Source: Candidatus Nanohalarchaeota archaeon (GTDB lineage: Archaea; Nanohalarchaeota; Nanosalinia; Nanosalinales; JAFCCC01). From it: a stretch of DNA of 64,000 nt. The notes beneath the pieces are model-generated. The model was not told the origin of the DNA. It saw nothing but the letters and a program-made list of their open reading frames with translations, and did not search any database. Made by a program: the position numbers and the translations under genes. The DNA lies in NCBI GenBank assembly GCA_017610385.1, contig JAFCCC010000001.1, forward strand, positions 94,960 through 158,959, in the 5' to 3' direction. Below are positions 1 to 64,000 of the stretch, one piece after another; positions within the stretch are counted from its first letter, which is position 1; every line of letters begins with the position of its first letter.

Positions 1-543
1 TGCATGCAAGTGAGCGAAATCAATACACGGAAGAACTTGCTCTACATCCTGACTAAGCTTAATAACTTCATTTATATCCCCAAATTGAGTTCTTTTGCCT
101 GTTGATTCTGGTCTTACCCAAATAGAAATACTTTGATCTTTTAGCCTAGAAACAATATCTTTAAGCTCTCGTTTAACTTTCTGGTAAACAAGTTCCTTCT
201 CCTGCTTTAAATAGTATGCGGGGTGAAAACAAATGCTCCATGCACCACACAACGCACTTATTTTAGCAGTTTTAATGATTCTTTGTTTACTTGCGATCAC
301 TTTCTCATTCTCTTGAGCATTTAAATTAATATAATATGGTGCATGAGCAGTCAATTCAACACCGTGTTTTTCCTTTGCCTGTTTAACCTGCGCTGCAAGA
401 TTTTCAGAAATATTAACTGAATGTACAAATTCAAGTTCCATTGAATCTAAACCCAAGGATTTAACGTGAGGAATAGCGTTTAAAGTACTTCTGTCTAAAG
501 TACTTCGTGGAATTCCCGCTGTTCCAAAAAAAAGTTTATTCAT
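1..543 (-). CDS. nfo: Endonuclease IV-like AP endonuclease (C-terminus cut by window edge)
   Basis: The reverse strand encodes a TIM-barrel protein of the endonuclease IV/xylose isomerase-like superfamily, which cleaves DNA at abasic sites using metal ions. The visible part starts MNKLFFGTAGIP and carries the family landmarks HAPYYINL, FHPAYY, RPESTGK (the position of the usual ETT/ESTG metal-ligand segment) and DFAHLHA just before the edge. About 180 of an expected 270-290 residues are present; the rest lies left of base 1. The ATG overlaps the end of iscU by 8 bases, so it is probably translationally coupled as the last visible gene of the isc operon. Confidence 0.85.
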   Translation of the reverse strand, partial: MNKLFFGTAGIPRSTLDRSTLNAIPHVKSLGLDSMELEFVHSVNISENLAAQVKQAKEKHGVELTAHAPYYINLNAQENEKVIASKQRIIKTAKISALCGAWSICFHPAYYLKQEKELVYQKVKRELKDIVSRLKDQSISIWVRPESTGKRTQFGDINEVIKLSQDVEQVLPCIDFAHLHA

Positions 544-1009
544 TTTGATTTTGAAATTTTTCTTTCATTAGTTCATTCATTTTTGTGATTCGTTCGTGTT
601 TTAGAGTTATTATTTTAGGAATCTCTGTCTTATTTTTAGTAAAATAATCATAAATAGCTTCATTTAACGCATCTGCCGCTAAAATAGAACAATGGATTTT
701 TATTTGCGGTAGTCCACCCAGAGCATCAATAATCTCCTTATTTGAAAATTCCATTGCAGCATTCAAGGTTTTCCCTTTTACTAAATCCGTAATTATGCTG
801 GACGTAGCTAGGGCTGCTGCACAGCCATATGTTTGAAATTTAATATCCTTGATAATTTTTTCACCTTTTTCATTTTCAGAAATTTTAATATATAGTTTCA
901 TTAAATCTCCACAAACTATATTTCCAACTTCTCCAACACCATCTGGATCTTCTATTTCTCCAAAATTATGTGGATGTCTAAAGTGTTCAATTACTTTTTC
1001 ATTGTACAT
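536..1009 (-). CDS. iscU: IscU-type iron-sulfur cluster scaffold
   Basis: This 157-residue protein matches IscU/NifU N-terminal scaffolds, on which Fe-S clusters are built from sulfur delivered by IscS. The three cluster-ligand cysteines are visible at about residues 33 (in CGD, with its conserved Asp), 63 (in YGCAAA) and 107 (in HCS). The N-terminal HFRHPHNFG is characteristic. It has a charged tail of about 25 residues beyond the usual end. It lies 19 bases after iscS and overlaps the downstream endonuclease IV-like gene, so all three are probably one transcript. Confidence 0.95.
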   Translation of the reverse strand: MYNEKVIEHFRHPHNFGEIEDPDGVGEVGNIVCGDLMKLYIKISENEKGEKIIKDIKFQTYGCAAALATSSIITDLVKGKTLNAAMEFSNKEIIDALGGLPQIKIHCSILAADALNEAIYDYFTKNKTEIPKIITLKHERITKMNELMKEKFQNQNE

Positions 1010-1028
1010 TTTTTCACCTTTAATTCAT

Positions 1029-2183
1029 TTACCTCAATGGACTTAGTTTTCGTAGGCGTTCAACTACGTCGGGAAGAACGTTTAAAAAATAGTCTATTTC
1101 CGCTTTTGTTGTATCTTTTCCTATTGAAACTCTCAAAGAACCGTGCGCTTGATCGTGTTTTAGTCCTAAACTCAATAAAACGTGACTTGGCTCTAAATTC
1201 GGTGAAGAACACGCAGAACCAGTACTACAAGAAATTCCTCTGTCATCTAATAACAAAACAAGACTTTCTCCTTCAATAAAAGAAAAGGAAAAGTTTGCAT
1301 TATTTGGCAACCTTCGGGTTGGGTGACCATTTAATCTGGAATTTGAGATTTTAAGCACTTCTTCAATCAAATAATTTCGTAGTTTTGTTTGTTTTATTTC
1401 ATCTTCTTTCATTTCGTTTTTGGCAATATTAACTGCTTCTGAAAAACCAACAATACCTGAAACATTAACGGTTGTGGATCTTAGACCAGATTCGTGACCG
1501 CCTCCATGCAAAACTGGCTCAATTGAGACTCCCTTTCGAATATAAAGTGCTCCAACCCCTTTTGGACCGTAGAATTTATGTGCATTAATAGTCATTAAGT
1601 CAATATTTAATTTATTAACATCAATTGGCAATTTTCCAAAAATCTGAGTTGCGTCTGTATGTAAATAAACTTCTTTGTTTTTACAAATCTCTCCGATTTC
1701 TTTCATGTTTTGGATTGTACCAATTTCATTATTTGCATAAATTATAGAAACTAAAATCGTGTCTTTTCTAATTGTATTTTTTAATTCTTCTAAATCGATT
1801 AAACCAAACTGGTCTACAGACAAATAACTCACTTCGAAACCGTGCTTTTCCAACCACTCACAGGTTTTTAAAATGGCAGCATGTTCTATTTTTGTTGTTA
1901 TTATGTGTTTTCCGTTATTTTGATTTGCAAATGCGACCCCTTTTAATGCCAAGTTATCTGACTCTGTTGCACCAGAAGTAAAGACTAATTCCTCGCTCTT
2001 CGCGCCCAGAAATTCAGCTATGTTTGACCTACAAGAGTCTAAAGTGGCCTTAGCTTTTCGTCCTTCTTCATGCAAAGACATTGTATTTCCAAAGTTCTCA
2101 TAAAAATAGGGCTGCATTGCGTCCAAAACACGCTTGTCAACTGGAGTTGTAGCTGCATAATCTAAGTAAATTCGTTTGTTCAT
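1029..2183 (-). CDS. iscS: Cysteine desulfurase IscS/NifS
   Basis: This 384-residue PLP-dependent enzyme converts cysteine to alanine and passes persulfide sulfur to IscU. It starts with the family signature YLDYAATTPVD. The PLP lysine is in NAHKFYGPKG (about K203), a PLP-stacking His is near residue 101, and the catalytic Cys is in TGSACSS (about C325). Length is normal. On the minus strand an AT-rich TATA-like box at 2206-2216 sits about 28 bases before the ATG, fitting a leaderless transcript. It heads the iscS-iscU-nfo cluster. Confidence 0.96.
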   Translation of the reverse strand: MNKRIYLDYAATTPVDKRVLDAMQPYFYENFGNTMSLHEEGRKAKATLDSCRSNIAEFLGAKSEELVFTSGATESDNLALKGVAFANQNNGKHIITTKIEHAAILKTCEWLEKHGFEVSYLSVDQFGLIDLEELKNTIRKDTILVSIIYANNEIGTIQNMKEIGEICKNKEVYLHTDATQIFGKLPIDVNKLNIDLMTINAHKFYGPKGVGALYIRKGVSIEPVLHGGGHESGLRSTTVNVSGIVGFSEAVNIAKNEMKEDEIKQTKLRNYLIEEVLKISNSRLNGHPTRRLPNNANFSFSFIEGESLVLLLDDRGISCSTGSACSSPNLEPSHVLLSLGLKHDQAHGSLRVSIGKDTTKAEIDYFLNVLPDVVERLRKLSPLR

Positions 2184-2192
2184 AAAAGGGTA

Positions 2193-2262
2193 TTTTATAG
2201 AATATTTTTTATATGTGTGTAACTATTCTACCTAATCTTTCTTGGGTACTTATTCTATAGAA
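2193..2262. promoter_or_regulatory. Candidate operator pair TTYTATAGAA in the isc/regulator divergent promoter
   Basis: Two near-identical palindromic sites lie between iscS and the divergent HTH gene: TTTTATAGAA at 2193-2202 and the perfect palindrome TTCTATAGAA at 2253-2262. The first lies between the inferred iscS TATA box (2206-2216) and the iscS start, where bound protein would block transcription. The second lies upstream of the regulator's own TATA-like box. Use as operators for the neighbouring regulator is an inference from position and repetition. Confidence 0.4.
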
Positions 2263-2319
2263 CATTTTGTGTGCGGCTATCACGGTTTTTATTTAAATCA
2301 AAACAGTCAAAATAATAAT

Positions 2320-2637
2320 ATGACATTACCGAGTTTGGAGAACGAAGTAACACTTGTATCTGAAATTATGAATTTAACAGAATTAGAACAAGAGATTTAT
2401 TTTCATATGCTAAAGGAAGATTGCACTGTTAAAGAACTAGTAGGAGTAAGTAAAAGGACAAGAAGCGTGGTTCAGCGGGCCCTTCAAGATTTAATGGATA
2501 AAAACATGATTGTCAGAGAAGGCAGGATAAATAAAACAGTGTATTATATTTATAAGTCACTTCCATTACCAGATGTCAAGAAAAAAGTAAAAATTGTTCT
2601 TTCTGACTGGTATAATTCTGCAGTAAAATCCTTATAG
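2320..2637 (+). CDS. Winged-helix transcriptional regulator (TrmB/MarR-like)
   Basis: From the ATG at 2320 this encodes about 105 residues with one winged-helix domain. The helix-turn-helix is around TVKELVGVSKRTRSVVQRAL and is followed by a recognisable wing (MIVREGRINKTVYYIY). The frame is open further upstream, to 2242. The start at 2320 is chosen because a TATA-like stretch (TTTTTATTTAAATC, 2286-2299) lies about 28 bases before it, and the extra upstream residues look unstructured. Being divergent from iscS, it may control Fe-S biogenesis as IscR does in bacteria, though no cluster-binding cysteines are seen. Confidence 0.75.
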   Translation: MTLPSLENEVTLVSEIMNLTELEQEIYFHMLKEDCTVKELVGVSKRTRSVVQRALQDLMDKNMIVREGRINKTVYYIYKSLPLPDVKKKVKIVLSDWYNSAVKSL

Positions 2638-2642
2638 TAAAA

Positions 2643-3590
2643 CTAAAGAGTTAAGCTGCTCCACCATGGCTTTCTTATAGAAATTAATTTGCCAAACTGC
2701 GCATCTATTTTAGTTCTAATCTTTAGCGAAATTGGAAAAATTGCAAATAATTTTGCTTTTTTTGTACTGGTTACCAGATATACAGGTCTCTTCGCCTCTT
2801 CTTTAAGTTCTATTTCTTCTACAGAATTCTTTGAAAACGATTCAGAGATTTTAATTGCATTTTCTGGAAGAATATTAACTTGCTTTTTTCCGACACTTGT
2901 TCTCATAAATAACTTGGATTCTTCTACAAGCATTTCTTTAGAATATGAAACAGGAATAGAATTTACTTCTATGATTCCTTTGTCTCTTGAAGAAGATCCT
3001 GTTTGCCACATTGTCACATTGTAAGAATCTGGCTTTTCGGTCTCACCAGAGATAATGATGCTGGTCTGTGTAATTATATTATAAGATACTGTATTTGTAT
3101 TGGCATTTGAATTTGGACATTGCGGACCAGTACACTGACAATGAATCTGACCAGGATAGCTTTCTAATATGATACATTCGCTATTTGTTGGGCACTTGTA
3201 GTAATTGCATGGATTTAGTTCTGCACACCTTAAACCTAATCCGGGGAACTGGTAGCATTCTAGTCCTTCTGGACAGGAATTCAGAGCATCGCACCACTGA
3301 TCTGTAATTTGCGAATAATTTTCTTTGCAATCTTGTGGACAATTGTTCTGATCTTCAGGATAGTTGCAAGTGTTATCCCCACAAGCAACACAAATAGAAT
3401 ATGACTTCGAAACTCTTATTTCTGTTAAACCAAGACAACAAGTTCTATTTGTAGCTCCAGAAAATGGATTTCTATTTACTCTTTTTCCTTCAGCAGCACA
3501 AGCAGTGTTTGTAATTGGTCCTGCAAAAACCGTGCTTGCAAAAAGTAAGAATACACCTAATACCAACATAAAACTAAACTGTTTTTTCAT
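2643..3590 (-). CDS. Secreted Cys-rich protein, function unknown
   Basis: This 315-residue protein has a clear signal peptide (MKKQFSFMLVLGVFLLFAST, cleavage near AGP). Several Cys-rich segments follow: a CGDNTCNYPEDQNNC unit like those repeated in many DPANN surface proteins, an EGF-like stretch with CPEGLECY and CNYYKC, then about 130 residues rich in Ser/Thr and acidic residues. The C-terminus, after AIFPISLKIRTKID, is not clearly a membrane anchor. It is probably extracellular and disulfide-stabilised. I do not recognise an enzymatic domain. Confidence 0.75.
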   Translation of the reverse strand: MKKQFSFMLVLGVFLLFASTVFAGPITNTACAAEGKRVNRNPFSGATNRTCCLGLTEIRVSKSYSICVACGDNTCNYPEDQNNCPQDCKENYSQITDQWCDALNSCPEGLECYQFPGLGLRCAELNPCNYYKCPTNSECIILESYPGQIHCQCTGPQCPNSNANTNTVSYNIITQTSIIISGETEKPDSYNVTMWQTGSSSRDKGIIEVNSIPVSYSKEMLVEESKLFMRTSVGKKQVNILPENAIKISESFSKNSVEEIELKEEAKRPVYLVTSTKKAKLFAIFPISLKIRTKIDAQFGKLISIRKPWWSSLTL

Positions 3591-3695
3591 AATAGTACTA
3601 TCTTAAATTTTGTTTTTAAAGATTCTGAAAACAGTGGGAACTAACCAAACATTCTGTCAAGTTAATTTTTATACTCTAAAAGTTAAAGTTAGTTC

Positions 3696-4334
3696 ATGAA
3701 AGCACTTTCCGAATTTGAAGCTAAAAAATTTCTAATTAAAAATAAAGTGCCGTGCATAAAAGATGTTCTTGTTTCTAAAAAAAGTGAATTTAAAAAAACT
3801 AAAATCAAGTTCCCAGCCTTTATGAAAATCAGTTCGCCTGATATTTTGCATAAGACTGATGCAAATTGCGTTCTAGAAGTTAAAAGAGAAGATGAATTGG
3901 ATGCGGCATTTGATCAATTATTGAAAAATGCCAAGAAATATAATCCAAAAGCGAAAATAGAGGGGGTCGTGCTTGAAGAAAAACTTTCAGGAGTGGAACT
4001 AATTGTAGGTGTAAGTGTTGATCCTCAATTTGGTCATGTAATTATGTTTGGTCTTGGTGGCATTTTTGTTGAAATTCTAAAGGATGTGAATTTTAGAGCA
4101 ATACCTTTGAATAAAAAAGATGCTTTTGAACTTATTGAAGAAATGCGCGCCAAAGGGCTTTTAGAGGGTTTTAGGAATCAAAAGAAAGTTAATAAGAGAA
4201 AAATTGCTGAATTCTTGTTAAAAATTTCTAAAATCGTTGAAAACAACCCCAATATAATTGAATTGGATATTAATCCATTATTTGCAAATGAAAAGGGTGT
4301 TATTGCAGCAGATGCATTACTACGTTTTAATTAA
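3696..4334 (+). CDS. acdB: ADP-forming acetyl-CoA synthetase, beta (ATP-grasp) subunit
   Basis: This 212-residue ATP-grasp protein matches the beta subunit of archaeal ADP-forming acyl-CoA synthetase, which makes ATP from acyl-CoA, ADP and phosphate in fermentation. Landmarks are the N-terminal LSEFEAKKFL, FPAFMKISSPDILHKTD (conserved phosphohistidine-region segment), GVELIVGVSVDPQFGHVIMFGLGG and the C-terminal ELDINPLF metal-binding region. It is slightly shorter than the roughly 230 residues usual in hyperthermophiles. No alpha subunit is seen in the window. It stands alone with an AT-rich upstream region. Confidence 0.9.
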   Translation: MKALSEFEAKKFLIKNKVPCIKDVLVSKKSEFKKTKIKFPAFMKISSPDILHKTDANCVLEVKREDELDAAFDQLLKNAKKYNPKAKIEGVVLEEKLSGVELIVGVSVDPQFGHVIMFGLGGIFVEILKDVNFRAIPLNKKDAFELIEEMRAKGLLEGFRNQKKVNKRKIAEFLLKISKIVENNPNIIELDINPLFANEKGVIAADALLRFN

Positions 4335-4380
4335 AAGTGTTTAATCTAAATCCTTTCTTTATGTTATTTCTAAAATCCAT

Positions 4381-4560
4381 TTAAACTTCCTTTAAGATCT
4401 CTCTCAGCTCTACTAGATCTGTGAAAATTACCTTACAGTTTCCAATAGCTACCTCTTTCAAATCTGTTGTGCTGTAAAGAGCCCTAAGAAGCGTTTTTTA
4501 AGGTCTAGTTTTTCATTAAGTACAATTTGAGGATGTCCTCCACAGGTTGTGTGCTCTCAA
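4381..4560 (-). pseudogene. Decayed coding remnant with a frameshift
   Basis: In the otherwise empty stretch 4335-4740 the minus strand carries two adjoining coding-like segments in different frames. The first reads HTTCGGHPQIVLNEKLDL and continues to TAQQI before a stop. The second, overlapping it, reads STTDLKEVAIGNCKVIF and continues TDLVELREILKEV to a TAA at 4381-4383. Joined by one frameshift they would give the C-terminal part of a protein of about 60 residues or more. I do not recognise the family and no start codon is visible. The rest of 4335-4740 shows no other feature. Confidence 0.3.
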
Positions 4561-4740
4561 ATACTCCTTTGCAGGATTTTCTCATTCAAGACATATTATT
4601 AAATTATGTTGATCAATAGATAATTCGTACTATTCTTTAACTGGTGTTAACTTTTAACCCTGCTAAACTTTAACTGCGGGTTAACTTTAGTTAGGAAATA
4701 AAGTAGATGAATGAAAAATGATTGTTTGTTTTTGTAGTTT

Positions 4741-4908
4741 TTAAGCAGAGGGTTTAAATCTGAAAAATCCTTCGTCTTTGCGTTGTTTTCGAACTTTTTT
4801 CGCTTTTGAAACTTCATAAGTTTTAGAACATTTGTGGCACTTAATGATTTTTTTTGCGAGGGATCTTTGCAAGTGTCCGCAATGTGGGCATTGATAATAA
4901 AGGCTCAT
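4741..4908 (-). CDS. 55-residue zinc-ribbon protein
   Basis: This small gene encodes MSLYYQCPHCGH and then a second KCHKCSK pair, a CPxC...CxxC zinc-ribbon arrangement, followed by a strongly basic tail (KAKKVRKQRKDEGFFRFKPSA). The ATG is at 4906-4908 and the TAA at 4741-4743. The size and basic tail suggest a nucleic-acid-binding or ribosome-associated protein, but no specific family is recognised. It is 7 bases downstream of the lamin-tail protein gene on the same strand, so the two may be co-transcribed. Confidence 0.65.
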   Translation of the reverse strand: MSLYYQCPHCGHLQRSLAKKIIKCHKCSKTYEVSKAKKVRKQRKDEGFFRFKPSA

Positions 4909-4915
4909 AATAAAT

Positions 4916-6058
4916 TCATCTCATATGAAAAATTGTTTTAAAGAAATTTACAAGTTTCGATAAACCTTGTTTTATGAAATTTCCAGAAAGTGAAGCTTCA
5001 TGATCTTGTTCTAAAAAAGCTGTTCGTTCTTCTAACTCTAATAGATTCTCTCGCTCAGGAGAAATAGAATTTGAAATATCATCTAAATGTGATACAGTAT
5101 TTCTAATAACTAATGTTTCGCTTGCAAAATTGTTTTCTAAGTTTTCTTCAGAACAATTTGAAGAAATTACTGTGGTTCTAATACGATAAGCAGACAAGTT
5201 ATCTTCTATGTCTAACTTTTCAGAGTAGGTAACTGTCTCACTGCAAACAATGCTCTTATAAATCCGTTTATTTGATAGCACATTCCCAAAAAAGTCTTCT
5301 ATAGTGATATAGGCTTCAAAACTCTGTTTTTTTGTTTTACAATTCAAATTGGAAAATTCAATAAAATACTGAAATTCTGAACCACTTTCTACAACTTCAG
5401 GACTTTTAATTTGAACCTGAAAATCACAAAGGTTGCTTTCTAAAACGTTTGTGTCTTTTCCTTGAACAATCTCTTCTTTTTTTACTGGAGCTATTACTTC
5501 CATTGAAACTTCAGAGGAAGTATTGCTTAATTCTGAATCAGGAGTAATAACGCTTTCTATATAATTTTCTATTCCAGGAGAAGGAATACAACTAATTAGT
5601 TCTTCATTGTTATTACAAAGAGATTGACCTTGTTTTGCAATATTCGTATACTCTAAAGAAGTTATAATGTTTTTTGAATTGTCTGCAATTCCTAAAACCT
5701 CTCCAGAATTTCTTAAAGAACTCCAAGAACTATCAAATAAATTTCCATTGAAATTAGGATAATTAACTAAAAAAGTTGACCAATCCTGGCAAATTACTGC
5801 GTATTGATCTTTATGAAGTGTTTGTTTTCCTTTTTTAAACTTGATTCTATGATTTGTATCTGCCTCATAAAAATAAAATGTACTAAAATTAATTGCGTCG
5901 CCCAAATTTTTAACTTCAATCCATTCTTGATTTTCATCACTTCCTTCTGGATTATACATTATCTCTGTGATAACCACATTCGCGCCTGCTCGAATGCCCA
6001 CTTGAGAAACAAAAAGTAAAATAAAAACAAGGTAAAGCAACATGAAATTTGCTTTCAT
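4916..6058 (-). CDS. Secreted lamin-tail-domain protein
   Basis: This 380-residue protein has an N-terminal signal peptide (LLYLVFILLFVSQVG). A lamin-tail (LTD) domain spans roughly residues 27-150, shown by VVITEIMYNPEGSDENQEWIEVKNLGD, a core region with YAVICQD, and SLRNSGEVLGIADN. A linker follows, then a second beta-rich domain around residues 210-320 with paired cysteines (NLCDF, NCKTKK, IVCSE, NCSEE) resembling a CARDB-like adhesive domain. LTD domains are common in extracellular archaeal and bacterial proteins and often bind surfaces or nucleic acids. Probably cell-surface; exact role unknown. Confidence 0.8.
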   Translation of the reverse strand: MKANFMLLYLVFILLFVSQVGIRAGANVVITEIMYNPEGSDENQEWIEVKNLGDAINFSTFYFYEADTNHRIKFKKGKQTLHKDQYAVICQDWSTFLVNYPNFNGNLFDSSWSSLRNSGEVLGIADNSKNIITSLEYTNIAKQGQSLCNNNEELISCIPSPGIENYIESVITPDSELSNTSSEVSMEVIAPVKKEEIVQGKDTNVLESNLCDFQVQIKSPEVVESGSEFQYFIEFSNLNCKTKKQSFEAYITIEDFFGNVLSNKRIYKSIVCSETVTYSEKLDIEDNLSAYRIRTTVISSNCSEENLENNFASETLVIRNTVSHLDDISNSISPERENLLELEERTAFLEQDHEASLSGNFIKQGLSKLVNFFKTIFHMR

Positions 6059-6294
6059 ACCAATAAAAATAGGATTTGGTAGAATAAAAGAGTTTAGTAT
6101 ATTCGGTGTTTTTCAATCAGGATTTTCCAGAGCAATAGTTAACTATATAAATTATTACTACTACTCCATATTAACTACTACTACCTTTCATTATGAAAGA
6201 TTTTGTTTGAACACATGCTTTTCGTAATGTGTTGTTAGTACTTTGAAAAAGATTTGCACGAATTAAAAAATATTGATTAAATGCTTTGATAAAA

Positions 6295-7389
6295 ATGATA
6301 ACAATTGTTTTAGGAACTAGAGCCGAACTAATTAAGACTTTTCCAGTTATGAAAGAATTAGATAAAAGAAAAATTAAATGGGAATGGATTCATACTGGTC
6401 AGCACAATTTAGATTCATTAATTAAAGATTTTAATATAAAAAAGCCGAAAATTGTTTTAGATATTCCAATAAGTTCTAGTGGGAGATTTAAAGGCGGAAA
6501 ATTTTTAGCGGTATTTAACGCTATTTTATGGAATCTTAAAACCACAAACAAAATAAGAAAAAGTGTTAAAAAATTAAAATCAAACGTTGTATTGTGCCAA
6601 GGAGATACCATGGCTACGGCAGCAACAGTGTTGGCAGGGCGATCAATTATATTTAATCGACCAAAAATAGGGCACATTGAAGCAGGAATTAGATCTCATT
6701 CATTTACAGAACCTTTTCCAGAAGAAATTTCAAGAAGGATTTCTGACTTTTTTTCAGATTATTTGTTTGCGCCAACTCAAAAAGCTGTTGAAAATCTAAA
6801 TAGAGAAAAAATAAAAGGAAAAACCTATTTAACAGGGAATACCGTCGTAGATGCGGTTAAAGACATATTATATACTATAGATTTAGAATTTCCTGAAAAT
6901 TTACGAGCTAAAAAATATATTATTGCCCAAACACACAGATATGAAAACATTACATCTCCAGAAAGATTAGGAAGATTTGTAGAGATTATAACAGATTTGC
7001 CACACAATATTGTTTTAATAATGCCTGAAAACACTGAAGCAAAATTAAGGGAATTTGAACTCTGGAATGATTTGCAGAAAGAAAATATTCAAATAAGTGC
7101 ATTAAAAAACTATAAAGACTTTTTGAAAATGTTATATCATTCTTCTGGAATAATAACTGATTCCGGAGGAGTGATGGAAGAATGTGCCATTTTAGGAAAA
7201 CCTTGTCTTGTTTTCAGAAAAAGAACAGAGCGGCCTGAAGCAATTAATGCTGGCGTGGCCGAGTTAATCATGGAAAAGGGGAGTGATTTTATCTTAGACT
7301 TCTTAAACCGAAAACTAAAAAACACAAAGAATCTCTTTGGAGATGGTAACGCAAGCAAAAAGATTGTTGACGTTATTCAAAAAGAGTAA
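6295..7389 (+). CDS. wecB: UDP-N-acetylglucosamine 2-epimerase
   Basis: This 364-residue GT-B fold enzyme interconverts UDP-GlcNAc and UDP-ManNAc, the first step towards ManNAc-type sugars for surface glycans. Landmarks are GTRAELIKTFPV at the N-terminus, CQGDTMATAATVLAGR, HIEAGIRSH with EEISRRISD, GNTVVDAV, THRYEN, and SGGVMEECAILGKPCLVFRKRTERPE. The frame is open from a TTG at 6286, but the ATG at 6295 gives the usual family N-terminus (MITIVLGTR). It is the first gene of the plus-strand glycan cluster. Confidence 0.93.
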   Translation: MITIVLGTRAELIKTFPVMKELDKRKIKWEWIHTGQHNLDSLIKDFNIKKPKIVLDIPISSSGRFKGGKFLAVFNAILWNLKTTNKIRKSVKKLKSNVVLCQGDTMATAATVLAGRSIIFNRPKIGHIEAGIRSHSFTEPFPEEISRRISDFFSDYLFAPTQKAVENLNREKIKGKTYLTGNTVVDAVKDILYTIDLEFPENLRAKKYIIAQTHRYENITSPERLGRFVEIITDLPHNIVLIMPENTEAKLREFELWNDLQKENIQISALKNYKDFLKMLYHSSGIITDSGGVMEECAILGKPCLVFRKRTERPEAINAGVAELIMEKGSDFILDFLNRKLKNTKNLFGDGNASKKIVDVIQKE

Positions 7390-7462
7390 ACTCAAAAACG
7401 AATTAAACCATTCTGATGCACTGCATTTTTTATAAAATTGTGTACAATATATTGAGATAAAA

Positions 7463-8113
7463 ATGGAAGTAATAATTCTTTGCGGAGGTACTGGAACAAG
7501 ATTAATGCCGCTAACTAAGAATAAGCACAAAGCTTTGGTCGAAGTTGATGGCAAACCAATAATTGAATGGCAACTTCGGTGGTTACAAAAATATGATATT
7601 GAAAAAAAGAATGTTATTTTGGCGTGCGGTCATATGTTAGAGAGCTTAAAAAACTATTTAGGAAATTCTGTAAAGTATTCTATAGAAAAAGAGCCCTTGG
7701 GCACTGGCGGAGCATTAAAACAAGCAATGAGATTGATAAAAGATGATGAATTCTTGGTTTTTAATGTTGATGATTTAAACAATATTGATTTAGGTGAATT
7801 AAAAAGAATTGGTTCTAATTCTATCTGTGTTGCAAACCCACGTTCACCTTTTGGCGTCGTTGAGCTTCAAGGAAATAAGGTTACAGGATTTATTGAAAAG
7901 CCGTTGTTAGAGGTTTGGGTTTCTATGGGAATTTATTTGCTTAACAAAGATATTATCAAAATGCTTCCAGATAAAGGCAGTCTAGAAAAAGAGGTTTTCC
8001 CAAAGATTGATTTAAAGGCCTACAAACACGAAGGTTATTGGCACACAATAAACAATATTAAACAAGCACAAGCGTTTGACGCAGAAGCATTTAAAAAAGC
8101 ATTAGATTTTTAA
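7463..8113 (+). CDS. Sugar-phosphate nucleotidyltransferase
   Basis: This 216-residue protein has the NTP-transferase Rossmann-like fold. The nucleotide-binding signature is GGTGTRLMPLTKNKHKALVEVDGKP, with PLGTGGALKQAM downstream and the metal-binding Asp in NVDDLNN. It is expected to join a sugar-1-phosphate to an NTP. The short length, ending soon after the catalytic domain (GYWHTINN, KQAQAF), resembles mannose-1-phosphate guanylyl- or heptose nucleotidyltransferases without the C-terminal beta-helix. Sugar and nucleotide cannot be assigned. It is in the glycan cluster, 73 bases after wecB. Confidence 0.88.
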   Translation: MEVIILCGGTGTRLMPLTKNKHKALVEVDGKPIIEWQLRWLQKYDIEKKNVILACGHMLESLKNYLGNSVKYSIEKEPLGTGGALKQAMRLIKDDEFLVFNVDDLNNIDLGELKRIGSNSICVANPRSPFGVVELQGNKVTGFIEKPLLEVWVSMGIYLLNKDIIKMLPDKGSLEKEVFPKIDLKAYKHEGYWHTINNIKQAQAFDAEAFKKALDF

Positions 8114-8164
8114 TTTATTTTAAAGAGAGATCATATTATTAACTGTTTCTGTCATAATGAAATT

Positions 8165-9244
8165 ATGAAAGTTTATTTGGCGTATCCCTGGATATTTCCA
8201 GATTCTCCGTATTATAAATATTTGATTGGAAACCCACCAGAAGGCGTGGAATATTTGAACGGGGCAAAACAAAATGGAGTTATTACCAATAGAAGAAAGT
8301 TTGTGTTTTCTAATAAACTAAAAAATATAATAAGAAAGTCTTTATCTTTAGCTAATCTTTCAATTCCAAATGCTCATAAAATTAAAACAAAAGAGAATTA
8401 TGATTTAATTCACTGTGCACATTGTTTGTGCAAAAATAATTCTCCTTGGGTGGCAGATTTTGAATCTGTCTGGCAGTTTTATGTCGGAAAGAAAACAAAA
8501 TGGGCAAAAAATAAAGTCAAAAAGATCTTACAAAACGAAAACTGCAAAAAAATTATGGCATGGACAGAAAAGACAAAACAAGATATAATTACAGAGTTTC
8601 CTGAAATAAAAGACAAAGTTGAAGTTGTTTATCCTGCTGTGCCTTTACAAAAACTAAAAAAGAAAGAAAATAAGAAACCCACTATTTTGTATGCAACACG
8701 CTATTTTTGGATTAAGGGTGGTTTAATTGCGCTGGAAACTTTGCGCAGATTAAAAGAAAAATATGATATTAATATTATTTTTATTTCTGATATTCCTAAG
8801 GAAATAAAAGAAAAATATAAAGACATTAAAATCCTGGATTTGGTTCCACAAAACAAATTATTTGAATATTATTCAAAATCAGATATTTTCTTTTATCCAT
8901 CTCTTATGGATACTTTTGGCTTTTCTTTGTTAGAGGCCATGTCTTTTGGATTGCCAATAGTTACAGTAAACACAGAAGCAACAAAAACAAGAAGAGAAAT
9001 AATAGAAAATGAAAAAACTGGTTTTATCTTTGACGCCAATAAAGTAAATTACAAAAATCTAGGTAAACTTGAAAATAAGATTATAAGTCAGTTGGTTAAA
9101 GATCTATCCAAATTAGTTGAGAATCGGAAATTAAGACAAAGGATGGCACATAATTGTTTAAAACTATTTAAAAATGGAAAGTTCTCAATAAATAAACGGA
9201 ATGAAAAACTAAAAAGAATTTATGATGGGGCTGTTTTTAAATGA
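8165..9244 (+). CDS. Glycosyltransferase, GT4-like
   Basis: This 359-residue GT-B glycosyltransferase has the C-terminal donor-binding domain visible from residue 170: ILYATRYFWIKGG, DLVPQNKLFEYYSKSDIFFYPS and DTFGFSLLEAMSFGLPIV. In the EX7E motif the first Glu is replaced by Asp (DTFGFSLLE). The N-terminal acceptor domain is not recognisable. Its last 4 bases overlap the next glycosyltransferase, so they are one operon. The acceptor is unknown; the context suggests assembly of a surface oligosaccharide. Confidence 0.85.
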   Translation: MKVYLAYPWIFPDSPYYKYLIGNPPEGVEYLNGAKQNGVITNRRKFVFSNKLKNIIRKSLSLANLSIPNAHKIKTKENYDLIHCAHCLCKNNSPWVADFESVWQFYVGKKTKWAKNKVKKILQNENCKKIMAWTEKTKQDIITEFPEIKDKVEVVYPAVPLQKLKKKENKKPTILYATRYFWIKGGLIALETLRRLKEKYDINIIFISDIPKEIKEKYKDIKILDLVPQNKLFEYYSKSDIFFYPSLMDTFGFSLLEAMSFGLPIVTVNTEATKTRREIIENEKTGFIFDANKVNYKNLGKLENKIISQLVKDLSKLVENRKLRQRMAHNCLKLFKNGKFSINKRNEKLKRIYDGAVFK

Positions 9245-10131
9245 AAATTTCAGTGATTTCTACAGTTTTAAATGAAGAAAAAAACATATCTCAGTTTATG
9301 AAATCAATATTAAATCAATCCAAAAAGCCAGATGAAATTATAATCGTTGATGGTGGCTCAAAGGACAAAACCTTTGAAATTCTCAGAGAATTTTCACAAA
9401 AGAATAAACTATTTGCAGTTTTTCAGGAAAAAGGTGCTAATATTTCTAGAGGAAGAAATATTGCAATTAAAAAAGCGAAGGGGGATATACTTATTGTTGC
9501 TGATGCGGGATGTGTTGTCGATAAAGATTGGATTAAAAACACTATTGCATATTTTCCAGAAGCAGATGTTGTAGCAGGAAATTACAAGGCAATAACAAAA
9601 AACAATTTTGAATATTTTCAAAGCCTTTTGGTCGTTAAGTCAGTAGACCGGCCATCAAGAATGTCCTCTAGAAATATTTCTTTTAAAAAAGAATGTTGGA
9701 AAAGTGTGGGAGGATACCCTGAAGATTTTCTGACCGGAGAAGACACAAAATTTAATTTAATGTTTCAGAGAGCAGGATATAAAATAAAAATAAACCCAAA
9801 ACAAGATGTTTCTTGGGAAATGAGGCCGACTCTGAAAAAATTTGCAAGACAGTTTTATCTTTATGGAAAAGGAGATAGAAAACATGGAAATTTAATTGAA
9901 ATGAAAAAGAATCTTGCAATGGTTTCAGGATTTTGGATCTATTTTGTTTTGTTAATTTTGGCGGCTATCTTTAATTTAAAGGCATTTCTAGTATTGCTGG
10001 ATTTGCCTGTGTTTGTGTTATTTGTATTTGGAATAAAATACAGTATAAAAACAAAGAAAATCTCGGCATTATTCTGGATGCCCTTGTTATTGTTTGTTAA
10101 ACGAGTAAGTTATATTTTGGGGGCAAGTTGA
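9241..10131 (+). CDS. Membrane-associated glycosyltransferase family 2
   Basis: This 296-residue GT-A enzyme begins with the GT2 signature ISVISTVLNEEKNISQFM and IIIVDGGSKDKT. The DxD region is VADAGCV, an ADAG form seen in some dolichol- or membrane-linked GT2 enzymes. Two hydrophobic segments at the C-terminus (FWIYFVLLILAAIF and LPVFVLFVFGIKY) indicate membrane attachment. It overlaps the preceding gene by 4 bases and lies 1 base before the next, a tight operon. Donor sugar unknown. Confidence 0.88.
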   Translation: MKISVISTVLNEEKNISQFMKSILNQSKKPDEIIIVDGGSKDKTFEILREFSQKNKLFAVFQEKGANISRGRNIAIKKAKGDILIVADAGCVVDKDWIKNTIAYFPEADVVAGNYKAITKNNFEYFQSLLVVKSVDRPSRMSSRNISFKKECWKSVGGYPEDFLTGEDTKFNLMFQRAGYKIKINPKQDVSWEMRPTLKKFARQFYLYGKGDRKHGNLIEMKKNLAMVSGFWIYFVLLILAAIFNLKAFLVLLDLPVFVLFVFGIKYSIKTKKISALFWMPLLLFVKRVSYILGAS

Positions 10132-10132
10132 A

Positions 10133-11086
10133 ATGATTGTTAATCTCATCGGAAACAGTTTTGACGAGAATTCTGGACAAGGAATTTATCGTTATTCTGC
10201 ACAATTGTATAAAAATCTAAAGTTTATCGGATTAAATGTCCATAAAAATGCCTTGGGAGATATAAACCATGTTCAACAACCAGAACTCATCTGGAAGGTC
10301 CTATTTAAAAAAAAGGTTGTTACAACCTTTCACGATCTTATGCCTATATTTATTAAAGAAAGAAAATTGTTCTTTAGATTTTTTTTCTTTTTTTCCAGTT
10401 TGGTTGCAGCCATCAAATCAAAGAAAATCATAGCAGTATCTGAATCTACAAAAAAAGATATTCTAAAATATTTTCCGTTTACAAAAAATAAGATTTGTGT
10501 TATTTATGAGGGTGTGGATCATAAACGATTTTATCCTTTAAAAAGAAAGAATAACACAAATTTTACAGTAGGATATGTAGGGGGATTAGGCAAAAGAAAG
10601 AATGTTGAAAAGATATTAGAAGCTGCTCAGTTATTTAAAGAAGATAATAAAATAAAGTTTGTTATTGCGGGAAAGGGACCAGAATTAAATTCTTTAATTG
10701 AATTAAAAAAGAGATTAGGACTAAAAAATGTGCAATTTGCTGGTTTTATTCCTGAAAACAAGTTAAATGAATTTTATAATTCTTTAGACGTGTTTGTTTT
10801 TCCTTCTTTCTATGAAGGATTCGGACTTCCCGTTTTAGAGGCAATGGCTTGTGGGGTTCCAATCATAACTTCGAATGTAAGTTCCATGCCGGAATTGGTA
10901 GGCGCTTCAGGAAGGTTTATTAATACCAAAAATTCTAATGAGGTGGTAAATGAAATAATACAAATTTTTAAAGATGAGTCCTTAAAAGAGGATCTACATA
11001 AAAAGGGATTAAACCGAGCCAAAGAATTCACTTGGGAAAAATGTGCTAAAGAACATTTAAAAATATATGCAGAATTAATAAAATGA
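10133..11086 (+). CDS. Glycosyltransferase, GT4 family
   Basis: This 317-residue protein has a full GT4 layout. An N-terminal acceptor domain carries FDENSGQGIYRY, and the C-terminal domain has VGYVGGLGKRKN, FAGFIPENKL and FVFPSFYEGFGLPVLEAMACGVPI. The EX7E catalytic motif is intact (EGFGLPVLE). The end (RAKEFTWEKCAKEHL) closely resembles the ends of two broken glycosyltransferase genes downstream, which points to related copies that later decayed. Part of the 8.1-12.3 kb run of glycan genes. Confidence 0.9.
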   Translation: MIVNLIGNSFDENSGQGIYRYSAQLYKNLKFIGLNVHKNALGDINHVQQPELIWKVLFKKKVVTTFHDLMPIFIKERKLFFRFFFFFSSLVAAIKSKKIIAVSESTKKDILKYFPFTKNKICVIYEGVDHKRFYPLKRKNNTNFTVGYVGGLGKRKNVEKILEAAQLFKEDNKIKFVIAGKGPELNSLIELKKRLGLKNVQFAGFIPENKLNEFYNSLDVFVFPSFYEGFGLPVLEAMACGVPIITSNVSSMPELVGASGRFINTKNSNEVVNEIIQIFKDESLKEDLHKKGLNRAKEFTWEKCAKEHLKIYAELIK

Positions 11087-11213
11087 TTATAAAAATAGAT
11101 TTTATCGAATTATATTAAAACACTTACAACGATTAAAAGAAAGTAAATCCATCCAAAATAAACTAATCATTCTTAGATGCATGATTCGTTTAGAAAAATA
11201 CTTGCGCTGGTGA
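11085..11213 (+). pseudogene. C-terminal fragment of a glycosyltransferase
   Basis: Directly after the GT4 gene an open stretch without a start codon encodes about 42 residues (FYRIILKHLQRLKESKS ... RCMIRLEKYLRW) ending in TGA at 11211-11213. The basic amphipathic composition resembles the last residues of GT2 rhamnosyltransferase-like enzymes. There is no room for the rest of the gene, so I read it as a leftover end of a lost glycosyltransferase. The family assignment is a judgement from composition. Confidence 0.35.
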
Positions 11214-11219
11214 GAAAAT

Positions 11220-11477
11220 ATGCAAAAAATAGTTTCTATATACATCTCCACATGGAATCGTGCAGAACATCTTAAAAATATTCTAAACAATGTAGCACAA
11301 GAAGCTAAGAACTTAGAAAAATATTTGCAGATTTATATTTCAGACAATGGTTCAACAGACAATACAGAAAAAGTAGTAAAATTATTTAAAAAAAGTAGTG
11401 TAAAAAGAGTAAGAGAATTCTTATGGGAAAAATGTGCTAAAGAAACTTTGGTAGTGTATAAGGGGATTTCGAAATGA
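11220..11477 (+). pseudogene. Chimeric remnant: GT2 start joined to GT4 end
   Basis: This 85-codon open frame begins as a glycosyltransferase family 2 gene (VSIYISTWNRAEHL, IYISDNGSTDNTEKV) but stops matching after about 58 residues. It then ends VREFLWEKCAKETLVVYKGISK, which matches the last residues of the upstream GT4 gene (AKEFTWEKCAKEHLKIYAELIK) at both protein and DNA level. The simplest reading is a deletion between two glycosyltransferase genes. The product lacks a catalytic site and is unlikely to be active. Confidence 0.65.
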
Positions 11478-12268
11478 ACTTTAATAAAATTATAAAAGAC
11501 TATTTTAGATTAATAAAAGAGGGGGAAACTTTTAAAGATAAAGGCATTATCCTTGTTTATTTCGTACAAATGCCCATAAGACAAATTATTAAGCGTTTTA
11601 GAAAGAATTATGCGATGCGATTAATTTCTAATGTAAGCTTAAAAAATAAAGATGGGAGATATTTTTGTGGGGACAATATTTTTGCGGCATGGTGTTGTAG
11701 CACCTTGGGGGAAGAAAATGTAAGTTCGAATATCGTCTTAAATTCTGGGGTATTTGTAGATGTTGGGGCAAATGTTGGAAAATATACTGTTAAACTTGGA
11801 AATCAATTAAAGAATAAGGGAACTGTAATAGCAGTAGAGCCAGAACCAGTAAATTTCAAAGCATTACAAAAAAATGTAAAATTAAATAACCTCGAAAATG
11901 TTTTTTTGGAGAATGTTGCTTGCTCCGATTCAAACGGATTTGCAGAATTTTATATTGATGTTATGGGAAATTATGGGGGCGCTCACTCCTTAATCAAAAA
12001 AACAAAGAATAAAATAAAAGTTAAAACTCGAAGATTAGATCATATCATAGATAAACTAAAAATGGAGAATATAGACTTAATTAAAATAGATGTTGAAGGC
12101 GCAGAGGCAAACGTACTGAAAGGTGCTTCGAACGTTTTGAAGAAATATCATCCAAAAATTATCTTTGAATCCTGGAATAAAAAACAACTAGAAACCGTGA
12201 AAAACGTATTAAAACCATTTAATTATAAAATTGAAAAAATTGATAAGGAGAATTATTTAGCGTGTTAA
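11474..12268 (+). CDS. FkbM-family SAM-dependent methyltransferase
   Basis: This 264-residue protein has a Rossmann methyltransferase core: motif I FVDVGANVGKYTVKLG, the acidic loop AVEPEPVNFKALQKNVKLN, NVFLENVACSDSNG, and the FkbM hallmark DLIKIDVEGAEANVLKGA. FkbM enzymes commonly O-methylate sugars in polysaccharide and glycan clusters, which fits this context. The first 70 residues are poorly conserved. Its ATG overlaps the stop of the preceding chimeric fragment by 4 bases. Confidence 0.9.
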   Translation: MNFNKIIKDYFRLIKEGETFKDKGIILVYFVQMPIRQIIKRFRKNYAMRLISNVSLKNKDGRYFCGDNIFAAWCCSTLGEENVSSNIVLNSGVFVDVGANVGKYTVKLGNQLKNKGTVIAVEPEPVNFKALQKNVKLNNLENVFLENVACSDSNGFAEFYIDVMGNYGGAHSLIKKTKNKIKVKTRRLDHIIDKLKMENIDLIKIDVEGAEANVLKGASNVLKKYHPKIIFESWNKKQLETVKNVLKPFNYKIEKIDKENYLAC

Positions 12269-12355
12269 GATAAAAACATTAATTGTGGGATCTACTATTG
12301 TTGAATTTACGTAATAATTCTTTTGGAAAATATACGTTAATTTAAAAAAGCTTCT

Positions 12356-13434
12356 GTGAGTGCAGTTATAAAAATATTCAACCAAATAAAAACAATGAAA
12401 AATGAGGAAATAAAAACTGTCGCGATAATCAATGAAGACTGTGTGGGCACGAGCAAGGGACGATATGCTATACAGATGGCGAAATTGCTTAATAAAAAAA
12501 TCAAAGTTAAACTTTTTCTAAGAGATACTGCACCATATAACTCCGAATTTGTTGTGAAAGTAAAAACATTTAAAACAAAGATAAGAATACTTGCCGGCCT
12601 AGGTTATTATATTCCTTTATTTTTTAAATTAAGAAAAGACAAATCTATTGACATTATTCACGCTCAAGATGATAAAACTGGTGCTTTTGCAATCGTTTTA
12701 AAAAAACCGCTAATAAGTACCTTTTGCGATGCTATTCCGTTCAACTTTAACTTCCCATTTAATTTTCAGGGGGTTGCACATCTTTTTACATAAAGCTAAA
12801 TCAATTGTAGTCATTTCGAACAGCACAGGAAATTTGTTGATAAAAAAATATTCATCACTCTCAAAAAAGGTTGTACCGATTCATCTTGGAGTAGATATAA
12901 ATAAATTTCAGCCGAGTGTCAAGAAAAATCCGGACCACCCAAACCTAGGAATATTGGGCAATTTGGATCAACAATTAGCAGCCGTTTTTGAAAGGATTTT
13001 GAAGGAATACAGAAAAAATGCGGGACTCGATCTTGCAGGAAAAGGTCTTTCTAAAAAATTCAGTCAATTCAACTGCATCCAGGAAATTATTTTTAAGGGT
13101 TTTGTAAAAAGAGTCAGAGCTTCCGAAACATTATCAAAACATTGATATTTTTGTATACAAAACAAATGTAGAATGATTTGGACTAATTCCATTAGAAGCT
13201 ATGGCGTGTGGGTGTGCGGTGGTTGCAATTAATGTGGACTCCTTACCAGAAGTAATTAAAGATGGTGGGTTGCTTGTAGAAAACACAGAAGATGCGTTTT
13301 ACAGTGCCATCAAAAGATTAATAGAAAATAAAAACCTCAGAGAAGAATATCAAAAGAAAGGACGAGAACGTGCTAAAAAATTAACTTGGGAAAATGTGCG
13401 AAGAAACATTTGGAACCTTATAAGAAAGTTTTAA
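12356..13434 (+). pseudogene. Glycosyltransferase GT4 broken by two frameshifts and a stop
   Basis: Three overlapping reading frames together make one GT4 enzyme. Segment 1 (12356-12793) has IINEDCVGTSKGRYA and SIDIIHAQDD. Segment 2 (12729-13145) has HKAKSIVVISNSTGN and VVPIHLGVDINKF. Segment 3 runs IDIFVYKTNVE, stop, FGLIPLEAMACG and on to RERAKKLTWENV. The frame changes near 12770-12790 and near 13100-13135. A TGA at 13174-13176 stands exactly where the EX7E motif should have Gly (EGFG). Segments start with ATG or GTG and none can be a full enzyme. It seems a recent loss, since each piece is well preserved. Confidence 0.85.
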
Positions 13435-13476
13435 ATGAGAGGGATACGACGTATCTTGCGTGATGGGCATAACTTT

Positions 13477-14952
13477 TTATTTTCTGACCGGGGTAAATTT
13501 CCTGATCATTTCTTTGTCTTTTTTATCAAATCCTTTTAGTAAATACATTACCGAAAAATAAAGTACTATAGCTAAAAAAATAATTACAACCATCTTCATG
13601 ATTTTGGGTAAAGAAGTTTGTAAAATTAAAATGGTTGAAAAAGCCATAATCGCAGAAGAAATAATTGGCTTAAAAATGTAACTTAAGTTTAGTTTTATTT
13701 TTTTTCTTATAAACTTAATAGAAAGTAGGAATAATAATATAAGAGAAGTAACTGTGGCTATTGCGGCTCCATTAATACCCCATAACGGAATTAAGAAATA
13801 ATTCAGAATTACATTTAAAATTGCTGCAATGAATGTATACTTCATTATCTTTCTAGGCTCATTTATTCCTGCAATAAAGCTCCTAGAAATCACAATCAAA
13901 GAAGTGAAAATTGTTCCTATACTTAAAATTCTAAATGCGGGAACTGCTGCCAAGTATTCTGAAGTAAATAAAATCTGAATAATTGGTTTAGCTAATAAAA
14001 AAGATCCTGTGGCCGCTGGAAGAATGAAATAAATAGAATATTTTAATGATCGATTAAAAATCTCACCCAAACTTTTTTTATCTTTTTTTGCATTTAATTG
14101 AGAAATCATGGGAAATAATGCTACTGCTAATGCAGCCATTACCATACTTAGCAGACCTACGACAGGTAGAGCAACATTATAATAACCAACATCTTTCGCT
14201 GTTAAAAAATAACCTATAAAAAACGAATCAGTCCATCCTAAAAACGTTGCTGCAATCCCTGCCATAAAAAGTGGAACTCCAAAACTAAGTAGTTTTTTTG
14301 CTAAGTTAAACTCTGCTTTTTTGAAAATTATGGGTGTTGTGTGTTTGTAAGCTACAACAAGAAAAACGAACATCACAAAAAAACTCAAAGAATAAGCCCA
14401 AGTTGCTCCGAGAATCTTGAAACCTAAACTGAAAAATAAAATTGTAAGTAAAAACTTTGAACCTTTTTCAATTACACCAGAGAAAGAAAGAATTCCCATC
14501 TTTTGAAATCCTGTGAGTACTCCACTAAAAAGACCGCTAAATAAACTAAAAAATACTGCTAATGATCCGATTTTGAAAGGAATTACTGCTAAGGGATTAT
14601 GAAAAACATTTATTGCAAAAAAGCCTGAAAGAAAAAATAATAAAACTGAACCTAAAGTCGCTGTGAAAACGGTAATTGGTGCGGCAGTGGAAAAAATCGT
14701 ATGAATCTCTTTCTTTTGAGAAATGTATTCAGAAGTATATTTGGTTATTGCACTTGGAAGTCCTAAAGAAAAAAAGGTTGTAAAAAATCCGACCATCATT
14801 AAAACCAAAGAGAATACTCCATATTCTTCTGGTCCAAGACCTCTGGCTAAAATTATCTTATAAAAAAAAGAAATAAAATATCCTGCAAGTGAACCCATAA
14901 AAAGTAAGCTGGTCCCTTTGGCTATTTTTACAGTTAGGTTCTCTGGGTTCAT
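13477..14952 (-). CDS. Polysaccharide flippase (Wzx/MATE-like)
   Basis: This 491-residue polytopic membrane protein of the polysaccharide transporter/MOP superfamily has about 12-14 hydrophobic helices. The N-terminus (KIAKGTSLLFMGSLAGYFISFFYKIILARGLG) and EYGVFSLVLMMVGFF match Wzx-type flippases, and KYTSEYISQKK follows the first helix pair. It is expected to move lipid-linked oligosaccharides across the membrane, which suits a cluster making surface glycans. It is convergent with the broken GT gene on the other strand. Confidence 0.9.
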   Translation of the reverse strand: MNPENLTVKIAKGTSLLFMGSLAGYFISFFYKIILARGLGPEEYGVFSLVLMMVGFFTTFFSLGLPSAITKYTSEYISQKKEIHTIFSTAAPITVFTATLGSVLLFFLSGFFAINVFHNPLAVIPFKIGSLAVFFSLFSGLFSGVLTGFQKMGILSFSGVIEKGSKFLLTILFFSLGFKILGATWAYSLSFFVMFVFLVVAYKHTTPIIFKKAEFNLAKKLLSFGVPLFMAGIAATFLGWTDSFFIGYFLTAKDVGYYNVALPVVGLLSMVMAALAVALFPMISQLNAKKDKKSLGEIFNRSLKYSIYFILPAATGSFLLAKPIIQILFTSEYLAAVPAFRILSIGTIFTSLIVISRSFIAGINEPRKIMKYTFIAAILNVILNYFLIPLWGINGAAIATVTSLILLFLLSIKFIRKKIKLNLSYIFKPIISSAIMAFSTILILQTSLPKIMKMVVIIFLAIVLYFSVMYLLKGFDKKDKEMIRKFTPVRK

Positions 14953-15177
14953 ATAGTATTTTTATTCAAATAGATATATTATATTTTTCGCTTTGCCTAA
15001 CTATGTAAAAATAACGTCGAAATTAAGAGGCAAGACTAACGTGTAATTATAAAAGTGGTGTTTAAAATGGGGGTTTGGTCTATATTTCTATAAATTGATT
15101 GCAATAAGTAACTTTATAAAAAGAAAATAAAAAATAAATTCAGAGAATTTGTTAGGAATATCTTTGCAAGGATAAAA

Positions 15178-15930
15178 ATGAGTATCAAACTGACCAATCA
15201 AAAAACGATTTTACCAAATGTTTTTGTAGTTGGCGCTACACGTTGTGGAACCACTTCTTTATATCAGTACCTGGGAGAACATCCAGAAATTTATAAGCCA
15301 CCTTATAAATGTGCGGAATTATTCCTTACAGAAAAAATAGATTACAAAAAAGCTCGATTACTCTATAATAAAAGTACAGACGCCCTACGCCTAGATTGTA
15401 GCCATTATTTTCATCTTGAATCTGCTGCTGAAAGAATAAAATCCGCGGTTCCTGATGCGAAAATAATCATTGGACTTAGGCCCGCTAAAGAATTGTTTCT
15501 TTCAAGTTATATTTATCGCCAAAATAAGGGAGAAATTCCTAAAAAGCTTACCTTTGAGGAGTACACACATACGTATATGGATAAAGGAAAGTGGTATGTA
15601 GTAGAACATTTAAAATATGACCGCAACATAAATTTTTGGATTTCTCGATTCGGGAAAAAAAATGTGTTAATATTTCAATTTGAAGAACTTGCTACTGACG
15701 CACCTCAACTATGTAAAAGAATCTTTAAATTTTTGGGGGTTGATAATACTTTTAGGCCACACATCTACCAATATAACAAACGTGATAGCAACATTCCCCG
15801 TACACGTTGGTTAAATAATTTCGTTAAAAGACTACCTCTAAGCTGGCGGCTAAGAGTTAAAGAGATGTTTCCAATCTTAGAAAAAATATATTCGGAAGTA
15901 ATTTATTCTAAAATGGAAAAAGCGGAATAG
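15178..15930 (+). CDS. PAPS-dependent sulfotransferase
   Basis: This 250-residue protein has the sulfotransferase P-loop-like 5'-phosphosulfate loop VGATRCGTTSLYQYLGEHPE. The 3'-phosphate region is around IIGLRPAKELFLSSYIYRQNKGE, followed by YDRNINFWISRFGKKNVLIFQFEEL, typical of carbohydrate sulfotransferases. It should move sulfate from PAPS to a glycan hydroxyl. It ends 5 bases from the convergent APS kinase gene, and the PAPS-making enzymes sit beside it, which supports a dedicated glycan sulfation module. An AT-rich promoter region precedes it (14953-15177). Confidence 0.9.
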   Translation: MSIKLTNQKTILPNVFVVGATRCGTTSLYQYLGEHPEIYKPPYKCAELFLTEKIDYKKARLLYNKSTDALRLDCSHYFHLESAAERIKSAVPDAKIIIGLRPAKELFLSSYIYRQNKGEIPKKLTFEEYTHTYMDKGKWYVVEHLKYDRNINFWISRFGKKNVLIFQFEELATDAPQLCKRIFKFLGVDNTFRPHIYQYNKRDSNIPRTRWLNNFVKRLPLSWRLRVKEMFPILEKIYSEVIYSKMEKAE

Positions 15931-15935
15931 ATTTT

Positions 15936-16460
15936 CTAGTAATTGCATTCCTTTAAAAATGAAATAATTTCAGTTACAGATTTGTTTGGTGCTTCTTCAT
16001 AAGTATTTACAATTATTTCTGGATTTGTGGGCGGTTCGTAAGGAACATTTTCTGAAACACCTATAAAGTTTTCAATTTCGCCCCCAAGGGCCCTTTTGTA
16101 AAGCCCCTTAATGTCTCTTTTAATGCAATATTTCAAAGAGCAGTTTACATAAACTTCTATAAATTCATCGCCCAACCTTTGCCTTGCAAATCTTCTAGAC
16201 ACTGCAAATGGAGAAATTATTGGAACTAATATGAAATCATAATTTTCTTTTTCTTTGGCACAAATTTCGGCAATGAGTCTGTTATTTTCTTTAATATCTT
16301 CTGGAGTAAATCCTAAATGTGTATGAAATTTCGATCTAACTACATCTCCGTCTAGTACAAGTGTTTTTTTGTGTTTTAGAAATGGGTGTTTTATCAAGGC
16401 ATTAGAAATTGTTGTTTTCCCTGATCCAGAAAGTCCGGTGAACCAAATTATTTTTCCCAT
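15936..16460 (-). CDS. cysC: Adenylylsulfate (APS) kinase
   Basis: This 174-residue kinase phosphorylates APS to PAPS with ATP, releasing ADP. The P-loop GLSGSGKTTISNAL is at residues 8-21, followed by LVLDGDVVRSKFHTHLGFTPEDIKENNRL, which contains the APS-binding DGDxxR and GF segments, then FIEVYVNCSLKYCIKRDIKGLYKRALGGEIENFIGV and YEPPTNPEI. All are standard for CysC. Its ATG overlaps the stop codon of the kinase-sulfurylase gene by one base (TAATG), so the two should be made together. Confidence 0.95.
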   Translation of the reverse strand: MGKIIWFTGLSGSGKTTISNALIKHPFLKHKKTLVLDGDVVRSKFHTHLGFTPEDIKENNRLIAEICAKEKENYDFILVPIISPFAVSRRFARQRLGDEFIEVYVNCSLKYCIKRDIKGLYKRALGGEIENFIGVSENVPYEPPTNPEIIVNTYEEAPNKSVTEIISFLKECNY

Positions 16461-18652
16461 TACAAATCACTTACAAAAACTTTTTCCCCTGTGTTAATCT
16501 TGTTTATAATCAATTGAGAGATTTCTGGTCTCATAAACCATTCAGGGGGTTTTTTTCCTTGCATCAATAGTTTTCTAGCATGAGTTCCTGAAATGTGTTT
16601 TTTTTGAGTCTCAGGGTGATCTAAATAATCATCTTCATGTATGTGTTTGTTTTCCAATGTTGAATAAAATACCTTGTTATATTTTATAGGAATAATTCCT
16701 ATTTCCTCTTTTCCAAATTGGTCAAATATTTTGTGAGATGCCTGCGGATCATAGTAATTTTTAACTCCTGTGTGATCTCTGCCTACAATAAAGTGACTGC
16801 ATCCAAAATTTTTTCGAACTAATGCAGTAAAGACCGCTTCTCTCGGTCCTGCGTATCGAGAATATGAAGAAAATGTTGAAAAAATTACCTTACCTTTCGG
16901 ATAAATTTCGTTTATCATTTTTTCATAAGTTGTAATTATGGCACTTGCCTCAAAATCACCCTTTTTCTTTTTTCCTATAATGGGGTGAACAAATAGACCA
17001 TCACACAAAAATTTCTTCATGGCATCCATTTGAATAAACTCATGAGATCTATGAATAACATTTCTAGTATGAAACGCAACAATTTTACTCCATCCTCTCT
17101 CAGAAAAAATTCTTCTAATTTGTCTGGGTGTTAAATTATATAACTGAAAACCATTGTTTCTTCTTTTAATTAGATCTATTTTTCCTGCTAAAAAATACTG
17201 CCCCGAATCAAAAAAAGTTTTAACTCCAGGGTGATTCAAATCAGTTGTTCCAAACCATTTTTTTGCTGTGTCTTGCATATTTACTTGATAAATTTGTTCT
17301 AAATGTAATAGTGCGTGCGGTTGAGAATCCTTGTTATAAACAAGTAAAACATCTTGACCGTCCTGTAAGCCCTCGATGGTTTTAGTCTGTAATATTATTG
17401 GCATAGGCCACACAACACCGTTTTTAAGTCTCATTGTGTGCAAAACAGACATTAGATTTTCTTTATTCATAAAACCTTCTAAAGGGCTAAATGCTCCACA
17501 GGCAATTTGTTCAACATCCATAAGATTTGTTTCATCAATGCTAATTTTTGGCATTGTGAGCATTTGTTGTGAATCAAATCCTTTTTTTATATATCTCTCA
17601 ATTAGTTTGCCTCCGTGGGGTGGCACCAACAAATTGTCTGTAGTATCTGTTATATTGAATTCCGATAAATCTTTGTTTTTATCAAATTCACGTATTAGTG
17701 CAGAAAGCATATTCAAAGTTTCTATGGGATAGTTCCCGATTGCAGTCTCTTTTGTTAGAACAAATCCTGTTGCACCGTCAAATAAAGTATTTATGACATC
17801 GTTAACTTCTGATTTTGAGGGTTTACGACATACAGACATATTTTCAAGGGTATTCGTAGCAACATAAACTTCTTTATTCAATTCATTTGCTTTTTTTAAA
17901 ATGCTTTTTTGAACAAAGGGTAGTTTCTGCAAAGGTACTTCTCTGCTTAAATCTCCTCGATCTATTAAAATTCCTTCAGAAAACTCTAAAAGCTCTTCTA
18001 AATTCTCGAGAGCTTCTCTGGTTTCAATTTTGGTTAAAAATGTTGCATCACAATATAATTTCTGAAATTCCAGAAGATCTTTTTTATTATGAATGAAAGA
18101 AAGACTAAATTGTTTTACTCCGAGTTTTTTTGCGAGTTCTATTGCAAATCTGTCTTTTTCACTAAAGGTTGGAGCATCTAACTTTGGTTCTAAATGAGCT
18201 CCTTTTTGTCCACCAATCTTACCGCCCAATAAAACAGTACCTTCTACAAAACCTTCATGAATTGTTGAGGTGTTACTTATTTTAATTAATGCGGAATTAA
18301 AATCAAGGGAAATCAGTGTCCCTTCTTCAAGTTGTTCAACAACAGTTAAAGGTCTCAGAAAAAATGTTTTGTTGTCTGTCTCTACTTCTCGATTGTATAT
18401 TCGAATTTTATCTCCTTCTTCGAAAGTGATTTCATGGACATTTCCTGTCCGTATTTGGCGCCCTTCTGTATCTAACATAATTGGTACACCATATGTTTTT
18501 AATTCTATAATTTTCTTTTCAATGTCTTCTTTAGAGGTATGAGACAAATTTATGCGAAAATAATCTACAGATCTATCTTTTAATTTCTTGAGAACTTCGG
18601 GGTTAAATGATGCTTCTCCAATTGTAGCAATTATTTTTATGTTCTTAATCAT
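16460..18652 (-). CDS. Pyruvate kinase-ATP sulfurylase fusion
   Basis: One uninterrupted protein joins two enzymes. Residue numbers here count from the upstream ATG at 18673. Residues 8-335 are a pyruvate kinase catalytic core: IIATIGEAS, FRINLSHTS, LDTEGRQIRTG, catalytic Lys215 in LTKIE, Asp241 in RGD, VATNTLENM and KETAIGNYP. The pyruvate kinase C-terminal regulatory domain is missing. Residues 345-737 are ATP sulfurylase: VPPHGGKLI, FHTRNVIHRSHE (534-545), GRDHTGVKNYYD (631-642) and SGTHARKLL with RPE. The sulfurylase makes APS from sulfate and ATP; the kinase half could remake ATP from PEP and the ADP released by the adjacent APS kinase. The ATG at 18652 is preferred because it gives the family N-terminus (MIKNIKIIATIG) and lies about 27 bases from a TATA-like ATTTAAAAAT. 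Confidence 0.92.
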   Translation of the reverse strand: MIKNIKIIATIGEASFNPEVLKKLKDRSVDYFRINLSHTSKEDIEKKIIELKTYGVPIMLDTEGRQIRTGNVHEITFEEGDKIRIYNREVETDNKTFFLRPLTVVEQLEEGTLISLDFNSALIKISNTSTIHEGFVEGTVLLGGKIGGQKGAHLEPKLDAPTFSEKDRFAIELAKKLGVKQFSLSFIHNKKDLLEFQKLYCDATFLTKIETREALENLEELLEFSEGILIDRGDLSREVPLQKLPFVQKSILKKANELNKEVYVATNTLENMSVCRKPSKSEVNDVINTLFDGATGFVLTKETAIGNYPIETLNMLSALIREFDKNKDLSEFNITDTTDNLLVPPHGGKLIERYIKKGFDSQQMLTMPKISIDETNLMDVEQIACGAFSPLEGFMNKENLMSVLHTMRLKNGVVWPMPIILQTKTIEGLQDGQDVLLVYNKDSQPHALLHLEQIYQVNMQDTAKKWFGTTDLNHPGVKTFFDSGQYFLAGKIDLIKRRNNGFQLYNLTPRQIRRIFSERGWSKIVAFHTRNVIHRSHEFIQMDAMKKFLCDGLFVHPIIGKKKKGDFEASAIITTYEKMINEIYPKGKVIFSTFSSYSRYAGPREAVFTALVRKNFGCSHFIVGRDHTGVKNYYDPQASHKIFDQFGKEEIGIIPIKYNKVFYSTLENKHIHEDDYLDHPETQKKHISGTHARKLLMQGKKPPEWFMRPEISQLIINKINTGEKVFVSDL

Positions 18653-18815
18653 AATTATCTCATGTGCATTCATTTTTAAATAATTATAAAATGGTGGTGT
18701 CTTTTTTGGTTCTTAAACTGTCTATTGCAGTAGAGGCTGGCTTATAAAAATGAAAACGCCAGTAGATTCTTCGCACATTAATAAATTATTTAAACATTCA
18801 TTCTAATTTCAAACT

Positions 18816-19178
18816 ATGACAAAAACAGAGAAACCTTGGGGGTATGAAGAAATAATATTTAACACAGAAATTGATTCTGGGAAAGGTTATATTCCTATTG
18901 CATTAAAAAAGTTTGCTGTAGACAGCGAACAAATGACTTCTTACCACATACATAAAAAAATCAATGAAATTTTGTATGTAAACAAAGGGATGATTGAAGT
19001 TAGGTTGGAAAATGATGTCATTTCTTTAAATGAAGGCCAGTCTTATTTTATTGAGACAAAAATACCTCATCAAATTCAAAATATTACATCAAAAGTTGTT
19101 GAAGTTATTGAGGTTTCTTTTCCATTTGATTTAAAGGATGAGGAAAGAATTGAGGATCCTTATTCTGAACAGAGATGA
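18816..19178 (+). CDS. Cupin protein (sugar-phosphate isomerase-like)
   Basis: This 120-residue single-domain cupin has both cupin motifs: MTSYHIHKKINEILYVNKGMIEV and ESYFIETKIPHQIQN-like residues (GQSYFIETKIPHQIQ). The opening KPWGYEEIIFNT resembles mannose-6-phosphate isomerase type II domains. It probably binds a metal and a sugar phosphate or nucleotide sugar. A TATA-like TTATTTAAAC sits about 26 bases before the ATG, suggesting a leaderless start. It opens the plus-strand group 18.8-23.9 kb, next to the divergent kinase-sulfurylase gene. Confidence 0.75.
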   Translation: MTKTEKPWGYEEIIFNTEIDSGKGYIPIALKKFAVDSEQMTSYHIHKKINEILYVNKGMIEVRLENDVISLNEGQSYFIETKIPHQIQNITSKVVEVIEVSFPFDLKDEERIEDPYSEQR

Positions 19179-19270
19179 TGCGTTAAATTAAACCGCAAAA
19201 GCTTATTAGGGGTTAAGTTAGCTTGTCAGAAACAAACCATTATATGTCTAGCCTAATTATAGTATGAGTT

Positions 19271-20299
19271 ATGATTATCCAAAAATATCATTATTTTGGA
19301 GAATTTGGGGGATTAATTTTTGTGGTTTTGGGCGGATTAGAAAATTTTTTTAATCTTTATCCCTCTGTAAAATTAGAAATTTGCACGTATAGAAACTATG
19401 GAATATTATTAGAACATCTGTTTCCAAAAAATGTAAGAGCCACCACAATAAAGTGGAATTTTAAAGATAATTTGAGAATAGGTTATGAATATGCAGATAG
19501 AGATTTTATAAATAATTTACATAAGAAAGGATATTTAAAAAATGTTATTGTTCTTTTTAAACAATTTTCTAATGATAAAATGGCTGTAAAATGTTTTAAT
19601 AATCTATGTTTTAACGTATTTGATAAAGATGATGCGATATATTTCAGATTAAAAAAACCTATTACCTATGGGAAAAAGTCTTCTCGTCCAAAATACATAA
19701 GCATTTTCCCAAGATTTCGGAAATTGGATAGTAAAAGAAATATTAGTAAAAAAGATTGGGAATACATACTTAAAATTCTAAAATCTTATTATAAAAATTA
19801 TAAAATTGTCGTTCATGGCTCAAATAACGAATTTTTAAAATTGAATATTGATGATGCAATTTATCCTAAAAATATTTTAGAACAAATTTATTATTTGAAT
19901 AATTCCCGCGTATGTGTTAGCCCTAATTCTGGGTTTGCACATTTTGCAGTATATTGCAAATGTCCTCTACTTGTTATCGGTATGGGCTATTGGGAATACG
20001 AAGACATAAATCCTTTTAAAGTTCCTATAAAAATAACAGACGTAAAACACGTACGAAACTCTAATGTTTTGAGAAATTTCCTTGATAAAGTTGAAAATAC
20101 AAAAGATAATTCAGAAATCAGAAAATCTTTTTATGATTTTTTATGGATTCATTATAGACAATCAAAGCGTATTGTAGGTACTTTTCTAAAGTATTATATC
20201 CCAAAAGCTTATTATTTGCTTCGGGGTCCAGATAGTTTTGATTCATATTCTGCAAAGTTAAAGAAGCAGATTTTTGACGGAATTCAAGGACGAGAGTAA
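19271..20299 (+). CDS. GT9-like glycosyltransferase family protein (paralogue 1)
   Basis: This 342-residue protein has a GT-B-like C-terminal half with KIVVHGSNNEF, LEQIYYLNNSRVCVSPNSGFAHFAVYCKCPLLVIG, which resembles the donor-site segment of heptosyltransferases (GT9). The N-terminal YFGEFGGLIFVVLGGLENFF is shared with the gene at 23004-23927, as are ISIFPRFRKLD, the YPKNILEQI region and NPFKVPI, so the two are paralogues. The pair flanks two fused sugar-activation enzymes. Glycosyl transfer is inferred from the fold only. Confidence 0.65.
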   Translation: MIIQKYHYFGEFGGLIFVVLGGLENFFNLYPSVKLEICTYRNYGILLEHLFPKNVRATTIKWNFKDNLRIGYEYADRDFINNLHKKGYLKNVIVLFKQFSNDKMAVKCFNNLCFNVFDKDDAIYFRLKKPITYGKKSSRPKYISIFPRFRKLDSKRNISKKDWEYILKILKSYYKNYKIVVHGSNNEFLKLNIDDAIYPKNILEQIYYLNNSRVCVSPNSGFAHFAVYCKCPLLVIGMGYWEYEDINPFKVPIKITDVKHVRNSNVLRNFLDKVENTKDNSEIRKSFYDFLWIHYRQSKRIVGTFLKYYIPKAYYLLRGPDSFDSYSAKLKKQIFDGIQGRE

Positions 20300-20354
20300 T
20301 TGAAACCAGCAATACATAAAACTAAAAAATAAAAGTTTAAAAAAAGTTAATAAT

Positions 20355-21929
20355 ATGATGAGAACATTAATAATTCCGGCAGCAGGCCATAATCTTCGTA
20401 TGAAAGAATATTACTTTCCAAAATGCTTATTGCCAGTACATCAAAGACCGATTTTATTTCGAATTATCCATTCTTGGAAAAAGTTTATTGATCAAGTAAT
20501 TATTGTGGTTAATAAACAAAATCACGAAATGATCAAAGAATATATGGATAAGTATTTTACCCTAACAAATATTTCGGTTGAGTATTGCGTTCAAACTAGA
20601 AATGGGGGGACGTACTTTGCAGTTAAGCTCGCGTTAGAAAAAGCGAAAAATGATCAAGTAATCTTGAATTGGTCTGATGTATGCCTAACGAAACCTTCTA
20701 AATTAAATGCGTTTATGGATATTGAAGAGAAAAACTTGATTTTTACTACAGATAAAGTAAGATGCCGTTGGAAGTTTGATGACCAAAAATTTATTCAGGA
20801 TGAAAGTTATATTAGTTTAGATGATGGCATATTCGGCGTTTTTGTAATGAATAAAGTAAATGGAACTTTCTTAAAAAACATATCTGAAAAAGACAAAGAA
20901 GTTGAAATTTTGGAGGCTATGGACTCCAGTTCCTGCCTCAAAATAGACTTTGAAGATTTTGAGGACATAGGCGATCCAAAGAAGTACGGGTTGAATGTGC
21001 GTGGAGCCCAACAGAACGTTAGGGCTTTTGGATCACATAGCAAAATATACCAAAATAAGTCCTTTGTTATCAAAAAAAATAGTGATCCAAAACTTCAAGT
21101 TAATGAAATTAACTGGTATAAAAATAGTAATTTTTCATTTACGCCGAAAGTATACAGCTATGAGCCATTAATTTTACAAAAACTCCCTGCGGCCCCCATC
21201 GCAGAAAAACTCACCGAAGCAAATGAAGTTTTTGAAACAGAGGTAATATCCAATTTATTTGATATAGTTCAAGAAATTCATAACTTCAAAGAGCCTGTAG
21301 ACGCCAAAAATGATGATTCGTATGAACAATACATTGGAAAAACGATTAAAAGATTGGAAAAAATTAATTTTCTGTTTAAAGAATTTAATCAAAGTTCCTT
21401 CAAGATTAACGGTATTTTATGCAAGAATCCTCTGACACTACTAAAGGAAAAGGAGGAAGATATTAAATCTCAATTTACTAGAGAATTTAGATTCATTCAT
21501 GGAGATCTCCAAACATCAAATGTATTAATAGACAATAATAAGTCACTTTATGTGATAGATCCGAGAGGTTATTTCGGAAATAACCGACTTTACGGTGATC
21601 CTGCATACGACTTTGCTAAAATGTATTATGGGTTCTGTGGGGGGTATCATACATTTAGTAAAGGAAATAATCAATTCATTATACAGAATGGTGGGTTCGA
21701 AATTTTGCCGTTAATTCCAAAAACCATTGTAGAAAGAAGACGAAAAACATATATGAAGCTGCTTAAGAACATAAATTATAATAATATAACAGAAAGGAAG
21801 ATTGATTTATTACACGCCATAATTTGGATTTCTGTAGCAGAATATACTTCAAATGACGTTCTTAGTGCCATGTATGCTTATTTAAAAGGAACTTTACTAT
21901 TAAATCAATATTTCGGAGGTTTGAAATGA
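20355..21929 (+). CDS. Nucleotidyltransferase-kinase fusion
   Basis: This 524-residue protein has two parts. Residues 1-215 are an NTP-transferase with a modified signature (IPAAGHNLRMKEYYFPKCLLPV, then VQTRNGGTYFAVKLAL and LNWSDV). Residues 225-524 are an aminoglycoside phosphotransferase/choline kinase-type kinase, with the Brenner motif FIHGDLQTSNVLID and the metal-binding DPRGYFG. It could phosphorylate and then activate the same small molecule or sugar. It overlaps the next gene by 4 bases (ATGA), so both are probably translated together. The substrate is unknown. Confidence 0.82.
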   Translation: MMRTLIIPAAGHNLRMKEYYFPKCLLPVHQRPILFRIIHSWKKFIDQVIIVVNKQNHEMIKEYMDKYFTLTNISVEYCVQTRNGGTYFAVKLALEKAKNDQVILNWSDVCLTKPSKLNAFMDIEEKNLIFTTDKVRCRWKFDDQKFIQDESYISLDDGIFGVFVMNKVNGTFLKNISEKDKEVEILEAMDSSSCLKIDFEDFEDIGDPKKYGLNVRGAQQNVRAFGSHSKIYQNKSFVIKKNSDPKLQVNEINWYKNSNFSFTPKVYSYEPLILQKLPAAPIAEKLTEANEVFETEVISNLFDIVQEIHNFKEPVDAKNDDSYEQYIGKTIKRLEKINFLFKEFNQSSFKINGILCKNPLTLLKEKEEDIKSQFTREFRFIHGDLQTSNVLIDNNKSLYVIDPRGYFGNNRLYGDPAYDFAKMYYGFCGGYHTFSKGNNQFIIQNGGFEILPLIPKTIVERRRKTYMKLLKNINYNNITERKIDLLHAIIWISVAEYTSNDVLSAMYAYLKGTLLLNQYFGGLK

Positions 21930-23014
21930 ATCAAGAATTTGACTGGTTAATATCTGACGTAGATGGTATTCTAACAGATGGCGGTCATTATTATACTGCA
22001 GAGGGAAAGCTTATGAAAAAATTTGGAAGTAATGATAAAGATGCCCTAAAGAAACTAAATGAATTATATGTTAAAGAAATTGTTTTTATTACTGCAGACA
22101 AATTAGGTTACTCCATTTCCTGCAAGAGAATTAAGCGAGATTGGGGTCTTAATTTGAAGTTGATACCGATAGATAAAAGAAATGATTTTTTTAAGCAATT
22201 AAAAGGCAAAAAAATCTATATCGGGGATGGAATTCATGATGCGGAAGATTTCGAAGGAATAGATTTGTCTTTTGCTTTAAATAATTCTACACCGCAAGCA
22301 AAGAAAAACGCTTCAGTGGTTTTAGACACATCTAGCGGAAATAACGTATTTCCATACCTTTTAGAATTCTTGGGTCGCCGAAAGTTAAAAATTGAAAAAC
22401 CTACTGAGTCTGAAGAAACCTTAGACGCTTCTGAATTATATAGGATGTTAAAACAAATCAATTTGATTCCAGAAAAACGACAAGAAATTAATAGATTTTG
22501 TAATTCTATTAAAAATAGTTATACCGAAAAAAACAAAATTGTTTTGTGTGGTGTCGGGAAAAACGCGCTTCTAGCGAATTTAATTTGTGAATTTTTATAT
22601 CCATATAACATTACGTCAGTAGTTTTAGATCCGCATAGGGCGTTGCATGGAAATTTAGGTCTTCTAGAAAAAGACGACATATTAATTATGACTTCTAAAA
22701 GTGGTAATACTGCAGAATTAGTTCACTTGATGAAATGTCTTCAAAATAAGGGAGATATCGAAAATAAATTTTTACTTACATGTAATAAAGACTGTGAACT
22801 GGCGAAATACGATATAAAATGTATCCTTTCTGTCCCTGTATCTGATGAAGTTTCGCGATTTAATCATTCTCCTCAGACAACTTTCGTGGTTTTTGCAATT
22901 ATTTTATTTTTGGTGGTAAATGCTTTAGCAAATACAAAAGAAATGACTCAGATAGATTATTTGTTGAATCACCAAGCAGGAGAAATCGGAAAGGTTTTAC
23001 GCAATGAAAGATAA
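21926..23014 (+). CDS. KdsC-like phosphatase fused to KdsD-like sugar isomerase
   Basis: Residues 1-155 form a HAD phosphatase of the KdsC type: DVDGILTDGGHYY (catalytic Asp pair), FITADK and IGDGIHDAEDF. Residues 165-362 form a SIS domain of the KdsD/GutQ arabinose-5-phosphate isomerase type: VLCGVGKNALLANLI, DPHRALHGNLGLLEKDDILIMTSKSGNTAEL. No Kdo-8-phosphate synthase or CMP-Kdo synthase is seen nearby, so Kdo is not proven. The isomerase and phosphatase may act on a pentose or heptose phosphate for the adjoining kinase and nucleotidyltransferase. It overlaps both neighbours. Confidence 0.85.
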   Translation: MNQEFDWLISDVDGILTDGGHYYTAEGKLMKKFGSNDKDALKKLNELYVKEIVFITADKLGYSISCKRIKRDWGLNLKLIPIDKRNDFFKQLKGKKIYIGDGIHDAEDFEGIDLSFALNNSTPQAKKNASVVLDTSSGNNVFPYLLEFLGRRKLKIEKPTESEETLDASELYRMLKQINLIPEKRQEINRFCNSIKNSYTEKNKIVLCGVGKNALLANLICEFLYPYNITSVVLDPHRALHGNLGLLEKDDILIMTSKSGNTAELVHLMKCLQNKGDIENKFLLTCNKDCELAKYDIKCILSVPVSDEVSRFNHSPQTTFVVFAIILFLVVNALANTKEMTQIDYLLNHQAGEIGKVLRNER

Positions 23015-23927
23015 ATACTGCTATTTTGGAGAATTTGGATATTTGCATATGGAGCTTTTAGGCAGTTTAGAGAAATACTTTACACAAAACCCTAAAAAGA
23101 AACTTGAATTATGCACTTATTTACAGTATGGCCAATTATTATCGTATTTATTTCCCGAGAATTTGATTATTTCAACCATTTCTTGGGACTTTAACGAGCG
23201 ATTTAGATGTGGACACCAATATACTGAACAACACTTCCAAGAGCAATTACAAAGGGGGGGTTATACTAAAAACCTCATTAATTTTTTACGAGAAAATGTG
23301 AATTGTGATGAGCGTGCTAAAGGCTGTTTTGCAAATAGGTTTTTGAGTTCTGTATTAAATGTTAGAATCCATTTTATTTCTAAAGCATTAACGTATGGAA
23401 AAGCAAAGAAAAAACAATATCTCAGCATTTTTCCGAGACTCCGAAATTTAGATGCTTATCGAAATCTGGATCAAAAAACTTGGAAAACAATAATTGATTA
23501 TCTTTTAGAAACATATCCTTACAAAATCGTAGTTCATGGAGCTGAATCAGAATTTATGAAATTTGACAATCCTCGCTTAGTATACCCAAAATCGCCGTTA
23601 GAACAAATTAAATATTTTAATGAATCTTTTGTTTGTATTACAACAACATCGGGTATAGCACAGTTTGCGGCGAATTGTGCGTGCGATGTACTAATTCTAG
23701 ATAAATTCTATGGATTAGTTCAAGATTTTAATCCTTTTAATAGAATAATCACGATGTGTAATCCAAAACAGTTGTTAGAAACAACACTATTAGAAAAAGT
23801 AATTCATCTGAGTACTGTGGAAGAAAGTGGAACGCAATTCCGAGAATCTCTCAAAAATAGGTTCTGGTACAATCAAATGAGATACAAAGTTCTTGTAGGT
23901 AATAAACTACAGAAACTTATGAAGTAA
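23004..23927 (+). CDS. GT9-like glycosyltransferase family protein (paralogue 2)
   Basis: This 307-residue protein is a paralogue of the 19271-20299 product, sharing YFGEFGYLHMELLGSLE, LCTYLQYGQLLSYLFP, SIFPRLRNLDAYRN, KIVVHGAESEF, YPKSPLEQIKYFNES and the TTTSGIAQFAANCACDVLIL segment corresponding to the GT9 donor site. It overlaps the preceding gene by 11 bases, so it is translated from the same operon. Probably transfers the sugar made by the fused enzymes beside it. That is inferred from context. Confidence 0.65.
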   Translation: MKDKYCYFGEFGYLHMELLGSLEKYFTQNPKKKLELCTYLQYGQLLSYLFPENLIISTISWDFNERFRCGHQYTEQHFQEQLQRGGYTKNLINFLRENVNCDERAKGCFANRFLSSVLNVRIHFISKALTYGKAKKKQYLSIFPRLRNLDAYRNLDQKTWKTIIDYLLETYPYKIVVHGAESEFMKFDNPRLVYPKSPLEQIKYFNESFVCITTTSGIAQFAANCACDVLILDKFYGLVQDFNPFNRIITMCNPKQLLETTLLEKVIHLSTVEESGTQFRESLKNRFWYNQMRYKVLVGNKLQKLMK

Positions 23928-23966
23928 GACGGAAAAGGTTTATTTTTTGGGAAAATGTGCACAGAA

Positions 23967-24938
23967 TTAAAGCAACAAAAGAGGACCAATAATACATAAT
24001 ACCACTTCTAGCGTGATAATACAAAACACAACTTTCTTTTCAGTTGCTTTTTTGCCCATAAACACGTGAGTTAAAGAGTAAATTTTTGGGTATGGTCTGT
24101 GCAAAGTTCCGTCTTTTTGTGGAATTCCAAAGGATTCTGCCTTTAATTTGCTTCTAAGTTTTAGTGCTCCCTCTATGAAGTACGGAATAAACAACAATAA
24201 AGCCAATTTCTCCATGTTTCCTAAAATAGCCACAATGGCGATAAGAGCACCTATTGGATATGTTAAAGAGTCTCCTGGGAAAACTTTGCTCGGGTATTTA
24301 TTAAATGTTAAAAATCCCAATAAACAGGCGACCATTGAGAAAGCGATTGCAGATAAACCAATTTGCCCTTGGGAATATGCAATGGAACCCATGGTAGATA
24401 AAATAACCGTTCCCATCAATGCTTCTAAGCCATTTAACCCTGCAAGTATATTAAAGGCATTGGACGCACCAATAATCGCAATTGGGATAATAACCAGAGC
24501 ATATAACCAACTTAAATCTACAGAACCAATAAATGGAAGATTCATAATTGAATTACCCGCATTAATTACAATCAACGGAATAGCAATTGGGATAGTTAAT
24601 AAAGGCTTTTGCCACTGTTTCAATCCTTTTTTCCAACCCAAAATATCATCTACAAATCCAATAAATCCAGCAAGCAATACAGAAACCAATACTGCGAAAA
24701 CTACAACCAAATTAGCGTCTGTATGAAAAATAAATGTCTTAATAAACACGTAACCAAGCAACGCAATAGCAAAAGACACTAAAACAGCTATGCCACCTGA
24801 TTCTGCAACCAACGGTTTATCTAACTTATTCATATCTTTTCCAGTTAGGTTAGAACGTCTAGCGACCTTAATCCAAGATTTAGTAAAAAATAAACTTACA
24901 AAGAATAAAACAACATAAAGTATAATTTGCCCCCACAT
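23967..24938 (-). CDS. Polyprenyl-phosphate GlcNAc-1-phosphate transferase (MraY/Alg7 family)
   Basis: This 323-residue protein has about 9-10 hydrophobic helices and the family motifs: DMNKLDKPLVAESGG (the cytoplasmic loop with paired acids), GFVDDILGWKKGLKQWQKPLL with the catalytic DD, ASNAFNILAGLNGLEALMG and KVFPGDSLTYPIGA. It should move a sugar-1-phosphate onto a polyprenyl phosphate, the first step of the lipid-linked glycan. It sits beside aglB, so it is a good candidate for AglH, the archaeal counterpart of Alg7. Sugar specificity is not visible. Confidence 0.9.
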   Translation of the reverse strand: MWGQIILYVVLFFVSLFFTKSWIKVARRSNLTGKDMNKLDKPLVAESGGIAVLVSFAIALLGYVFIKTFIFHTDANLVVVFAVLVSVLLAGFIGFVDDILGWKKGLKQWQKPLLTIPIAIPLIVINAGNSIMNLPFIGSVDLSWLYALVIIPIAIIGASNAFNILAGLNGLEALMGTVILSTMGSIAYSQGQIGLSAIAFSMVACLLGFLTFNKYPSKVFPGDSLTYPIGALIAIVAILGNMEKLALLLFIPYFIEGALKLRSKLKAESFGIPQKDGTLHRPYPKIYSLTHVFMGKKATEKKVVFCIITLEVVLCIIGPLLLL

Positions 24939-24989
24939 TTTAACACCCTCTGGTACAATACTTCATAACAGCACAACACTCAAGATCCT

Positions 24990-25661
24990 TCATTTCTCTA
25001 AAATGTAAATTCCTCCAAAATTTTTGATTATCTTAAAATTTGTACGTGAAAGTAGATCTTGAAGTTCTATATGAGAATATCTTGAAACAGTAACCAAAAA
25101 ACCACATCCGCCAAAAGTACGATAAATTTTAGAAGTCAACAACCACAATGCGGAATGTAATCTATGCTTCATGGAAGGCGCTTTTAGTGCAAACTGCACC
25201 GCACAACGTCCGTTTTGAGCAAGATTCTGATAAAATTTTTCCAAAGTTCGTAAAGACAAATAGGCTGGCAAATGATAAAAAGTCTCAAGACAAATAATTG
25301 CATCTACTGGTTGTTCTAACTTCAATTCGGACAAATCTTGCAAAATAAGACGATAATTTTTAAAATTATGATTTTTTAATACCGTGTCTGCTTTTTTTAA
25401 GGCGGTAGGAGACACATCAACACCCAAAACTCTGTAATTTAAACCAAGAAGCTGAGTTGCAATTCGCGCCAAGGGACCGATTCCAGCATCAAGAATTGCG
25501 CCATCTTGTTTGATTTTGGGTAAAATTTCCTTTTTTATGATTTCTATATCTGAATCCGTATGCATCTGAATAACCTTGGCGCTCGCAGTCTTTCCTAAAA
25601 CTACGTGTTCTGATCGTTGTTTTTTTGACTTTTCTTCCCACACTGTAGAATACCATTTCAC
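24990..25661 (-). CDS. Class I SAM-dependent methyltransferase
   Basis: This 223-residue protein has motif I AILDAGIGPLARIATQLLG, the acidic VLGVDVSPTALKKAD segment, LILQDLSEL, and post-motif LETFYHLP. A C-terminal helical part follows. Its ATG overlaps the aglB stop by 4 bases, so it is translated with the oligosaccharyltransferase. It may methylate the glycan, its lipid carrier or a protein. Which one cannot be told from the sequence. Confidence 0.8.
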   Translation of the reverse strand: MKWYSTVWEEKSKKQRSEHVVLGKTASAKVIQMHTDSDIEIIKKEILPKIKQDGAILDAGIGPLARIATQLLGLNYRVLGVDVSPTALKKADTVLKNHNFKNYRLILQDLSELKLEQPVDAIICLETFYHLPAYLSLRTLEKFYQNLAQNGRCAVQFALKAPSMKHRLHSALWLLTSKIYRTFGGCGFLVTVSRYSHIELQDLLSRTNFKIIKNFGGIYILEK

Positions 25662-28165
25662 CCCGAATCCACCTCGTAAGTTAGAATCTTCCAGATTTTT
25701 ACAAATCCGTTATCAAAAACTTTTTCAAATTCTGGCATTTCGTTTCCGTCTCTTAAATACAATTTGACTAAATTTGCATTAACAGATTCTTTAGGAACAT
25801 AAACCAAACCAGACATTCCATAGTATGGATCAAAATGAGGACAGCCGGGAATTGTTGGCGAGTCCTCAGGAACTGCGAACTTTTTTATCCCATTTTTCGA
25901 ACAAAAAGTACTAAAATGTGCTGTGTTTCCTGCATAATCTCTGAAAATTGGTGCAGCAGTAACAGTTAAAGATGTATTTGAAATCAAAACAGGGATAAAA
26001 ATCTTTGGAGAATTTGTTACACAGTTTGCACCCGATTTAACACAATAAGTTAGGTACGTTTTTCCTTCTGATTGTGCTTGTTTTTCAAACTGAAAATTTT
26101 GTAAAACAGTATACTTAGAATTATTTCTATTGTGAATTTGAGTAACCGCAGAATATTTTCCAATCATAGTATAATCTAATACAATATAATTAACTCCAAA
26201 ATCCTTAAGCCACCCCAACCACGAATCATATTCCTGGTCACTAAAAAAATCAGCTAGTCTTTCATGAATTAAGTCTCCATTATCAAAAGTGTATGTGTTT
26301 CCACCCCCATCTGCGAATGCAGGTCTAGAGCCTATAACTTCAAACCAGTATCCATAATCCCACCAAGATAAAACAGTAGAATTTGCGGGCGTTTCAAGTC
26401 TTAAGTAATCTAAACTTTCCATCCATGCTTTGTTAGGAGAACCACCAATTCCCTTCGCCATAGAGTCTGCATTAACTATATTGATTCTAATGGTTGGGAT
26501 TAATATTAATGTCAAAATAATTAAAAAAACCCCAATTTTTGCATAATTTGCTTTAATTGATTTAATTTGTTTAGAGATAAACTCTCCGAGTTGAGTTATC
26601 AGTAGTGAATTTTTAATCTCAGTAATTAACATAACAAAGCCGTATCCTGCAAAGAATGCAACCGGCTGAGCAGTCAAGAAAATAATTCTTGCTTTTTGGG
26701 CTGACCCGTATAAAGCAGACAATAACCACAACAAAAGCAAGATATAATACCACTTAAACTCAATTTTACGAGTAATTTTTTCTGAATTAAACAAGGAAAG
26801 CAAAATAATGCTCGTAATCATTATTATAAGATATGGAGTAAAAATTAAGCTGAAGTTCTGAACTGTGATATTTTTCATGAGCATAAATAACATTAAAATC
26901 AATGCAAACATGGAAGCGAAGCTTATTCCATAAACCGTCCTCGCAGAAACTTCATCTTTCTTTTTAAATTTGCGATAAAACATTAATAAAATCAATGTTC
27001 CCATCACTGTTAAGCCAACTAAAGCAAAAGTCCAAGGACTAAAATATTCTGAAAATTTAGATAAAAATGAAGATAAATGTGCTTTTGCTCCAAAAGCGCC
27101 TAACTGACTTACAGTTTGCATCGCAGATGCAGGATTATTCTCCGCAACCGTGTTTCCAACAACTCCTGACGTTGAACGACTTTGTGACGCCAGACGAATT
27201 AATCCAGTAGTATATTTAGACATGTTTTGAGAAAATAATGGCATTAAAAGAAGTATGAAAAGACCAATTACACATAAAACAGGAATGAGATAGGGTAATT
27301 TTTTCTTGGAAACCCCTTTGTATTTGCCCGCGAGGTATCTTATCCAAATTAAACCTAAAATGCCCATAGAAGCTAAAAATAAGGAACTAGGAATTCTAAA
27401 TGACCCACTACTCAAAGCAAATGCCAAGAAATTCCCTATTAATAATGTTGGAGTAAAGGCGCAAACCAGTGCTTCTGTGTCTTCATTAAACAATAAAACA
27501 ATGAATGCTGTAAGCGGATACAATAAAAATAAGTGTTGTGTTCCCCCCCAGGAAGTCATTGAAATCGCTAAAAAGATTCCAGAAAGAATTCCTGCGCCCC
27601 AGGATTTTCTCTTCCATGCACGAACAATAAAATAAATTGATAAAAGCATTAAAACGCCTGCAATAGCTTCTTTTTCAAACCAGCCAGCAGAAGATCTGTG
27701 TAAAACCGCCGCAGAGGTGGCTAAGAAAAAAGAAGAAGAAAGACCGACCCATTTATTAGAAACTTCTTTGCCAATAAAATACATTACAACAACCATTAAA
27801 GCCCCCATTAATGCTGGATAAATTTGGGTCCAGCTTAAAAAATCAATATTTGTCAACCAATTGAAAAATTTAAACAAATACGCAGGAATTGCACTTTCTC
27901 CTGCGAAAAAACCAAAGGAAGTTGGAGCAGAATATGGAAAAGACCTTAAAAAATCTACAACTGGAACTGCGCCATATTTAACAATACTATAACTCATTTT
28001 AGAAATCTGATAAGGGTCCAAAGCCTGAAGATATTGTATAGATTTTAAAGGAATCAGTCGAATCTTCATTGCAAGGTAAAAGATTAATAATAATAATGCT
28101 GGCGGGAGCGCTTTCCAAAACGTGTTCTTTACCCAACGCCATTTCACCTTTTGAATAAAGTTCAT
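25658..28165 (-). CDS. aglB: Oligosaccharyltransferase AglB (STT3 family)
   Basis: This protein of about 835 residues moves the lipid-linked glycan to asparagine. The N-terminal half is a run of hydrophobic helices with the DPYQ-type acidic motif in the first loop (QALDPYQISKMSY). The hallmark WWDYG is at residues 601-605, in VLSWWDYGYWFEV. A soluble periplasmic-facing domain follows. The frame is open to an ATG at 28243, but the ATG at 28165 gives the STT3-like start MNFIQKVKW and is 30 bases from a TTTAAA box. The longer form would overlap the divergent gene. Confidence 0.92.
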   Translation of the reverse strand: MNFIQKVKWRWVKNTFWKALPPALLLLIFYLAMKIRLIPLKSIQYLQALDPYQISKMSYSIVKYGAVPVVDFLRSFPYSAPTSFGFFAGESAIPAYLFKFFNWLTNIDFLSWTQIYPALMGALMVVVMYFIGKEVSNKWVGLSSSFFLATSAAVLHRSSAGWFEKEAIAGVLMLLSIYFIVRAWKRKSWGAGILSGIFLAISMTSWGGTQHLFLLYPLTAFIVLLFNEDTEALVCAFTPTLLIGNFLAFALSSGSFRIPSSLFLASMGILGLIWIRYLAGKYKGVSKKKLPYLIPVLCVIGLFILLLMPLFSQNMSKYTTGLIRLASQSRSTSGVVGNTVAENNPASAMQTVSQLGAFGAKAHLSSFLSKFSEYFSPWTFALVGLTVMGTLILLMFYRKFKKKDEVSARTVYGISFASMFALILMLFMLMKNITVQNFSLIFTPYLIIMITSIILLSLFNSEKITRKIEFKWYYILLLLWLLSALYGSAQKARIIFLTAQPVAFFAGYGFVMLITEIKNSLLITQLGEFISKQIKSIKANYAKIGVFLIILTLILIPTIRINIVNADSMAKGIGGSPNKAWMESLDYLRLETPANSTVLSWWDYGYWFEVIGSRPAFADGGGNTYTFDNGDLIHERLADFFSDQEYDSWLGWLKDFGVNYIVLDYTMIGKYSAVTQIHNRNNSKYTVLQNFQFEKQAQSEGKTYLTYCVKSGANCVTNSPKIFIPVLISNTSLTVTAAPIFRDYAGNTAHFSTFCSKNGIKKFAVPEDSPTIPGCPHFDPYYGMSGLVYVPKESVNANLVKLYLRDGNEMPEFEKVFDNGFVKIWKILTYEVDSG

Positions 28166-28192
28166 AAGCATAATTTCAAATTGGAAGTTAAG

Positions 28193-28198
28193 TTTAAA
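28193..28198. promoter_or_regulatory. Shared TATA box between two divergent leaderless genes
   Basis: The palindromic hexamer TTTAAA is centred at 28195.5. The plus-strand ATG (28226) and the minus-strand ATG (28165) are each exactly 30.5 bases from its centre. A TATA box this distance upstream supports a transcript starting at or near the start codon. Because TTTAAA reads the same both ways, one box could fire in both directions. This geometry also decides the aglB start. Confidence 0.6.
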
Positions 28199-28225
28199 TG
28201 CTTTCATTAAGTTGTTAATAAAAAG

Positions 28226-28696
28226 ATGACAAAAACGAATCAAATTACTAAAAAGAAAAATGAACTTTTAACTTTCTTAAACAAGTTCGATAAAAATTAT
28301 TTATATTTAGGATTAACAATTGCCATTATTCTTTTAATTATGATAATTCATACTGCAAAAATTGAAAACAATTCGTTCTCTTTTGGTTTTTGTAATTATA
28401 GCATAAGTTGTTCTGGAATTTCATTAGGTAATGTATGTTTAGGAGGCAAAGTGAAAAGTGTTTCTTGTATAAATCCTGAAAATTATACAGAAGAATATAG
28501 AATGGTAGAAATGAATTGCGCGTTAGAAGCAAATGCTATCTGTAAATCTCCAGAGGTTGAAGATTTTGAATGGATTAATTCTTCAGAATATAACGGGAAA
28601 AATTGTCAAGAGTGGAAAGCAATTTATCCAAAGATAACTTTAATAAGTTGTAATCAAACCTTTGCAGATATAACTCAGTATTCCTTATTGCGGTGA
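28226..28696 (+). CDS. Single-pass membrane protein of unknown function
   Basis: This 156-residue protein has one transmembrane segment (YLYLGLTIAIILLIMIIHTA, residues 26-45) after a basic N-terminus (TNQITKKKNELL). A Cys-rich external part follows, with CNYSISCSGIS, NVCLGGKVKSVSC, MNCALEANAIC, KNCQEW and SCNQTF. The even spacing suggests disulfides. It is 10 bases before secF, so it may be co-transcribed with the export genes. I recognise no family. Confidence 0.6.
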   Translation: MTKTNQITKKKNELLTFLNKFDKNYLYLGLTIAIILLIMIIHTAKIENNSFSFGFCNYSISCSGISLGNVCLGGKVKSVSCINPENYTEEYRMVEMNCALEANAICKSPEVEDFEWINSSEYNGKNCQEWKAIYPKITLISCNQTFADITQYSLLR

Positions 28697-28706
28697 GATG
28701 TAAATT

Positions 28707-29597
28707 ATGATCAAAATTAATATTGAATCAAAGTTTAGAAAAACATTTAGTTCGATCTGGAAGAATTACGAAAAGTTTTTAGTAATTCCAATCTTGTTGG
28801 TTGTATTATCTGTAGCAATCATTGGAATTAATTATCAAAAAAATGGTTGGTTTTTAAAGAAAGGTATTGATTTTTCTGGTGGAACCGAAGTTATATTGTC
28901 TGTTCAAGGAGATCTAAATTTTGTTGGAGGTGTTTTTGAAAAAATAACTGGTTCAGAAGTAGTTATAAGAACTCTTGGTTCTGGAGAAGAACGGTGGGTT
29001 TCATTTACTACCGCAAAACATCTAGAAAAAGAGTCTTTGGAAGCGAAATTAACAGAAGAGGGTGTTACTTATTCCGGATTAAGTCTCAGAAATTTGGGTT
29101 CATCGGTTTCCTCAGCTTTCTTTAAACAGGCATTAATTGCACTAATTGTTGCTTTTATTTTAATGAGTCTGGTTGTTTTTATTGCATTCCGAACAGCAAT
29201 TCCTTCTGCAGCTGCTATTTTATCTGTTGTAGTAGATATAACAATTGCTATTGGCTTAATGTCTTTGTTTAATATAGAATTAACACTGGGTTCTTTAGCC
29301 GCGTTATTAATGTTAATTGGTTATTCTGTTGATACTGACATTTTACTCTCAACGAGAATAATTAAAGATCGTACTGGAAATTTAGAAGAAATAACATTTG
29401 GTGCAATGAAAACTGGACTAACTATGTCTGTAACATCAATCTCTGCCTTCTTGGTCTTATTATTTGTTTCTTCGTCCGCGACATTAGATTCAATTGCCAT
29501 TGTAATTATATTTGGGTTGCTAGCAGATATTCCCTCAACTTGGTTCCAGAACGCAGTGATTTTAAAAAGATACGCAGAAAAGAGGTTTAAAAAATGA
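28707..29597 (+). CDS. secF: Protein-export membrane protein SecF
   Basis: This 296-residue protein has the SecD/SecF pattern: a first membrane helix, an external domain with KKGIDFSGGTEVILSV, and five further helices ending with the conserved TD-type segment LLMLIGYSVDTDILLSTRIIKDRTG, which holds the conserved Asp residues of the proton-driven helper. It assists the Sec translocon in archaea and bacteria. The gene overlaps secD by 4 bases. Confidence 0.94.
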   Translation: MIKINIESKFRKTFSSIWKNYEKFLVIPILLVVLSVAIIGINYQKNGWFLKKGIDFSGGTEVILSVQGDLNFVGGVFEKITGSEVVIRTLGSGEERWVSFTTAKHLEKESLEAKLTEEGVTYSGLSLRNLGSSVSSAFFKQALIALIVAFILMSLVVFIAFRTAIPSAAAILSVVVDITIAIGLMSLFNIELTLGSLAALLMLIGYSVDTDILLSTRIIKDRTGNLEEITFGAMKTGLTMSVTSISAFLVLLFVSSSATLDSIAIVIIFGLLADIPSTWFQNAVILKRYAEKRFKK

Positions 29598-31054
29598 ATT
29601 GGAAGGCTCTTTTTAAAGATTTTAGGATTTGGATACTTATCATAGCCCTATTAATTTCAATAGTTGCAATAGGACCTCATTATGTTCAAAACGGAGATAA
29701 ACTTAGTTTAGGAACTAATTTGAAATATGGATTAGACTTACAGGGGGGTTCTCGTATCTTGGTTAAACCAACAGGTAATGCAACTACAGAAGATATGGAA
29801 GCGGTGATACAAACTTTACAAACAAGGATTAGTGCGTTTGGTTTGAAAGAAGCGGTTATTAGACCAGTAACTTCTTTGAATGAGTGGTATGTTCAATTAG
29901 ATGTTGCGGATACGAACGTTTCAGAATTAAAGAAATTAATTGAAGAAGAGGGGAACTTTGAGGCCAGAATATCTATTTTAGCTAAGAATGCACAAAATCT
30001 TCTCCTTGGTCAAGAAAAATATCTGGTTTTTGCAGGAGAAGATTATCTTGATATTAACAACAACACATATGTTTTGAATGATACTTTTTCTTTAAGTTCT
30101 GGGAATCATAACATTTCCCTAAAAGTCGTTAATTTTACACAAGAGGGAGCTGTTTTATCTACTTTAGCCTTTTCTGGCGCAGATATAGAAATGGTCTTGA
30201 CTGATGTTCAGCATTCTAGAGTCTATCCGCAAGGAAGCGGCTGGAGATTTGAATTTCAAACAATCATTAAAAAAGGTGCGGCAGAGAGATTCAAAGACAT
30301 TACACAGGCTTTAGAAGTGGTTCTTTCTGGAGAAGCAAGTGGTAATGCGTATTTGAACGCCAATTTAGAATTATACTTAGATGGTAAGTTAATGGATTCT
30401 TTGAGAATCGGGTCTGAATTTAAAAAGGATATTGTAACTAGTCCCTCTATTTCAGGAGGAGCAGAAACAAAAGATGCGGCAGTAACCCAAATGAAGTACT
30501 TACGTTCTATTTTACAAAATAGATTGCCAGTTCCAATTTCAATTGTAAGTGTAAGCACGATTTCACCAGCATTAGGAAAATATTTTATTAGAATTGCTTT
30601 ACTTTCTATTTTAGCATCGATTTTGACAGTAGGAACTATTATTTTTATAAGATATAGAAAACCCAGCATTGCTATTCCAGTTATTATTACAGGTTTGTCA
30701 GAAGTTATTATCATATTTGGAATCGCAGCATTAATTAAGTGGACATTGGATCTTCCGTCTATTGCAGGTATTATTGCTGCAATAGGTACTGGAGTAGATG
30801 ATCAGATCGTTATTACAGATGAAAGAAATAAACAAGAAAAAGAAGTAAGAAGTATCAGATCAAGATTAAAAAGAGCGTTCTTTATCATCTTTACTGCATT
30901 CTTCACAACAGTTGCAGCTATGTTGCCTTTGAGTTTTGTTGGGGCAGGATCGATTAAAGGATTCGCGATTACCACAATTATTGGTGTAACAATTGGTGTT
31001 CTAATCACCAGACCAGCATATGCACGAGTTTTAGAACATTTGGATGAAAAATAA
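29594..31054 (+). CDS. secD: Protein-export membrane protein SecD
   Basis: This 486-residue protein matches archaeal SecD. It has LKYGLDLQGGSRILVKPTG near the N-terminus, a large external domain, FEARISILAKNAQ, VVLSGEASGNAYLN, and the C-terminal helices with IAGIIAAIGTGVDDQIVITDERN, including the conserved DDQ segment. It works with SecF to use membrane potential for late export steps. It overlaps the upstream secF gene and is followed by a convergent NAC gene. Confidence 0.94.
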   Translation: MNWKALFKDFRIWILIIALLISIVAIGPHYVQNGDKLSLGTNLKYGLDLQGGSRILVKPTGNATTEDMEAVIQTLQTRISAFGLKEAVIRPVTSLNEWYVQLDVADTNVSELKKLIEEEGNFEARISILAKNAQNLLLGQEKYLVFAGEDYLDINNNTYVLNDTFSLSSGNHNISLKVVNFTQEGAVLSTLAFSGADIEMVLTDVQHSRVYPQGSGWRFEFQTIIKKGAAERFKDITQALEVVLSGEASGNAYLNANLELYLDGKLMDSLRIGSEFKKDIVTSPSISGGAETKDAAVTQMKYLRSILQNRLPVPISIVSVSTISPALGKYFIRIALLSILASILTVGTIIFIRYRKPSIAIPVIITGLSEVIIIFGIAALIKWTLDLPSIAGIIAAIGTGVDDQIVITDERNKQEKEVRSIRSRLKRAFFIIFTAFFTTVAAMLPLSFVGAGSIKGFAITTIIGVTIGVLITRPAYARVLEHLDEK

Positions 31055-31375
31055 TTAGCTCATTAGTTTTATTATTGCTTCAGCGATATCACCAGTTTCT
31101 TCTAGTGCTTTTTTAGCTTCTTCTTTAGAGCAACTAGCTTTTTCCATAATCATTTCTATGTCTTCTTCGTTGGCAAATTCTTCTTCAGAATAATTTCCTT
31201 GAAGTTGGAACATTTCTTGTCCTTTAACACCAATTTTAGTTATCTCTGGGTTAGAAAAAATGATTTTCTTGTCTTCTAATTCAATAATAACTTTTTTGGC
31301 ATTTATGCTTTCAGTCTTCATACCAAGCTGCTTCATTACTTTTTCCATATTTTTTGGATTCATTCCAGGAAACAT
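31055..31375 (-). CDS. nac: Nascent polypeptide-associated complex protein (archaeal NAC)
   Basis: This 106-residue protein has the archaeal NAC fold. A Met-rich start (MFPGMNPKNMEKVMKQLGMK) is followed by the beta-barrel NAC domain (EITKIGVKGQEMFQLQGNY) and a C-terminal UBA-like domain (EDIEMIMEKASCSKEEAKKALEETGDIAEAI). NAC binds nascent chains at the ribosome. A TATA-like GATTTAAATTT sits 26 bases before the ATG, with palindrome P1 a further 20 bases upstream. It ends one base from the convergent secD stop. Confidence 0.95.
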   Translation of the reverse strand: MFPGMNPKNMEKVMKQLGMKTESINAKKVIIELEDKKIIFSNPEITKIGVKGQEMFQLQGNYSEEEFANEEDIEMIMEKASCSKEEAKKALEETGDIAEAIIKLMS

Positions 31376-31410
31376 AAATCTTTTTTGAATAGGAAGATTT
31401 AAATTTGTGG

Positions 31411-31680
31411 ATGTCCGAGCGCTCGGATGCCTGCAAAATCAGGCAGCACTTTAGGCCGCACTCAATTCGTGAGGCAACCTTCACAAAAATAACCGCGAAA
31501 CCGGTTAATTGATTAACGTGATTGGGCTAACTTAACATTAAATTATATTTTCCGGTCAAGTTAATCGCCGCGGTGCGCTACACGCACTTCATTAGGCAGC
31601 CCTCACCTAACTATGCTAAAAAGTGAAGTGAGTTAACATTCAGTTAACTCGCTGTTGGTGCCAGCTGGCATTTCAGCTGT
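31411..31680. repeat. Large non-coding inverted repeat, left copy
   Basis: Block 1 (31411-31481) and block 2 (31612-31680) recur, inverted, at 51740-51810 and 51667-51731. Block 1 has one mismatch over 71 bases. The left copy has 130 bases between the blocks; the right copy has 8. Block 2 holds a GTTAAC-loop-GTTAAC hairpin, the decamer ACTCGCTGTT and the palindrome TGCCAGCTGGCA. The region lies between the NAC promoter and the PolD large subunit and has no clear coding content. Confidence 0.85.
31414..31427. repeat. Palindrome P1 (CCGAGCGCTCGG family)
   Basis: TCCGAGCGCTCGGA, a perfect 14-base palindrome, centred 45.5 bases upstream of the NAC start and about 20 bases from its TATA-like box. 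One of seven related palindromes between 31.4 and 51.8 kb. It is also the end of repeat block 1. Confidence 0.85.
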
Positions 31681-31702
31681 CCGACTATTCGGATGGAATA
31701 GG

Positions 31703-31710
31703 TTATAAAA
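31703..31710 (+). promoter_or_regulatory. TATA-like box of the PolD large-subunit gene
   Basis: TTATAAAA, centred about 28 bases before the ATG at 31735. Its position supports the ATG at 31735 as the true start over the TTG at 31729 in the same frame. Confidence 0.5.
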
Positions 31711-31734
31711 CTAAAAAAGAAAGATAATTTGGAA

Positions 31735-34700
31735 ATGACTGATGTTTCTCAGGAAGTTCAATTGGAAGAAAAAGTGGTTAAATCACGTAAAAAGCTTGAT
31801 ATGAGCTCTTATTTTAAATATATAGAAGATAAAACTAAAGAAGCCTATGAAATGGCCAAAAAAGCAAGAGCAAGTGGGAAGGACCCTGAAAAATACGTGG
31901 ATATTCCTAGAGCACGAGATTTAGCTGAGAAATCAGTTGGCTTGGTTACAAGTGTTTTATTTCCAGAATTAGGTGGCATTGGTATTGATGATCGGGTAAG
32001 AGAATTAGAAAAAGAATACGGTAAAAACGATGAGCGAGTGGCGTTTGTTATAGGGAAAGAAATTGCTCAAGGAAAATTTTACAAGTTTGAAACTTTAGAA
32101 AAAGCAGTTGAAGCAGGAATTAGAATTGGGTTGTCTTATTTAACCCAAGGCGTTGTAACTGCCCCATTGGAAGGAATCGGTGCAATTAAAATAAGAAAAA
32201 ATGATGATGGAACAGATTATTTGGCAGTTTATTATGCAGGTCCAATTAGAAGCGCGGGAGGAACGGCTTCTGCAATGAGTGTTCTTTTAGCAGATTATGT
32301 AAGAAAAGAAATGGGAATTGATAGATACAAACCACGTCCCGAAGAATTAGAACGGTATGGTGTAGAAGTAGAGGATTATTACACTCGAGTTACTAAAAAA
32401 CAATATACTCCCACTAGAGAAGAAGTAAAAATGATTGCTAAGAATGTTCCAATTGAAATTACTGGAACACCTACTGAAAAAATTGAGGTTTCTAATTTCA
32501 AAGACCTGGCACGTATTGAAACAAATGTTGTACGTGGAGGAATGTGTTTAGTATATTTGGATGGTTTGCCACTCAAGGCACCCAAAATTAAAAAGAGAGT
32601 TAATGCGTGGGGAAAAGATTTTGGTTTAGAACATTGGAACTGGATTAAAGACTATTTAAAATTCCAGGAAAGTTTGCATAGCGTAACTAAAGGCCAAACA
32701 GAGGTCAAATATAAACCAAACACCACATACTTACAAGATTTAGTTGCTGGTAGACCTGTATTTGCGCACCCAGGAGCTGTGGGTGGATTTAGATTAAGAT
32801 ATGGTCATTCTAGAACGTCTGGAATCGCTGCAACAAGCATGCATCCTGCCACAATGGAAATTACAAATGGGTTTATCGCAATAGGAACACAAGTTAGGAC
32901 AGAATATCCGGGAAAGGCCACAGTTCCGACTCCTTGTGATTCAATAGAACCGCCTGTAGTAAAACTAAAAAATGGGAATGTCTTGCGCGTTGAGACCCGA
33001 AAAATGGCCAAAGAAATAAATAGTGAAGTTAAAGAAATCTTAAGTTTGGGTGATACATTAATTCCTTACGGGGAATTTTTAAATAATGGAAAAAAATTGC
33101 TTCCGAGTGGGTATGTAGAAGAGTGGTGGGCTCAGGAAGTTAGAAAAGTTCTAAAAGAAAGAGAAATTCCGTCAGAGCAATTACATGGTTATATTACAAA
33201 ACCATATCCAAAACCAAGCGTTGAAATAGCATTCACAATATCTGAAAAACTTGGTGTCCCATTACATCCATATTACACTTATTGGTGGCACTATATCATT
33301 CCTGAAGAATTTATGAGACTTTATAGAGTTTTAAGAACTATGCAAGATAATAAATTGCCAAACACGCCAGGAGTAAAGGCGGTTTTGGAGAAGCTTCTAG
33401 TTTGTCATACTATTGAAAATGAACAGATTGTTTTAGAGGAAACATCTGTTAAAATATTCACAAAATTATTAGATTTAAAAAATGATCATGAAGCCCAGTT
33501 TAGTAAAAGTGAGTCGTTCTTACAAACAATGGAACAAATTTCTAATATTAAAATGAGGAACAAAGCTCCAACCTTTTTAGGTTCAAGAATGGGGCGCCCA
33601 GAAAAATCTGAAAAAAGGATGATGAAAGGCAGACCTCAATTATTATTTCCTTGTGGGAAAAAAGAGGGTGGGCGAATGAGAAATCTGATGTCAACATACG
33701 AAATTGGTTATGTAAATGAGGATTTTTTAATGAATTATTGTCCGTCATGCAACAAAAACGTGCCTTATTTTTATTGCCCATATTGCAATGGTCCTGTTGA
33801 AGAACTACGTGTATGCTCAGTTTGTGGAAAAACAACAAAAGAAAAGAAACATTGTGGAAAACCTACAAAACGTCATGGTGTTGAGCGCGTAAATGTGCGT
33901 GAATTAATGGACATTGCAAAGAAAAACTTGGGTTTTAGAGTGCTTCCGGAACTTTTAAAGTCGCCTAGGGCCACTATGTCTAAACATAATGAAGTAGAAC
34001 CAATTGAAAAGGGATTATTAAGACAAAAATATGGGTTATTTGTAAATAAAGACGGAACAATTAGATTTGATTCTACAGATCTGGCAATGACCCATTTTAA
34101 GCCAAAAGAGGTTCATGTTTCTATTGACAAATTAAAGGAATTAGGATATACAGAAGATATTAATGAAAAACCATTAACAAATGAAGAGCAGATTCTGCTT
34201 CTAAAACCTCAAGATATTGTAATTACAGATGCCAAAGAATTCTCTGCTGCAGATTACCTATATAGAATTTCTAAGTTTGTAGACGAATTATTAGTTAGTT
34301 TCTATGGACAAAAACCATTTTACAATTTTAAAAATAAATATGATGTTGTGGGTCAACTAGTGCTTGCATTGGCGCCGCATACGTCAGCTGCGATTATGGC
34401 ACGGGTTATTGGATTTACTTCTGCAAGAGGCACTTTCGGTAATCCGTATTGGCATTGTGCAAAACGAAGGAATTGTGTTCCAGGAAATACTAAAGTACTT
34501 TTTGAAAATTCAAATAGAGCATATACGAAATCTCTTGAAAGTATATATAACTCCTCTATCGCTGCAATAAACTATGAAGAAGGTGGTGTTGAGTTTAAAG
34601 AAGTCGAAAATAAGCGTGCCATTTGTTTTGATTTGAATAAAAAGCAAAAAAAGAGGAAAATATTGAAAATATTGAAAATTCCTGCGCCAGAACACAAAAT

Positions 34701-36672
34701 TAAAATTATTACTAGATCTTACAGAGAATTTGAAGCTTTTCCAAAGCATTTAATTGAAACAAGTAAAGGAAAAAAGCGATTTTTAGAATTGCGAGTTGGT
34801 GATGAACTTTTTGTTCCAGAAAAACTCTCTGTCTCTGAAGAAGAATTAAAAATAGATTTATTAACAGAATTTGAAAGTCATCCCTTAGAAAAAAGTTTGA
34901 TGGTTAGAGACGTAAAGAAGTTTATTATCTCCTTGATTGAAAAAATTGGAAACTATGAAAAAGCGGCGAAGAAGATGGGTATTAACAAAAAAACTCTTTC
35001 CAATTATATTTATAGAAACAATATTCCATTTACGATTTTGAAAAAATTATTGGATTTAACAGGAGGTTCATTGTCACAAATACCTGAAAATTGTAAAATT
35101 TCAGTAAAAAGAGACAAGGTGGTTTTGCCCAGAATATTGGGTGTTAATGAATCCTTTTTTAGACTTATTGGATATTATTTGGCAGAAGGATCTTCAAGAT
35201 GTTCTCGAAAAAAGGGTGCTGAATATTACCAGGTGGGTTTAGCATTTGCTGAAAAAGAATTGCAAGAGAATATGGAAAAAACAATTCTTAAGGCGCTAAA
35301 CATCACTGCATCTAAGGGAGCTCATGCCTTGATTATACGTTCTAGAATCGTTTATGAACTTTTCAAAAAACTAGATCTTGGAAAGAACGCTCATGAGAAA
35401 AGAATTCCGGATATGTTTAAACGTATGCCAGTAAAGGACCTTAAACCACTTCTTTCATCATATTTTGCAGGTGACGGTTCTATAGAAAAAGGTAGATTAC
35501 ACATTTCTTGTTGTTCCGTAAGTAAACAATTAATAAAAGATCTTTCATTCTGCTTAAGCCGATTTGGAATCTTTTGCAGATTTAAAAATGAGAAAAGATT
35601 TGGTGGGGGTGTTTTAGTAAAGAAAAATTCTGAAAATGCTAAAAGCGTATTTGAATCACATTCACTTCACATTAGATCAAATTATGCTGTGCAATTCGGT
35701 AAGAAAATTGGATTCGCCTTGAGAAGAAAACAAATAGAATTAGAAAAAGTTTACCCTCAGGTTAGGAACTCTAGACTCCAAAAATGTGGAAACATGATTT
35801 TAGATCCAATTAAAGAAATACAAATTAGGAAGAATAATGAGCCATTTATGTATGATATAGAAGTAGAGCAGCACCACAACTTTTTAACAGAGGACTTATT
35901 GCTTTCTCATAATTGTGATGGGGATGAAGATTCGGTGATGCTATTAGGAGATGCTTTATTGAACTTCTCTAGAACGTTCCTGCCTGACCACATAGGTGGG
36001 AGAACAATGGATGCTCCATTAATCTTGGCGACGATACTAGATCCAGAAGAAGTGGATGATGAATCATGGAATATTGATTCTGTAAGTGAATATCCTTTAG
36101 AGTTTTATGAAGCCACACTAGAATATAAAAACCCAGGTGATGTGAAAATTAAGATTGCTGAAGATTTGATTAGAGAAGGCGATCCATTTAATTTTGAATA
36201 TACTCATGAAACATCAGATATTAATGATGCACCAGTAAGATCCGCTTATGTTTCTTTGGGAGAAATGTCTGAAAAAGTTAGATCTCAGTTAGGATTAGCG
36301 ACTAAGATTAGAGCAACAAACGCATCAGAAGTTGCAGAATTGTTATTACGAAGACATTTTTTAGGGGATATTAAAGGAAATTTAAGAAAGTTTTCAAGAC
36401 AGACATTTAGATGTGTTAAGTGTAATGAAAAATATCGGAGACCACCATTAAAAGGAGTATGCTTAAAATGTGGGGGTAAACTTCTTTTAACAGTTAGCGA
36501 GGGCAACATAAAAAAATATTTAGAACCCAGCGAGCAGATTTCCAAGAACTATCATGTGTCTAATTATATGAGACAGCAAATCGCAATATTACGAGAGCGA
36601 ATTCAAAGTTTATTTGGAAAAGAAGATAAACAATTTTCATTGGGCCATTTTACAGAAAATAATTCAAAATAG
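31735..36672 (+). CDS. polC: DNA polymerase D large (catalytic) subunit DP2, interrupted by an intein
   Basis: This protein of about 1645 residues is the replicative polymerase subunit of archaeal family D. It has QSLHSVTKGQTEVKY-type central regions, FAHPGAVGGFRLRYGHSR, zinc-finger segments near residues 670-715 (CPSCNKNVPYFYCPYC and CSVCG), FTSARGTFGNPYWHCAKRRN, and after the intein CDGDEDSVMLLGDALLNFSR with the active-site acids. Near the C-terminus is another zinc ribbon (CVKCNEKY...CLKCGG). Removing the 480-residue intein leaves about 1165 residues, a little short for the family. The ATG at 31735 follows a TATA-like box. Confidence 0.96.
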   Translation: MTDVSQEVQLEEKVVKSRKKLDMSSYFKYIEDKTKEAYEMAKKARASGKDPEKYVDIPRARDLAEKSVGLVTSVLFPELGGIGIDDRVRELEKEYGKNDERVAFVIGKEIAQGKFYKFETLEKAVEAGIRIGLSYLTQGVVTAPLEGIGAIKIRKNDDGTDYLAVYYAGPIRSAGGTASAMSVLLADYVRKEMGIDRYKPRPEELERYGVEVEDYYTRVTKKQYTPTREEVKMIAKNVPIEITGTPTEKIEVSNFKDLARIETNVVRGGMCLVYLDGLPLKAPKIKKRVNAWGKDFGLEHWNWIKDYLKFQESLHSVTKGQTEVKYKPNTTYLQDLVAGRPVFAHPGAVGGFRLRYGHSRTSGIAATSMHPATMEITNGFIAIGTQVRTEYPGKATVPTPCDSIEPPVVKLKNGNVLRVETRKMAKEINSEVKEILSLGDTLIPYGEFLNNGKKLLPSGYVEEWWAQEVRKVLKEREIPSEQLHGYITKPYPKPSVEIAFTISEKLGVPLHPYYTYWWHYIIPEEFMRLYRVLRTMQDNKLPNTPGVKAVLEKLLVCHTIENEQIVLEETSVKIFTKLLDLKNDHEAQFSKSESFLQTMEQISNIKMRNKAPTFLGSRMGRPEKSEKRMMKGRPQLLFPCGKKEGGRMRNLMSTYEIGYVNEDFLMNYCPSCNKNVPYFYCPYCNGPVEELRVCSVCGKTTKEKKHCGKPTKRHGVERVNVRELMDIAKKNLGFRVLPELLKSPRATMSKHNEVEPIEKGLLRQKYGLFVNKDGTIRFDSTDLAMTHFKPKEVHVSIDKLKELGYTEDINEKPLTNEEQILLLKPQDIVITDAKEFSAADYLYRISKFVDELLVSFYGQKPFYNFKNKYDVVGQLVLALAPHTSAAIMARVIGFTSARGTFGNPYWHCAKRRNCVPGNTKVLFENSNRAYTKSLESIYNSSIAAINYEEGGVEFKEVENKRAICFDLNKKQKKRKILKILKIPAPEHKIKIITRSYREFEAFPKHLIETSKGKKRFLELRVGDELFVPEKLSVSEEELKIDLLTEFESHPLEKSLMVRDVKKFIISLIEKIGNYEKAAKKMGINKKTLSNYIYRNNIPFTILKKLLDLTGGSLSQIPENCKISVKRDKVVLPRILGVNESFFRLIGYYLAEGSSRCSRKKGAEYYQVGLAFAEKELQENMEKTILKALNITASKGAHALIIRSRIVYELFKKLDLGKNAHEKRIPDMFKRMPVKDLKPLLSSYFAGDGSIEKGRLHISCCSVSKQLIKDLSFCLSRFGIFCRFKNEKRFGGGVLVKKNSENAKSVFESHSLHIRSNYAVQFGKKIGFALRRKQIELEKVYPQVRNSRLQKCGNMILDPIKEIQIRKNNEPFMYDIEVEQHHNFLTEDLLLSHNCDGDEDSVMLLGDALLNFSRTFLPDHIGGRTMDAPLILATILDPEEVDDESWNIDSVSEYPLEFYEATLEYKNPGDVKIKIAEDLIREGDPFNFEYTHETSDINDAPVRSAYVSLGEMSEKVRSQLGLATKIRATNASEVAELLLRRHFLGDIKGNLRKFSRQTFRCVKCNEKYRRPPLKGVCLKCGGKLLLTVSEGNIKKYLEPSEQISKNYHVSNYMRQQIAILRERIQSLFGKEDKQFSLGHFTENNSK
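34474..35913 (+). other. Intein with LAGLIDADG homing endonuclease and HTH in PolD DP2
   Basis: The intein is 480 residues, from Cys914 (CVPGNTKVLFENS) to the terminal HN, directly before the extein Cys of CDGDED. The splicing ends are canonical: N-terminal Cys, C-terminal HN, +1 Cys. Two LAGLIDADG helices are visible (LIGYYLAEGSS and LLSSYFAGDGSI), with YDIEVEQHHNF just before the end. A helix-turn-helix-like insertion (YEKAAKKMGINKKTLSNYI) lies before the endonuclease. From memory, inteins at the equivalent RRN/CDGDE site occur in Pyrococcus PolII. Everything needed for splicing seems present. Confidence 0.93.
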
Positions 36673-36753
36673 ATGGGATTACTTTCATTTCTTAAAAGTT
36701 TAATTTCATTGTAAGAATTTACTTTTAATTTTGAGGTTTACGTATGAGTGAAA

Positions 36754-36774
36754 CTCCAATGGAAATCAAGGGGT
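36754..36774 (+). repeat. ORB-like Orc1-binding repeat 1
   Basis: The sequence CTCCAATGGAAATCAAGGGGT resembles archaeal origin recognition boxes (CTCCAGTGGAAAC then a G run). It is the first of three in the same orientation. A GTGTGA/TCACAC hairpin (36773-36800) connects it to repeat 2. Confidence 0.8.
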
Positions 36775-36800
36775 GTGATATTCATTGCATTGCTTCACAC

Positions 36801-36821
36801 ATCCAATGGAAATCAAGGGGT
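36801..36821 (+). repeat. ORB-like Orc1-binding repeat 2
   Basis: ATCCAATGGAAATCAAGGGGT: identical to repeat 1 over TCCAATGGAAATCAAGGGGT apart from its first base. It lies 47 bases downstream of repeat 1, with the same orientation and the conserved G run. Confidence 0.8.
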
Positions 36822-36823
36822 TT

Positions 36824-36844
36824 CTCCAGTAGAAACAGGGGGGT
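36824..36844 (+). repeat. ORB-like Orc1-binding repeat 3
   Basis: CTCCAGTAGAAACAGGGGGGT: a variant that keeps CTCCAGT, GAAAC and a longer G run. It begins 23 bases after the start of repeat 2. AT-rich DNA follows (36845-36960), a candidate unwinding region. Confidence 0.75.
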
Positions 36845-36967
36845 TTGTGAAGTTCATTTGAGTATTGTGTAATAAACATATCAAAACATATTTTGTGATT
36901 AAACCCACCGCAAAATTCAAATGACAATTCAATTATGAAGCAACCTTTACTAAACAAAATTTTCTCT

Positions 36968-37126
36968 TGAGCTTTTATCCAAAAAGCTCATTTTATTTTC
37001 GCTTAAGCCTTTTACTGAAAAGGCTTAGTGAGTTATACTCGTAACTCGCTGTTCAATTTTCGCTTAAGCCTTTTACTGAAAAGGCTTATTTGCTTAAGAT
37101 TTTTGCACGTTTACTTTTGTGCAAAA
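36968..37126. repeat. Hairpin array with a 33-base direct repeat next to the origin
   Basis: Five hairpins follow each other: GAGCTTTT/AAAAGCTC (36969-36989), TAAGCCTTTT/AAAAGGCTTA twice, GAGTTA/TAACTC (37030-37047) and TTTTGCAC/GTGCAAAA (37101-37126). The TAAGCC hairpins lie in two identical 33-base copies at 36995-37027 and 37056-37088, with perfect 10-base stems and the loop ACTG. The array may end transcription from both PolD genes, or belong to the origin. It shares the decamer ACTCGCTGTT (37044-37053) with the large inverted repeats. Confidence 0.8.
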
Positions 37127-37129
37127 AGC

Positions 37130-38596
37130 TTAGAATGCCTTTAAAATTGCTTCACGAGTTTTAAGATTTATAAGTGCTACTTTGCCAGGATCAGGAACGT
37201 GACCAATTCTTCTTTGAAAATCAGTTTCAGCCTGAAAGGTGCTAGCACAAATTAAATTAATTCCCTTGTAGTTGGAATATGCAAAACTATGCAAGTGACC
37301 TAATGAGAAAATATCTGGAATTTTGTTAATTGTCAAGTAATCTTTATCTTCTGGTGCGATTAGTGTTGAACGGGTTCCATAAATAGGCGCCAAGTGTCTT
37401 CTCCGTAATAAATCAACCATTACTTTTGTAGGATTCTCTTCAGCTTGTTTTCTTACTTCTGGAAGTGCATCAATATGGCCGTGATAATAATAACCATGAT
37501 TTAATAAGACAGAAATTGGAGTGCCACCCATACCATGAAGATTCACATAACATGGATTTGGAGCTAAGTGAACATTATTTAATTGCGATAATTCAGGAAT
37601 ATATTTTTTAGGAATTGGTGGTTGTGGTTCTGCCATTCTTACAACATCATGATCTCCTGGAAGCAAAACAATCTGAATGTTTTCTGGAATACTTGAAACA
37701 AAATTAGATAAATCATCATATTGCCTATAAATATCCTTATATTTAAGATTCTTATCTTGTCCAGGATATTTACCAACACCGTCAACTAAGTCCCCAGTCA
37801 CGCAAATATATAGAACTTTTTCTGCAATTTTGTGGTTGGAATTAATCCACGTTAAAAACTTTTTTAACTTCTTAGTTAAAATTTGCTTACTACCAAAATG
37901 TAAATCAGAAATAAATGCAGCATAAACTTCATCTTTTGTTGCATTAATGTGTGATGGAAGTGGAATTTCTGGCCACAAAACATCTCTGGCAAAAATGATT
38001 CCGTCGCCTGGTTTACCAATAAATCCAATAACATCATCTTCACAAATTCTATCGCCGTATTTTGGTGAACAATAAACCTTAATTGTACCAGTAATATCTT
38101 CAACTGTTAAAATGTATTTTTCCTTTCTTGTTTTGTAAATTTTATCAACCATGGCAATAATAGTTACTTCTTTTTGATTCGAATTCACATTCGCAATAGA
38201 AATGGCGTTTTTTAATTCTCTTCGTTTTAATAAAAGGGTTTTCATTTGATCAAATCGGTCATTAAATTGTTTAACAAAAAGAGCAACATCACGCTTTTTC
38301 GGTGTTGAAACATATGGATTTTCAAATTCCACTTTACCTTCTAAAGTCCGTTTTGTGCGAGCGATGATCTTGAACTCCGAGCGCTCGGACTCGCTGTTTG
38401 TTTTGTTTTGAAGTTGCTCTAAAGAAATATTATGCAGATTTTGCACTAATTCAGAATTAATTAAAAGTGGTTTAACAGAAAGCTCTTTTATCTTAAAAAG
38501 ATCTTCTTCCTTCATCAAGCTTAATGCGTCTTTTTCAACTAAACATCCAAGATTAGTTAACTCTAAAACTATTTCTTGTGGTTTCATTTCAATCAA
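37130..38596 (-). CDS. polB: DNA polymerase D small subunit DP1 (proofreading exonuclease)
   Basis: This 488-residue protein carries the Mre11-like phosphoesterase domain of DP1 in its C-terminal half: FISDLHFGSK, VTGDLVDGVG, LLPGDHDVVR, LNHGYYYHGHID and SLGHLHSF. An OB-fold region lies around residues 140-215 (VTIIAMVDKIYKTRKEKYILTVEDITG). It gives 3'-5' proofreading in PolD. A CCGAGCGCTCGG palindrome lies in frame near residue 70 and encodes SERSE. Its ATG overlaps the Orc1 stop (38593-38596), so both are one operon. Confidence 0.95.
   Translation of the reverse strand: MIEMKPQEIVLELTNLGCLVEKDALSLMKEEDLFKIKELSVKPLLINSELVQNLHNISLEQLQNKTNSESERSEFKIIARTKRTLEGKVEFENPYVSTPKKRDVALFVKQFNDRFDQMKTLLLKRRELKNAISIANVNSNQKEVTIIAMVDKIYKTRKEKYILTVEDITGTIKVYCSPKYGDRICEDDVIGFIGKPGDGIIFARDVLWPEIPLPSHINATKDEVYAAFISDLHFGSKQILTKKLKKFLTWINSNHKIAEKVLYICVTGDLVDGVGKYPGQDKNLKYKDIYRQYDDLSNFVSSIPENIQIVLLPGDHDVVRMAEPQPPIPKKYIPELSQLNNVHLAPNPCYVNLHGMGGTPISVLLNHGYYYHGHIDALPEVRKQAEENPTKVMVDLLRRRHLAPIYGTRSTLIAPEDKDYLTINKIPDIFSLGHLHSFAYSNYKGINLICASTFQAETDFQRRIGHVPDPGKVALINLKTREAILKAF
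38376..38389. repeat. Palindrome P2 inside the DP1 gene
   Basis: TCCGAGCGCTCGGA, encoding part of SERSE in the DP1 N-terminal linker. It is adjacent to ACTCGCTGTT (38389-38398), the decamer also found in the large inverted repeats and origin hairpins. Confidence 0.85.
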
Positions 38597-39798
38597 TAGA
38601 ATTTTTCTTTTAAAAACGAATCAATTTGATCTTGCACGTGAGTAGATAAATCAATTGAAATACTCCTGGTCCTACCATATCTTCCTTTGGAAATGACTCG
38701 GGCGTTTATAATTCCCAACATATCTAATTCAGATAATAAATCAGAAATTCTTCGTTGAGTGAGGGAAGTCAATCCTATTTTATTGCAGATGGTTTTATAA
38801 GTTGTATAAACATCTCCGGTAGCAATATTTCCGCTACTGGTCTTATTCAAGGTTAAAATGGCACTAAGTAAAATTTGAGCGTGTTTTGGCTGGGATTTGA
38901 CAGCTTCGACAGTTCTATCTTTTTCTATTTTTTGTTGAGCTAAATCAACATGCGCAGTAGTTATGTGTTCGCTATCACTTCTCTCTGCAATTTCACCAGA
39001 AACTCTTAGAAGATCTAATGCACGCCGAGCATCACCGTGTTCTTGAGCTGCTAATGCCGCACATTTTTGAATTACGCCCTCTTGCAAAACAGAGTCACTA
39101 AACCCATGTTTACTCCTTTGCAACAAAATATCAACAAGTTCTATTGCATTATAGGGTGGAAAAATTAGCTCTTCTTCTGAAAGAGATGAACGCACACGTG
39201 CATCTAAATACTCTGTGAAATTTAAATCATTTGAAATACCAACTACAAAAACCTTGGTATGCTGTAATTCAGAATTAACTCTAGTTAAATTATACAAAAA
39301 ATTATCCCCAATTTTCTTAACTAAGGCGTCTATTTCATCTAAAACTAAAATAACAGTTCCTTCTTGGTCCTCTAGTTTTTTAAAAAAACGATTGTAAACT
39401 TCATCAGTAGGTAAACCTGTGGCAGGAACTACTTCACCTAAGTTTCTAGCTAATTCCGCTAATAACCGATATTCTGTATCTGCAACCTTTTTCATTTTGC
39501 AATTAATGTAAATGATTTTGAGATTTACGTGCGCATCACGTGCAGCATTTTCTAATTCTTGTGAAACACGCTTAACAACCAAAGTTTTTCCAGTTCCGAC
39601 ACCACCATAAATAAAAGTATTTGATAAATCAGTATTACGCAAACAAGGTGCTAAGATAGAAGCAAGTTCTTGTATCTGGGCATTTCTATGAACAATTTCA
39701 GAAGGTTTAAAAACAGATGTTAATAAATTTTTATCTTGAAAAATAGATTTCTTATTTACATAATTTGCAAACATATCTTTTAAACTTTTTTGATCCAT
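38593..39798 (-). CDS. orc1/cdc6: Orc1/Cdc6 replication initiator
   Basis: This 401-residue AAA+ initiator has Walker A GGVGTGKTLVVKRV (residues 65-72 core), Walker B LVLDEIDALVKK, sensor region FVVGISNDLNFTEYLD, and VRSSLSEEELIFPPYNA with the initiator-specific loop. GDARRALDLLRVSGE is sensor 2. The C-terminal winged helix (LTQRRISDLLSELDMLGIINARV) binds origin DNA. It is the only full Orc1-type gene in the window and sits 1.7 kb from the ORB repeats. The upstream gap (39799-40089) is AT-rich. Confidence 0.97.
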   Translation of the reverse strand: MDQKSLKDMFANYVNKKSIFQDKNLLTSVFKPSEIVHRNAQIQELASILAPCLRNTDLSNTFIYGGVGTGKTLVVKRVSQELENAARDAHVNLKIIYINCKMKKVADTEYRLLAELARNLGEVVPATGLPTDEVYNRFFKKLEDQEGTVILVLDEIDALVKKIGDNFLYNLTRVNSELQHTKVFVVGISNDLNFTEYLDARVRSSLSEEELIFPPYNAIELVDILLQRSKHGFSDSVLQEGVIQKCAALAAQEHGDARRALDLLRVSGEIAERSDSEHITTAHVDLAQQKIEKDRTVEAVKSQPKHAQILLSAILTLNKTSSGNIATGDVYTTYKTICNKIGLTSLTQRRISDLLSELDMLGIINARVISKGRYGRTRSISIDLSTHVQDQIDSFLKEKFY

Positions 39799-40089
39799 TG
39801 TTCTTTCAAATGTTCTATCGGAAATCTAGGCTTTTATTCATTTCTGTACTACATTACAATAATAACTAGCCTCTCACACCCTGAGTTCCTTTGCAAACTC
39901 AGAGTTATTATTATTATTTCTTAGTTTATTAAAAATATAATAATAGAACTTTAGTTCTATAGGAAATTACAGGGTAGGAGGGTCATGTATTTGTGTATTT
40001 CATCTCTCACCACATCGCCTTATTTTCTTTAAACAAAAACAAATATCCGAGCGCTCGGATATTTAAACTTTCTAAAATAAAATTAAAAA
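39799..40089. other. AT-rich region upstream of Orc1/Cdc6
   Basis: This divergent intergenic region has a hairpin CTGAGTT/AACTCAG (near 39882-39904), a long AT tract (39905-39960) and, at about 39954-39974, a weak ORB-like GGAAATTACAGGGT on the plus strand. It ends with palindrome P3 and the TATA-like box of the next gene. It could be an autoregulatory Orc1 site or an accessory part of the origin. No gene is seen. Confidence 0.45.
40041..40064. repeat. Palindrome P3, 24 bases perfect
   Basis: Half-site AAATATCCGAGC followed by its exact reverse complement. It ends in the TATA-like element GATATTTAAAC and is centred 37.5 bases before the start of the VTT-family gene, as an operator might be. 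Confidence 0.9.
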
Positions 40090-40749
40090 ATGAAGAAACT
40101 GAAAATCCTTTGGATTTTTTTAACATTTATTCCCATACTTCTAATAATTTTAGGTTATATTTTTCCTTCAAGCTTTTTCTCAAGCCAAGAGCAAATCAGA
40201 AACTTTGTTACTTCTTTCGGAATTTGGGCCCCAATAATATTCATTTTACTTCAGATTCTCCAAGTTATTATCACTCCTCTTAGTCATTATTCTGTTTCAG
40301 TTGCCGGAGGTTTTATTTTTGGATTGTGGCCAGGTTTTTTGTATAATTGGATTGGCAGAGTTTTTGGTACGATTATCGCATTCTTTTTAGGAAAGATTTT
40401 TGGCAGAAAAATCATAAAACACGTAGTAAAGCCAGGAACACTCAAGAAATATGATCAAGTTTTTAACAAAGGCAAGCTTTTATTATTCCTGGCGTATTTT
40501 GCACCATTTTTCCCTGATGACGAACTATCCTATCTTTCTGGTGTTTCTTCGCTTAAATCAAAGATTTTCGTCCCTTTAATTATTTTAGGCCACATAAGTG
40601 GTAGCCTTTATTTAGCTTATGTCGGGAATGGAATTTCTTCCATTACCGCGCCCACATTTCTGATCATTTCAGGAGCTTCACTTATACCAGGAATTTTATT
40701 TGCGATTTTGTACCGAAGGAAAAAGAAACTCCGAGCGCTCGGAGTTTAA
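40090..40749 (+). CDS. VTT/DedA-family membrane protein (TVP38/TMEM64-like)
   Basis: This 219-residue membrane protein has about 5-6 hydrophobic helices. The VTT signature is visible as GGFIFGLWPGFLYNWIGRVFGTIIAFFLGKIFGRK, followed by FAPFFPDDELSYLSGVSSL. Members of this family are implicated in lipid transport. The TATA-like TATTTAAAC ends about 23 bases before the ATG. Palindrome P3 lies just before the promoter, and P4 overlaps the last codons (encoding KLRALGV) and the stop. The two palindromes therefore bracket the gene. Confidence 0.85.
   Translation: MKKLKILWIFLTFIPILLIILGYIFPSSFFSSQEQIRNFVTSFGIWAPIIFILLQILQVIITPLSHYSVSVAGGFIFGLWPGFLYNWIGRVFGTIIAFFLGKIFGRKIIKHVVKPGTLKKYDQVFNKGKLLLFLAYFAPFFPDDELSYLSGVSSLKSKIFVPLIILGHISGSLYLAYVGNGISSITAPTFLIISGASLIPGILFAILYRRKKKLRALGV
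40726..40747. repeat. Palindrome P4, 22 bases perfect
   Basis: Half-site AAACTCCGAGC followed by its reverse complement. It overlaps the end of the VTT-family gene, including two bases of its TAA. The arms outside the core differ from P3 but still pair. Confidence 0.9.
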
Positions 40750-40776
40750 CACCACCTCTGTAAACTTTCTTAAATA

Positions 40777-40977
40777 TTGCAGGATGTGCAAACGCATCTT
40801 CCTAAGGTAGAAGCAATTTTAGTTCATTGTTCAAAAGGGATAAATCGCAGTCCTGCGGTTGCTATGGCTTTGAATGATCTTTTTGGATTCGGATGTGATC
40901 CTGATGTGCTTGTGAAACAACATCCTGAAGCCACCCATCGGCCATATGATATTTTAATACAAGAGGCAAAAAAATAG
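40777..40977 (+). pseudogene. Truncated dual-specificity phosphatase
   Basis: This 66-codon frame starts at TTG and encodes the cysteine phosphatase signature LVHCSKGINRSPAVA (HC-X5-R) and a following helix (MALNDLF). Family members are normally 130-170 residues, so the N-terminal half is missing. The upstream sequence is the VTT-family gene and palindrome P4. It may be a remnant cut off when that gene arrived, or a short active form; I favour a remnant. Confidence 0.55.
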
Positions 40978-41040
40978 GGCTTTTATCTAAATAATTTGTA
41001 TTGATTCTACGTCACAGAGAGAACAAATTCTTTAAAAAGA

Positions 41041-41054
41041 TCCGAGCACTAGGA
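41041..41054. repeat. Palindrome P5, degenerate copy
   Basis: TCCGAGCACTAGGA differs from TCCGAGCGCTCGGA at two positions and is only partly palindromic. It lies just before the ATG at 41061. Confidence 0.55.
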
Positions 41055-41060
41055 TTCTAT

Positions 41061-41261
41061 ATGAAAAGTACCCAAAATGATGTTTATAATTTATTAAGGA
41101 ATTCAAATGTACCTCTTTCTACAAAAGCAATCGCTGAAAAACTAAACATTGATTGGCATACAGCAAACAAACGACTGCAAATTCTACTCAAAAACGATCA
41201 GATTTACAAAGTGGTCTGGAAAAGTAATTTAACCCTGTATTGGGATAAGCCGATCTTTTAA
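41061..41261 (+). CDS. Small winged-helix protein
   Basis: From the ATG at 41061 it encodes 66 residues with a helix-turn-helix (LSTKAIAEKLNIDWHTANKRLQIL) and a wing (IYKVVWKSNLTLYW). The frame extends upstream to a TTG at 41001, but those residues are basic and lack helix patterning. Probably a small DNA-binding regulator. Nothing nearby suggests its target. Confidence 0.6.
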   Translation: MKSTQNDVYNLLRNSNVPLSTKAIAEKLNIDWHTANKRLQILLKNDQIYKVVWKSNLTLYWDKPIF

Positions 41262-41337
41262 TTAGGCCCACACACGTTGTGATCTTTCTTTCTGCTGCAA
41301 ATAAGATATGTAATTAGACCTCTGTTTATATCTTATC

Positions 41338-41484
41338 ATGAAATGCTTTAGACTTCAAAAAGTTCATGAATCTCAGTACAGGATAAGCATTCCTGTTTCT
41401 ATAGTCCGGGCCAAGGACTGAAAGGATAAACAAGAACTTCATTGGAAAATCAACAAAGAAGGAGATTTAGTTCTGAAAGAGTGA
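41338..41484 (+). pseudogene. AbrB-type regulator with an internal stop
   Basis: The frame reads MKCFRLQKVHESQYRISIPVSIVRAKD, a TGA at 41419-41421, then KDKQELHWKINKEGDLVLKE before TGA at 41482. The two halves make one swapped-hairpin AbrB/SpoVT domain, and the stop stands where Trp (TGG) is usual. Because TGA ends many other genes here, recoding is unlikely; I read a nonsense mutation. The remainder of 41262-41570 holds nothing else I recognise. Confidence 0.6.
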
Positions 41485-41570
41485 TAAGATGATCTTAAAT
41501 CCCAAAAAACAAGGTTAGAACTAACTCTAACCAGCAAAAGAATATATGCCTCTCAGCACTTAGTTCTATT

Positions 41571-41981
41571 ATGAAGTTCAACAAACTAATTCCTGAATTA
41601 AGTGTATGTAATTTTGAAAATAGCATTAAATTTTATACAGAGATTCTCGGTTTCATTATAGAATACCAACGGGAAGAATCTAAATTTGCTATGCTCTCAT
41701 TTCAAGGAAGTCAAATGATGATTGAAGAAACAAATAACCACTGGAACACAGGCAAACTAGAACGTCCTTTTGGCAGAGGAATCAATTTTCAGATAGAAGT
41801 TGATAAAATTCAACCAATCATAGAGCGTCTAAAAAAGAATGATTATCCCCTTTTTGTTGAGCCAAAAGAAAAATGGTATAGGCAAGATAACCAGATGATC
41901 GGAAACAAAGAATTTTTAATCCAAGACCCAGACGGTTATTTACTCAGATTTGCAGAAGATTTAGGAATTAAATCTTTGTAA
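41571..41981 (+). CDS. VOC-superfamily (glyoxalase/bleomycin-resistance-like) protein
   Basis: This 136-residue protein has two beta-alpha-beta modules typical of vicinal-oxygen-chelate proteins: LIPELSVCNFENSIKFYTEILGFI, FAMLSFQGSQMMIEE and later GRGINFQIEVDKI, LIQDPDGYLLRFAED. The order resembles bleomycin-resistance proteins, which often bind rather than transform the drug. It could also be a dioxygenase-like enzyme. Function unproven. Confidence 0.85.
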   Translation: MKFNKLIPELSVCNFENSIKFYTEILGFIIEYQREESKFAMLSFQGSQMMIEETNNHWNTGKLERPFGRGINFQIEVDKIQPIIERLKKNDYPLFVEPKEKWYRQDNQMIGNKEFLIQDPDGYLLRFAEDLGIKSL

Positions 41982-41984
41982 TTT

Positions 41985-42283
41985 CTAATTGTTTACTCAA
42001 GAAAGTCCTTGTGGTCGAGTTATTAGAGAGTGAGGCGGAGCCATATGAGACCCAGAAGAAATAGTGGGTATAGAAGATACTAAAAGATCTGCGAGACGAT
42101 GAGCGATTCCTTGATCAATCTATTATACAATTACCTGAAATCTTCAAAGAATATCAGAAAGCAGAAGATCAGGATAAAAAGAATTTCTTATTGAAAGAAT
42201 ATCAAGATCGTGTTAAGATTTTGCGAGATACTTTGCAAGAGTGGGATTGTGATGAGAAGGAGTGTAAGAAAGAGTTTAAGTAA
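41985..42283 (+). pseudogene. Coding remnant split by two amber codons
   Basis: In one frame the sequence encodes LLKKVLVVELLESEAEPYETQKK, TAG, WV, TAG, then KILKDLRDDERFLDQSI, and ends DTLQEWDCDEKECKKEFK before TAA. The charged, helix-forming composition continues across both stops. There is no start codon. It looks like a gene of roughly 100 residues inactivated recently. Family not recognised. Confidence 0.4.
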
Positions 42284-42379
42284 AAATAGATTTAGTAAAG
42301 TTTCCAATTAGAATATGATGTAAGAAACAATAGAAACACTCATAAATGTTTGCATCTACTACTTAGTAGAGGTAAGGAA

Positions 42380-42973
42380 ATTCCATATTGTAATAAGTGT
42401 GGAGCTGAGTTGAAAGAAGGCGCAAAGTTTTGTACATCTTGTGGGGCCACTCAACCAATTAGGAAGAATCCTAAACAAGAAAAAGAAGCTAAACGAATAT
42501 CTTTTGGTGGCGTCTTTCTAATAATCATAATATTGCTTGTAGGATATATTGCACTTGATGTGTACGCAATAAATCAATTAAAAGTAGATACCTCTGTAGA
42601 TAGCGCACTTAACACGCTATTAAACTCCAAATCTCAACTCAGTATATCTTCGTCTAGAATAAATACCAAGGTTCGACTTCAAAACCCGACACCAATTCCG
42701 ATTATAATGACTAATACCGAATTAAGAGCTAGTTATGGTGACATTCAGTTTTTAGAGGGTGGATCAGGATTTCTGATTATGAGTCCAAACTCAAAAAAAG
42801 ATGTGTCAATTTATGCAGAACTTCATCATTTAGGCGCATTGAAAGCTGTAGGTTCGGGAATCTTGGATACCATAACTGGGTTATTCGCTAAAAAACACAC
42901 TACAAGAGCCCTTTCTGCAGGATATTATGCCAAGTTAGGTCCAATAAGAATTCCTTTGGGTGATCTCCGATGA
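42380..42973 (+). CDS. Zinc-ribbon membrane protein with LEA14-like domain
   Basis: It begins (I/M)PYCNKCGAEL...CTSCGA, a zinc ribbon, then a transmembrane segment (GVFLIIIILLVGYIALDVYAI). An external LEA14/WHy-like domain follows, with VRLQNPTPIPIIMTNTEL and KDVSIYAELHH. No ATG fits. The frame begins at a TTG (42350). An ATT at 42380 follows AGAGGT by 7 bases and gives the normal zinc-ribbon N-terminus, so it is the better candidate. It overlaps the next gene by 4 bases. Confidence 0.65.
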   Translation: MPYCNKCGAELKEGAKFCTSCGATQPIRKNPKQEKEAKRISFGGVFLIIIILLVGYIALDVYAINQLKVDTSVDSALNTLLNSKSQLSISSSRINTKVRLQNPTPIPIIMTNTELRASYGDIQFLEGGSGFLIMSPNSKKDVSIYAELHHLGALKAVGSGILDTITGLFAKKHTTRALSAGYYAKLGPIRIPLGDLR

Positions 42974-44517
42974 AAAAACCTTTATTTTTAATACTGGTTG
43001 TAATTTTAACATTTTCTTTTATTTCAATGGTTTTAGCAGAAGATTGTCAAGTTGCTAGGCCCCAGAGAGAAGTATTAAAATGTGATATAGGAGAAGCAAT
43101 ACAACCCAAACTTATTTTTGATTGTAGCAATTGGGAAAATGAGAAGTTGTGCACTACACAATACTCTTGCAAAGTGGGTTGTACACTAAATTATGCTGGC
43201 TCAGAAGATGCTTGGTTAGCTTTGACAGGCTGTGGCGAGATCGCTAATCTTTATGCACAAATATATAAAGATGGTATATTGATCCATGAAGTATCCACCA
43301 CATCTAGTCAGGGATGGGAAGGAAAGACAACTCTTGGGGAGGGAAGTGAACTTCTAATTAAGGCAAGATGTTATACCTCTCTTTTTTCTGGTCATATAAA
43401 AAAGAAGATTCCTTCAGTAGGTTATCTTGAAATCGATGACACAGAGAAATATCTATATGCCACCAATTTTGATTGGCCGGAGCATAGAATCAAGGAATCT
43501 AAAGGCTGTATAGCTCAGGAGATGGTTTCAAATTATTTGAATAAACAGATTGATCAAGGGACTCTCCCCGCCGAAGAGAAATATACTACAAATATTAATG
43601 AACTAAATTTGAATTCGCCTCTGGCTACTAAAGATACACTCTCTTTTTTCTATCGCTGGGACATTGATAATGAGATAAACAAACGGTATGACGCAGAAGG
43701 AACTCCGGTATATTGTGGAAACAATAAGTTGTATGCGTATAATAAAATTGAAACTGTAGGAGGTAACTGCTATCTTGTTCCTGGGAATGTAATAAAAACT
43801 GTAGAATGTTGTTCTGATTCTAATTGTCCGATTTCAGGAATGTTGTGTGGTTCTGGATTCACTTGTACAGATAAAAAACCATGCAATAGTGACATAGAAT
43901 GTGGTTCAGAAGAAGGGACCTGCAGTAATAAACAAAAATCCTGGCATACTTGTGATAAGCAAGGTGAAGAAATAATTTTGCCTAATGGACAAAAATACAC
44001 CGGATATTGCAGTTTAAAAACAAAAAATGTTGAATGCTGCCCTGGAGATTGTAGTTCTGAGGAACATTGTGAGGAAGATAAAGGTTGTGTTAATAATATC
44101 CAGATTATAAATTGTCCTGCAGGAAAATGTTGCAAGGAAGGGAGTTCATATAAGGCTCAAGATTGCTCAAAGGGATTAGAGTGTTGTATGATTTCTGGGA
44201 CTTATGTTGGAGAGTGCAAAGAAACTTGTCAACCAATTGTTGATGATGCCCCCGGATCCAAGGAAACTACTTCTAAAGCAACTGGAAACATCACTAAAAA
44301 CGATGGAAATTCTTCTATTTTGTTTGTAATTTTGGCAATAGTTATTGTGGCGGTTGCCGGGGGTTCCTATTTCATGATTCGCAAAACAAAAAGTTCAAGT
44401 AAATCGTCTACTACATACCATAAAGAGACAAAACCTGCAGAAAAATACTGTATGAAATGTGGTGCAGAAATGACAAATGAAGACAAATTCTGCCCTGAAT
44501 GTGGCGCTAAAAAGTAG
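42970..44517 (+). CDS. Cys-rich surface protein with C-terminal zinc ribbon
   Basis: This 515-residue protein has a signal peptide (PLFLILVVILTFSFISMVLA), a long external part with many Cys pairs in CCSDSNCP, CGSGFTC, CNSDIECG and CCPGDCSSEEHC, a transmembrane helix (SILFVILAIVIVAVAGGSYFMI) and a cytoplasmic zinc ribbon at the end (KYCMKCGAEMTNEDKFCPECG). The topology mirrors its upstream neighbour, which carries the zinc ribbon at its N-terminus. Part of the same operon. Function unknown. Confidence 0.75.
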   Translation: MKKPLFLILVVILTFSFISMVLAEDCQVARPQREVLKCDIGEAIQPKLIFDCSNWENEKLCTTQYSCKVGCTLNYAGSEDAWLALTGCGEIANLYAQIYKDGILIHEVSTTSSQGWEGKTTLGEGSELLIKARCYTSLFSGHIKKKIPSVGYLEIDDTEKYLYATNFDWPEHRIKESKGCIAQEMVSNYLNKQIDQGTLPAEEKYTTNINELNLNSPLATKDTLSFFYRWDIDNEINKRYDAEGTPVYCGNNKLYAYNKIETVGGNCYLVPGNVIKTVECCSDSNCPISGMLCGSGFTCTDKKPCNSDIECGSEEGTCSNKQKSWHTCDKQGEEIILPNGQKYTGYCSLKTKNVECCPGDCSSEEHCEEDKGCVNNIQIINCPAGKCCKEGSSYKAQDCSKGLECCMISGTYVGECKETCQPIVDDAPGSKETTSKATGNITKNDGNSSILFVILAIVIVAVAGGSYFMIRKTKSSSKSSTTYHKETKPAEKYCMKCGAEMTNEDKFCPECGAKK

Positions 44518-44945
44518 ATTCAACAAACACCATCTATGGTGAAACGGTAGTATTATTGGAATTCGAGTAGAATTTGAAATCTGTAATTAACTTCATATAA
44601 AGCAACTACCAGAAAGACACAATCAATTATATCCCTAAAAACTAATTTCTTCTTAGTAAATTTCTTAATTTGAAAGCACTGGGAGGATTGCAAGAATCTC
44701 AAAGGATACAATAGAGATACAATATAAAAACTATAGCATATGGTTATTTTCTCTTTTAGAGAGGTATAAGACATTCTTTAACCCCCAAACTTTCCGAGAA
44801 GCTTTTCTAGAAAGCAATACAGTTCTCACATGCCGTTACTTGTATCTTTTGGCAAAGTCCAAGTATTCGGATTTTATAGTAATATTGATTCCACCTTTAC
44901 TCAAATTTTAAAAAGCTTTATACTTTAAATTACAAAAATTGATTT
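44518..44945. other. 428-base intergenic region
   Basis: I see no convincing gene. There is a short hairpin CACCA/TGGTG at 44530-44543 and a TATA-like CTTTATACTTTAAAT about 26 bases before the next ATG. The rest is AT-rich. Confidence 0.4.
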
Positions 44946-46178
44946 ATGCCCAAATCTTTATCAATTGTGGCAAAAGCAGGAATGGCCGTAGCGGCATTAG
45001 CTATTGTCATATCATTTATAATTTCTTTTATAGTACTTCCAAAAAATTATCCGCTAACTTTTGAAGATTCTTATGGCCATCGTAGTGATGGGGACGTTTA
45101 CCTCAATGGCAAACATCTGGGCAGAACCCAACATGGTGTAGTATATCTTAGAGGTTTTAAGACAGGGGAAGTTAAAATAATAGCGTACAAAGATGGAAAA
45201 TCTTATATAAATTATTATGATCTTAATCCTGCAGAGGAAGGTCAGGACTTCATATTCGAGGTTGATTATTCCACACCTTGGGTTGCTCCAGTCAATGAAG
45301 AGAATATAACCCAATATCTTAATGCTTTAGACTTATCTAACAGTAAACTGAGATCAGAAGCTACAAAATACATTAGAGATTGTCCTTCAGGAGATATTGA
45401 ATGTCAATTAATTTACGTATACGAGGGTTTTCTTTTGAACTATTCGTATATCGCAGATCCACGAAATGAAGAACATATCCAATCCCCCTTTGAAACAATA
45501 AATTATGGAGGGGGGGATTGCGAGGATTTAACAATTTTATTAATAAGTCTTCTTGAGAACATTGGGATTGAAACCTACATGGTGCTTGAACCAGAACATG
45601 TTTATGCTCTTGCATGCGGAGTAGATGCAGAAGTAATGTATAACTATACTTTACCTCTATTTTACACTTACGATCTTGTAGAGAATTCTACAGAAAAGAT
45701 ACATATCAAAGGAGACTGGGGCTGGTACTATGGTGGAAATGACTCGTTTAAAGATATGGCATTTACTATGCTTGTAAATATCACCGCCAATAAACCTATT
45801 ACAGTTTTTGCAGTAAATGATGAATATGATTATCAAGCGTTCATGTATGGAGAGCCATATACTTACATTCAAGGAACGTATCGAGAAAATGTACGAAGTT
45901 ATAATGAAACTTTAGTAGTTCCTGCTACTGGCGGCTTTGTAATTTTCAATCCGAATAAATATGGTGCAGATATAGCGCTAAGAGTAGAATCTTATTTGAA
46001 TTACTACGGAATAGACCCGAAAAATCTTATTATTTATACATATAGCATAAATGACCAAACTTGTGTACCCTTAGATCCCTCATTAGGAGAAATGAGTTAT
46101 GCGGGGTACGAAGGTGAAAACAATATTAGAAAAAGATTTATAAGTAGTTTAACAAGAAAGGAACATGTCCCAGACTAA
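44946..46178 (+). CDS. Membrane-anchored transglutaminase-like protein
   Basis: This 410-residue protein has an N-terminal transmembrane helix (KAGMAVAALAIVISFIISFIVL) and a transglutaminase-like core. The catalytic Cys is in NYGGGDCEDLTILLISLLENIG and the His in PEHVYALACG. A beta-rich C-terminus follows. Archaeal relatives are thought to be peptidases or amidases acting at the surface. A paralogue is at 47822-49039. It overlaps the next gene by 14 bases. Confidence 0.8.
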   Translation: MPKSLSIVAKAGMAVAALAIVISFIISFIVLPKNYPLTFEDSYGHRSDGDVYLNGKHLGRTQHGVVYLRGFKTGEVKIIAYKDGKSYINYYDLNPAEEGQDFIFEVDYSTPWVAPVNEENITQYLNALDLSNSKLRSEATKYIRDCPSGDIECQLIYVYEGFLLNYSYIADPRNEEHIQSPFETINYGGGDCEDLTILLISLLENIGIETYMVLEPEHVYALACGVDAEVMYNYTLPLFYTYDLVENSTEKIHIKGDWGWYYGGNDSFKDMAFTMLVNITANKPITVFAVNDEYDYQAFMYGEPYTYIQGTYRENVRSYNETLVVPATGGFVIFNPNKYGADIALRVESYLNYYGIDPKNLIIYTYSINDQTCVPLDPSLGEMSYAGYEGENNIRKRFISSLTRKEHVPD

Positions 46179-46914
46179 AAAACCGCAGAAGAAAACCCAA
46201 AAGAAAATTGCACTAGAAGAAACTATAATTTACAAAGAACTACAAAAAAGAAATTTTAGATTGCTTTTAACTGGAATATTTAGCCTTATTTTGGGTAGTT
46301 TTGGAGTATGGGTAACTTATGTTCTTCATTCTATTTTTGCTATGGTTGTTGGAGGAATTTTACTAATTTGTGCCATCTATCAATTTTATTTAGTATACCT
46401 TAGAAATGAAAATCCTCTCGAACATCCAGATCTCAAGAGATTCGAATTGTGGTCTGGTAAAGATTATGAAAAGATTGTCAAAGATATGGAAGAAGAATTA
46501 CAAGCTAATGGGGGCGCGTTAGGCTCTAAAATTATCACAGATAGTTTTGGGTTTTTCCCATCTACATACAGAATTAAATGGTTCCATTTAACTCAAATAT
46601 GTTGGATTCACGGAGTTACAACCGCCCATTCAGTTAATTTTATCCCAACAGGTAAAACATATTCTATTAACATCTATGTAGATACTGGCGAATCTTTTAT
46701 AATTCATACAAATAAATCTAGAAGAGAGGATGATCTAACAGGTCTGCTGAATAGAGTTCCTTTCGCGATTTTCGGACACAATAAGGAAATTCAACACAAT
46801 TGGGAACATAATAGAGAACAAGTTATCATTGCTGTGAAGACAAGGTTAAACGAATATCTAAAAAATCCTAAAAAATTCATCAAGGAAAATTATGATGTAG
46901 TTGAGGAAAACTAA
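46165..46914 (+). CDS. Membrane protein of unknown function
   Basis: This 249-residue protein has a basic N-terminus (KKPQKKTQKKIALEE), two transmembrane helices (LLLTGIFSLILGSFGVWVTYVL and SIFAMVVGGILLICAIYQFYLVYL), and a soluble cytoplasmic part with FHLTQICWIHGVTTAHSVNF. It overlaps the upstream transglutaminase-like gene, so it is its likely partner. No family assigned. Confidence 0.65.
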   Translation: MSQTKKPQKKTQKKIALEETIIYKELQKRNFRLLLTGIFSLILGSFGVWVTYVLHSIFAMVVGGILLICAIYQFYLVYLRNENPLEHPDLKRFELWSGKDYEKIVKDMEEELQANGGALGSKIITDSFGFFPSTYRIKWFHLTQICWIHGVTTAHSVNFIPTGKTYSINIYVDTGESFIIHTNKSRREDDLTGLLNRVPFAIFGHNKEIQHNWEHNREQVIIAVKTRLNEYLKNPKKFIKENYDVVEEN

Positions 46915-46916
46915 AC

Positions 46917-47299
46917 TCGCATAGCGAATAAATCCGGTTTAGATGTACCTTAATCCATTCAACATTTTTGGGAAAAGTTTCATTATTTCCCATTAACCAC
47001 TTGAAGAAGTTCTTCATATATGTCTTATTCACCGCGAAAGTATTGGTAGAATGAGACGCCTTGAATTATTCAAAGTACTCCTTCAAATCTTCTTCGGACA
47101 TCTCTTTGAAGGGCTTTTTTACCTTGTGCATAAGGTTTTTAAGACAAGTAAAATAGCTCTGCTGAGTTCTCCAAGCTCTACCGTTTAACGAAAGATCTCT
47201 TAAGAATTTAGAAATAGCATCTCTATTCTCTTTCAAGTATTCCTCATTATTTAGCACATTTTGTTTCCAATTATTATAATGTTTCTCTCTGCTCGCCAT
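46917..47299 (-). pseudogene. Tyrosine recombinase/integrase N-terminal remnant
   Basis: The minus strand reads MASREKHYNNWKQN ... WRTQQSYFTCLKNLMHKV ... LKEYFE, then a TAA at 47066-47068. In the same frame it continues FKASHSTNTFAVNKTYMKNFFKWLMG. This is the SAM-like N-terminal domain of phage-type integrases, split by one stop. The catalytic domain (with R, H and Y) is absent after about 46917. It is a dead integrase fragment and a trace of past mobile DNA. Confidence 0.6.
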
Positions 47300-47420
47300 G
47301 TATTACTTAGCTCCACAGCACATTATAAGCAATGTATCACAATAGGCCTAAATTGCGGATCAACTTATATAGGGATAAACCGATTTTTTGAATAGATTGC
47401 GCCAGTGACAAACCAAGCTT

Positions 47421-47726
47421 CTAATAGATCCCTAATTTTTCCACTTTATGAGATCCTTCTGAACAAAGTGATGCACTCGGAAATTCTTTTTCAAACTCAG
47501 CAATAATTTGACGATCTTGGGCCGCAATAATTACTGAAATATCTTTTGGCCCATCAAAAGGATACGCGACGACCGTTGCCACAGTTCTTGAAGAAAGATA
47601 AACATCATATTTTAATGCACGCGGTGTAACGTTGGTTAGCTCACCACTTTCTAAAAAATCCCGAATATTTCCCAAAGTGCGTGATGTATATTCTATTTCA
47701 AAAGATGCGCTAGAATATAACACCAT
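47421..47726 (-). CDS. Small protein of unknown function
   Basis: This 101-residue protein has an alternating beta-alpha pattern: FEIEYTSRTLGNIRDFL, LKYDVYLSSRTVATVVAYPFDGP and ISVIIAAQDRQIIAEFEKEF. It could be a small ferredoxin-like domain. It is divergent from the transglutaminase-like gene at 47822. I do not recognise the family. Confidence 0.55.
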   Translation of the reverse strand: MVLYSSASFEIEYTSRTLGNIRDFLESGELTNVTPRALKYDVYLSSRTVATVVAYPFDGPKDISVIIAAQDRQIIAEFEKEFPSASLCSEGSHKVEKLGIY

Positions 47727-47821
47727 ATTCTCTTTTAGATCATTTACTTTTAAAAAATGCTGTGTTGCATTCTCATCACAAATCTTTAAGATTTATTAGT
47801 TAATTCAAATAAAATCTAAAT

Positions 47822-49039
47822 ATGGCAAACCCAACAAGTTTTATTTCAGTTATGAAAACAATTATTTCAATAATTTTCTTATTTGTTTTAGGATTGGCTC
47901 TAATTTTTGGAATCATGCATATCACAGGCTTAAACGTGAAAGAAAAGATTTTACTTCCTGCAGACAAAAAGCTCGCAACCAGGTTTTGTACAAATAAACC
48001 AGCAGTTCGCTCTTGGACCACATGTGACGATTTTTCCCAAACCAGAATTAATTATTATTGCAATTTCAGTTCCAAATACAACTGGCAATCGTTTAATGAA
48101 ATTCAAAAATGCATTCCCGAGAATAAAAAAGAAGAGTATCTTTTAATTAAATATAATTGGACATTCCAACGGAAAAAATATAAATGGGAATATATTTTCC
48201 CAAAATCTCTTTATGATTATTATAAAAATAAAGAACGGATTTTTTCCAATGATTATACCATTTATGCAACAGATAAAAAAGATGATAGATTAATTTCTGA
48301 TTTAGTCAATCATTTTGATGACTACGCAGATGATCAAGGATTTGACAAATATGAAAAAGTGAATTTTATAATTTCGTTTGTTCAAGGATTGCCTTACACG
48401 TCTGATAATATAACAACAGGTCACGATGAATATCCCAGATACCCTGTTGAAACTTTGGTAGACAATGGAGGAGATTGTGAAGACACTTCTATTTTAACTG
48501 CAGTTTTGTTAAATGAGATGGGCTACAATGCTGTTCTTTTAGAATTCAAAAATCACATGAGTGTAGGCGTTTCCTGTGAGCCAGACATTGGAACACATTA
48601 TATTGACAGTTATAGTAACACTTTCTGTTACTTGGAAACTTCTGGAGAAAACTGGGAAATAGGAATGGTTCCAGAGGAGTACAAAGATAAAATCCCAGAA
48701 ATTAGATACATTGTTTCAAAACCAAGTTTAAAATTAGAATGGACGTCCACTGGAAAAGCGACTTTGTTTTCTTCAACATATGTTATTAGAATCACTTTGA
48801 AAAACGAAGGTTCAGACACTGCCAAAAATGTAAAAATTTGGGCAGGATTTGATACAACAGAAAAAGGAAAAGTTTATGCACAAACACAAGCAGGCCCCTT
48901 TGAAATCGAACCAAATAAGGAATTATACAAAGAATTAACATTGTCTTTAAAACGTGGGAAATACACACAGCTTCACATAATTGTAAACGGCCTAAACTTT
49001 GAAACACAAGAATCCGTATCAGAATGGTTAACAACATAA
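47822..49039 (+). CDS. Membrane-anchored transglutaminase-like protein
   Basis: This 405-residue protein has an N-terminal membrane helix (IISIIFLFVLGLALIFGIMHI), Cys-rich external residues (CTNKPAVRSWTTCDDF), and a transglutaminase core with catalytic Cys in DNGGDCEDTSILTAVLLNEMG and His in FKNHMSVGVSC. The C-terminal part is a CARDB-like beta domain (TYVIRITLKNEGSDTAKNVKIWAGF). A paralogue of the protein at 44946-46178. The 297-base gap after it shows nothing clear. Confidence 0.8.
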   Translation: MANPTSFISVMKTIISIIFLFVLGLALIFGIMHITGLNVKEKILLPADKKLATRFCTNKPAVRSWTTCDDFSQTRINYYCNFSSKYNWQSFNEIQKCIPENKKEEYLLIKYNWTFQRKKYKWEYIFPKSLYDYYKNKERIFSNDYTIYATDKKDDRLISDLVNHFDDYADDQGFDKYEKVNFIISFVQGLPYTSDNITTGHDEYPRYPVETLVDNGGDCEDTSILTAVLLNEMGYNAVLLEFKNHMSVGVSCEPDIGTHYIDSYSNTFCYLETSGENWEIGMVPEEYKDKIPEIRYIVSKPSLKLEWTSTGKATLFSSTYVIRITLKNEGSDTAKNVKIWAGFDTTEKGKVYAQTQAGPFEIEPNKELYKELTLSLKRGKYTQLHIIVNGLNFETQESVSEWLTT

Positions 49040-49336
49040 TAATAAAATCATAATAATTATAATTTCTGACACAAAACCAGATCATCTAAAACAAATTAAA
49101 AAATATTCAAATTCTCTACATTTATTTTACAAGTAATTCTTTACGAAGGAAATAAATCCCCAAATTCAAACAATGTTTGCTGAAGAACAAAAATGAGTTT
49201 GTAAGTGTCTTTAATTAAATTGAACACGTTTCTAAACAAATTAGTTGGCTTCTGGCGACAAAAATTAGTTAAAAGATTTAACCAAACATAAAATGAAGTA
49301 ATTATACTCTCCCCCCACCCTCGTTTACATTCGATC

Positions 49337-50545
49337 CTAAAAGATCAAAGATACTATTCCAGAAAATCCAAAATAATATAGAATTGTTGGAACCAACAAA
49401 ACCCCCATACACCAGTTTCTATTAACCCCAATCTGCGCAGTTAAAAATCCCAAAGCCGTTGAAGTAATTAAAACAATCAAACCAAACCACGACGTTAATA
49501 TTATAGTTCCAAATATAATCAAAAATAAAACAGAATAAAGTAAGATTTTATAGTTTATTTTATTAACAACACTGCAACTGATTTTTCCTATTTTTAAACC
49601 AAGAGGAACAACCAATCCTAAACAAATCATACTCAATGAAATTATGATGAAAACCATTGGAAGGGTTAATCTAGTAGAGATATTTTGAATAATAATTGCT
49701 GCGCCACTTCTGGCCTTGTTTATTAAATAAAGCGATAAAATGGAAAAGAAAATCCCTGTTGTGTTTATTCCTCCCAAAGCAACCATAAATCTCTTTATTT
49801 TCATATTTGAAAACCTCTGCACAATTAAAGCACTTTGAGAACTACCAATTCCAGGAATAAAGCCAGTTAAAATGCCCGCTAAAAAACCAAAAAAACCACC
49901 CAAAATAACATCTTTTGAATTAATTTTTTCGTTTTTATTTTGTTTTGGGATTTTTCCTCCATGAATTAGTGAAAAAATAATCATTGGAATCCCAAACAAA
50001 CCAGAGAACGCCGGAAAAAGAATATACATATTTCCTAAGTTTGAATTTAAGGTAATTAGCCCCAATAAACCAGATAAAAATAAAATCATCAAAGACAAAA
50101 TCTTTCTTTTTCTCCTAAACAACATAGTTGCAATTAAAAGCAACAAGACATATTGCATATAACTTGCCAAGAACGGATAAACAAACGGAATTAAAACAAA
50201 AAGCAACGGGAGCAATACCAAAGCAAAAACAGTAGAACTCAAAGCCCCTAAAATTGTTAATGCAATTGCTTCATATCCCCTACCATCTAAAACGAATTTA
50301 TGGCCTGGTAAAACACTTAAAACTGTATCTTCTTGTGGAACGCCCAAAAGAACAGATGGAATATAATTTAAAACAGTATTGGTAACTGAAATGCCAACAA
50401 CAAATCCAATAAAATCCAAAAAATCTAATTTAAACCGAAAATAAAGTGGCAGAAGCAAGAACAAAACAGAATTCGGATGTAATCCAGGAATTAATCCCGT
50501 AACAATCCCAATAATTATTCCAACTAAAAAATACAATAAGAGCAT
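49337..50545 (-). CDS. TctA-like polytopic membrane protein
   Basis: This 402-residue protein has about 10-12 membrane helices. Two repeats with GxxxGLxPGL/GLxPG signatures are visible (IIIGIVTGLIPGLHPNSVLF and FFGFLAGILTGFIPGIGSSQSALIVQRF), matching archaeal TctA homologues. Bacterial TctA takes up tricarboxylates with a binding protein, but no partner is seen here, so the substrate is unknown. Confidence 0.8.
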   Translation of the reverse strand: MLLLYFLVGIIIGIVTGLIPGLHPNSVLFLLLPLYFRFKLDFLDFIGFVVGISVTNTVLNYIPSVLLGVPQEDTVLSVLPGHKFVLDGRGYEAIALTILGALSSTVFALVLLPLLFVLIPFVYPFLASYMQYVLLLLIATMLFRRKRKILSLMILFLSGLLGLITLNSNLGNMYILFPAFSGLFGIPMIIFSLIHGGKIPKQNKNEKINSKDVILGGFFGFLAGILTGFIPGIGSSQSALIVQRFSNMKIKRFMVALGGINTTGIFFSILSLYLINKARSGAAIIIQNISTRLTLPMVFIIISLSMICLGLVVPLGLKIGKISCSVVNKINYKILLYSVLFLIIFGTIILTSWFGLIVLITSTALGFLTAQIGVNRNWCMGVLLVPTILYYFGFSGIVSLIF

Positions 50546-50578
50546 AATTATAATTCATTTATTGCCCAAATAAAATCT

Positions 50579-51109
50579 ATGAAAAAAGTTATTGTAGCAT
50601 CTAAAAATCCCGTAAAAATTGAAGCAACAAGATTAGCTTTTGAGAAAATGTTTCCTAAAAAGAATTTCTTATTTGAAGGAATTTCAGTTTCTTCAGGAGT
50701 TTCAGAACAGCCTCAAACTCAACGCGAAACTTTACAAGGCGCACAGAATAGAGTAAACAATGCTCAGAAAATGATACCAAATGCGGCATATTATGTAGGA
50801 ATTGAATCTGGATTAGAATCTTTAGAAAAAAATATTGGCATTGCAAATTGGATCGTTATAAAATCTGAAGAACAACTAGGTTATGCAAAAACAGGATTAT
50901 TTGTTTTACCTCCTGGACTTTCTAATAAAATCAAACAAGGGAAAGAATTAGGTCCGGCTTCTGACGAGTTTTTTAAAAAAAATAATATCAAACATCAAGA
51001 AGGCACAATTGGAGTCCTAACTAACAACACCATTACTAGAACTACATATTACACTCCTGCAATAATGATGGCACTTATTCCGTTTAAGAATAAGCAACTG
51101 TATATTTAA
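50579..51109 (+). CDS. yjjX: Inosine/xanthosine triphosphatase (YjjX family)
   Basis: This 176-residue protein matches YjjX-type nucleoside triphosphatases, which remove damaged nucleotides such as ITP and XTP. Signature stretches are VASKNPVKIEATRLAFEKMFP, SGVSEQPQTQRETLQGAQNR, YYVGIESGLE and TGLFVLPPGLSNKI. Ends with HQEGTIGVLTNNTITRTTYY. It overlaps the end of the opposite-strand TM2 gene by 4 bases. Confidence 0.92.
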   Translation: MKKVIVASKNPVKIEATRLAFEKMFPKKNFLFEGISVSSGVSEQPQTQRETLQGAQNRVNNAQKMIPNAAYYVGIESGLESLEKNIGIANWIVIKSEEQLGYAKTGLFVLPPGLSNKIKQGKELGPASDEFFKKNNIKHQEGTIGVLTNNTITRTTYYTPAIMMALIPFKNKQLYI

Positions 51110-51309
51110 TCAACCCATTCTACATTTTTAAATTCGTGTTTTGTAGCAATTAATATCCAATCTATGAGCCACCAAATGCCAAAGCCTCCAAAGGTGATTA
51201 GTTTAAGAATACCCAAACCAATATGACCCATTATAAATCGATCTACACCCAATTGGCCAAAGACAATAGACATTACAAGCGCCAAAACCCAATTAACTTT
51301 TTTCGCCAT
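51106..51309 (-). CDS. TM2-domain membrane protein
   Basis: This 67-residue protein is a TM2 domain: two helices around the conserved turn, with WVLALVMSIVFGQLGVDRFIMGHIGLGILKLIT and GGFGIWWLIDWILIA. TM2 proteins are common in DPANN archaea; function unknown. A TATA-like TATTTAAAC (51332-51340) sits 27 bases before the ATG, with palindrome P6 20 bases further upstream, as in the NAC promoter. Confidence 0.88.
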   Translation of the reverse strand: MAKKVNWVLALVMSIVFGQLGVDRFIMGHIGLGILKLITFGGFGIWWLIDWILIATKHEFKNVEWVD

Positions 51310-51344
51310 ACAATCTATTCTATAAAAACTTGTTTAAATACCAG

Positions 51345-51368
51345 GTAAGTCCGAGCGCTCGGACTTAC
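51345..51368. repeat. Palindrome P6, 24 bases perfect
   Basis: Half-site GTAAGTCCGAGC followed by its exact reverse complement. It lies upstream of the TM2 gene, centred 47.5 bases from its ATG and about 20 from its TATA-like box, almost the same layout as P1. Confidence 0.9.
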
Positions 51369-51524
51369 ATATCCTTTAGGTGACTACACAAAAAGAATAT
51401 TCACTCAAGACGAACAGTCTATCCTAATTCAAATTTTTGAATAATTCCGATTATTCGAAGTTCTCATAGAAAGAGTACATCAATAATAATTGCGTGTAGC
51501 CTAACGTACTGTATAAATTGGCAG

Positions 51525-51596
51525 CGAACTTCTAAAAGTTCGATCATCGCGTAAAACTCTTACGAGTTTTCCTAACTTGTGAACAAAATTCACAAG
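51525..51596. repeat. Three tandem short-loop hairpins
   Basis: CGAACTT/AAGTTCG (51525-51542), AAAACTC/GAGTTTT (51553-51570) and CTTGTGAA/TTCACAAG (51576-51596) follow one another, each with a 4-5 base loop and a different stem. Layout resembles the origin hairpin array. They lie beside the right inverted repeat copy, in the 543-base non-coding region 51310-51852. Confidence 0.75.
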
Positions 51597-51666
51597 CACC
51601 CCCAGTTATAAACAACCGACTTTCAGTATCTTTTTGTGAAGGTGAATTCTGAAGGAACGTCGCCTA

Positions 51667-51810
51667 ACAGCTGAAATGCCCGCTGGCACCAACAGCGAGT
51701 TATGCGTATAACTCACTTCACTTTTTGCATAATTAAAGAAAGGTTGCCTCACGAATTGAGTGCGGCCTAAAGTGCTGCCTGATTTTGCAGGCATCCAAGC
51801 GCTCGGACAT
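51667..51810. repeat. Large non-coding inverted repeat, right copy
   Basis: The reverse complement of block 2 (51667-51731) and block 1 (51740-51810) of the copy at 31411-31680. Only 8 bases separate the blocks. It includes the hairpin GAGTTAT/ATAACTC (51697-51714) and ends with palindrome P7. The intact pair brackets 20 kb containing the origin. Confidence 0.85.
51794..51807. repeat. Palindrome P7, one mismatch
   Basis: TCCAAGCGCTCGGA, one base from the family core. It is about 17 bases upstream of a TATA-like GATATATATT and 52.5 bases before the CBS-protein ATG. Confidence 0.75.
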
Positions 51811-51852
51811 GTGATATATATTCTACATTGAAGAACAGAAAGACTTTAAAAG

Positions 51853-52425
51853 ATGGAATCACATAAAATAAATATGCTTAAGGAAGAAATTCTTATAGGA
51901 AATATCTTTAACCCGAACGTAGAGGTAATAGAATCCAGTAAAACAGTATTAGATGCTGCTAAATTAATGAAGGAGAAAAAAACACGAGAATTAATTGTTG
52001 TTTCTAAAAAAGAAGTCACCGGCATTCTAGTTGATCGAGATTTAACTAGGCGAGTGATTGCATTGAATAAAGACCCAGCAAAATTGAAAGTTAGGCAGAT
52101 AGTAAGTAAAAGATTAATTACGGCAACGGAATCAGATCGCGTTGAGACTGTTGTGCGTACAATGATTAAAAATGATATTTCCAGAATTCCCGTCGTTCGA
52201 GGAGAGCGTCTTTTGGGAATAATAACTTACAGAGAAATCTTAAAAACCTGGCCAGCATATGTGTCTCTCTTAGAAGAAGAAGCAGGAATTAAAACTAGCG
52301 AAGAAAATGCTCAAGAGGATTTAGAGCCAGTATTAGAAGGATATTGTAGTTCTTGTGGTAATTTTTCAGAAGAGTTAATACAAGTAAACGGCGCATTCCT
52401 TTGTCGTGACTGCAGAGAAAAATAA
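51853..52425 (+). CDS. CBS-domain pair with C-terminal zinc ribbon
   Basis: This 190-residue protein has two CBS motifs (VEVIESSKTVLDAAKLMKEKKTRELIVVSKKEVTGILVDRDL and LITATESDRVETVVRTMIKNDISRIPVVRGERLLGIITYREIL), which together bind adenine nucleotides, followed by a zinc ribbon (YCSSCGNFSEELIQVNGAFLCRDC). It may sense energy state and act on a partner. Its promoter has palindrome P7. Confidence 0.88.
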   Translation: MESHKINMLKEEILIGNIFNPNVEVIESSKTVLDAAKLMKEKKTRELIVVSKKEVTGILVDRDLTRRVIALNKDPAKLKVRQIVSKRLITATESDRVETVVRTMIKNDISRIPVVRGERLLGIITYREILKTWPAYVSLLEEEAGIKTSEENAQEDLEPVLEGYCSSCGNFSEELIQVNGAFLCRDCREK

Positions 52426-52464
52426 GACAAAAGAATATTAATTATAGATTATATAGATTTTAAT

Positions 52465-52923
52465 ATGGATGTAATTGAAGAAGTAGTTAGAAAGAAAACA
52501 CAAGTAAGAACCAAAAACTGGAGAAAGGCACATTCTCAAATTAAGGATCTTTTGGAAAAAAAATTCGATTTCTCAGAAGTTTATGAAGAAACTTATAAAC
52601 ACCACGAAGAACAAAATACAATGTATTCTGAAATTTACTGTATTTCTACGGTAGATAAATACTCAAAAATAAAATTAGAGATAGATATAGATGCTTTAAT
52701 AGTGGATGATACAGGAGACTTCACAATCTCGACAATTTCTACAATAATAACTACTTATCCAGAAGATACTGCGTTTAGAAAATCTTTGTTCTATTTTGCA
52801 ATGCGCGCTTTCTGGGACAAAACATATTATGGTTGGGCCCGAGCCAAGTTTAAAAAACAGGCCATTGAAATTTCAAATCAGGTAAATGAGAGACTTATTG
52901 CGTTCTTAGGTTCAGTTCGATAA
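52465..52923 (+). CDS. Unknown protein, first of a three-gene group
   Basis: This 152-residue protein is rich in charge, with a central hydrophobic beta segment (KIKLEIDIDALIVDDTGDFTISTIS) and a C-terminal aromatic helix (SLFYFAMRAFWDKTYYGWARAKF). It resembles the next two genes in overall plan: a long N-terminal helix, beta centre, and an aromatic-rich C-terminal helix. It ends 5 bases before the next gene. No known family recognised. Confidence 0.6.
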   Translation: MDVIEEVVRKKTQVRTKNWRKAHSQIKDLLEKKFDFSEVYEETYKHHEEQNTMYSEIYCISTVDKYSKIKLEIDIDALIVDDTGDFTISTISTIITTYPEDTAFRKSLFYFAMRAFWDKTYYGWARAKFKKQAIEISNQVNERLIAFLGSVR

Positions 52924-52928
52924 CTCTT

Positions 52929-53495
52929 ATGCGGGAAAGTTATAAACATATTCTTGCCAAAAATATAACTGAGGTTTATCTAATGCCAATCCAAAAATCA
53001 ACTAAAATAGGAGAACGGCAAGATTTCTTTTATTTAAAACACGAGCGAGATTATCATATTTTCTATCAGAATATTAAAAAAATATTGATCAAAGAATTTA
53101 AATTTGATACTTTAGAAGAAAAGGGGCCAGTAAAATACGAGCCAATTAACTCTAAATTCAGTGTCAAGATTATTGCAAGAAAAGACAAAGATCCAAGAAC
53201 CGCTTTATTAATTACAATTAAATTTAGTTATAAACGACCAAATGTAAAAGATAGAGTGTCTAAAGAAACATTCCTGGTTAATTTAAGCTATAAAGGAGAA
53301 GTTGTTACAACTTATAAAACAGATACTGAGAAACAAAGATGGATTTTTCAAGAAAAATTAAGAAACTTTTTAGAAAAAAACTTTTACAAAAAAGAAAGAG
53401 GAAAATATAAAGGAGAATGTAAGAAACTAATTGAATCCATTAGAGTAAAAATAAGAGAACTTTACGAAGAACCTCCATCCATCGCCAAAAAATAA
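52929..53495 (+). CDS. Unknown protein, second of a three-gene group
   Basis: This 188-residue protein has the segment KDKDPRTALLITIKFSYKRPN, matching DTRTTLLFDIKMFSD in the following gene, and ends with PPSIAKK versus EPSIGKI there. Highly basic and soluble. Operon arrangement and shared motif suggest a duplicated family whose members may form one complex. Function unknown. Confidence 0.6.
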   Translation: MRESYKHILAKNITEVYLMPIQKSTKIGERQDFFYLKHERDYHIFYQNIKKILIKEFKFDTLEEKGPVKYEPINSKFSVKIIARKDKDPRTALLITIKFSYKRPNVKDRVSKETFLVNLSYKGEVVTTYKTDTEKQRWIFQEKLRNFLEKNFYKKERGKYKGECKKLIESIRVKIRELYEEPPSIAKK

Positions 53496-53519
53496 TAGCA
53501 CAGGCATGATTAATAATTT

Positions 53520-54044
53520 ATGGTGAAAATGAAAAAGAAAATAACAATTGCAAAAGCAGAAGATTGGTTAACCGTAGATCGCGTGAACGAAGTTTATGAA
53601 AAACAAATGAATATTTTTTCAGAAGAGTTAGGTATTAAAGATGTTAATGAATACTATTTTGAGCAAAATTTAGATACCAAAGGATTTAAGGCAAAATTAA
53701 CTGCGAAAGAGAAATTAGATACTAGAACCACTTTACTTTTTGACATTAAAATGTTCTCAGATGGTCCAATTAAAGAAGTTGATGGAAATCTCAGAGGTAA
53801 AGTGCGAGTTAGTGTGAATGCTGTTTTACAAATAAACGGACCCGCAGAAGGCAATTTACCAAAATCTCTTAAAACCTTATTTACTTTTATGTGGTGGTAT
53901 TTTTCATACAACAGACAATTTGCTCATTGGCAAGAATATGGTATTAGTCGTTTAAACCAATATATTTCAGCAGTTAGAGAATTTCTAGGTTTAGAACCAT
54001 CTATTGGAAAAATAAAAAGAATGTCATATAAGCCAATTTTGTAA
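53520..54044 (+). CDS. Unknown protein, third of a three-gene group
   Basis: This 174-residue protein shares the D(P/T)RT(A/T)LL motif and the PSI-K ending with the gene before it. It also has TFMWWYFSYNRQFAHWQEYG near the C-terminus, which recalls the aromatic segment of the first member. The start may be the ATG at 53520 or the next Met (MKKKITIAK). Function unknown. Confidence 0.6.
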   Translation: MVKMKKKITIAKAEDWLTVDRVNEVYEKQMNIFSEELGIKDVNEYYFEQNLDTKGFKAKLTAKEKLDTRTTLLFDIKMFSDGPIKEVDGNLRGKVRVSVNAVLQINGPAEGNLPKSLKTLFTFMWWYFSYNRQFAHWQEYGISRLNQYISAVREFLGLEPSIGKIKRMSYKPIL

Positions 54045-54155
54045 ATCACACACCACTCCCATACATTTAAAACATTTCTTATTAAATACCCTATTGCACT
54101 TATAGTCTTACCTATGATTCATGATTAGGTACCAGTCAAGTGCATATACTTATAA

Positions 54156-54212
54156 GCCCACCTCGGTCAGCAATTAAACCTTCGGGAATGAATAATTGTG
54201 TTACAGGTGGGC
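54156..54212 (+). promoter_or_regulatory. Structured RNA leader candidate before the DUF167 gene
   Basis: A long hairpin can form: an outer 8-base stem GCCCACCT (54156-54163) with AGGTGGGC (54205-54212), an inner stem CAATTA with TAATTG, and an apical CC-UUCG-GG tetraloop. The internal loop (CGGTCAG opposite TGTTAC) is asymmetric. It ends 11 bases before the DUF167 ATG. It could be a regulatory leader or a small RNA; no known riboswitch is recognised. Confidence 0.5.
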
Positions 54213-54223
54213 GAAATTTCATC

Positions 54224-54487
54224 ATGATCAAAGTTAAATTAAAAGTAATTCCAAATAGTTCACGATTTAAATTAGACATAACTAGAGCATATTTCAAAGT
54301 ATATTTACAAAATCCACCTGAAAAAGGGAAAGCAAATTCCGAGTTAATAAAACAATTAACTAAGATATTCAAAATCAAAATTATAATCCTCCAAGGGTAT
54401 AATTCAAAAAATAAATTAGTTGGATTTGAGTTAACTCAAAAAGAATTTGATCGCAAAATTAATGAGATAGGTTCTAGTGAAATATAG
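54224..54487 (+). CDS. DUF167 (YggU-like) protein
   Basis: This 87-residue protein has the DUF167 features KVIPNSSRFKLDI, AYFKVYLQNPPEKGKANSELIKQLTKIFKI and YNSKNKLVGFEL. The ATG at 54224 follows the structured leader. The frame is open further upstream, but those residues overlap the hairpin. It is 8 bases before the primase gene, so the two may be an operon. Biochemical role unknown. Confidence 0.85.
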   Translation: MIKVKLKVIPNSSRFKLDITRAYFKVYLQNPPEKGKANSELIKQLTKIFKIKIIILQGYNSKNKLVGFELTQKEFDRKINEIGSSEI

Positions 54488-54495
54488 GCGATCAA

Positions 54496-55641
54496 ATGAG
54501 TAAATTAGCTCAAACATCTTCAAAATATATAGTTAAAGCTTCAATGAGTGCTAGCGGAATTGTCGAAAAACCAGATATTATCGGCGCAATTTTTGGACAA
54601 ACAGAAGGATTATTAGGATCCGAATTAGATTTAAGAGAATTACAAAAAACCGGTAGAATTGGAAGAATTGAAGTTAATGTTACTTCTGAAAAGGGTATAT
54701 CAAATGCAGAAATTATAATTCCAAGTTCTTTGGATGCGACTGAAACCGCATTAATTGCAGCCGCTCTAGAAACAATTGATCGCGTTGGTCCATGTACTTC
54801 TGAAATTAAAATAGTTGGATTAGAAGATTCTAGATTATTAAAAAGAGATTATATTGTAGATCGCGCAAAAGAATTGCTTCAAAAAATGCAAAATAATGGT
54901 GTTCATCAAAAAGAAATCACAGAAGAAATCAGGCAAGAAGTAAGAGTTTCTGAAATAACAGAATATTTCAAGATGCCTGCAGGACCAGAAGCTGAATCTA
55001 GCACATCTGTTATTTTGGTAGAAGGTCGAGCAGACGTTATAAATTTATTGAAGAACGGAATAAAGAATGCTGTCGCAATTGGTGGTACATCAATCAAAGA
55101 AACCGTTCCCGAATTATCTAAGCAAAAGATAATAACTGTTTTTTTAGATGGAGATCGTGGTGGAGATTTAATTTTAAAAGAACTCATACAGGTAGCAGAT
55201 CTTGATTATGTTGCAAGAGCCCCTGATGGTAAAGAAGTAGAAGATTTAACTCAAAAGGAGATTTTCAAAGCACTCAGGGAGAAATTAGAATCATCTAAGG
55301 TCACAGAAAATTCTAAGAAAAAATCAACACACAAAAGTTCTATTAACTTATCAGAAGTCGAAAAAAATCTTTTCACTGAAATAACAAATGATCTAATTGG
55401 AACAAGAGCAATAAGCATAATAGACAAGGATTTAAAAGTCTTGGGAAGACTTCCGCTTAACGCAGATTTTTCAATGCTTCCTGAAGTCAGTAACGTTTAT
55501 GCGATTCTTTTTGACGGAGAAATTGATAACAAATTCGTTGATTTTGCAGTCGATCTGGGTGCAAAATACTTAATTGGTATGTCTAAAGAAGATTCCTTAA
55601 AATCTAGTGATGTTATAACTCTCATCCGAACAGATTTCTGA
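54496..55641 (+). CDS. dnaG: Archaeal DnaG primase
   Basis: This 381-residue protein is archaeal DnaG. The N-terminal segment QTSSKYIVKASMSASGIVEKPDIIGAIFGQTEGLLGSELDL is characteristic. The TOPRIM domain shows VILVEGRADVINLL, GGTSIKETVPEL and VFLDGDRGGDLILKEL with the conserved Glu and DxD. In archaea DnaG also associates with the exosome. It is not necessarily the main replicative primase. Immediately follows the DUF167 gene. Confidence 0.95.
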   Translation: MSKLAQTSSKYIVKASMSASGIVEKPDIIGAIFGQTEGLLGSELDLRELQKTGRIGRIEVNVTSEKGISNAEIIIPSSLDATETALIAAALETIDRVGPCTSEIKIVGLEDSRLLKRDYIVDRAKELLQKMQNNGVHQKEITEEIRQEVRVSEITEYFKMPAGPEAESSTSVILVEGRADVINLLKNGIKNAVAIGGTSIKETVPELSKQKIITVFLDGDRGGDLILKELIQVADLDYVARAPDGKEVEDLTQKEIFKALREKLESSKVTENSKKKSTHKSSINLSEVEKNLFTEITNDLIGTRAISIIDKDLKVLGRLPLNADFSMLPEVSNVYAILFDGEIDNKFVDFAVDLGAKYLIGMSKEDSLKSSDVITLIRTDF

Positions 55642-55686
55642 ATAAGAGATAAGTATTAAATATTCATTTTATATGTATGATTTATT

Positions 55687-56406
55687 GTGATATGGAGATA
55701 TCTTCGAAAACGGTTGGGTATTGAAGCGCAAGATGAAAGAATTACTTATTCTTTGAAAGAAATTGAGACCTTGCGAACCCACATTACTCACATTCAAAAG
55801 CAAGAACCAAAAATAATTAAGCAGATTATTTATAAAACTCCCAAAAATAATCTCCTCCTAAAAGAAATTGAAGAAATCAAGAATAGAGAAGTCCAAGTAC
55901 AAAAAATTATGGGTACTTACAAAGACACTTTCTTAGAATTTGTTGATTTGGTATCTGAAAAATTAGAGGGATTTAATATTCGTTTAGACTCTTTCGAGCC
56001 AAAATTAATTATTCATAATGCTGAGTCGACCAGATTTGAACACATTGTTGGTCGGTCGACCAAACCCCTTTTAAGCACAACGACTGGTCGACCATTCTCA
56101 ACGACCAAACGCACGACTAGACCCATCTCAACGACCGACCAAATAGAACAAGGTCAAAATTTGTGGGAATGTGCTACTGATGCAGAAAGAGACATAATCA
56201 AGACATTATATGATGCCGGTTATCCTTATTCTTATCATGAGCTTTCAGAAAAATTAGAGAAGTCCATCTCCACTGTTAAAAATCATTTGAATAACCTTAA
56301 AAGCAAAGGATTTCAATTCCAAGAACGAATCGGTCTTAATAACACCAAAAAATATCTGTTAGATGCGCGGGTAAAAACCTTCTTGACTCTCCGTCTCAAC
56401 GATTAA
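55687..56406 (+). CDS. HTH protein with coiled coil and Thr-rich linker
   Basis: This 239-residue protein begins at a GTG. Its first 80 residues are charged and helix-forming. A low-complexity linker (residues about 113-155) is rich in Thr, Arg and Ser, and its DNA contains GGTCGACC palindromes. The C-terminal winged helix is TLYDAGYPYSYHELSEKLEKSISTVKNHLNNLKSKGF. It may be a membrane-distal regulator. Neighbour of dnaG; the link is unproven. Confidence 0.7.
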   Translation: MIWRYLRKRLGIEAQDERITYSLKEIETLRTHITHIQKQEPKIIKQIIYKTPKNNLLLKEIEEIKNREVQVQKIMGTYKDTFLEFVDLVSEKLEGFNIRLDSFEPKLIIHNAESTRFEHIVGRSTKPLLSTTTGRPFSTTKRTTRPISTTDQIEQGQNLWECATDAERDIIKTLYDAGYPYSYHELSEKLEKSISTVKNHLNNLKSKGFQFQERIGLNNTKKYLLDARVKTFLTLRLND

Positions 56407-56460
56407 ACGATAAGAGAAATTACCAGTTCAACAACGAATAGTTTATATATATTTAGGATA

Positions 56461-56823
56461 TTATTCAGAATTAATTAATTCAATTTTATCTGCAATTATT
56501 TCTAATTCTTGATTATAGATATTTACTTCTCCAGTCACATATATATTTTGATATTTCTCAAATCGATTGTTTTTTACATTGAATTCAATTACAAATATAT
56601 CTGAATTGCCATCAGATATCTCCAAAAATAGATTATTCTTTTTATAATTTAATTCACTTATTTCTCCTTTAATTTTCACAACTTGCCCGATTTTATCTGA
56701 ATTAATTTCTGAAATAGATATCAGTTTAGGAGAATATAGATTTCCAGAAATATAAAGAATTATTATCCCAATTAAAAATATAATTATAGAAATTCTTAAA
56801 CCCACCTTTTCATAATTTCTCAT
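56461..56823 (-). CDS. Membrane-anchored OB-fold protein
   Basis: This 120-residue protein has one N-terminal transmembrane helix (ISIIIFLIGIIILYISGNLY) and an OB-fold of the tRNA-anti/RPA type (IGQVVKIKGEISELNYKKNNLFLEISDG, NIYVTGEVNIYNQELEIIADKIELI). It could bind nucleic acid at the membrane. It is 1 base after the RNA-ligase-like gene on the same strand. Confidence 0.75.
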   Translation of the reverse strand: MRNYEKVGLRISIIIFLIGIIILYISGNLYSPKLISISEINSDKIGQVVKIKGEISELNYKKNNLFLEISDGNSDIFVIEFNVKNNRFEKYQNIYVTGEVNIYNQELEIIADKIELINSE

Positions 56824-56824
56824 T

Positions 56825-57352
56825 TTAATTTAACGTAACTCGATATATTATGGAATATACTGAACCCATTTGAGTTAATTCACTTTTAATTAATTTAATA
56901 TCTTTAGTTAAATATTTTCCAAATTCATAATTCTGAAATTTCCTTAAATTATGTGAAATTAATTTGGTTATTTCCCCGCTCTGTTTTTTAATTCTAGCCA
57001 AAGTTATATGAAATTTAAATTCCCCTGTTAATTTTAATTCGGAATAAATAATCTTTGTCAGTTGTGTTAATTTTTCAGATTTTATCCCTGCCCAAAAAAT
57101 TCTGGGAGATTTTGAATTTGGAAATACCCCCACCCCACAAACATTAATTTCAAAGCAAGGAAAATTAATTTTATTCAGTTTCTTAATCACATCTTTAACT
57201 TCACGTTCTGTTAATTCTCCCATAAATTTAAGCGTAATGTGAAGTTTACTGCTTGGAATGACGTTCACTCCAGAGATTCTTAATGAATTTTGGAGATCTG
57301 TAAATCCGTTTTTAATCGTCTCACTTATTGTAACTCCAATAAAACATCTCAT
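56825..57352 (-). CDS. thpR: 2'-5' RNA ligase-like cyclic phosphodiesterase
   Basis: This 175-residue 2H phosphoesterase has both catalytic HxT motifs: KLHITLKFMGEL and FHITLARIKK, separated by about 85 residues. It begins MRCFIGVTISETIKN, typical of ThpR. These enzymes act on RNA 2',3'-cyclic phosphates or join ends in vitro. Length is normal. Confidence 0.92.
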   Translation of the reverse strand: MRCFIGVTISETIKNGFTDLQNSLRISGVNVIPSSKLHITLKFMGELTEREVKDVIKKLNKINFPCFEINVCGVGVFPNSKSPRIFWAGIKSEKLTQLTKIIYSELKLTGEFKFHITLARIKKQSGEITKLISHNLRKFQNYEFGKYLTKDIKLIKSELTQMGSVYSIIYRVTLN

Positions 57353-57389
57353 GTTAGAGACTTATTTACATACATATTAAAATACGAAT

Positions 57390-58502
57390 GTGAACTTAAT
57401 ACTTTATGATAACAAGATGAATGAATACTTTAATGAAGACCGCGTGAAGAATTGGTTTCATAAATATGGATGGCATTCTAATCCCTTCACTTTTAAAATA
57501 TATCCTGAAATTATGGTGGGTTACAAAGACCAAATTGAAGATATACTAAATGCGATAAATGCAAATAGCACATTTTCTTTAGTTATTGGTAAAACTGGTG
57601 CAGGCAAAACCAATTTAATGCGATGGATTGCAACTCAAAGTTCTTATAAAAATTCTACATATTATTTACCAAAACCACCCGCAAATATTGACGAATTATT
57701 TGAATATTTGAAAAGAGAAATGCTAAAACCAGGATTCTTCTCAAGAAGATTTACCAATATCTCTATATATAATATTCATCAACAATTACAGAAAAAACTC
57801 AAGACCCGCGCATTACTTATAATTGATGAAGCGCATGAAGCCTCTTTAGACGTTTTAAAATGGATAAGAACGGCATTAGATCATGTTCCCAACTTAGTTG
57901 TTGTCGCTGCAGGACTTCCTTCTTTAATAACTATTTTAAGAGTTGATGTAAATACCCTCTATGATCGTGCTACAACGGTTATAGAATTAAAGTCCTTAGG
58001 AAAGGATGAATCACTGGAATTAATTCAAAAGAGAATTTTTGCGGCAGGAGGAAAAAATTTAGATCCATTTACTACCAAAGCGCTTATAGAAATATATGAA
58101 AGATCCTCTGGATTTCCAAGAAGTATATTGAGATTATGTAATAATGCTGTATTATATGCAATTAAAAATAACAAATTCTTAATAGACCAACAATGTGTTT
58201 TAGAATATTTAAATCAAAATAAATCTCAAATTTCTGAAAATAGACAAATTGATTTAGATAATACTGAATTAACAGATAAGCAAAAAGTAGTAATTGATTT
58301 GATGTTAAAATTAGGCAAAATTGACCCAAACACCATCGTTCAAAATATTGACTTAAAAGACTATAAAAGTGAAAGTCACGCAATTAGATCTATTAATAAC
58401 ATTCTTAAAAGACTGACTCAAAACAAACTAATTGATCGTGAAAAAAAAGGACGCACATACCTCTATTTTATTCGAGACAATGCAAAGAAAGTCTTGTCGT
58501 GA
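57390..58502 (+). CDS. AAA+ ATPase with winged helix (ExeA/Orc-like)
   Basis: This 370-residue protein has Walker A GKTGAGKTNLMRW, Walker B LLIIDEAHEAS with a DEAH-like end, a sensor segment VVVAAGLP, and a C-terminal winged helix (ELTDKQKVVIDLMLKLGKI ... NKLIDREKKGRTYLYF). It resembles ExeA-type and Orc-like ATPases. The frame begins at GTG 57390; an ATG at 57417 (MNEYFNEDR) is a plausible alternative. Role unknown; it may act in DNA transactions or membrane signalling. Confidence 0.8.
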   Translation: MNLILYDNKMNEYFNEDRVKNWFHKYGWHSNPFTFKIYPEIMVGYKDQIEDILNAINANSTFSLVIGKTGAGKTNLMRWIATQSSYKNSTYYLPKPPANIDELFEYLKREMLKPGFFSRRFTNISIYNIHQQLQKKLKTRALLIIDEAHEASLDVLKWIRTALDHVPNLVVVAAGLPSLITILRVDVNTLYDRATTVIELKSLGKDESLELIQKRIFAAGGKNLDPFTTKALIEIYERSSGFPRSILRLCNNAVLYAIKNNKFLIDQQCVLEYLNQNKSQISENRQIDLDNTELTDKQKVVIDLMLKLGKIDPNTIVQNIDLKDYKSESHAIRSINNILKRLTQNKLIDREKKGRTYLYFIRDNAKKVLS

Positions 58503-58573
58503 AATCACTTTAAAGTAAAAACACACTACCCTCACGATAGATATTTATAATCTTGCTCAAACCTATTATTAAG

Positions 58574-58843
58574 GTGATTGTTTTGAGTGGAAGAGTCCGA
58601 GCAAGTGATCTTATTGGGAAAATAATTGTAAGTGAAGAAAGAGGAAAGAAATTTGGAGAAGTCGCAGACGTAAGTTGCATTTCAAAAACAGGAGAATTAA
58701 TAAATATTCTTATTGAGAATCCTACAAAAGATACTAAAGATTTAAAATTAGAAGAAGATCAAAAAGGTCGATTAAAGATTCCATTTAGTGCAGTAAAATC
58801 TATTGGAGATTTTGTGATTATTAGTGAAGACGAAATTATTTAA
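58574..58843 (+). CDS. PRC-barrel domain protein
   Basis: This protein of about 89 residues is a single PRC barrel: VRASDLIGKIIVSEERGKKFGEVADVSCIS, LINILIENP, and IPFSAVKSIGDFVIISED. The frame opens at TTG 58553, but the GTG at 58574 lies 30 bases from a TATA-like GATATTTATAATC and matches the family start. PRC barrels often bind ribosome or RNA-processing factors. It is convergent with radA, overlapping by 8 bases. Confidence 0.8.
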   Translation: MIVLSGRVRASDLIGKIIVSEERGKKFGEVADVSCISKTGELINILIENPTKDTKDLKLEEDQKGRLKIPFSAVKSIGDFVIISEDEII

Positions 58844-59783
58844 TATCTTCTACCCCGTTTTCTGTAATCTTAAATACTGCCTCTCCTTCTGGCAAATACG
58901 GACAGTCAACTAGACGCGCAACCCGCGAGTTTTTCTTACTTTTTCGTATATACACTCTAAATGCAGACTGATGACCCACAATATGCCCGCCAATAGGTAC
59001 TGTTGGATCCCCAAACAATACATCGGGTCTAGACATTACTTGATTGGTTACTAAAATTGCTACATTATAGGTGGTTGATAATCTATGAAGTGCGTGCATA
59101 TGTCTATTTAATCTTTGTTGTCTGGGTGCCAATTCTCCTCTTCCAATATAGTCTGATCTAAAAAGAGAAGTTAACGAATCCACAATAATTAAACCCACCT
59201 TGTTATTTTTTAATACCTCTTCTGCTTTCTCTGCTAAAAGTATCTGATGATCTGAGTTAAATGCCCGCGCAACAAAAATATTCTTTAAAACTTTTTCGGG
59301 ATCCATGCCCTGCGCCTTCGCCATTTGTACAACTCTTTCGGGAATAAACGTGTTTTCTGTATCAATAAATATAGCACCAGCACTTAATCCTCCATCTTTT
59401 TTTGGTTTTTGCACATTTACAGAAGTTTGCAATGCAATTTGTGTTTTTGAACTGCCATAAGCACCATAAAACTCACTTATACACTGCGTTTCAATGCCGC
59501 CACCCAATAATTCATTTAGTGCTGCGCTTCCAGTACTTATCCTTCCGACATTTTCACGCATCTTAAGTTTTTCCATACCAGTCTTAAAATTACCCACATC
59601 TGAAATTTCTTTTGCAGATTCTATTATTTTCGCTGCAGTTTTTTCCCCAATATCACATATATCTACTAGATTTCCAATACTCATTGTAGCAATTGTCATT
59701 AACTCATCGCATCCAGCCTCAACTAACTTATCCGCGATTTTTTCACCCACACCAGGCAAACTCTCTAACTCTTTTTTACTCAT
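58836..59783 (-). CDS. radA: RadA recombinase
   Basis: This 315-residue RecA-family recombinase has an N-terminal helix-hairpin-helix region (LESLPGVGEKIADKLVEAGCDELMTIATMS), polymerisation and ATP-binding domains with GAYGSSKTQIALQTSV, VGLIIVDSLTSLFRSDYIGRGELAPRQQRLN and VTNQVMSRPD. The Walker A core reads GSSKT rather than the usual GSGKT. Length is normal. It lies one base after the RPA gene, so both repair genes are co-transcribed. Confidence 0.95.
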   Translation of the reverse strand: MSKKELESLPGVGEKIADKLVEAGCDELMTIATMSIGNLVDICDIGEKTAAKIIESAKEISDVGNFKTGMEKLKMRENVGRISTGSAALNELLGGGIETQCISEFYGAYGSSKTQIALQTSVNVQKPKKDGGLSAGAIFIDTENTFIPERVVQMAKAQGMDPEKVLKNIFVARAFNSDHQILLAEKAEEVLKNNKVGLIIVDSLTSLFRSDYIGRGELAPRQQRLNRHMHALHRLSTTYNVAILVTNQVMSRPDVLFGDPTVPIGGHIVGHQSAFRVYIRKSKKNSRVARLVDCPYLPEGEAVFKITENGVEDIK

Positions 59784-59784
59784 A

Positions 59785-60762
59785 TCAATTAACCTCCACC
59801 ATATTTTTTAATTTTTCACTCACATTCACTTCGGAAAAATCTTCCACGATTAATTCCAATGCATTGAAGAATGTATTATATTTAGACCTTCCCTTTACAT
59901 TAATATATTTCCCCAGCACCGTTCCGGAAAGTCCATCTAATTCTTCATAATTATTAATATTTTCTGTTCCAATTAATTTAGTAGCAATATCTCTAAAAAA
60001 CACACAGCGAATTGACGCCGAACCATCATCAATTATTGTGGAAATTACCATGTGTTTTATGGCCGTTACTTCACCGTGTTCTTCACATGTATATACATTA
60101 CCTTCATGTGAAGTAACGCGTTTATTACAGGTTGGACAAACATAAAAAAATGCATTTTTCGTGAACCACTGAAGTACCGTTCCTTCAATTTCATATTTCA
60201 CACCGTCTTGCTTCACTAGGAAAATGGGAGTTCTTGTATTTTGAACAACCCCTGTTTGCGCAATAACTTTTACTGGATTTCCCAAAAGACTTTTAACAAT
60301 GGTCTTTTTTCCAAGTCTTAATTCTACTAAACCCCGATTGTTGTCCTTAGAATATGCATTTTTAATTTCTATGGAATCTCCTTTTTTTATTTTTGTAATT
60401 AACTCTGTTTGATCATCCCACAAAGACATCCTAATTGTACCGGTTTCATCTCCAAGTATTAGATTCTGAACACGCCCAATAGATCCATCTGATTTATTAA
60501 AGTTATTTAATTGAGTTATCTCTACGATTCCGGCTTTTATAGAGACACTACGCATACCAGAAACAATATTTTCTATTTTCAAATCTTTTTTCTGAGTTTC
60601 AGTATTTAGATCAACACCCATTTCTTTTGCTATAAGATAGGCAGCACCCTCCTCAGACACCAAACCAGAAAACTCATTCATTTTATCGTTTATTCGGGTC
60701 AAAACATCTTCCTGCGGTATATTTGCCTTTTCAGAAATGTGAGATATAATAGATTTTTCCAT
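59785..60762 (-). CDS. rpa: Replication protein A (single-stranded DNA-binding, OB-fold)
   Basis: This 325-residue protein has at least one OB fold (VSIKAGIVEITQLNNFNKSDGSIGRVQNLILGDETGTIRMSLW) and a zinc-finger region (FYVCPTCNKRVTSHEGNVYTCEEHGEV), as in archaeal RPA. A C-terminal OB-like part follows (LSGTVLGKYINVKGRSKYN). It coats single-stranded DNA in replication and repair. It is followed by radA on the same transcript. Confidence 0.9.
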   Translation of the reverse strand: MEKSIISHISEKANIPQEDVLTRINDKMNEFSGLVSEEGAAYLIAKEMGVDLNTETQKKDLKIENIVSGMRSVSIKAGIVEITQLNNFNKSDGSIGRVQNLILGDETGTIRMSLWDDQTELITKIKKGDSIEIKNAYSKDNNRGLVELRLGKKTIVKSLLGNPVKVIAQTGVVQNTRTPIFLVKQDGVKYEIEGTVLQWFTKNAFFYVCPTCNKRVTSHEGNVYTCEEHGEVTAIKHMVISTIIDDGSASIRCVFFRDIATKLIGTENINNYEELDGLSGTVLGKYINVKGRSKYNTFFNALELIVEDFSEVNVSEKLKNMVEVN

Positions 60763-60900
60763 TACTTTCCTATTTGTACTAAAACTTTTAATGCTTTTTC
60801 AATATACACTACAAAGCTATTAAACTAAAAGATATATCTCTCACTTTATAATACACAATTAACTTATAAAAGGGTTAGACAATATTATAATGGGGGAAAA

Positions 60901-61191
60901 ATGGATACTATTGAAAAAGTATTTTTGCATGGAAAACCAACTAGAATTCTCGTTGGACTTAAAAGAGGAAATAAAGCAAAATATGCATCAATATTGGCTC
61001 GTGAAGCAAATTGTACTTATTCTCATACTGTTAAAATTCTTAATTTGCTTAGGAAATATGAGTTAATTGAATTTGAAAAAAAAGGCAGAAAAAAATTAAT
61101 CAGATTAACTGTTTCTGGTGCGGATCTGGCACAAGAGCTGGAACGAATATTATGGCGTTTAGAAAAATTAGAGACTCCCGAAAAAGAATAA
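60901..61191 (+). CDS. Small winged-helix regulator
   Basis: This 96-residue protein has a helix-turn-helix (YASILAREANCTYSHTVKILNLLRKYELIEF) and a wing (KKGRKKLIRLTVSG), followed by a short helix. A TATA-like CTTATAAAAG (about 60863-60872) and a GGGGG stretch precede the ATG. Probably a DNA-binding regulator, target unknown. Confidence 0.75.
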   Translation: MDTIEKVFLHGKPTRILVGLKRGNKAKYASILAREANCTYSHTVKILNLLRKYELIEFEKKGRKKLIRLTVSGADLAQELERILWRLEKLETPEKE

Positions 61192-61715
61192 TTTATCTTA
61201 AAACAGACAGTTCGCAATACGTGAACATTCATCTATTTTCACTAATTTATTGAAAATTTATATTACCGCAATTTAGTTAAAATAGTATGTGTATCTAAAA
61301 AGAACACCCACAACGCATGAGAGTTCTTTTCTTCTGAACATCTAAAACACAATAAACCATCTAAAAAAGAGTATTTTTTAATTAAAAATTGTCCCTAAAT
61401 ACCCCCTATTATTTTATTGAAATATACTTAAAAAACACCGAGAAAATAACCTATTGACAAAACATCCATATCCTGTCAAAACAGAATATAAACTATATTC
61501 TCTAGAATATATTTTAATAATAAATTGGTGTTTTTTAATATGTTGTTGGCAAATAATAGGGATTATCTTGCACCCATATATAAATGTTTACAATTTAGTC
61601 AACAACACCTTTAAATTTTAAAATTATCACAAAATTAAAAAAAGAGTTTATTGACTAATTAGTTAACTGTTGACTATTTAGTTAACTTTATATACTCCCG
61701 AACCGCAAAAATTAT
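61192..61715. other. 524-base intergenic region with hairpin and repeated motif
   Basis: No gene is seen. A hairpin AAAAGAAC/GTTCTTTT (61298-61330, 17-base loop) lies 100 bases after the previous gene. A TATA-like CCATATATAAATG (61574-61586) is upstream of a site reading ATTTAGTCAAC (61593-61603), related to the tandem operators below. The rest is AT-rich. Confidence 0.5.
61651..61686. promoter_or_regulatory. Tandem operator-like repeats TTGACTA(A/T)TTAGTTAAC
   Basis: Two 17-base near-identical, near-palindromic sites begin at 61651 and 61670, 19 bases apart, directly before the TATA-like CTTTATATACT of the HTH gene. The spacing is near two helical turns. A possible autoregulator or other repressor site. 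Confidence 0.6.
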
Positions 61716-62108
61716 GTGTCAAAAATGAAGATAAATTATAATAATACCTCTACTACAATGTCTCCCGCAGTAATAGTAGATATAATATTTCCTTCCCAAA
61801 CAAAATATAAAGAAATTACCTTAGCTATTCTCAATTTTTTTATAGAAAAGGGACAGATAGTTACGGGCAGATCAGAAATAGAAGTTAATTCAATAGTAAC
61901 AGAATTAGAAAAGATTGGGTATAATCGATACACAGTCTATAAAGTAATGAGAGAATATCTTGTTCCAATGGGAATCATAAATTGGAAAAAATTTGAAGGA
62001 TCAATTCAACTTTCTACTAAATTCGGAAACGCGCTCAGAAGATTTTCATTATCTTGGAATAATTTAGTAGAACGTATTGAAAAGGGTAAACAACCAAGAA
62101 TAACGTGA
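61716..62108 (+). CDS. HTH-like protein with tandem operators
   Basis: This protein of about 127-130 residues starts at GTG 61716 or ATG 61725. The GTG is about 25 bases and the ATG about 34 bases from the TATA-like CTTTATATACT. Its central region (KEITLAILNFFIEKGQIVTGRSEIEVNSIVTELEKIGYNRYTVYKVMREYLVPMGIINW) has helix spacing consistent with a winged helix. It could bind the tandem sites in front of it. It precedes the membrane coiled-coil and KaiC-like genes. Confidence 0.6.
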   Translation: MSKMKINYNNTSTTMSPAVIVDIIFPSQTKYKEITLAILNFFIEKGQIVTGRSEIEVNSIVTELEKIGYNRYTVYKVMREYLVPMGIINWKKFEGSIQLSTKFGNALRRFSLSWNNLVERIEKGKQPRIT

Positions 62109-62198
62109 TTGTTCATAAAAAGATAATAATCCAGATTGTTCTCTTTGTTTGCACACACATAAACTAAACTTAAAATAGTCTAAAGCACATATTTTATT

Positions 62199-63173
62199 AT
62201 GCAAAATCAATATTTAATCTCTTTTTGTCTTATTTTAATTTTAATACCTTCCATAGGTTCTATGGTGTTTGGCCGAGTCCCTGAAATGTTTTCTGGACCG
62301 CCAATAAGTACAGAGGGTAGCTCTATTTTAACCTGCACGGCCGATTCATGCGTAAATAGTCTTTTATACAACGAAAACGGATCTACCAGAACTCAATATG
62401 TTATTTTAAGTCGTTCTAAGAACGAATTAATTGTAAAGTGGAATAAACCGCACGGCAATCTTATTATAAACAATTTAACATTATCTTTTGTTATGAAGGG
62501 CTGTGACTCTGTAGTTTCTAATTGTTCGGTACAAACATACCCTGCAGAGGTTTATGTTTGGGGTGATTACTCCTGGATACTATTAAAACAAGAATCTCTT
62601 TCAAATTACGAAAATACTTATTATTATGTTGTTACAAATAAAATGAGATTAGATAATGGTCAATATCTTGCAAAAATAGTCAATAACGGACTCAAACCTA
62701 CTAATTATATCTTCATTGATCAAGCAGAATTGAACATGCATTATGAAAATTTAGATAAAGTCAATGAAAATCCTACCCATAAAATATTAAATTTTTTTAA
62801 GGAAAACATGCTATTTTGGCGCAGAATAGGTATTGGCATTGCAATTTTCATATTTATTTTAATTCTTATTTTTACATTTCGCAAGAATGAAAAAATTAAA
62901 TCTCTTTTTAAATTTGATAAAAAAGGCGCCGTAGAAGATAAAGAACTCAACATGAAACTTAGAGAATATAAAGATCTTAAAAACAACTTAGAAACTCTAA
63001 ATCGTAAGTTGAGAGCTATTGAAGATTCCAGAAGAGAAACACAGAAGAAATATTATAGAAGAGCGCTTGACGAAAACACATTTAAACAACTGATGCGAAC
63101 ATATGAACAAGCTCGTATTGAATTAGTAAATGAAATTAACGGACTTAAAAAATCAGTAGACAGATATAGTTGA
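62199..63173 (+). CDS. Membrane protein with external domain and cytoplasmic coiled coil
   Basis: This 324-residue protein has a signal-like N-terminus (YLISFCLILILIPSIGSMVFG), an external beta-rich domain with paired cysteines (LTCTADSC and MKGCDSVVSNC), a membrane helix (IGIGIAIFIFILILIFTF), and a cytoplasmic coiled coil (LREYKDLKNNLETLNRKLRAIEDSRRE and MRTYEQARIELVNEINGLKKSVD). The layout suggests a receptor. It overlaps the KaiC-like gene by 4 bases, so they should work together. Confidence 0.75.
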   Translation: MQNQYLISFCLILILIPSIGSMVFGRVPEMFSGPPISTEGSSILTCTADSCVNSLLYNENGSTRTQYVILSRSKNELIVKWNKPHGNLIINNLTLSFVMKGCDSVVSNCSVQTYPAEVYVWGDYSWILLKQESLSNYENTYYYVVTNKMRLDNGQYLAKIVNNGLKPTNYIFIDQAELNMHYENLDKVNENPTHKILNFFKENMLFWRRIGIGIAIFIFILILIFTFRKNEKIKSLFKFDKKGAVEDKELNMKLREYKDLKNNLETLNRKLRAIEDSRRETQKKYYRRALDENTFKQLMRTYEQARIELVNEINGLKKSVDRYS

Positions 63174-63850
63174 TAATTATGATAACTAGAATTCCAACAG
63201 GAATACCCGGACTTGATTCCTTAATGCAGGGGGGATTTATAGAAGGAAGTATAAATCTTATTACTGGAAGAACAGGAACCTCTAAGAGCATACTCTGTTC
63301 TCAATTTTTGAATTACGGCGCCACCAAATTAAATCAAAAAGGCTTGTACATTACTTCTGAAGAGACTACGGGCAACATTGTAAGATCAATGAAACAATTT
63401 GGTTGGGATTTTGATAATTTAGAAAAAAAAGGCATGATAAAAATCTTAGAGGTTCAACCCTTTGAAGCTAAAATCGTTATAAGTAAAATTACAGAAGCCA
63501 TAGAAGCTATGAAACTACAAAGATTAGTTATTGACTCAGTTTCTATGTTTGAATATACCTTAGAAGATCAGTCACGGATTAGAAAATTTCTTTATACGCT
63601 ATTTAAAAGATTAAGAGAAATGAATATTTTGACTATCGTAACATCGGAAATTCCAGAAGAAGTAAATGCAAGATTATCTCAATTTGGCGCCGTAGAATTT
63701 CTAGTTGACACAGTAATTAAGTTACAATACATGGAATTAGCAGATACAAGAAGAAGTTTAATGATACGAAAGATGAGAATGACAAATCATTCCCCAAATA
63801 TTCATCCTTTTGAAATAACTAAAACTGGTGTAAATATTCTTTCTATTTAG
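63170..63850 (+). CDS. KaiC-like RecA-superfamily ATPase
   Basis: This 226-residue protein is a single KaiC domain: RIPTGIPGLDSLMQGGFIEGSINLITGRTGTSKSILCSQFL with Walker A GRTGTSKS, GLYITSEETTGNIVRSMKQFGWDF, and Walker B-like RLVIDSVSMFEYTLED. It probably forms a hexamer. It overlaps the upstream membrane protein gene by 4 bases, suggesting control of that protein or signalling through it. Archaeal relatives act in signalling and motility. Confidence 0.88.
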   Translation: MIIMITRIPTGIPGLDSLMQGGFIEGSINLITGRTGTSKSILCSQFLNYGATKLNQKGLYITSEETTGNIVRSMKQFGWDFDNLEKKGMIKILEVQPFEAKIVISKITEAIEAMKLQRLVIDSVSMFEYTLEDQSRIRKFLYTLFKRLREMNILTIVTSEIPEEVNARLSQFGAVEFLVDTVIKLQYMELADTRRSLMIRKMRMTNHSPNIHPFEITKTGVNILSI

Positions 63851-63856
63851 TGTTAT

Positions 63857-64000
63857 TTATTTTAATTCTTGCAGTACTGAGTCTAATTGGCCTACCCACA
63901 GATACGCTTTTTTTGGTTCCATATCCATTCCATCCTTCTCAAATCGAGGCACTATATGAAAATGTATGTGCGATACAGAAGGCCGCGCCCCCGTCCCAGA
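63857..64000 (-). CDS. HIT-family hydrolase (C-terminus; start beyond window)
   Basis: The last 47 residues of a histidine-triad protein on the minus strand: GARPSVSHIHFHIVPRFEKDG, containing the HxHxH catalytic triad motif, then LWVGQLDSVLQELK and TAA at 63857-63859. HIT proteins hydrolyse nucleotide phosphates. It continues past base 64000. Confidence 0.85.
   Translation of the reverse strand, partial: SGTGARPSVSHIHFHIVPRFEKDGMDMEPKKAYLWVGQLDSVLQELK

Follow-up and report, generated by a model that had tools for sequence, protein, structure and literature searches.

A single protein encoded by a nanohalarchaeal genome joins a pyruvate kinase (PK) core to an ATP sulfurylase (ATPS) and, judged from its sequence, is probably (we put the chance at roughly 0.6) a bifunctional sulfate-activating enzyme with a built-in regenerator that makes ATP from phosphoenolpyruvate (PEP) and clears ADP. 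PK-ATPS fusions of this kind turn up across a wide range of unrelated bacteria and archaea, suggesting that nature has equipped a sulfate-activating machine with a PEP-driven ATP supply of its own. Activating sulfate is a textbook unfavourable reaction, with GTP hydrolysis, pyrophosphatase and APS kinase (APSK) as the known couplings; natural PEP-driven activation would, if true, be a further solution beside these. No description of a PK-ATPS fusion was found in the literature searched.

The analysed stretch of 64,000 nucleotides (the window) carries the following features:

13477..14952, minus strand, polysaccharide flippase family protein, glycan context (Pfam)
15178..15930, plus strand, sulfotransferase (PF00685), convergent with the APSK gene, 5-base gap between the ends
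15936..16460, minus strand, APSK (TIGR00455, Pfam), start overlapping the fusion stop by one base (TAATG)
16460..18673, minus strand, PK-ATPS fusion protein, single ORF of 737 codons (domain models, predicted model)
16505..17140, minus strand, ATPS catalytic domain (PF01747) with HTRN, HRSH and GRDH motifs (Pfam, structure match, motif alignment)
17162..17623, minus strand, ATPS N-terminal PUA-like domain (PF14306; Pfam)
17624..17716, minus strand, linker joining the PK and ATPS halves (domain borders; reduced pLDDT near residues 331-340)
17717..18646, minus strand, PK barrel plus B domain (PF00224), C-terminal domain absent (Pfam, VIA-align)
17855..17857, minus strand, catalytic-site Thr266, VATN motif (alignment)
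17951..17953, minus strand, Mg ligand Asp234, DRGDLSRE motif (alignment)
18029..18031, minus strand, catalytic Lys208, KIE motif (alignment to solved pyruvate kinases)
18443..18472, minus strand, DTEGRQIRTG motif, the subfamily signature, Glu63 aligning with rabbit position 114 and Gln66 with 117 (alignment)
25658..28243, minus strand, STT3-type oligosaccharyltransferase, glycan context

The fusion frame is uninterrupted by stops in both the window and the source genome, and spans 730 codons when counted from the ATG at 18652, the probable start, where relatives also begin. The PK barrel (residues 10-319) scores 189 bits against a Pfam cut-off of 30, PUA_2 (351-504) 153 against 27, and the ATP-sulfurylase domain (512-723) 254 against 24. 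Family models (NF003166, 424.5 against a cut-off of 387; TIGR00339, 359 against 323) and active-site motifs identify the ATPS half as a complete enzyme of the Sat type, and it matches 8a8g with a VIA-align Z of 50. The other half is a PK by fold (Z of about 35-37 over 307-332 residues of solved pyruvate kinases) and by PF00224 score, but not by C-terminal domain or full-length TIGR01064 score: it reaches 226 bits against a cut-off of 306, the match stopping at profile position 344 of 476. Scores below cut-off on the NCBIfam PK models are expected because the C-terminal domain is missing; in the predicted model a helix (309-325) leads into the linker and then ATPS, and the third PK domain is absent.

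Window APSK passes TIGR00455 (169.9 against 138.7) and adjoins the ATPS gene, as an APS kinase should; it is a separate ORF, and the window therefore does not encode a bifunctional PAPS synthase with ATPS and APSK on one chain. We rejected a phosphoramidate-type kinase identity for this gene given its match to the APS kinase model; that idea had been prompted by L047, a fusion locus adjoining a Campylobacter-like phosphoramidate cluster. The second APSK of another locus (L056) passes a different subfamily model, unlike the window gene. The sulfotransferase scores 57 bits on PF00685 (cut-off 22). Scans for sigma-70 promoters and terminators gave matches no better than in shuffled sequence. A preliminary description of this DNA had proposed the fusion within a glycan cluster, the truncated PK, the one-base APSK overlap and the convergent sulfotransferase 5 bases away, and each of these was borne out by the single frame, domain models, one-piece homologues and coordinates. 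The motifs it listed (LTKIE, RGD, VATNT, HTRN, HRSH, GRDH, GRQIRTG) are likewise all found, with catalytic residues intact in both halves.

R33, R68, K208, E210, D234 and T266 are present in the PK half and near-invariant: across 41 aligned fusions the PEP-side and phosphate-side residues R33, R68, K150, E210, D234 and T266 do not vary, and K208 is kept in 40. One triple fusion (L045) has Glu in place of the catalytic Lys. N531, H534 and H537 of the ATPS half are invariant in the same alignment. Substitutions shared throughout the subfamily lie close to the nucleotide and monovalent-cation sites: K114E, E117Q, Asn for Gln following the catalytic Thr, and DFN in place of DDG in the B domain. 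Several active-site neighbour positions are unlike those of glycolytic PKs, so the acceptor may be other than ADP. The Gln at rabbit position 117, from which the preliminary description suspected altered ion needs, is real and conserved in 40 of the 41. The K+-dependent PK class carries T113/K114/E117/T120 and the K+-independent class L113/Q114/K117/(L,I,V)120 (PMC8835810, PMC4374775); the fusion has T/E/Q/T at these positions, matching neither pattern, and since it retains Thr113 and Thr120, as in the K+-dependent class, Gln117 alone does not predict K+ independence.

The PK half falls in a distinct PK subfamily with tree support of 100/100, whose 73 loci comprise PK-ATPS (50), PK-ATPS-APSK (three: L044, L045 and L047, the sole members with ATPS and APSK on one chain), PK-APSK (two) and PK alone (18, five of them directly before an APSK-type gene). 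The constant partner across the PK-ATPS, PK-ATPS-APSK, PK-APSK and PK-before-APSK arrangements is thus sulfate activation. Hosts include DPANN archaea, Omnitrophota, Planctomycetota, Gemmatimonadota, rhizobia and gammaproteobacteria; the domain order does recur in archaeal genomes, where the preliminary description had advised searching, but is no archaeal speciality, and the bacterial members led us to reject an archaea-only origin. Viral spread was also rejected, as the viral contigs scanned held no relative and phage matches were ordinary PK barrels at ~30% identity. APSK is fused or directly downstream at 36 of 62 non-Thermoplasmatota loci (window added by hand) and a sulfotransferase lies near 30 of 73 (rough home-made profile), so constant adjacency of both genes does not hold. 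Among 88 sampled neighbours, APSK and Sulfotransfer_3 are the top families, with 11 each. At the 11 Thermoplasmatota-type loci the subfamily PK stands by itself, with neither ATPS nor APSK nearby, which speaks against the reading proposed here.

In the proposed mechanism, the ATPS half would convert ATP and sulfate to APS, the neighbouring APSK would convert APS to PAPS with release of ADP, and the sulfotransferase would spend PAPS on sulfation of a cell-surface glycan. The PK half, if catalytically competent as its residues suggest, would regenerate ATP from local ADP at the expense of PEP, supplying both the APS and the PAPS steps. Together with APS, ADP locks APSK in a dead-end complex, and it also binds ATP sulfurylase (PMC3734648 for both); ADP removal would prevent the APSK complex. 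We infer activity of the PK half on PEP and ADP, local use of its ATP and a sulfated glycan as product. Neither the window genome nor any of eight DPANN relatives yielded a PAPS reductase above cut-off, so PAPS there is not for assimilation. ADP recycling for APSK, as first proposed, fits those loci where PK is fused or adjacent to APSK without a neighbouring ATPS, but APSK was not detected in three related Pacearchaeota bins carrying the fusion (G029, G031, G032), so that ADP has no evident source in them, barring gaps in the bins; a fourth such bin has a weak APSK match only. That PEP pays for activation in the window organism is not supported as originally stated, since neither enolase nor a PEP-utilizers_C domain was found in its 93.5%-complete genome, and a complete PEP synthase was likewise not found. 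We hold it an even call whether a dedicated PK subfamily, carried by gene transfer into many phyla of bacteria and archaea, drives cell-surface polymer sulfation with PEP, forming ATP and clearing ADP within the sulfate-activating enzyme; channelling between active sites and an unusual cation dependence may be part of this.

The PK-like half could instead sense PEP or a nucleotide and regulate ATPS, which we consider unlikely. Fungal ATP sulfurylase, with its regulatory APS-kinase-like domain (PMC2275785), is a precedent, a PK lacking its C-terminal domain may be weak, and L045 has lost the catalytic Lys; against this, the catalytic residues are near-invariant across archaea and bacteria, and a PK also fused or adjacent to APSK without ATPS is not bound to regulating a single partner. 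Slightly less probable still is transfer of the PEP phosphate to an acceptor other than ADP, such as a glycan precursor or a different sulfation-cycle nucleotide. The substitutions near the nucleotide and cation sites would suit it, as would the lone Thermoplasmatota gene, which has a canonical PK elsewhere in the same genome, yet every residue holding PEP and phosphate (R33, R68, K150, K208, E210, D234, T266) is unchanged, and the neighbours common to several clades suggest no new acceptor.

Searches of the window genome and the eight DPANN relatives turned up no PK besides the fusion, as expected if the fusion were their sole glycolytic PK, parked on ATPS with no functional coupling. This we regard as improbable: a separate canonical PK is present in most hosts checked outside DPANN and Omnitrophota, including rhizobia such as Ensifer and Mesorhizobium, Planctomycetota and Methyloversatilis, which keep the fusion where glycolysis had no need of it, and the window genome yielded no enolase. 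Canonical PKs in most bacterial and Thermoplasmatota genomes checked also led us to reject a housekeeping role for the subfamily in general. An artefact in which a sequencing or assembly error joined two genes, the missing-base case raised in the preliminary description, found no supporting point and is refuted by tens of independent one-piece homologues from isolates and bins at 37-58% identity (54-58% in Pacearchaeota, ~40% in rhizobia).

A PEP-driven sulfate-activating fusion would show the recruitment of a glycolytic enzyme to one biosynthetic step and, as a sequence marker, would flag sulfated glycans in archaea and bacteria not yet cultured. Glycolytic PKs (PykF/PykA, PKM; TIGR01064) share its barrel, B domain and PEP-side catalytic residues, whereas the fusion PK lacks the C-terminal domain, scores below the family cut-off and carries Glu114 and Gln117 (theirs Lys/Glu or Gln/Lys), DRGDLSRE (ARGDLGVE) and VATN (TATQ). 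Bifunctional PAPS synthases and bacterial ATPS-APSK fusions (human PAPSS1/2, Aquifex 2gks, PRK05537) also place ATPS and a second sulfate-activation enzyme on one chain; here the extra enzyme is an N-terminal PK and the window APSK a separate gene, the triple fusions being closer in carrying APSK as well. CysD/CysN and CysNC similarly couple APS formation to a second energy source, but they belong to another protein family, unrelated to the Sat-type ATPS of the window, and CysN drives APS formation by GTP hydrolysis where PEP would serve here. ATPS-inorganic pyrophosphatase fusions of diatoms, haptophytes and oomycetes (PMC2275785, PMC3734648) likewise use a same-chain accessory enzyme that handles a by-product and pulls the unfavourable reaction; pyrophosphatase clears PPi, whereas PK would clear ADP, return ATP and spend PEP. 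In vitro PAPS synthesis employs the same enzyme set (ATPS, APSK, PK with PEP, and sulfotransferase), with PK supplied by chemists for ADP removal, but as an engineered mixture with commercial PK (PMC9885120); the natural fusion would, if our reading is true, mirror this mixing by biocatalysis laboratories and offer a ready-made PAPS-making enzyme.

The window holds pyruvate kinase (PK) and ATP sulfurylase (ATPS) in a single open frame, with the one-base overlap with APS kinase (APSK) and the convergent sulfotransferase 5 bases away that the preliminary description reported:

16460-18673, minus strand, PK-ATPS fusion, 737 codons
15936-16460, minus strand, APSK, its ATG overlapping the fusion stop codon by one base
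15178-15930, plus strand, sulfotransferase, convergent with the APSK gene across a 5-base gap

Two in-frame ATGs (18673 and 18652) could start the fusion; relatives begin at the second, so residues are numbered from 18652, giving 730 residues. Pfam recovers a PK barrel, the PUA-like N-terminal domain of ATPS and the ATPS catalytic domain, all far over cut-off. An AlphaFold2 model of the 730 residues, built on an alignment of 41 fusions, has a mean pLDDT of 92.5 and a pTM of 0.87, and VIA-align matched it to the Methanothermococcus ATPS 8a8g (Z 50, 378 residues, rmsd 1.8) and to many solved PKs (Z about 35-37, 307-332 residues). Joining of two genes by a missing-base error is ruled out by widespread one-piece, full-length homologues, including those that a translated plasmid search found in Ensifer adhaerens and Sinorhizobium chiapasense, on megaplasmids (39-40% identity, covering 96-97% of the query). 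The megaplasmid fusions have an APSK gene ~25 bases downstream and a Wzy-like polymerase gene (assigned by eye) a few genes away.

Querying 84,980 genomes with PK halves taken from three fusions yielded 70 loci, a lower bound since two exact short peptides were required; the window and the two plasmids bring the analyzed set to 73. PK-ATPS occurs in 50 of these, PK-ATPS-APSK in 3 (L044, L045, L047), PK-APSK lacking ATPS in 2 (L065, L106) and PK alone in 18. The lone PK lies immediately upstream of an APSK-type gene in L096-L099 and L101, immediately downstream of a sulfotransferase in L104, and is truncated by the contig end in L095; the remaining 11 are in Thermoplasmatota-type loci (L046, L048, L053, L054, L059, L061, L062, L064, L067, L070, L107), where PK does not adjoin ATPS or APSK. 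Archaeal hosts include Pacearchaeota, Woesearchaeota and Thermoplasmatota; bacterial hosts include Omnitrophota, Planctomycetota, Gemmatimonadota, KSB1, Acidobacteriota, Myxococcota, many rhizobia, Methyloversatilis, Magnetococcales and a SAR11 single cell.

In a tree rooted with canonical archaeal PKs (a narrow outgroup, with weak deep nodes), the subfamily forms a single group (support 100/100), and the window PK is placed with Pacearchaeota and Woesearchaeota. Both PK-APSK fusions and Thermoplasmatota lone PKs seem to derive from fusions that later lost ATPS, given that the former fall among the PK-ATPS fusions of Omnitrophota and the latter inside the fusion clade. The motifs that set the subfamily apart are DTEGxQ(I/V)RTG (Glu63, Gln66), DRGDLSRE, VATN and EVND, where canonical PKs have DTKGPEIR, ARGDLGVE, TATQ and EVSD. 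R33, R68, K150, E210, D234 and T266 are invariant in the 41 aligned fusions, and the catalytic K208 is kept in 40; the exception, a triple fusion (L045:7998-10793), has Glu and is perhaps a dead PK. The Gln noted earlier at the potassium-deciding position is real and part of the subfamily signature: Gln66 corresponds to rabbit position 117, at which K+-dependent PKs carry Glu and K+-independent PKs carry Lys (PMC8835810, PMC4374775). Some Crenarchaeota PKs of the K+-independent branch also have Gln there, but the fusion retains Thr113 and Thr120 (rabbit numbering), typical of the K+-dependent class, and the residues thus point to neither class of cation need.

Constant adjacency of APSK and a sulfotransferase did not hold. 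Of the 62 loci outside the Thermoplasmatota type, 36 have APSK either fused or as the next gene downstream (35 by automatic count, plus the window, missed for its strand), and at least one sulfotransferase candidate is present in 30 of 73 (a rough figure from a home-made profile at a loose threshold, with a few hits clearly too broad). APSK and Sulfotransfer_3 are nonetheless the commonest families among 88 nearby proteins of a non-rhizobial sample (11 each), followed by CDP-alcohol phosphatidyltransferase (10) and then glycosyltransferases; the phosphatidyltransferase lies near the fusion in L039, L043, L047, L058, L060, L065, L082, L106 and others. No APSK was detected in three fusion-bearing Pacearchaeota genomes (G029, G031, G032), a fourth (G028) gave a weak match only, and the flanks of L039, L040 and L042 have a sulfotransferase candidate and no APSK gene; either these bins are incomplete or PK works for ATPS alone. 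The triple fusion in L047 has at its side (L047:2627-7877) a peptidase C26 gene and a protein of 1515 aa that combines cytidylyltransferase, PEP-utilising/PPDK_N and NTP-transferase domains, a set resembling the Campylobacter O-methyl phosphoramidate synthesis genes, with partial sets of this kind in L098, L056 and L063. In marine gammaproteobacteria, a 546-548-aa protein that Pfam does not recognize is encoded after PK and APSK (L096:9506-11152; equivalents in L097, L098, L099).

The fusion in the window is surrounded by a flippase, glycosyltransferases, nucleotidyltransferases, a Kdo-type phosphatase/isomerase fusion and an STT3-type oligosaccharyltransferase, so its genomic setting, judged by gene content, is cell-surface glycan synthesis. 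Two similar-looking proteins flank a pair of fusions:

19271-20299, protein without Pfam or NCBIfam match
20355-21929, nucleotidyltransferase-kinase fusion
21926-23014, KdsC-like phosphatase/KpsF-like isomerase fusion
23004-23927, protein without Pfam or NCBIfam match, resembling 19271-20299

Elsewhere in the window, two overlapping ORFs in different frames (12356-13145) look like one glycosyltransferase split by a frameshift, and the DNA polymerase II large subunit (DP2; 31729-36672) is split by an intein that carries a LAGLIDADG domain and matches HTH weakly.

The genome of this organism (788 kb, 18 contigs, 93.5% complete) yielded no second PK, ATPS or APSK, and no PAPS reductase over cut-off, which points to use of PAPS in sulfation rather than sulfur assimilation. 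Enolase and PEP-utilizers_C gave no match in the same assembly, and its sole PPDK_N protein (660 residues) lacks the latter domain; PEP may come from a host, from a gene in the missing 6.5% or via another enzyme. The Kdo-type genes in the window would need PEP, though neither match was found.

A PF00224 search of 36 host genomes found an additional canonical PK in most bacterial hosts and in 6 of 7 Thermoplasmatota-type genomes. That the fusion persists where glycolysis would have no need of it favours a function in sulfate activation. It is the only PK detected in the window genome and eight DPANN relatives, in 3 of 4 Omnitrophota, and in the Magnetococcales, SAR11 and Acidobacteria genomes; the DPANN fusion could serve both glycolysis and sulfate activation.

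APSK is inhibited when APS rebinds ahead of ADP release, and ADP also binds ATPS (PMC3734648); a published cascade yielded almost no PAPS unless a PK system was included, which raised it strongly (PMC9885120). A PK fused to sulfate-activating enzymes would supply the same ADP remedy inside the cell. Since PK is joined to ATPS, to ATPS-APSK and to APSK alone, it is more plausibly an ATP source for the pathway than the regulator of any single enzyme.

The fusion appears undescribed, as the preliminary description supposed: the open-licence PMC literature (subscription papers and preprints lay outside the scope) gave no mention of PK-ATPS or PK-APSK, nor does PK figure in a paper about ATPS fusions (PMC2275785). 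In concept it is akin to the known ATPS-APSK and ATPS-pyrophosphatase fusions and to GTP-driven CysN; read from its domains, PK-ATPS is a sulfate-activating fusion with a new putative accessory enzyme.
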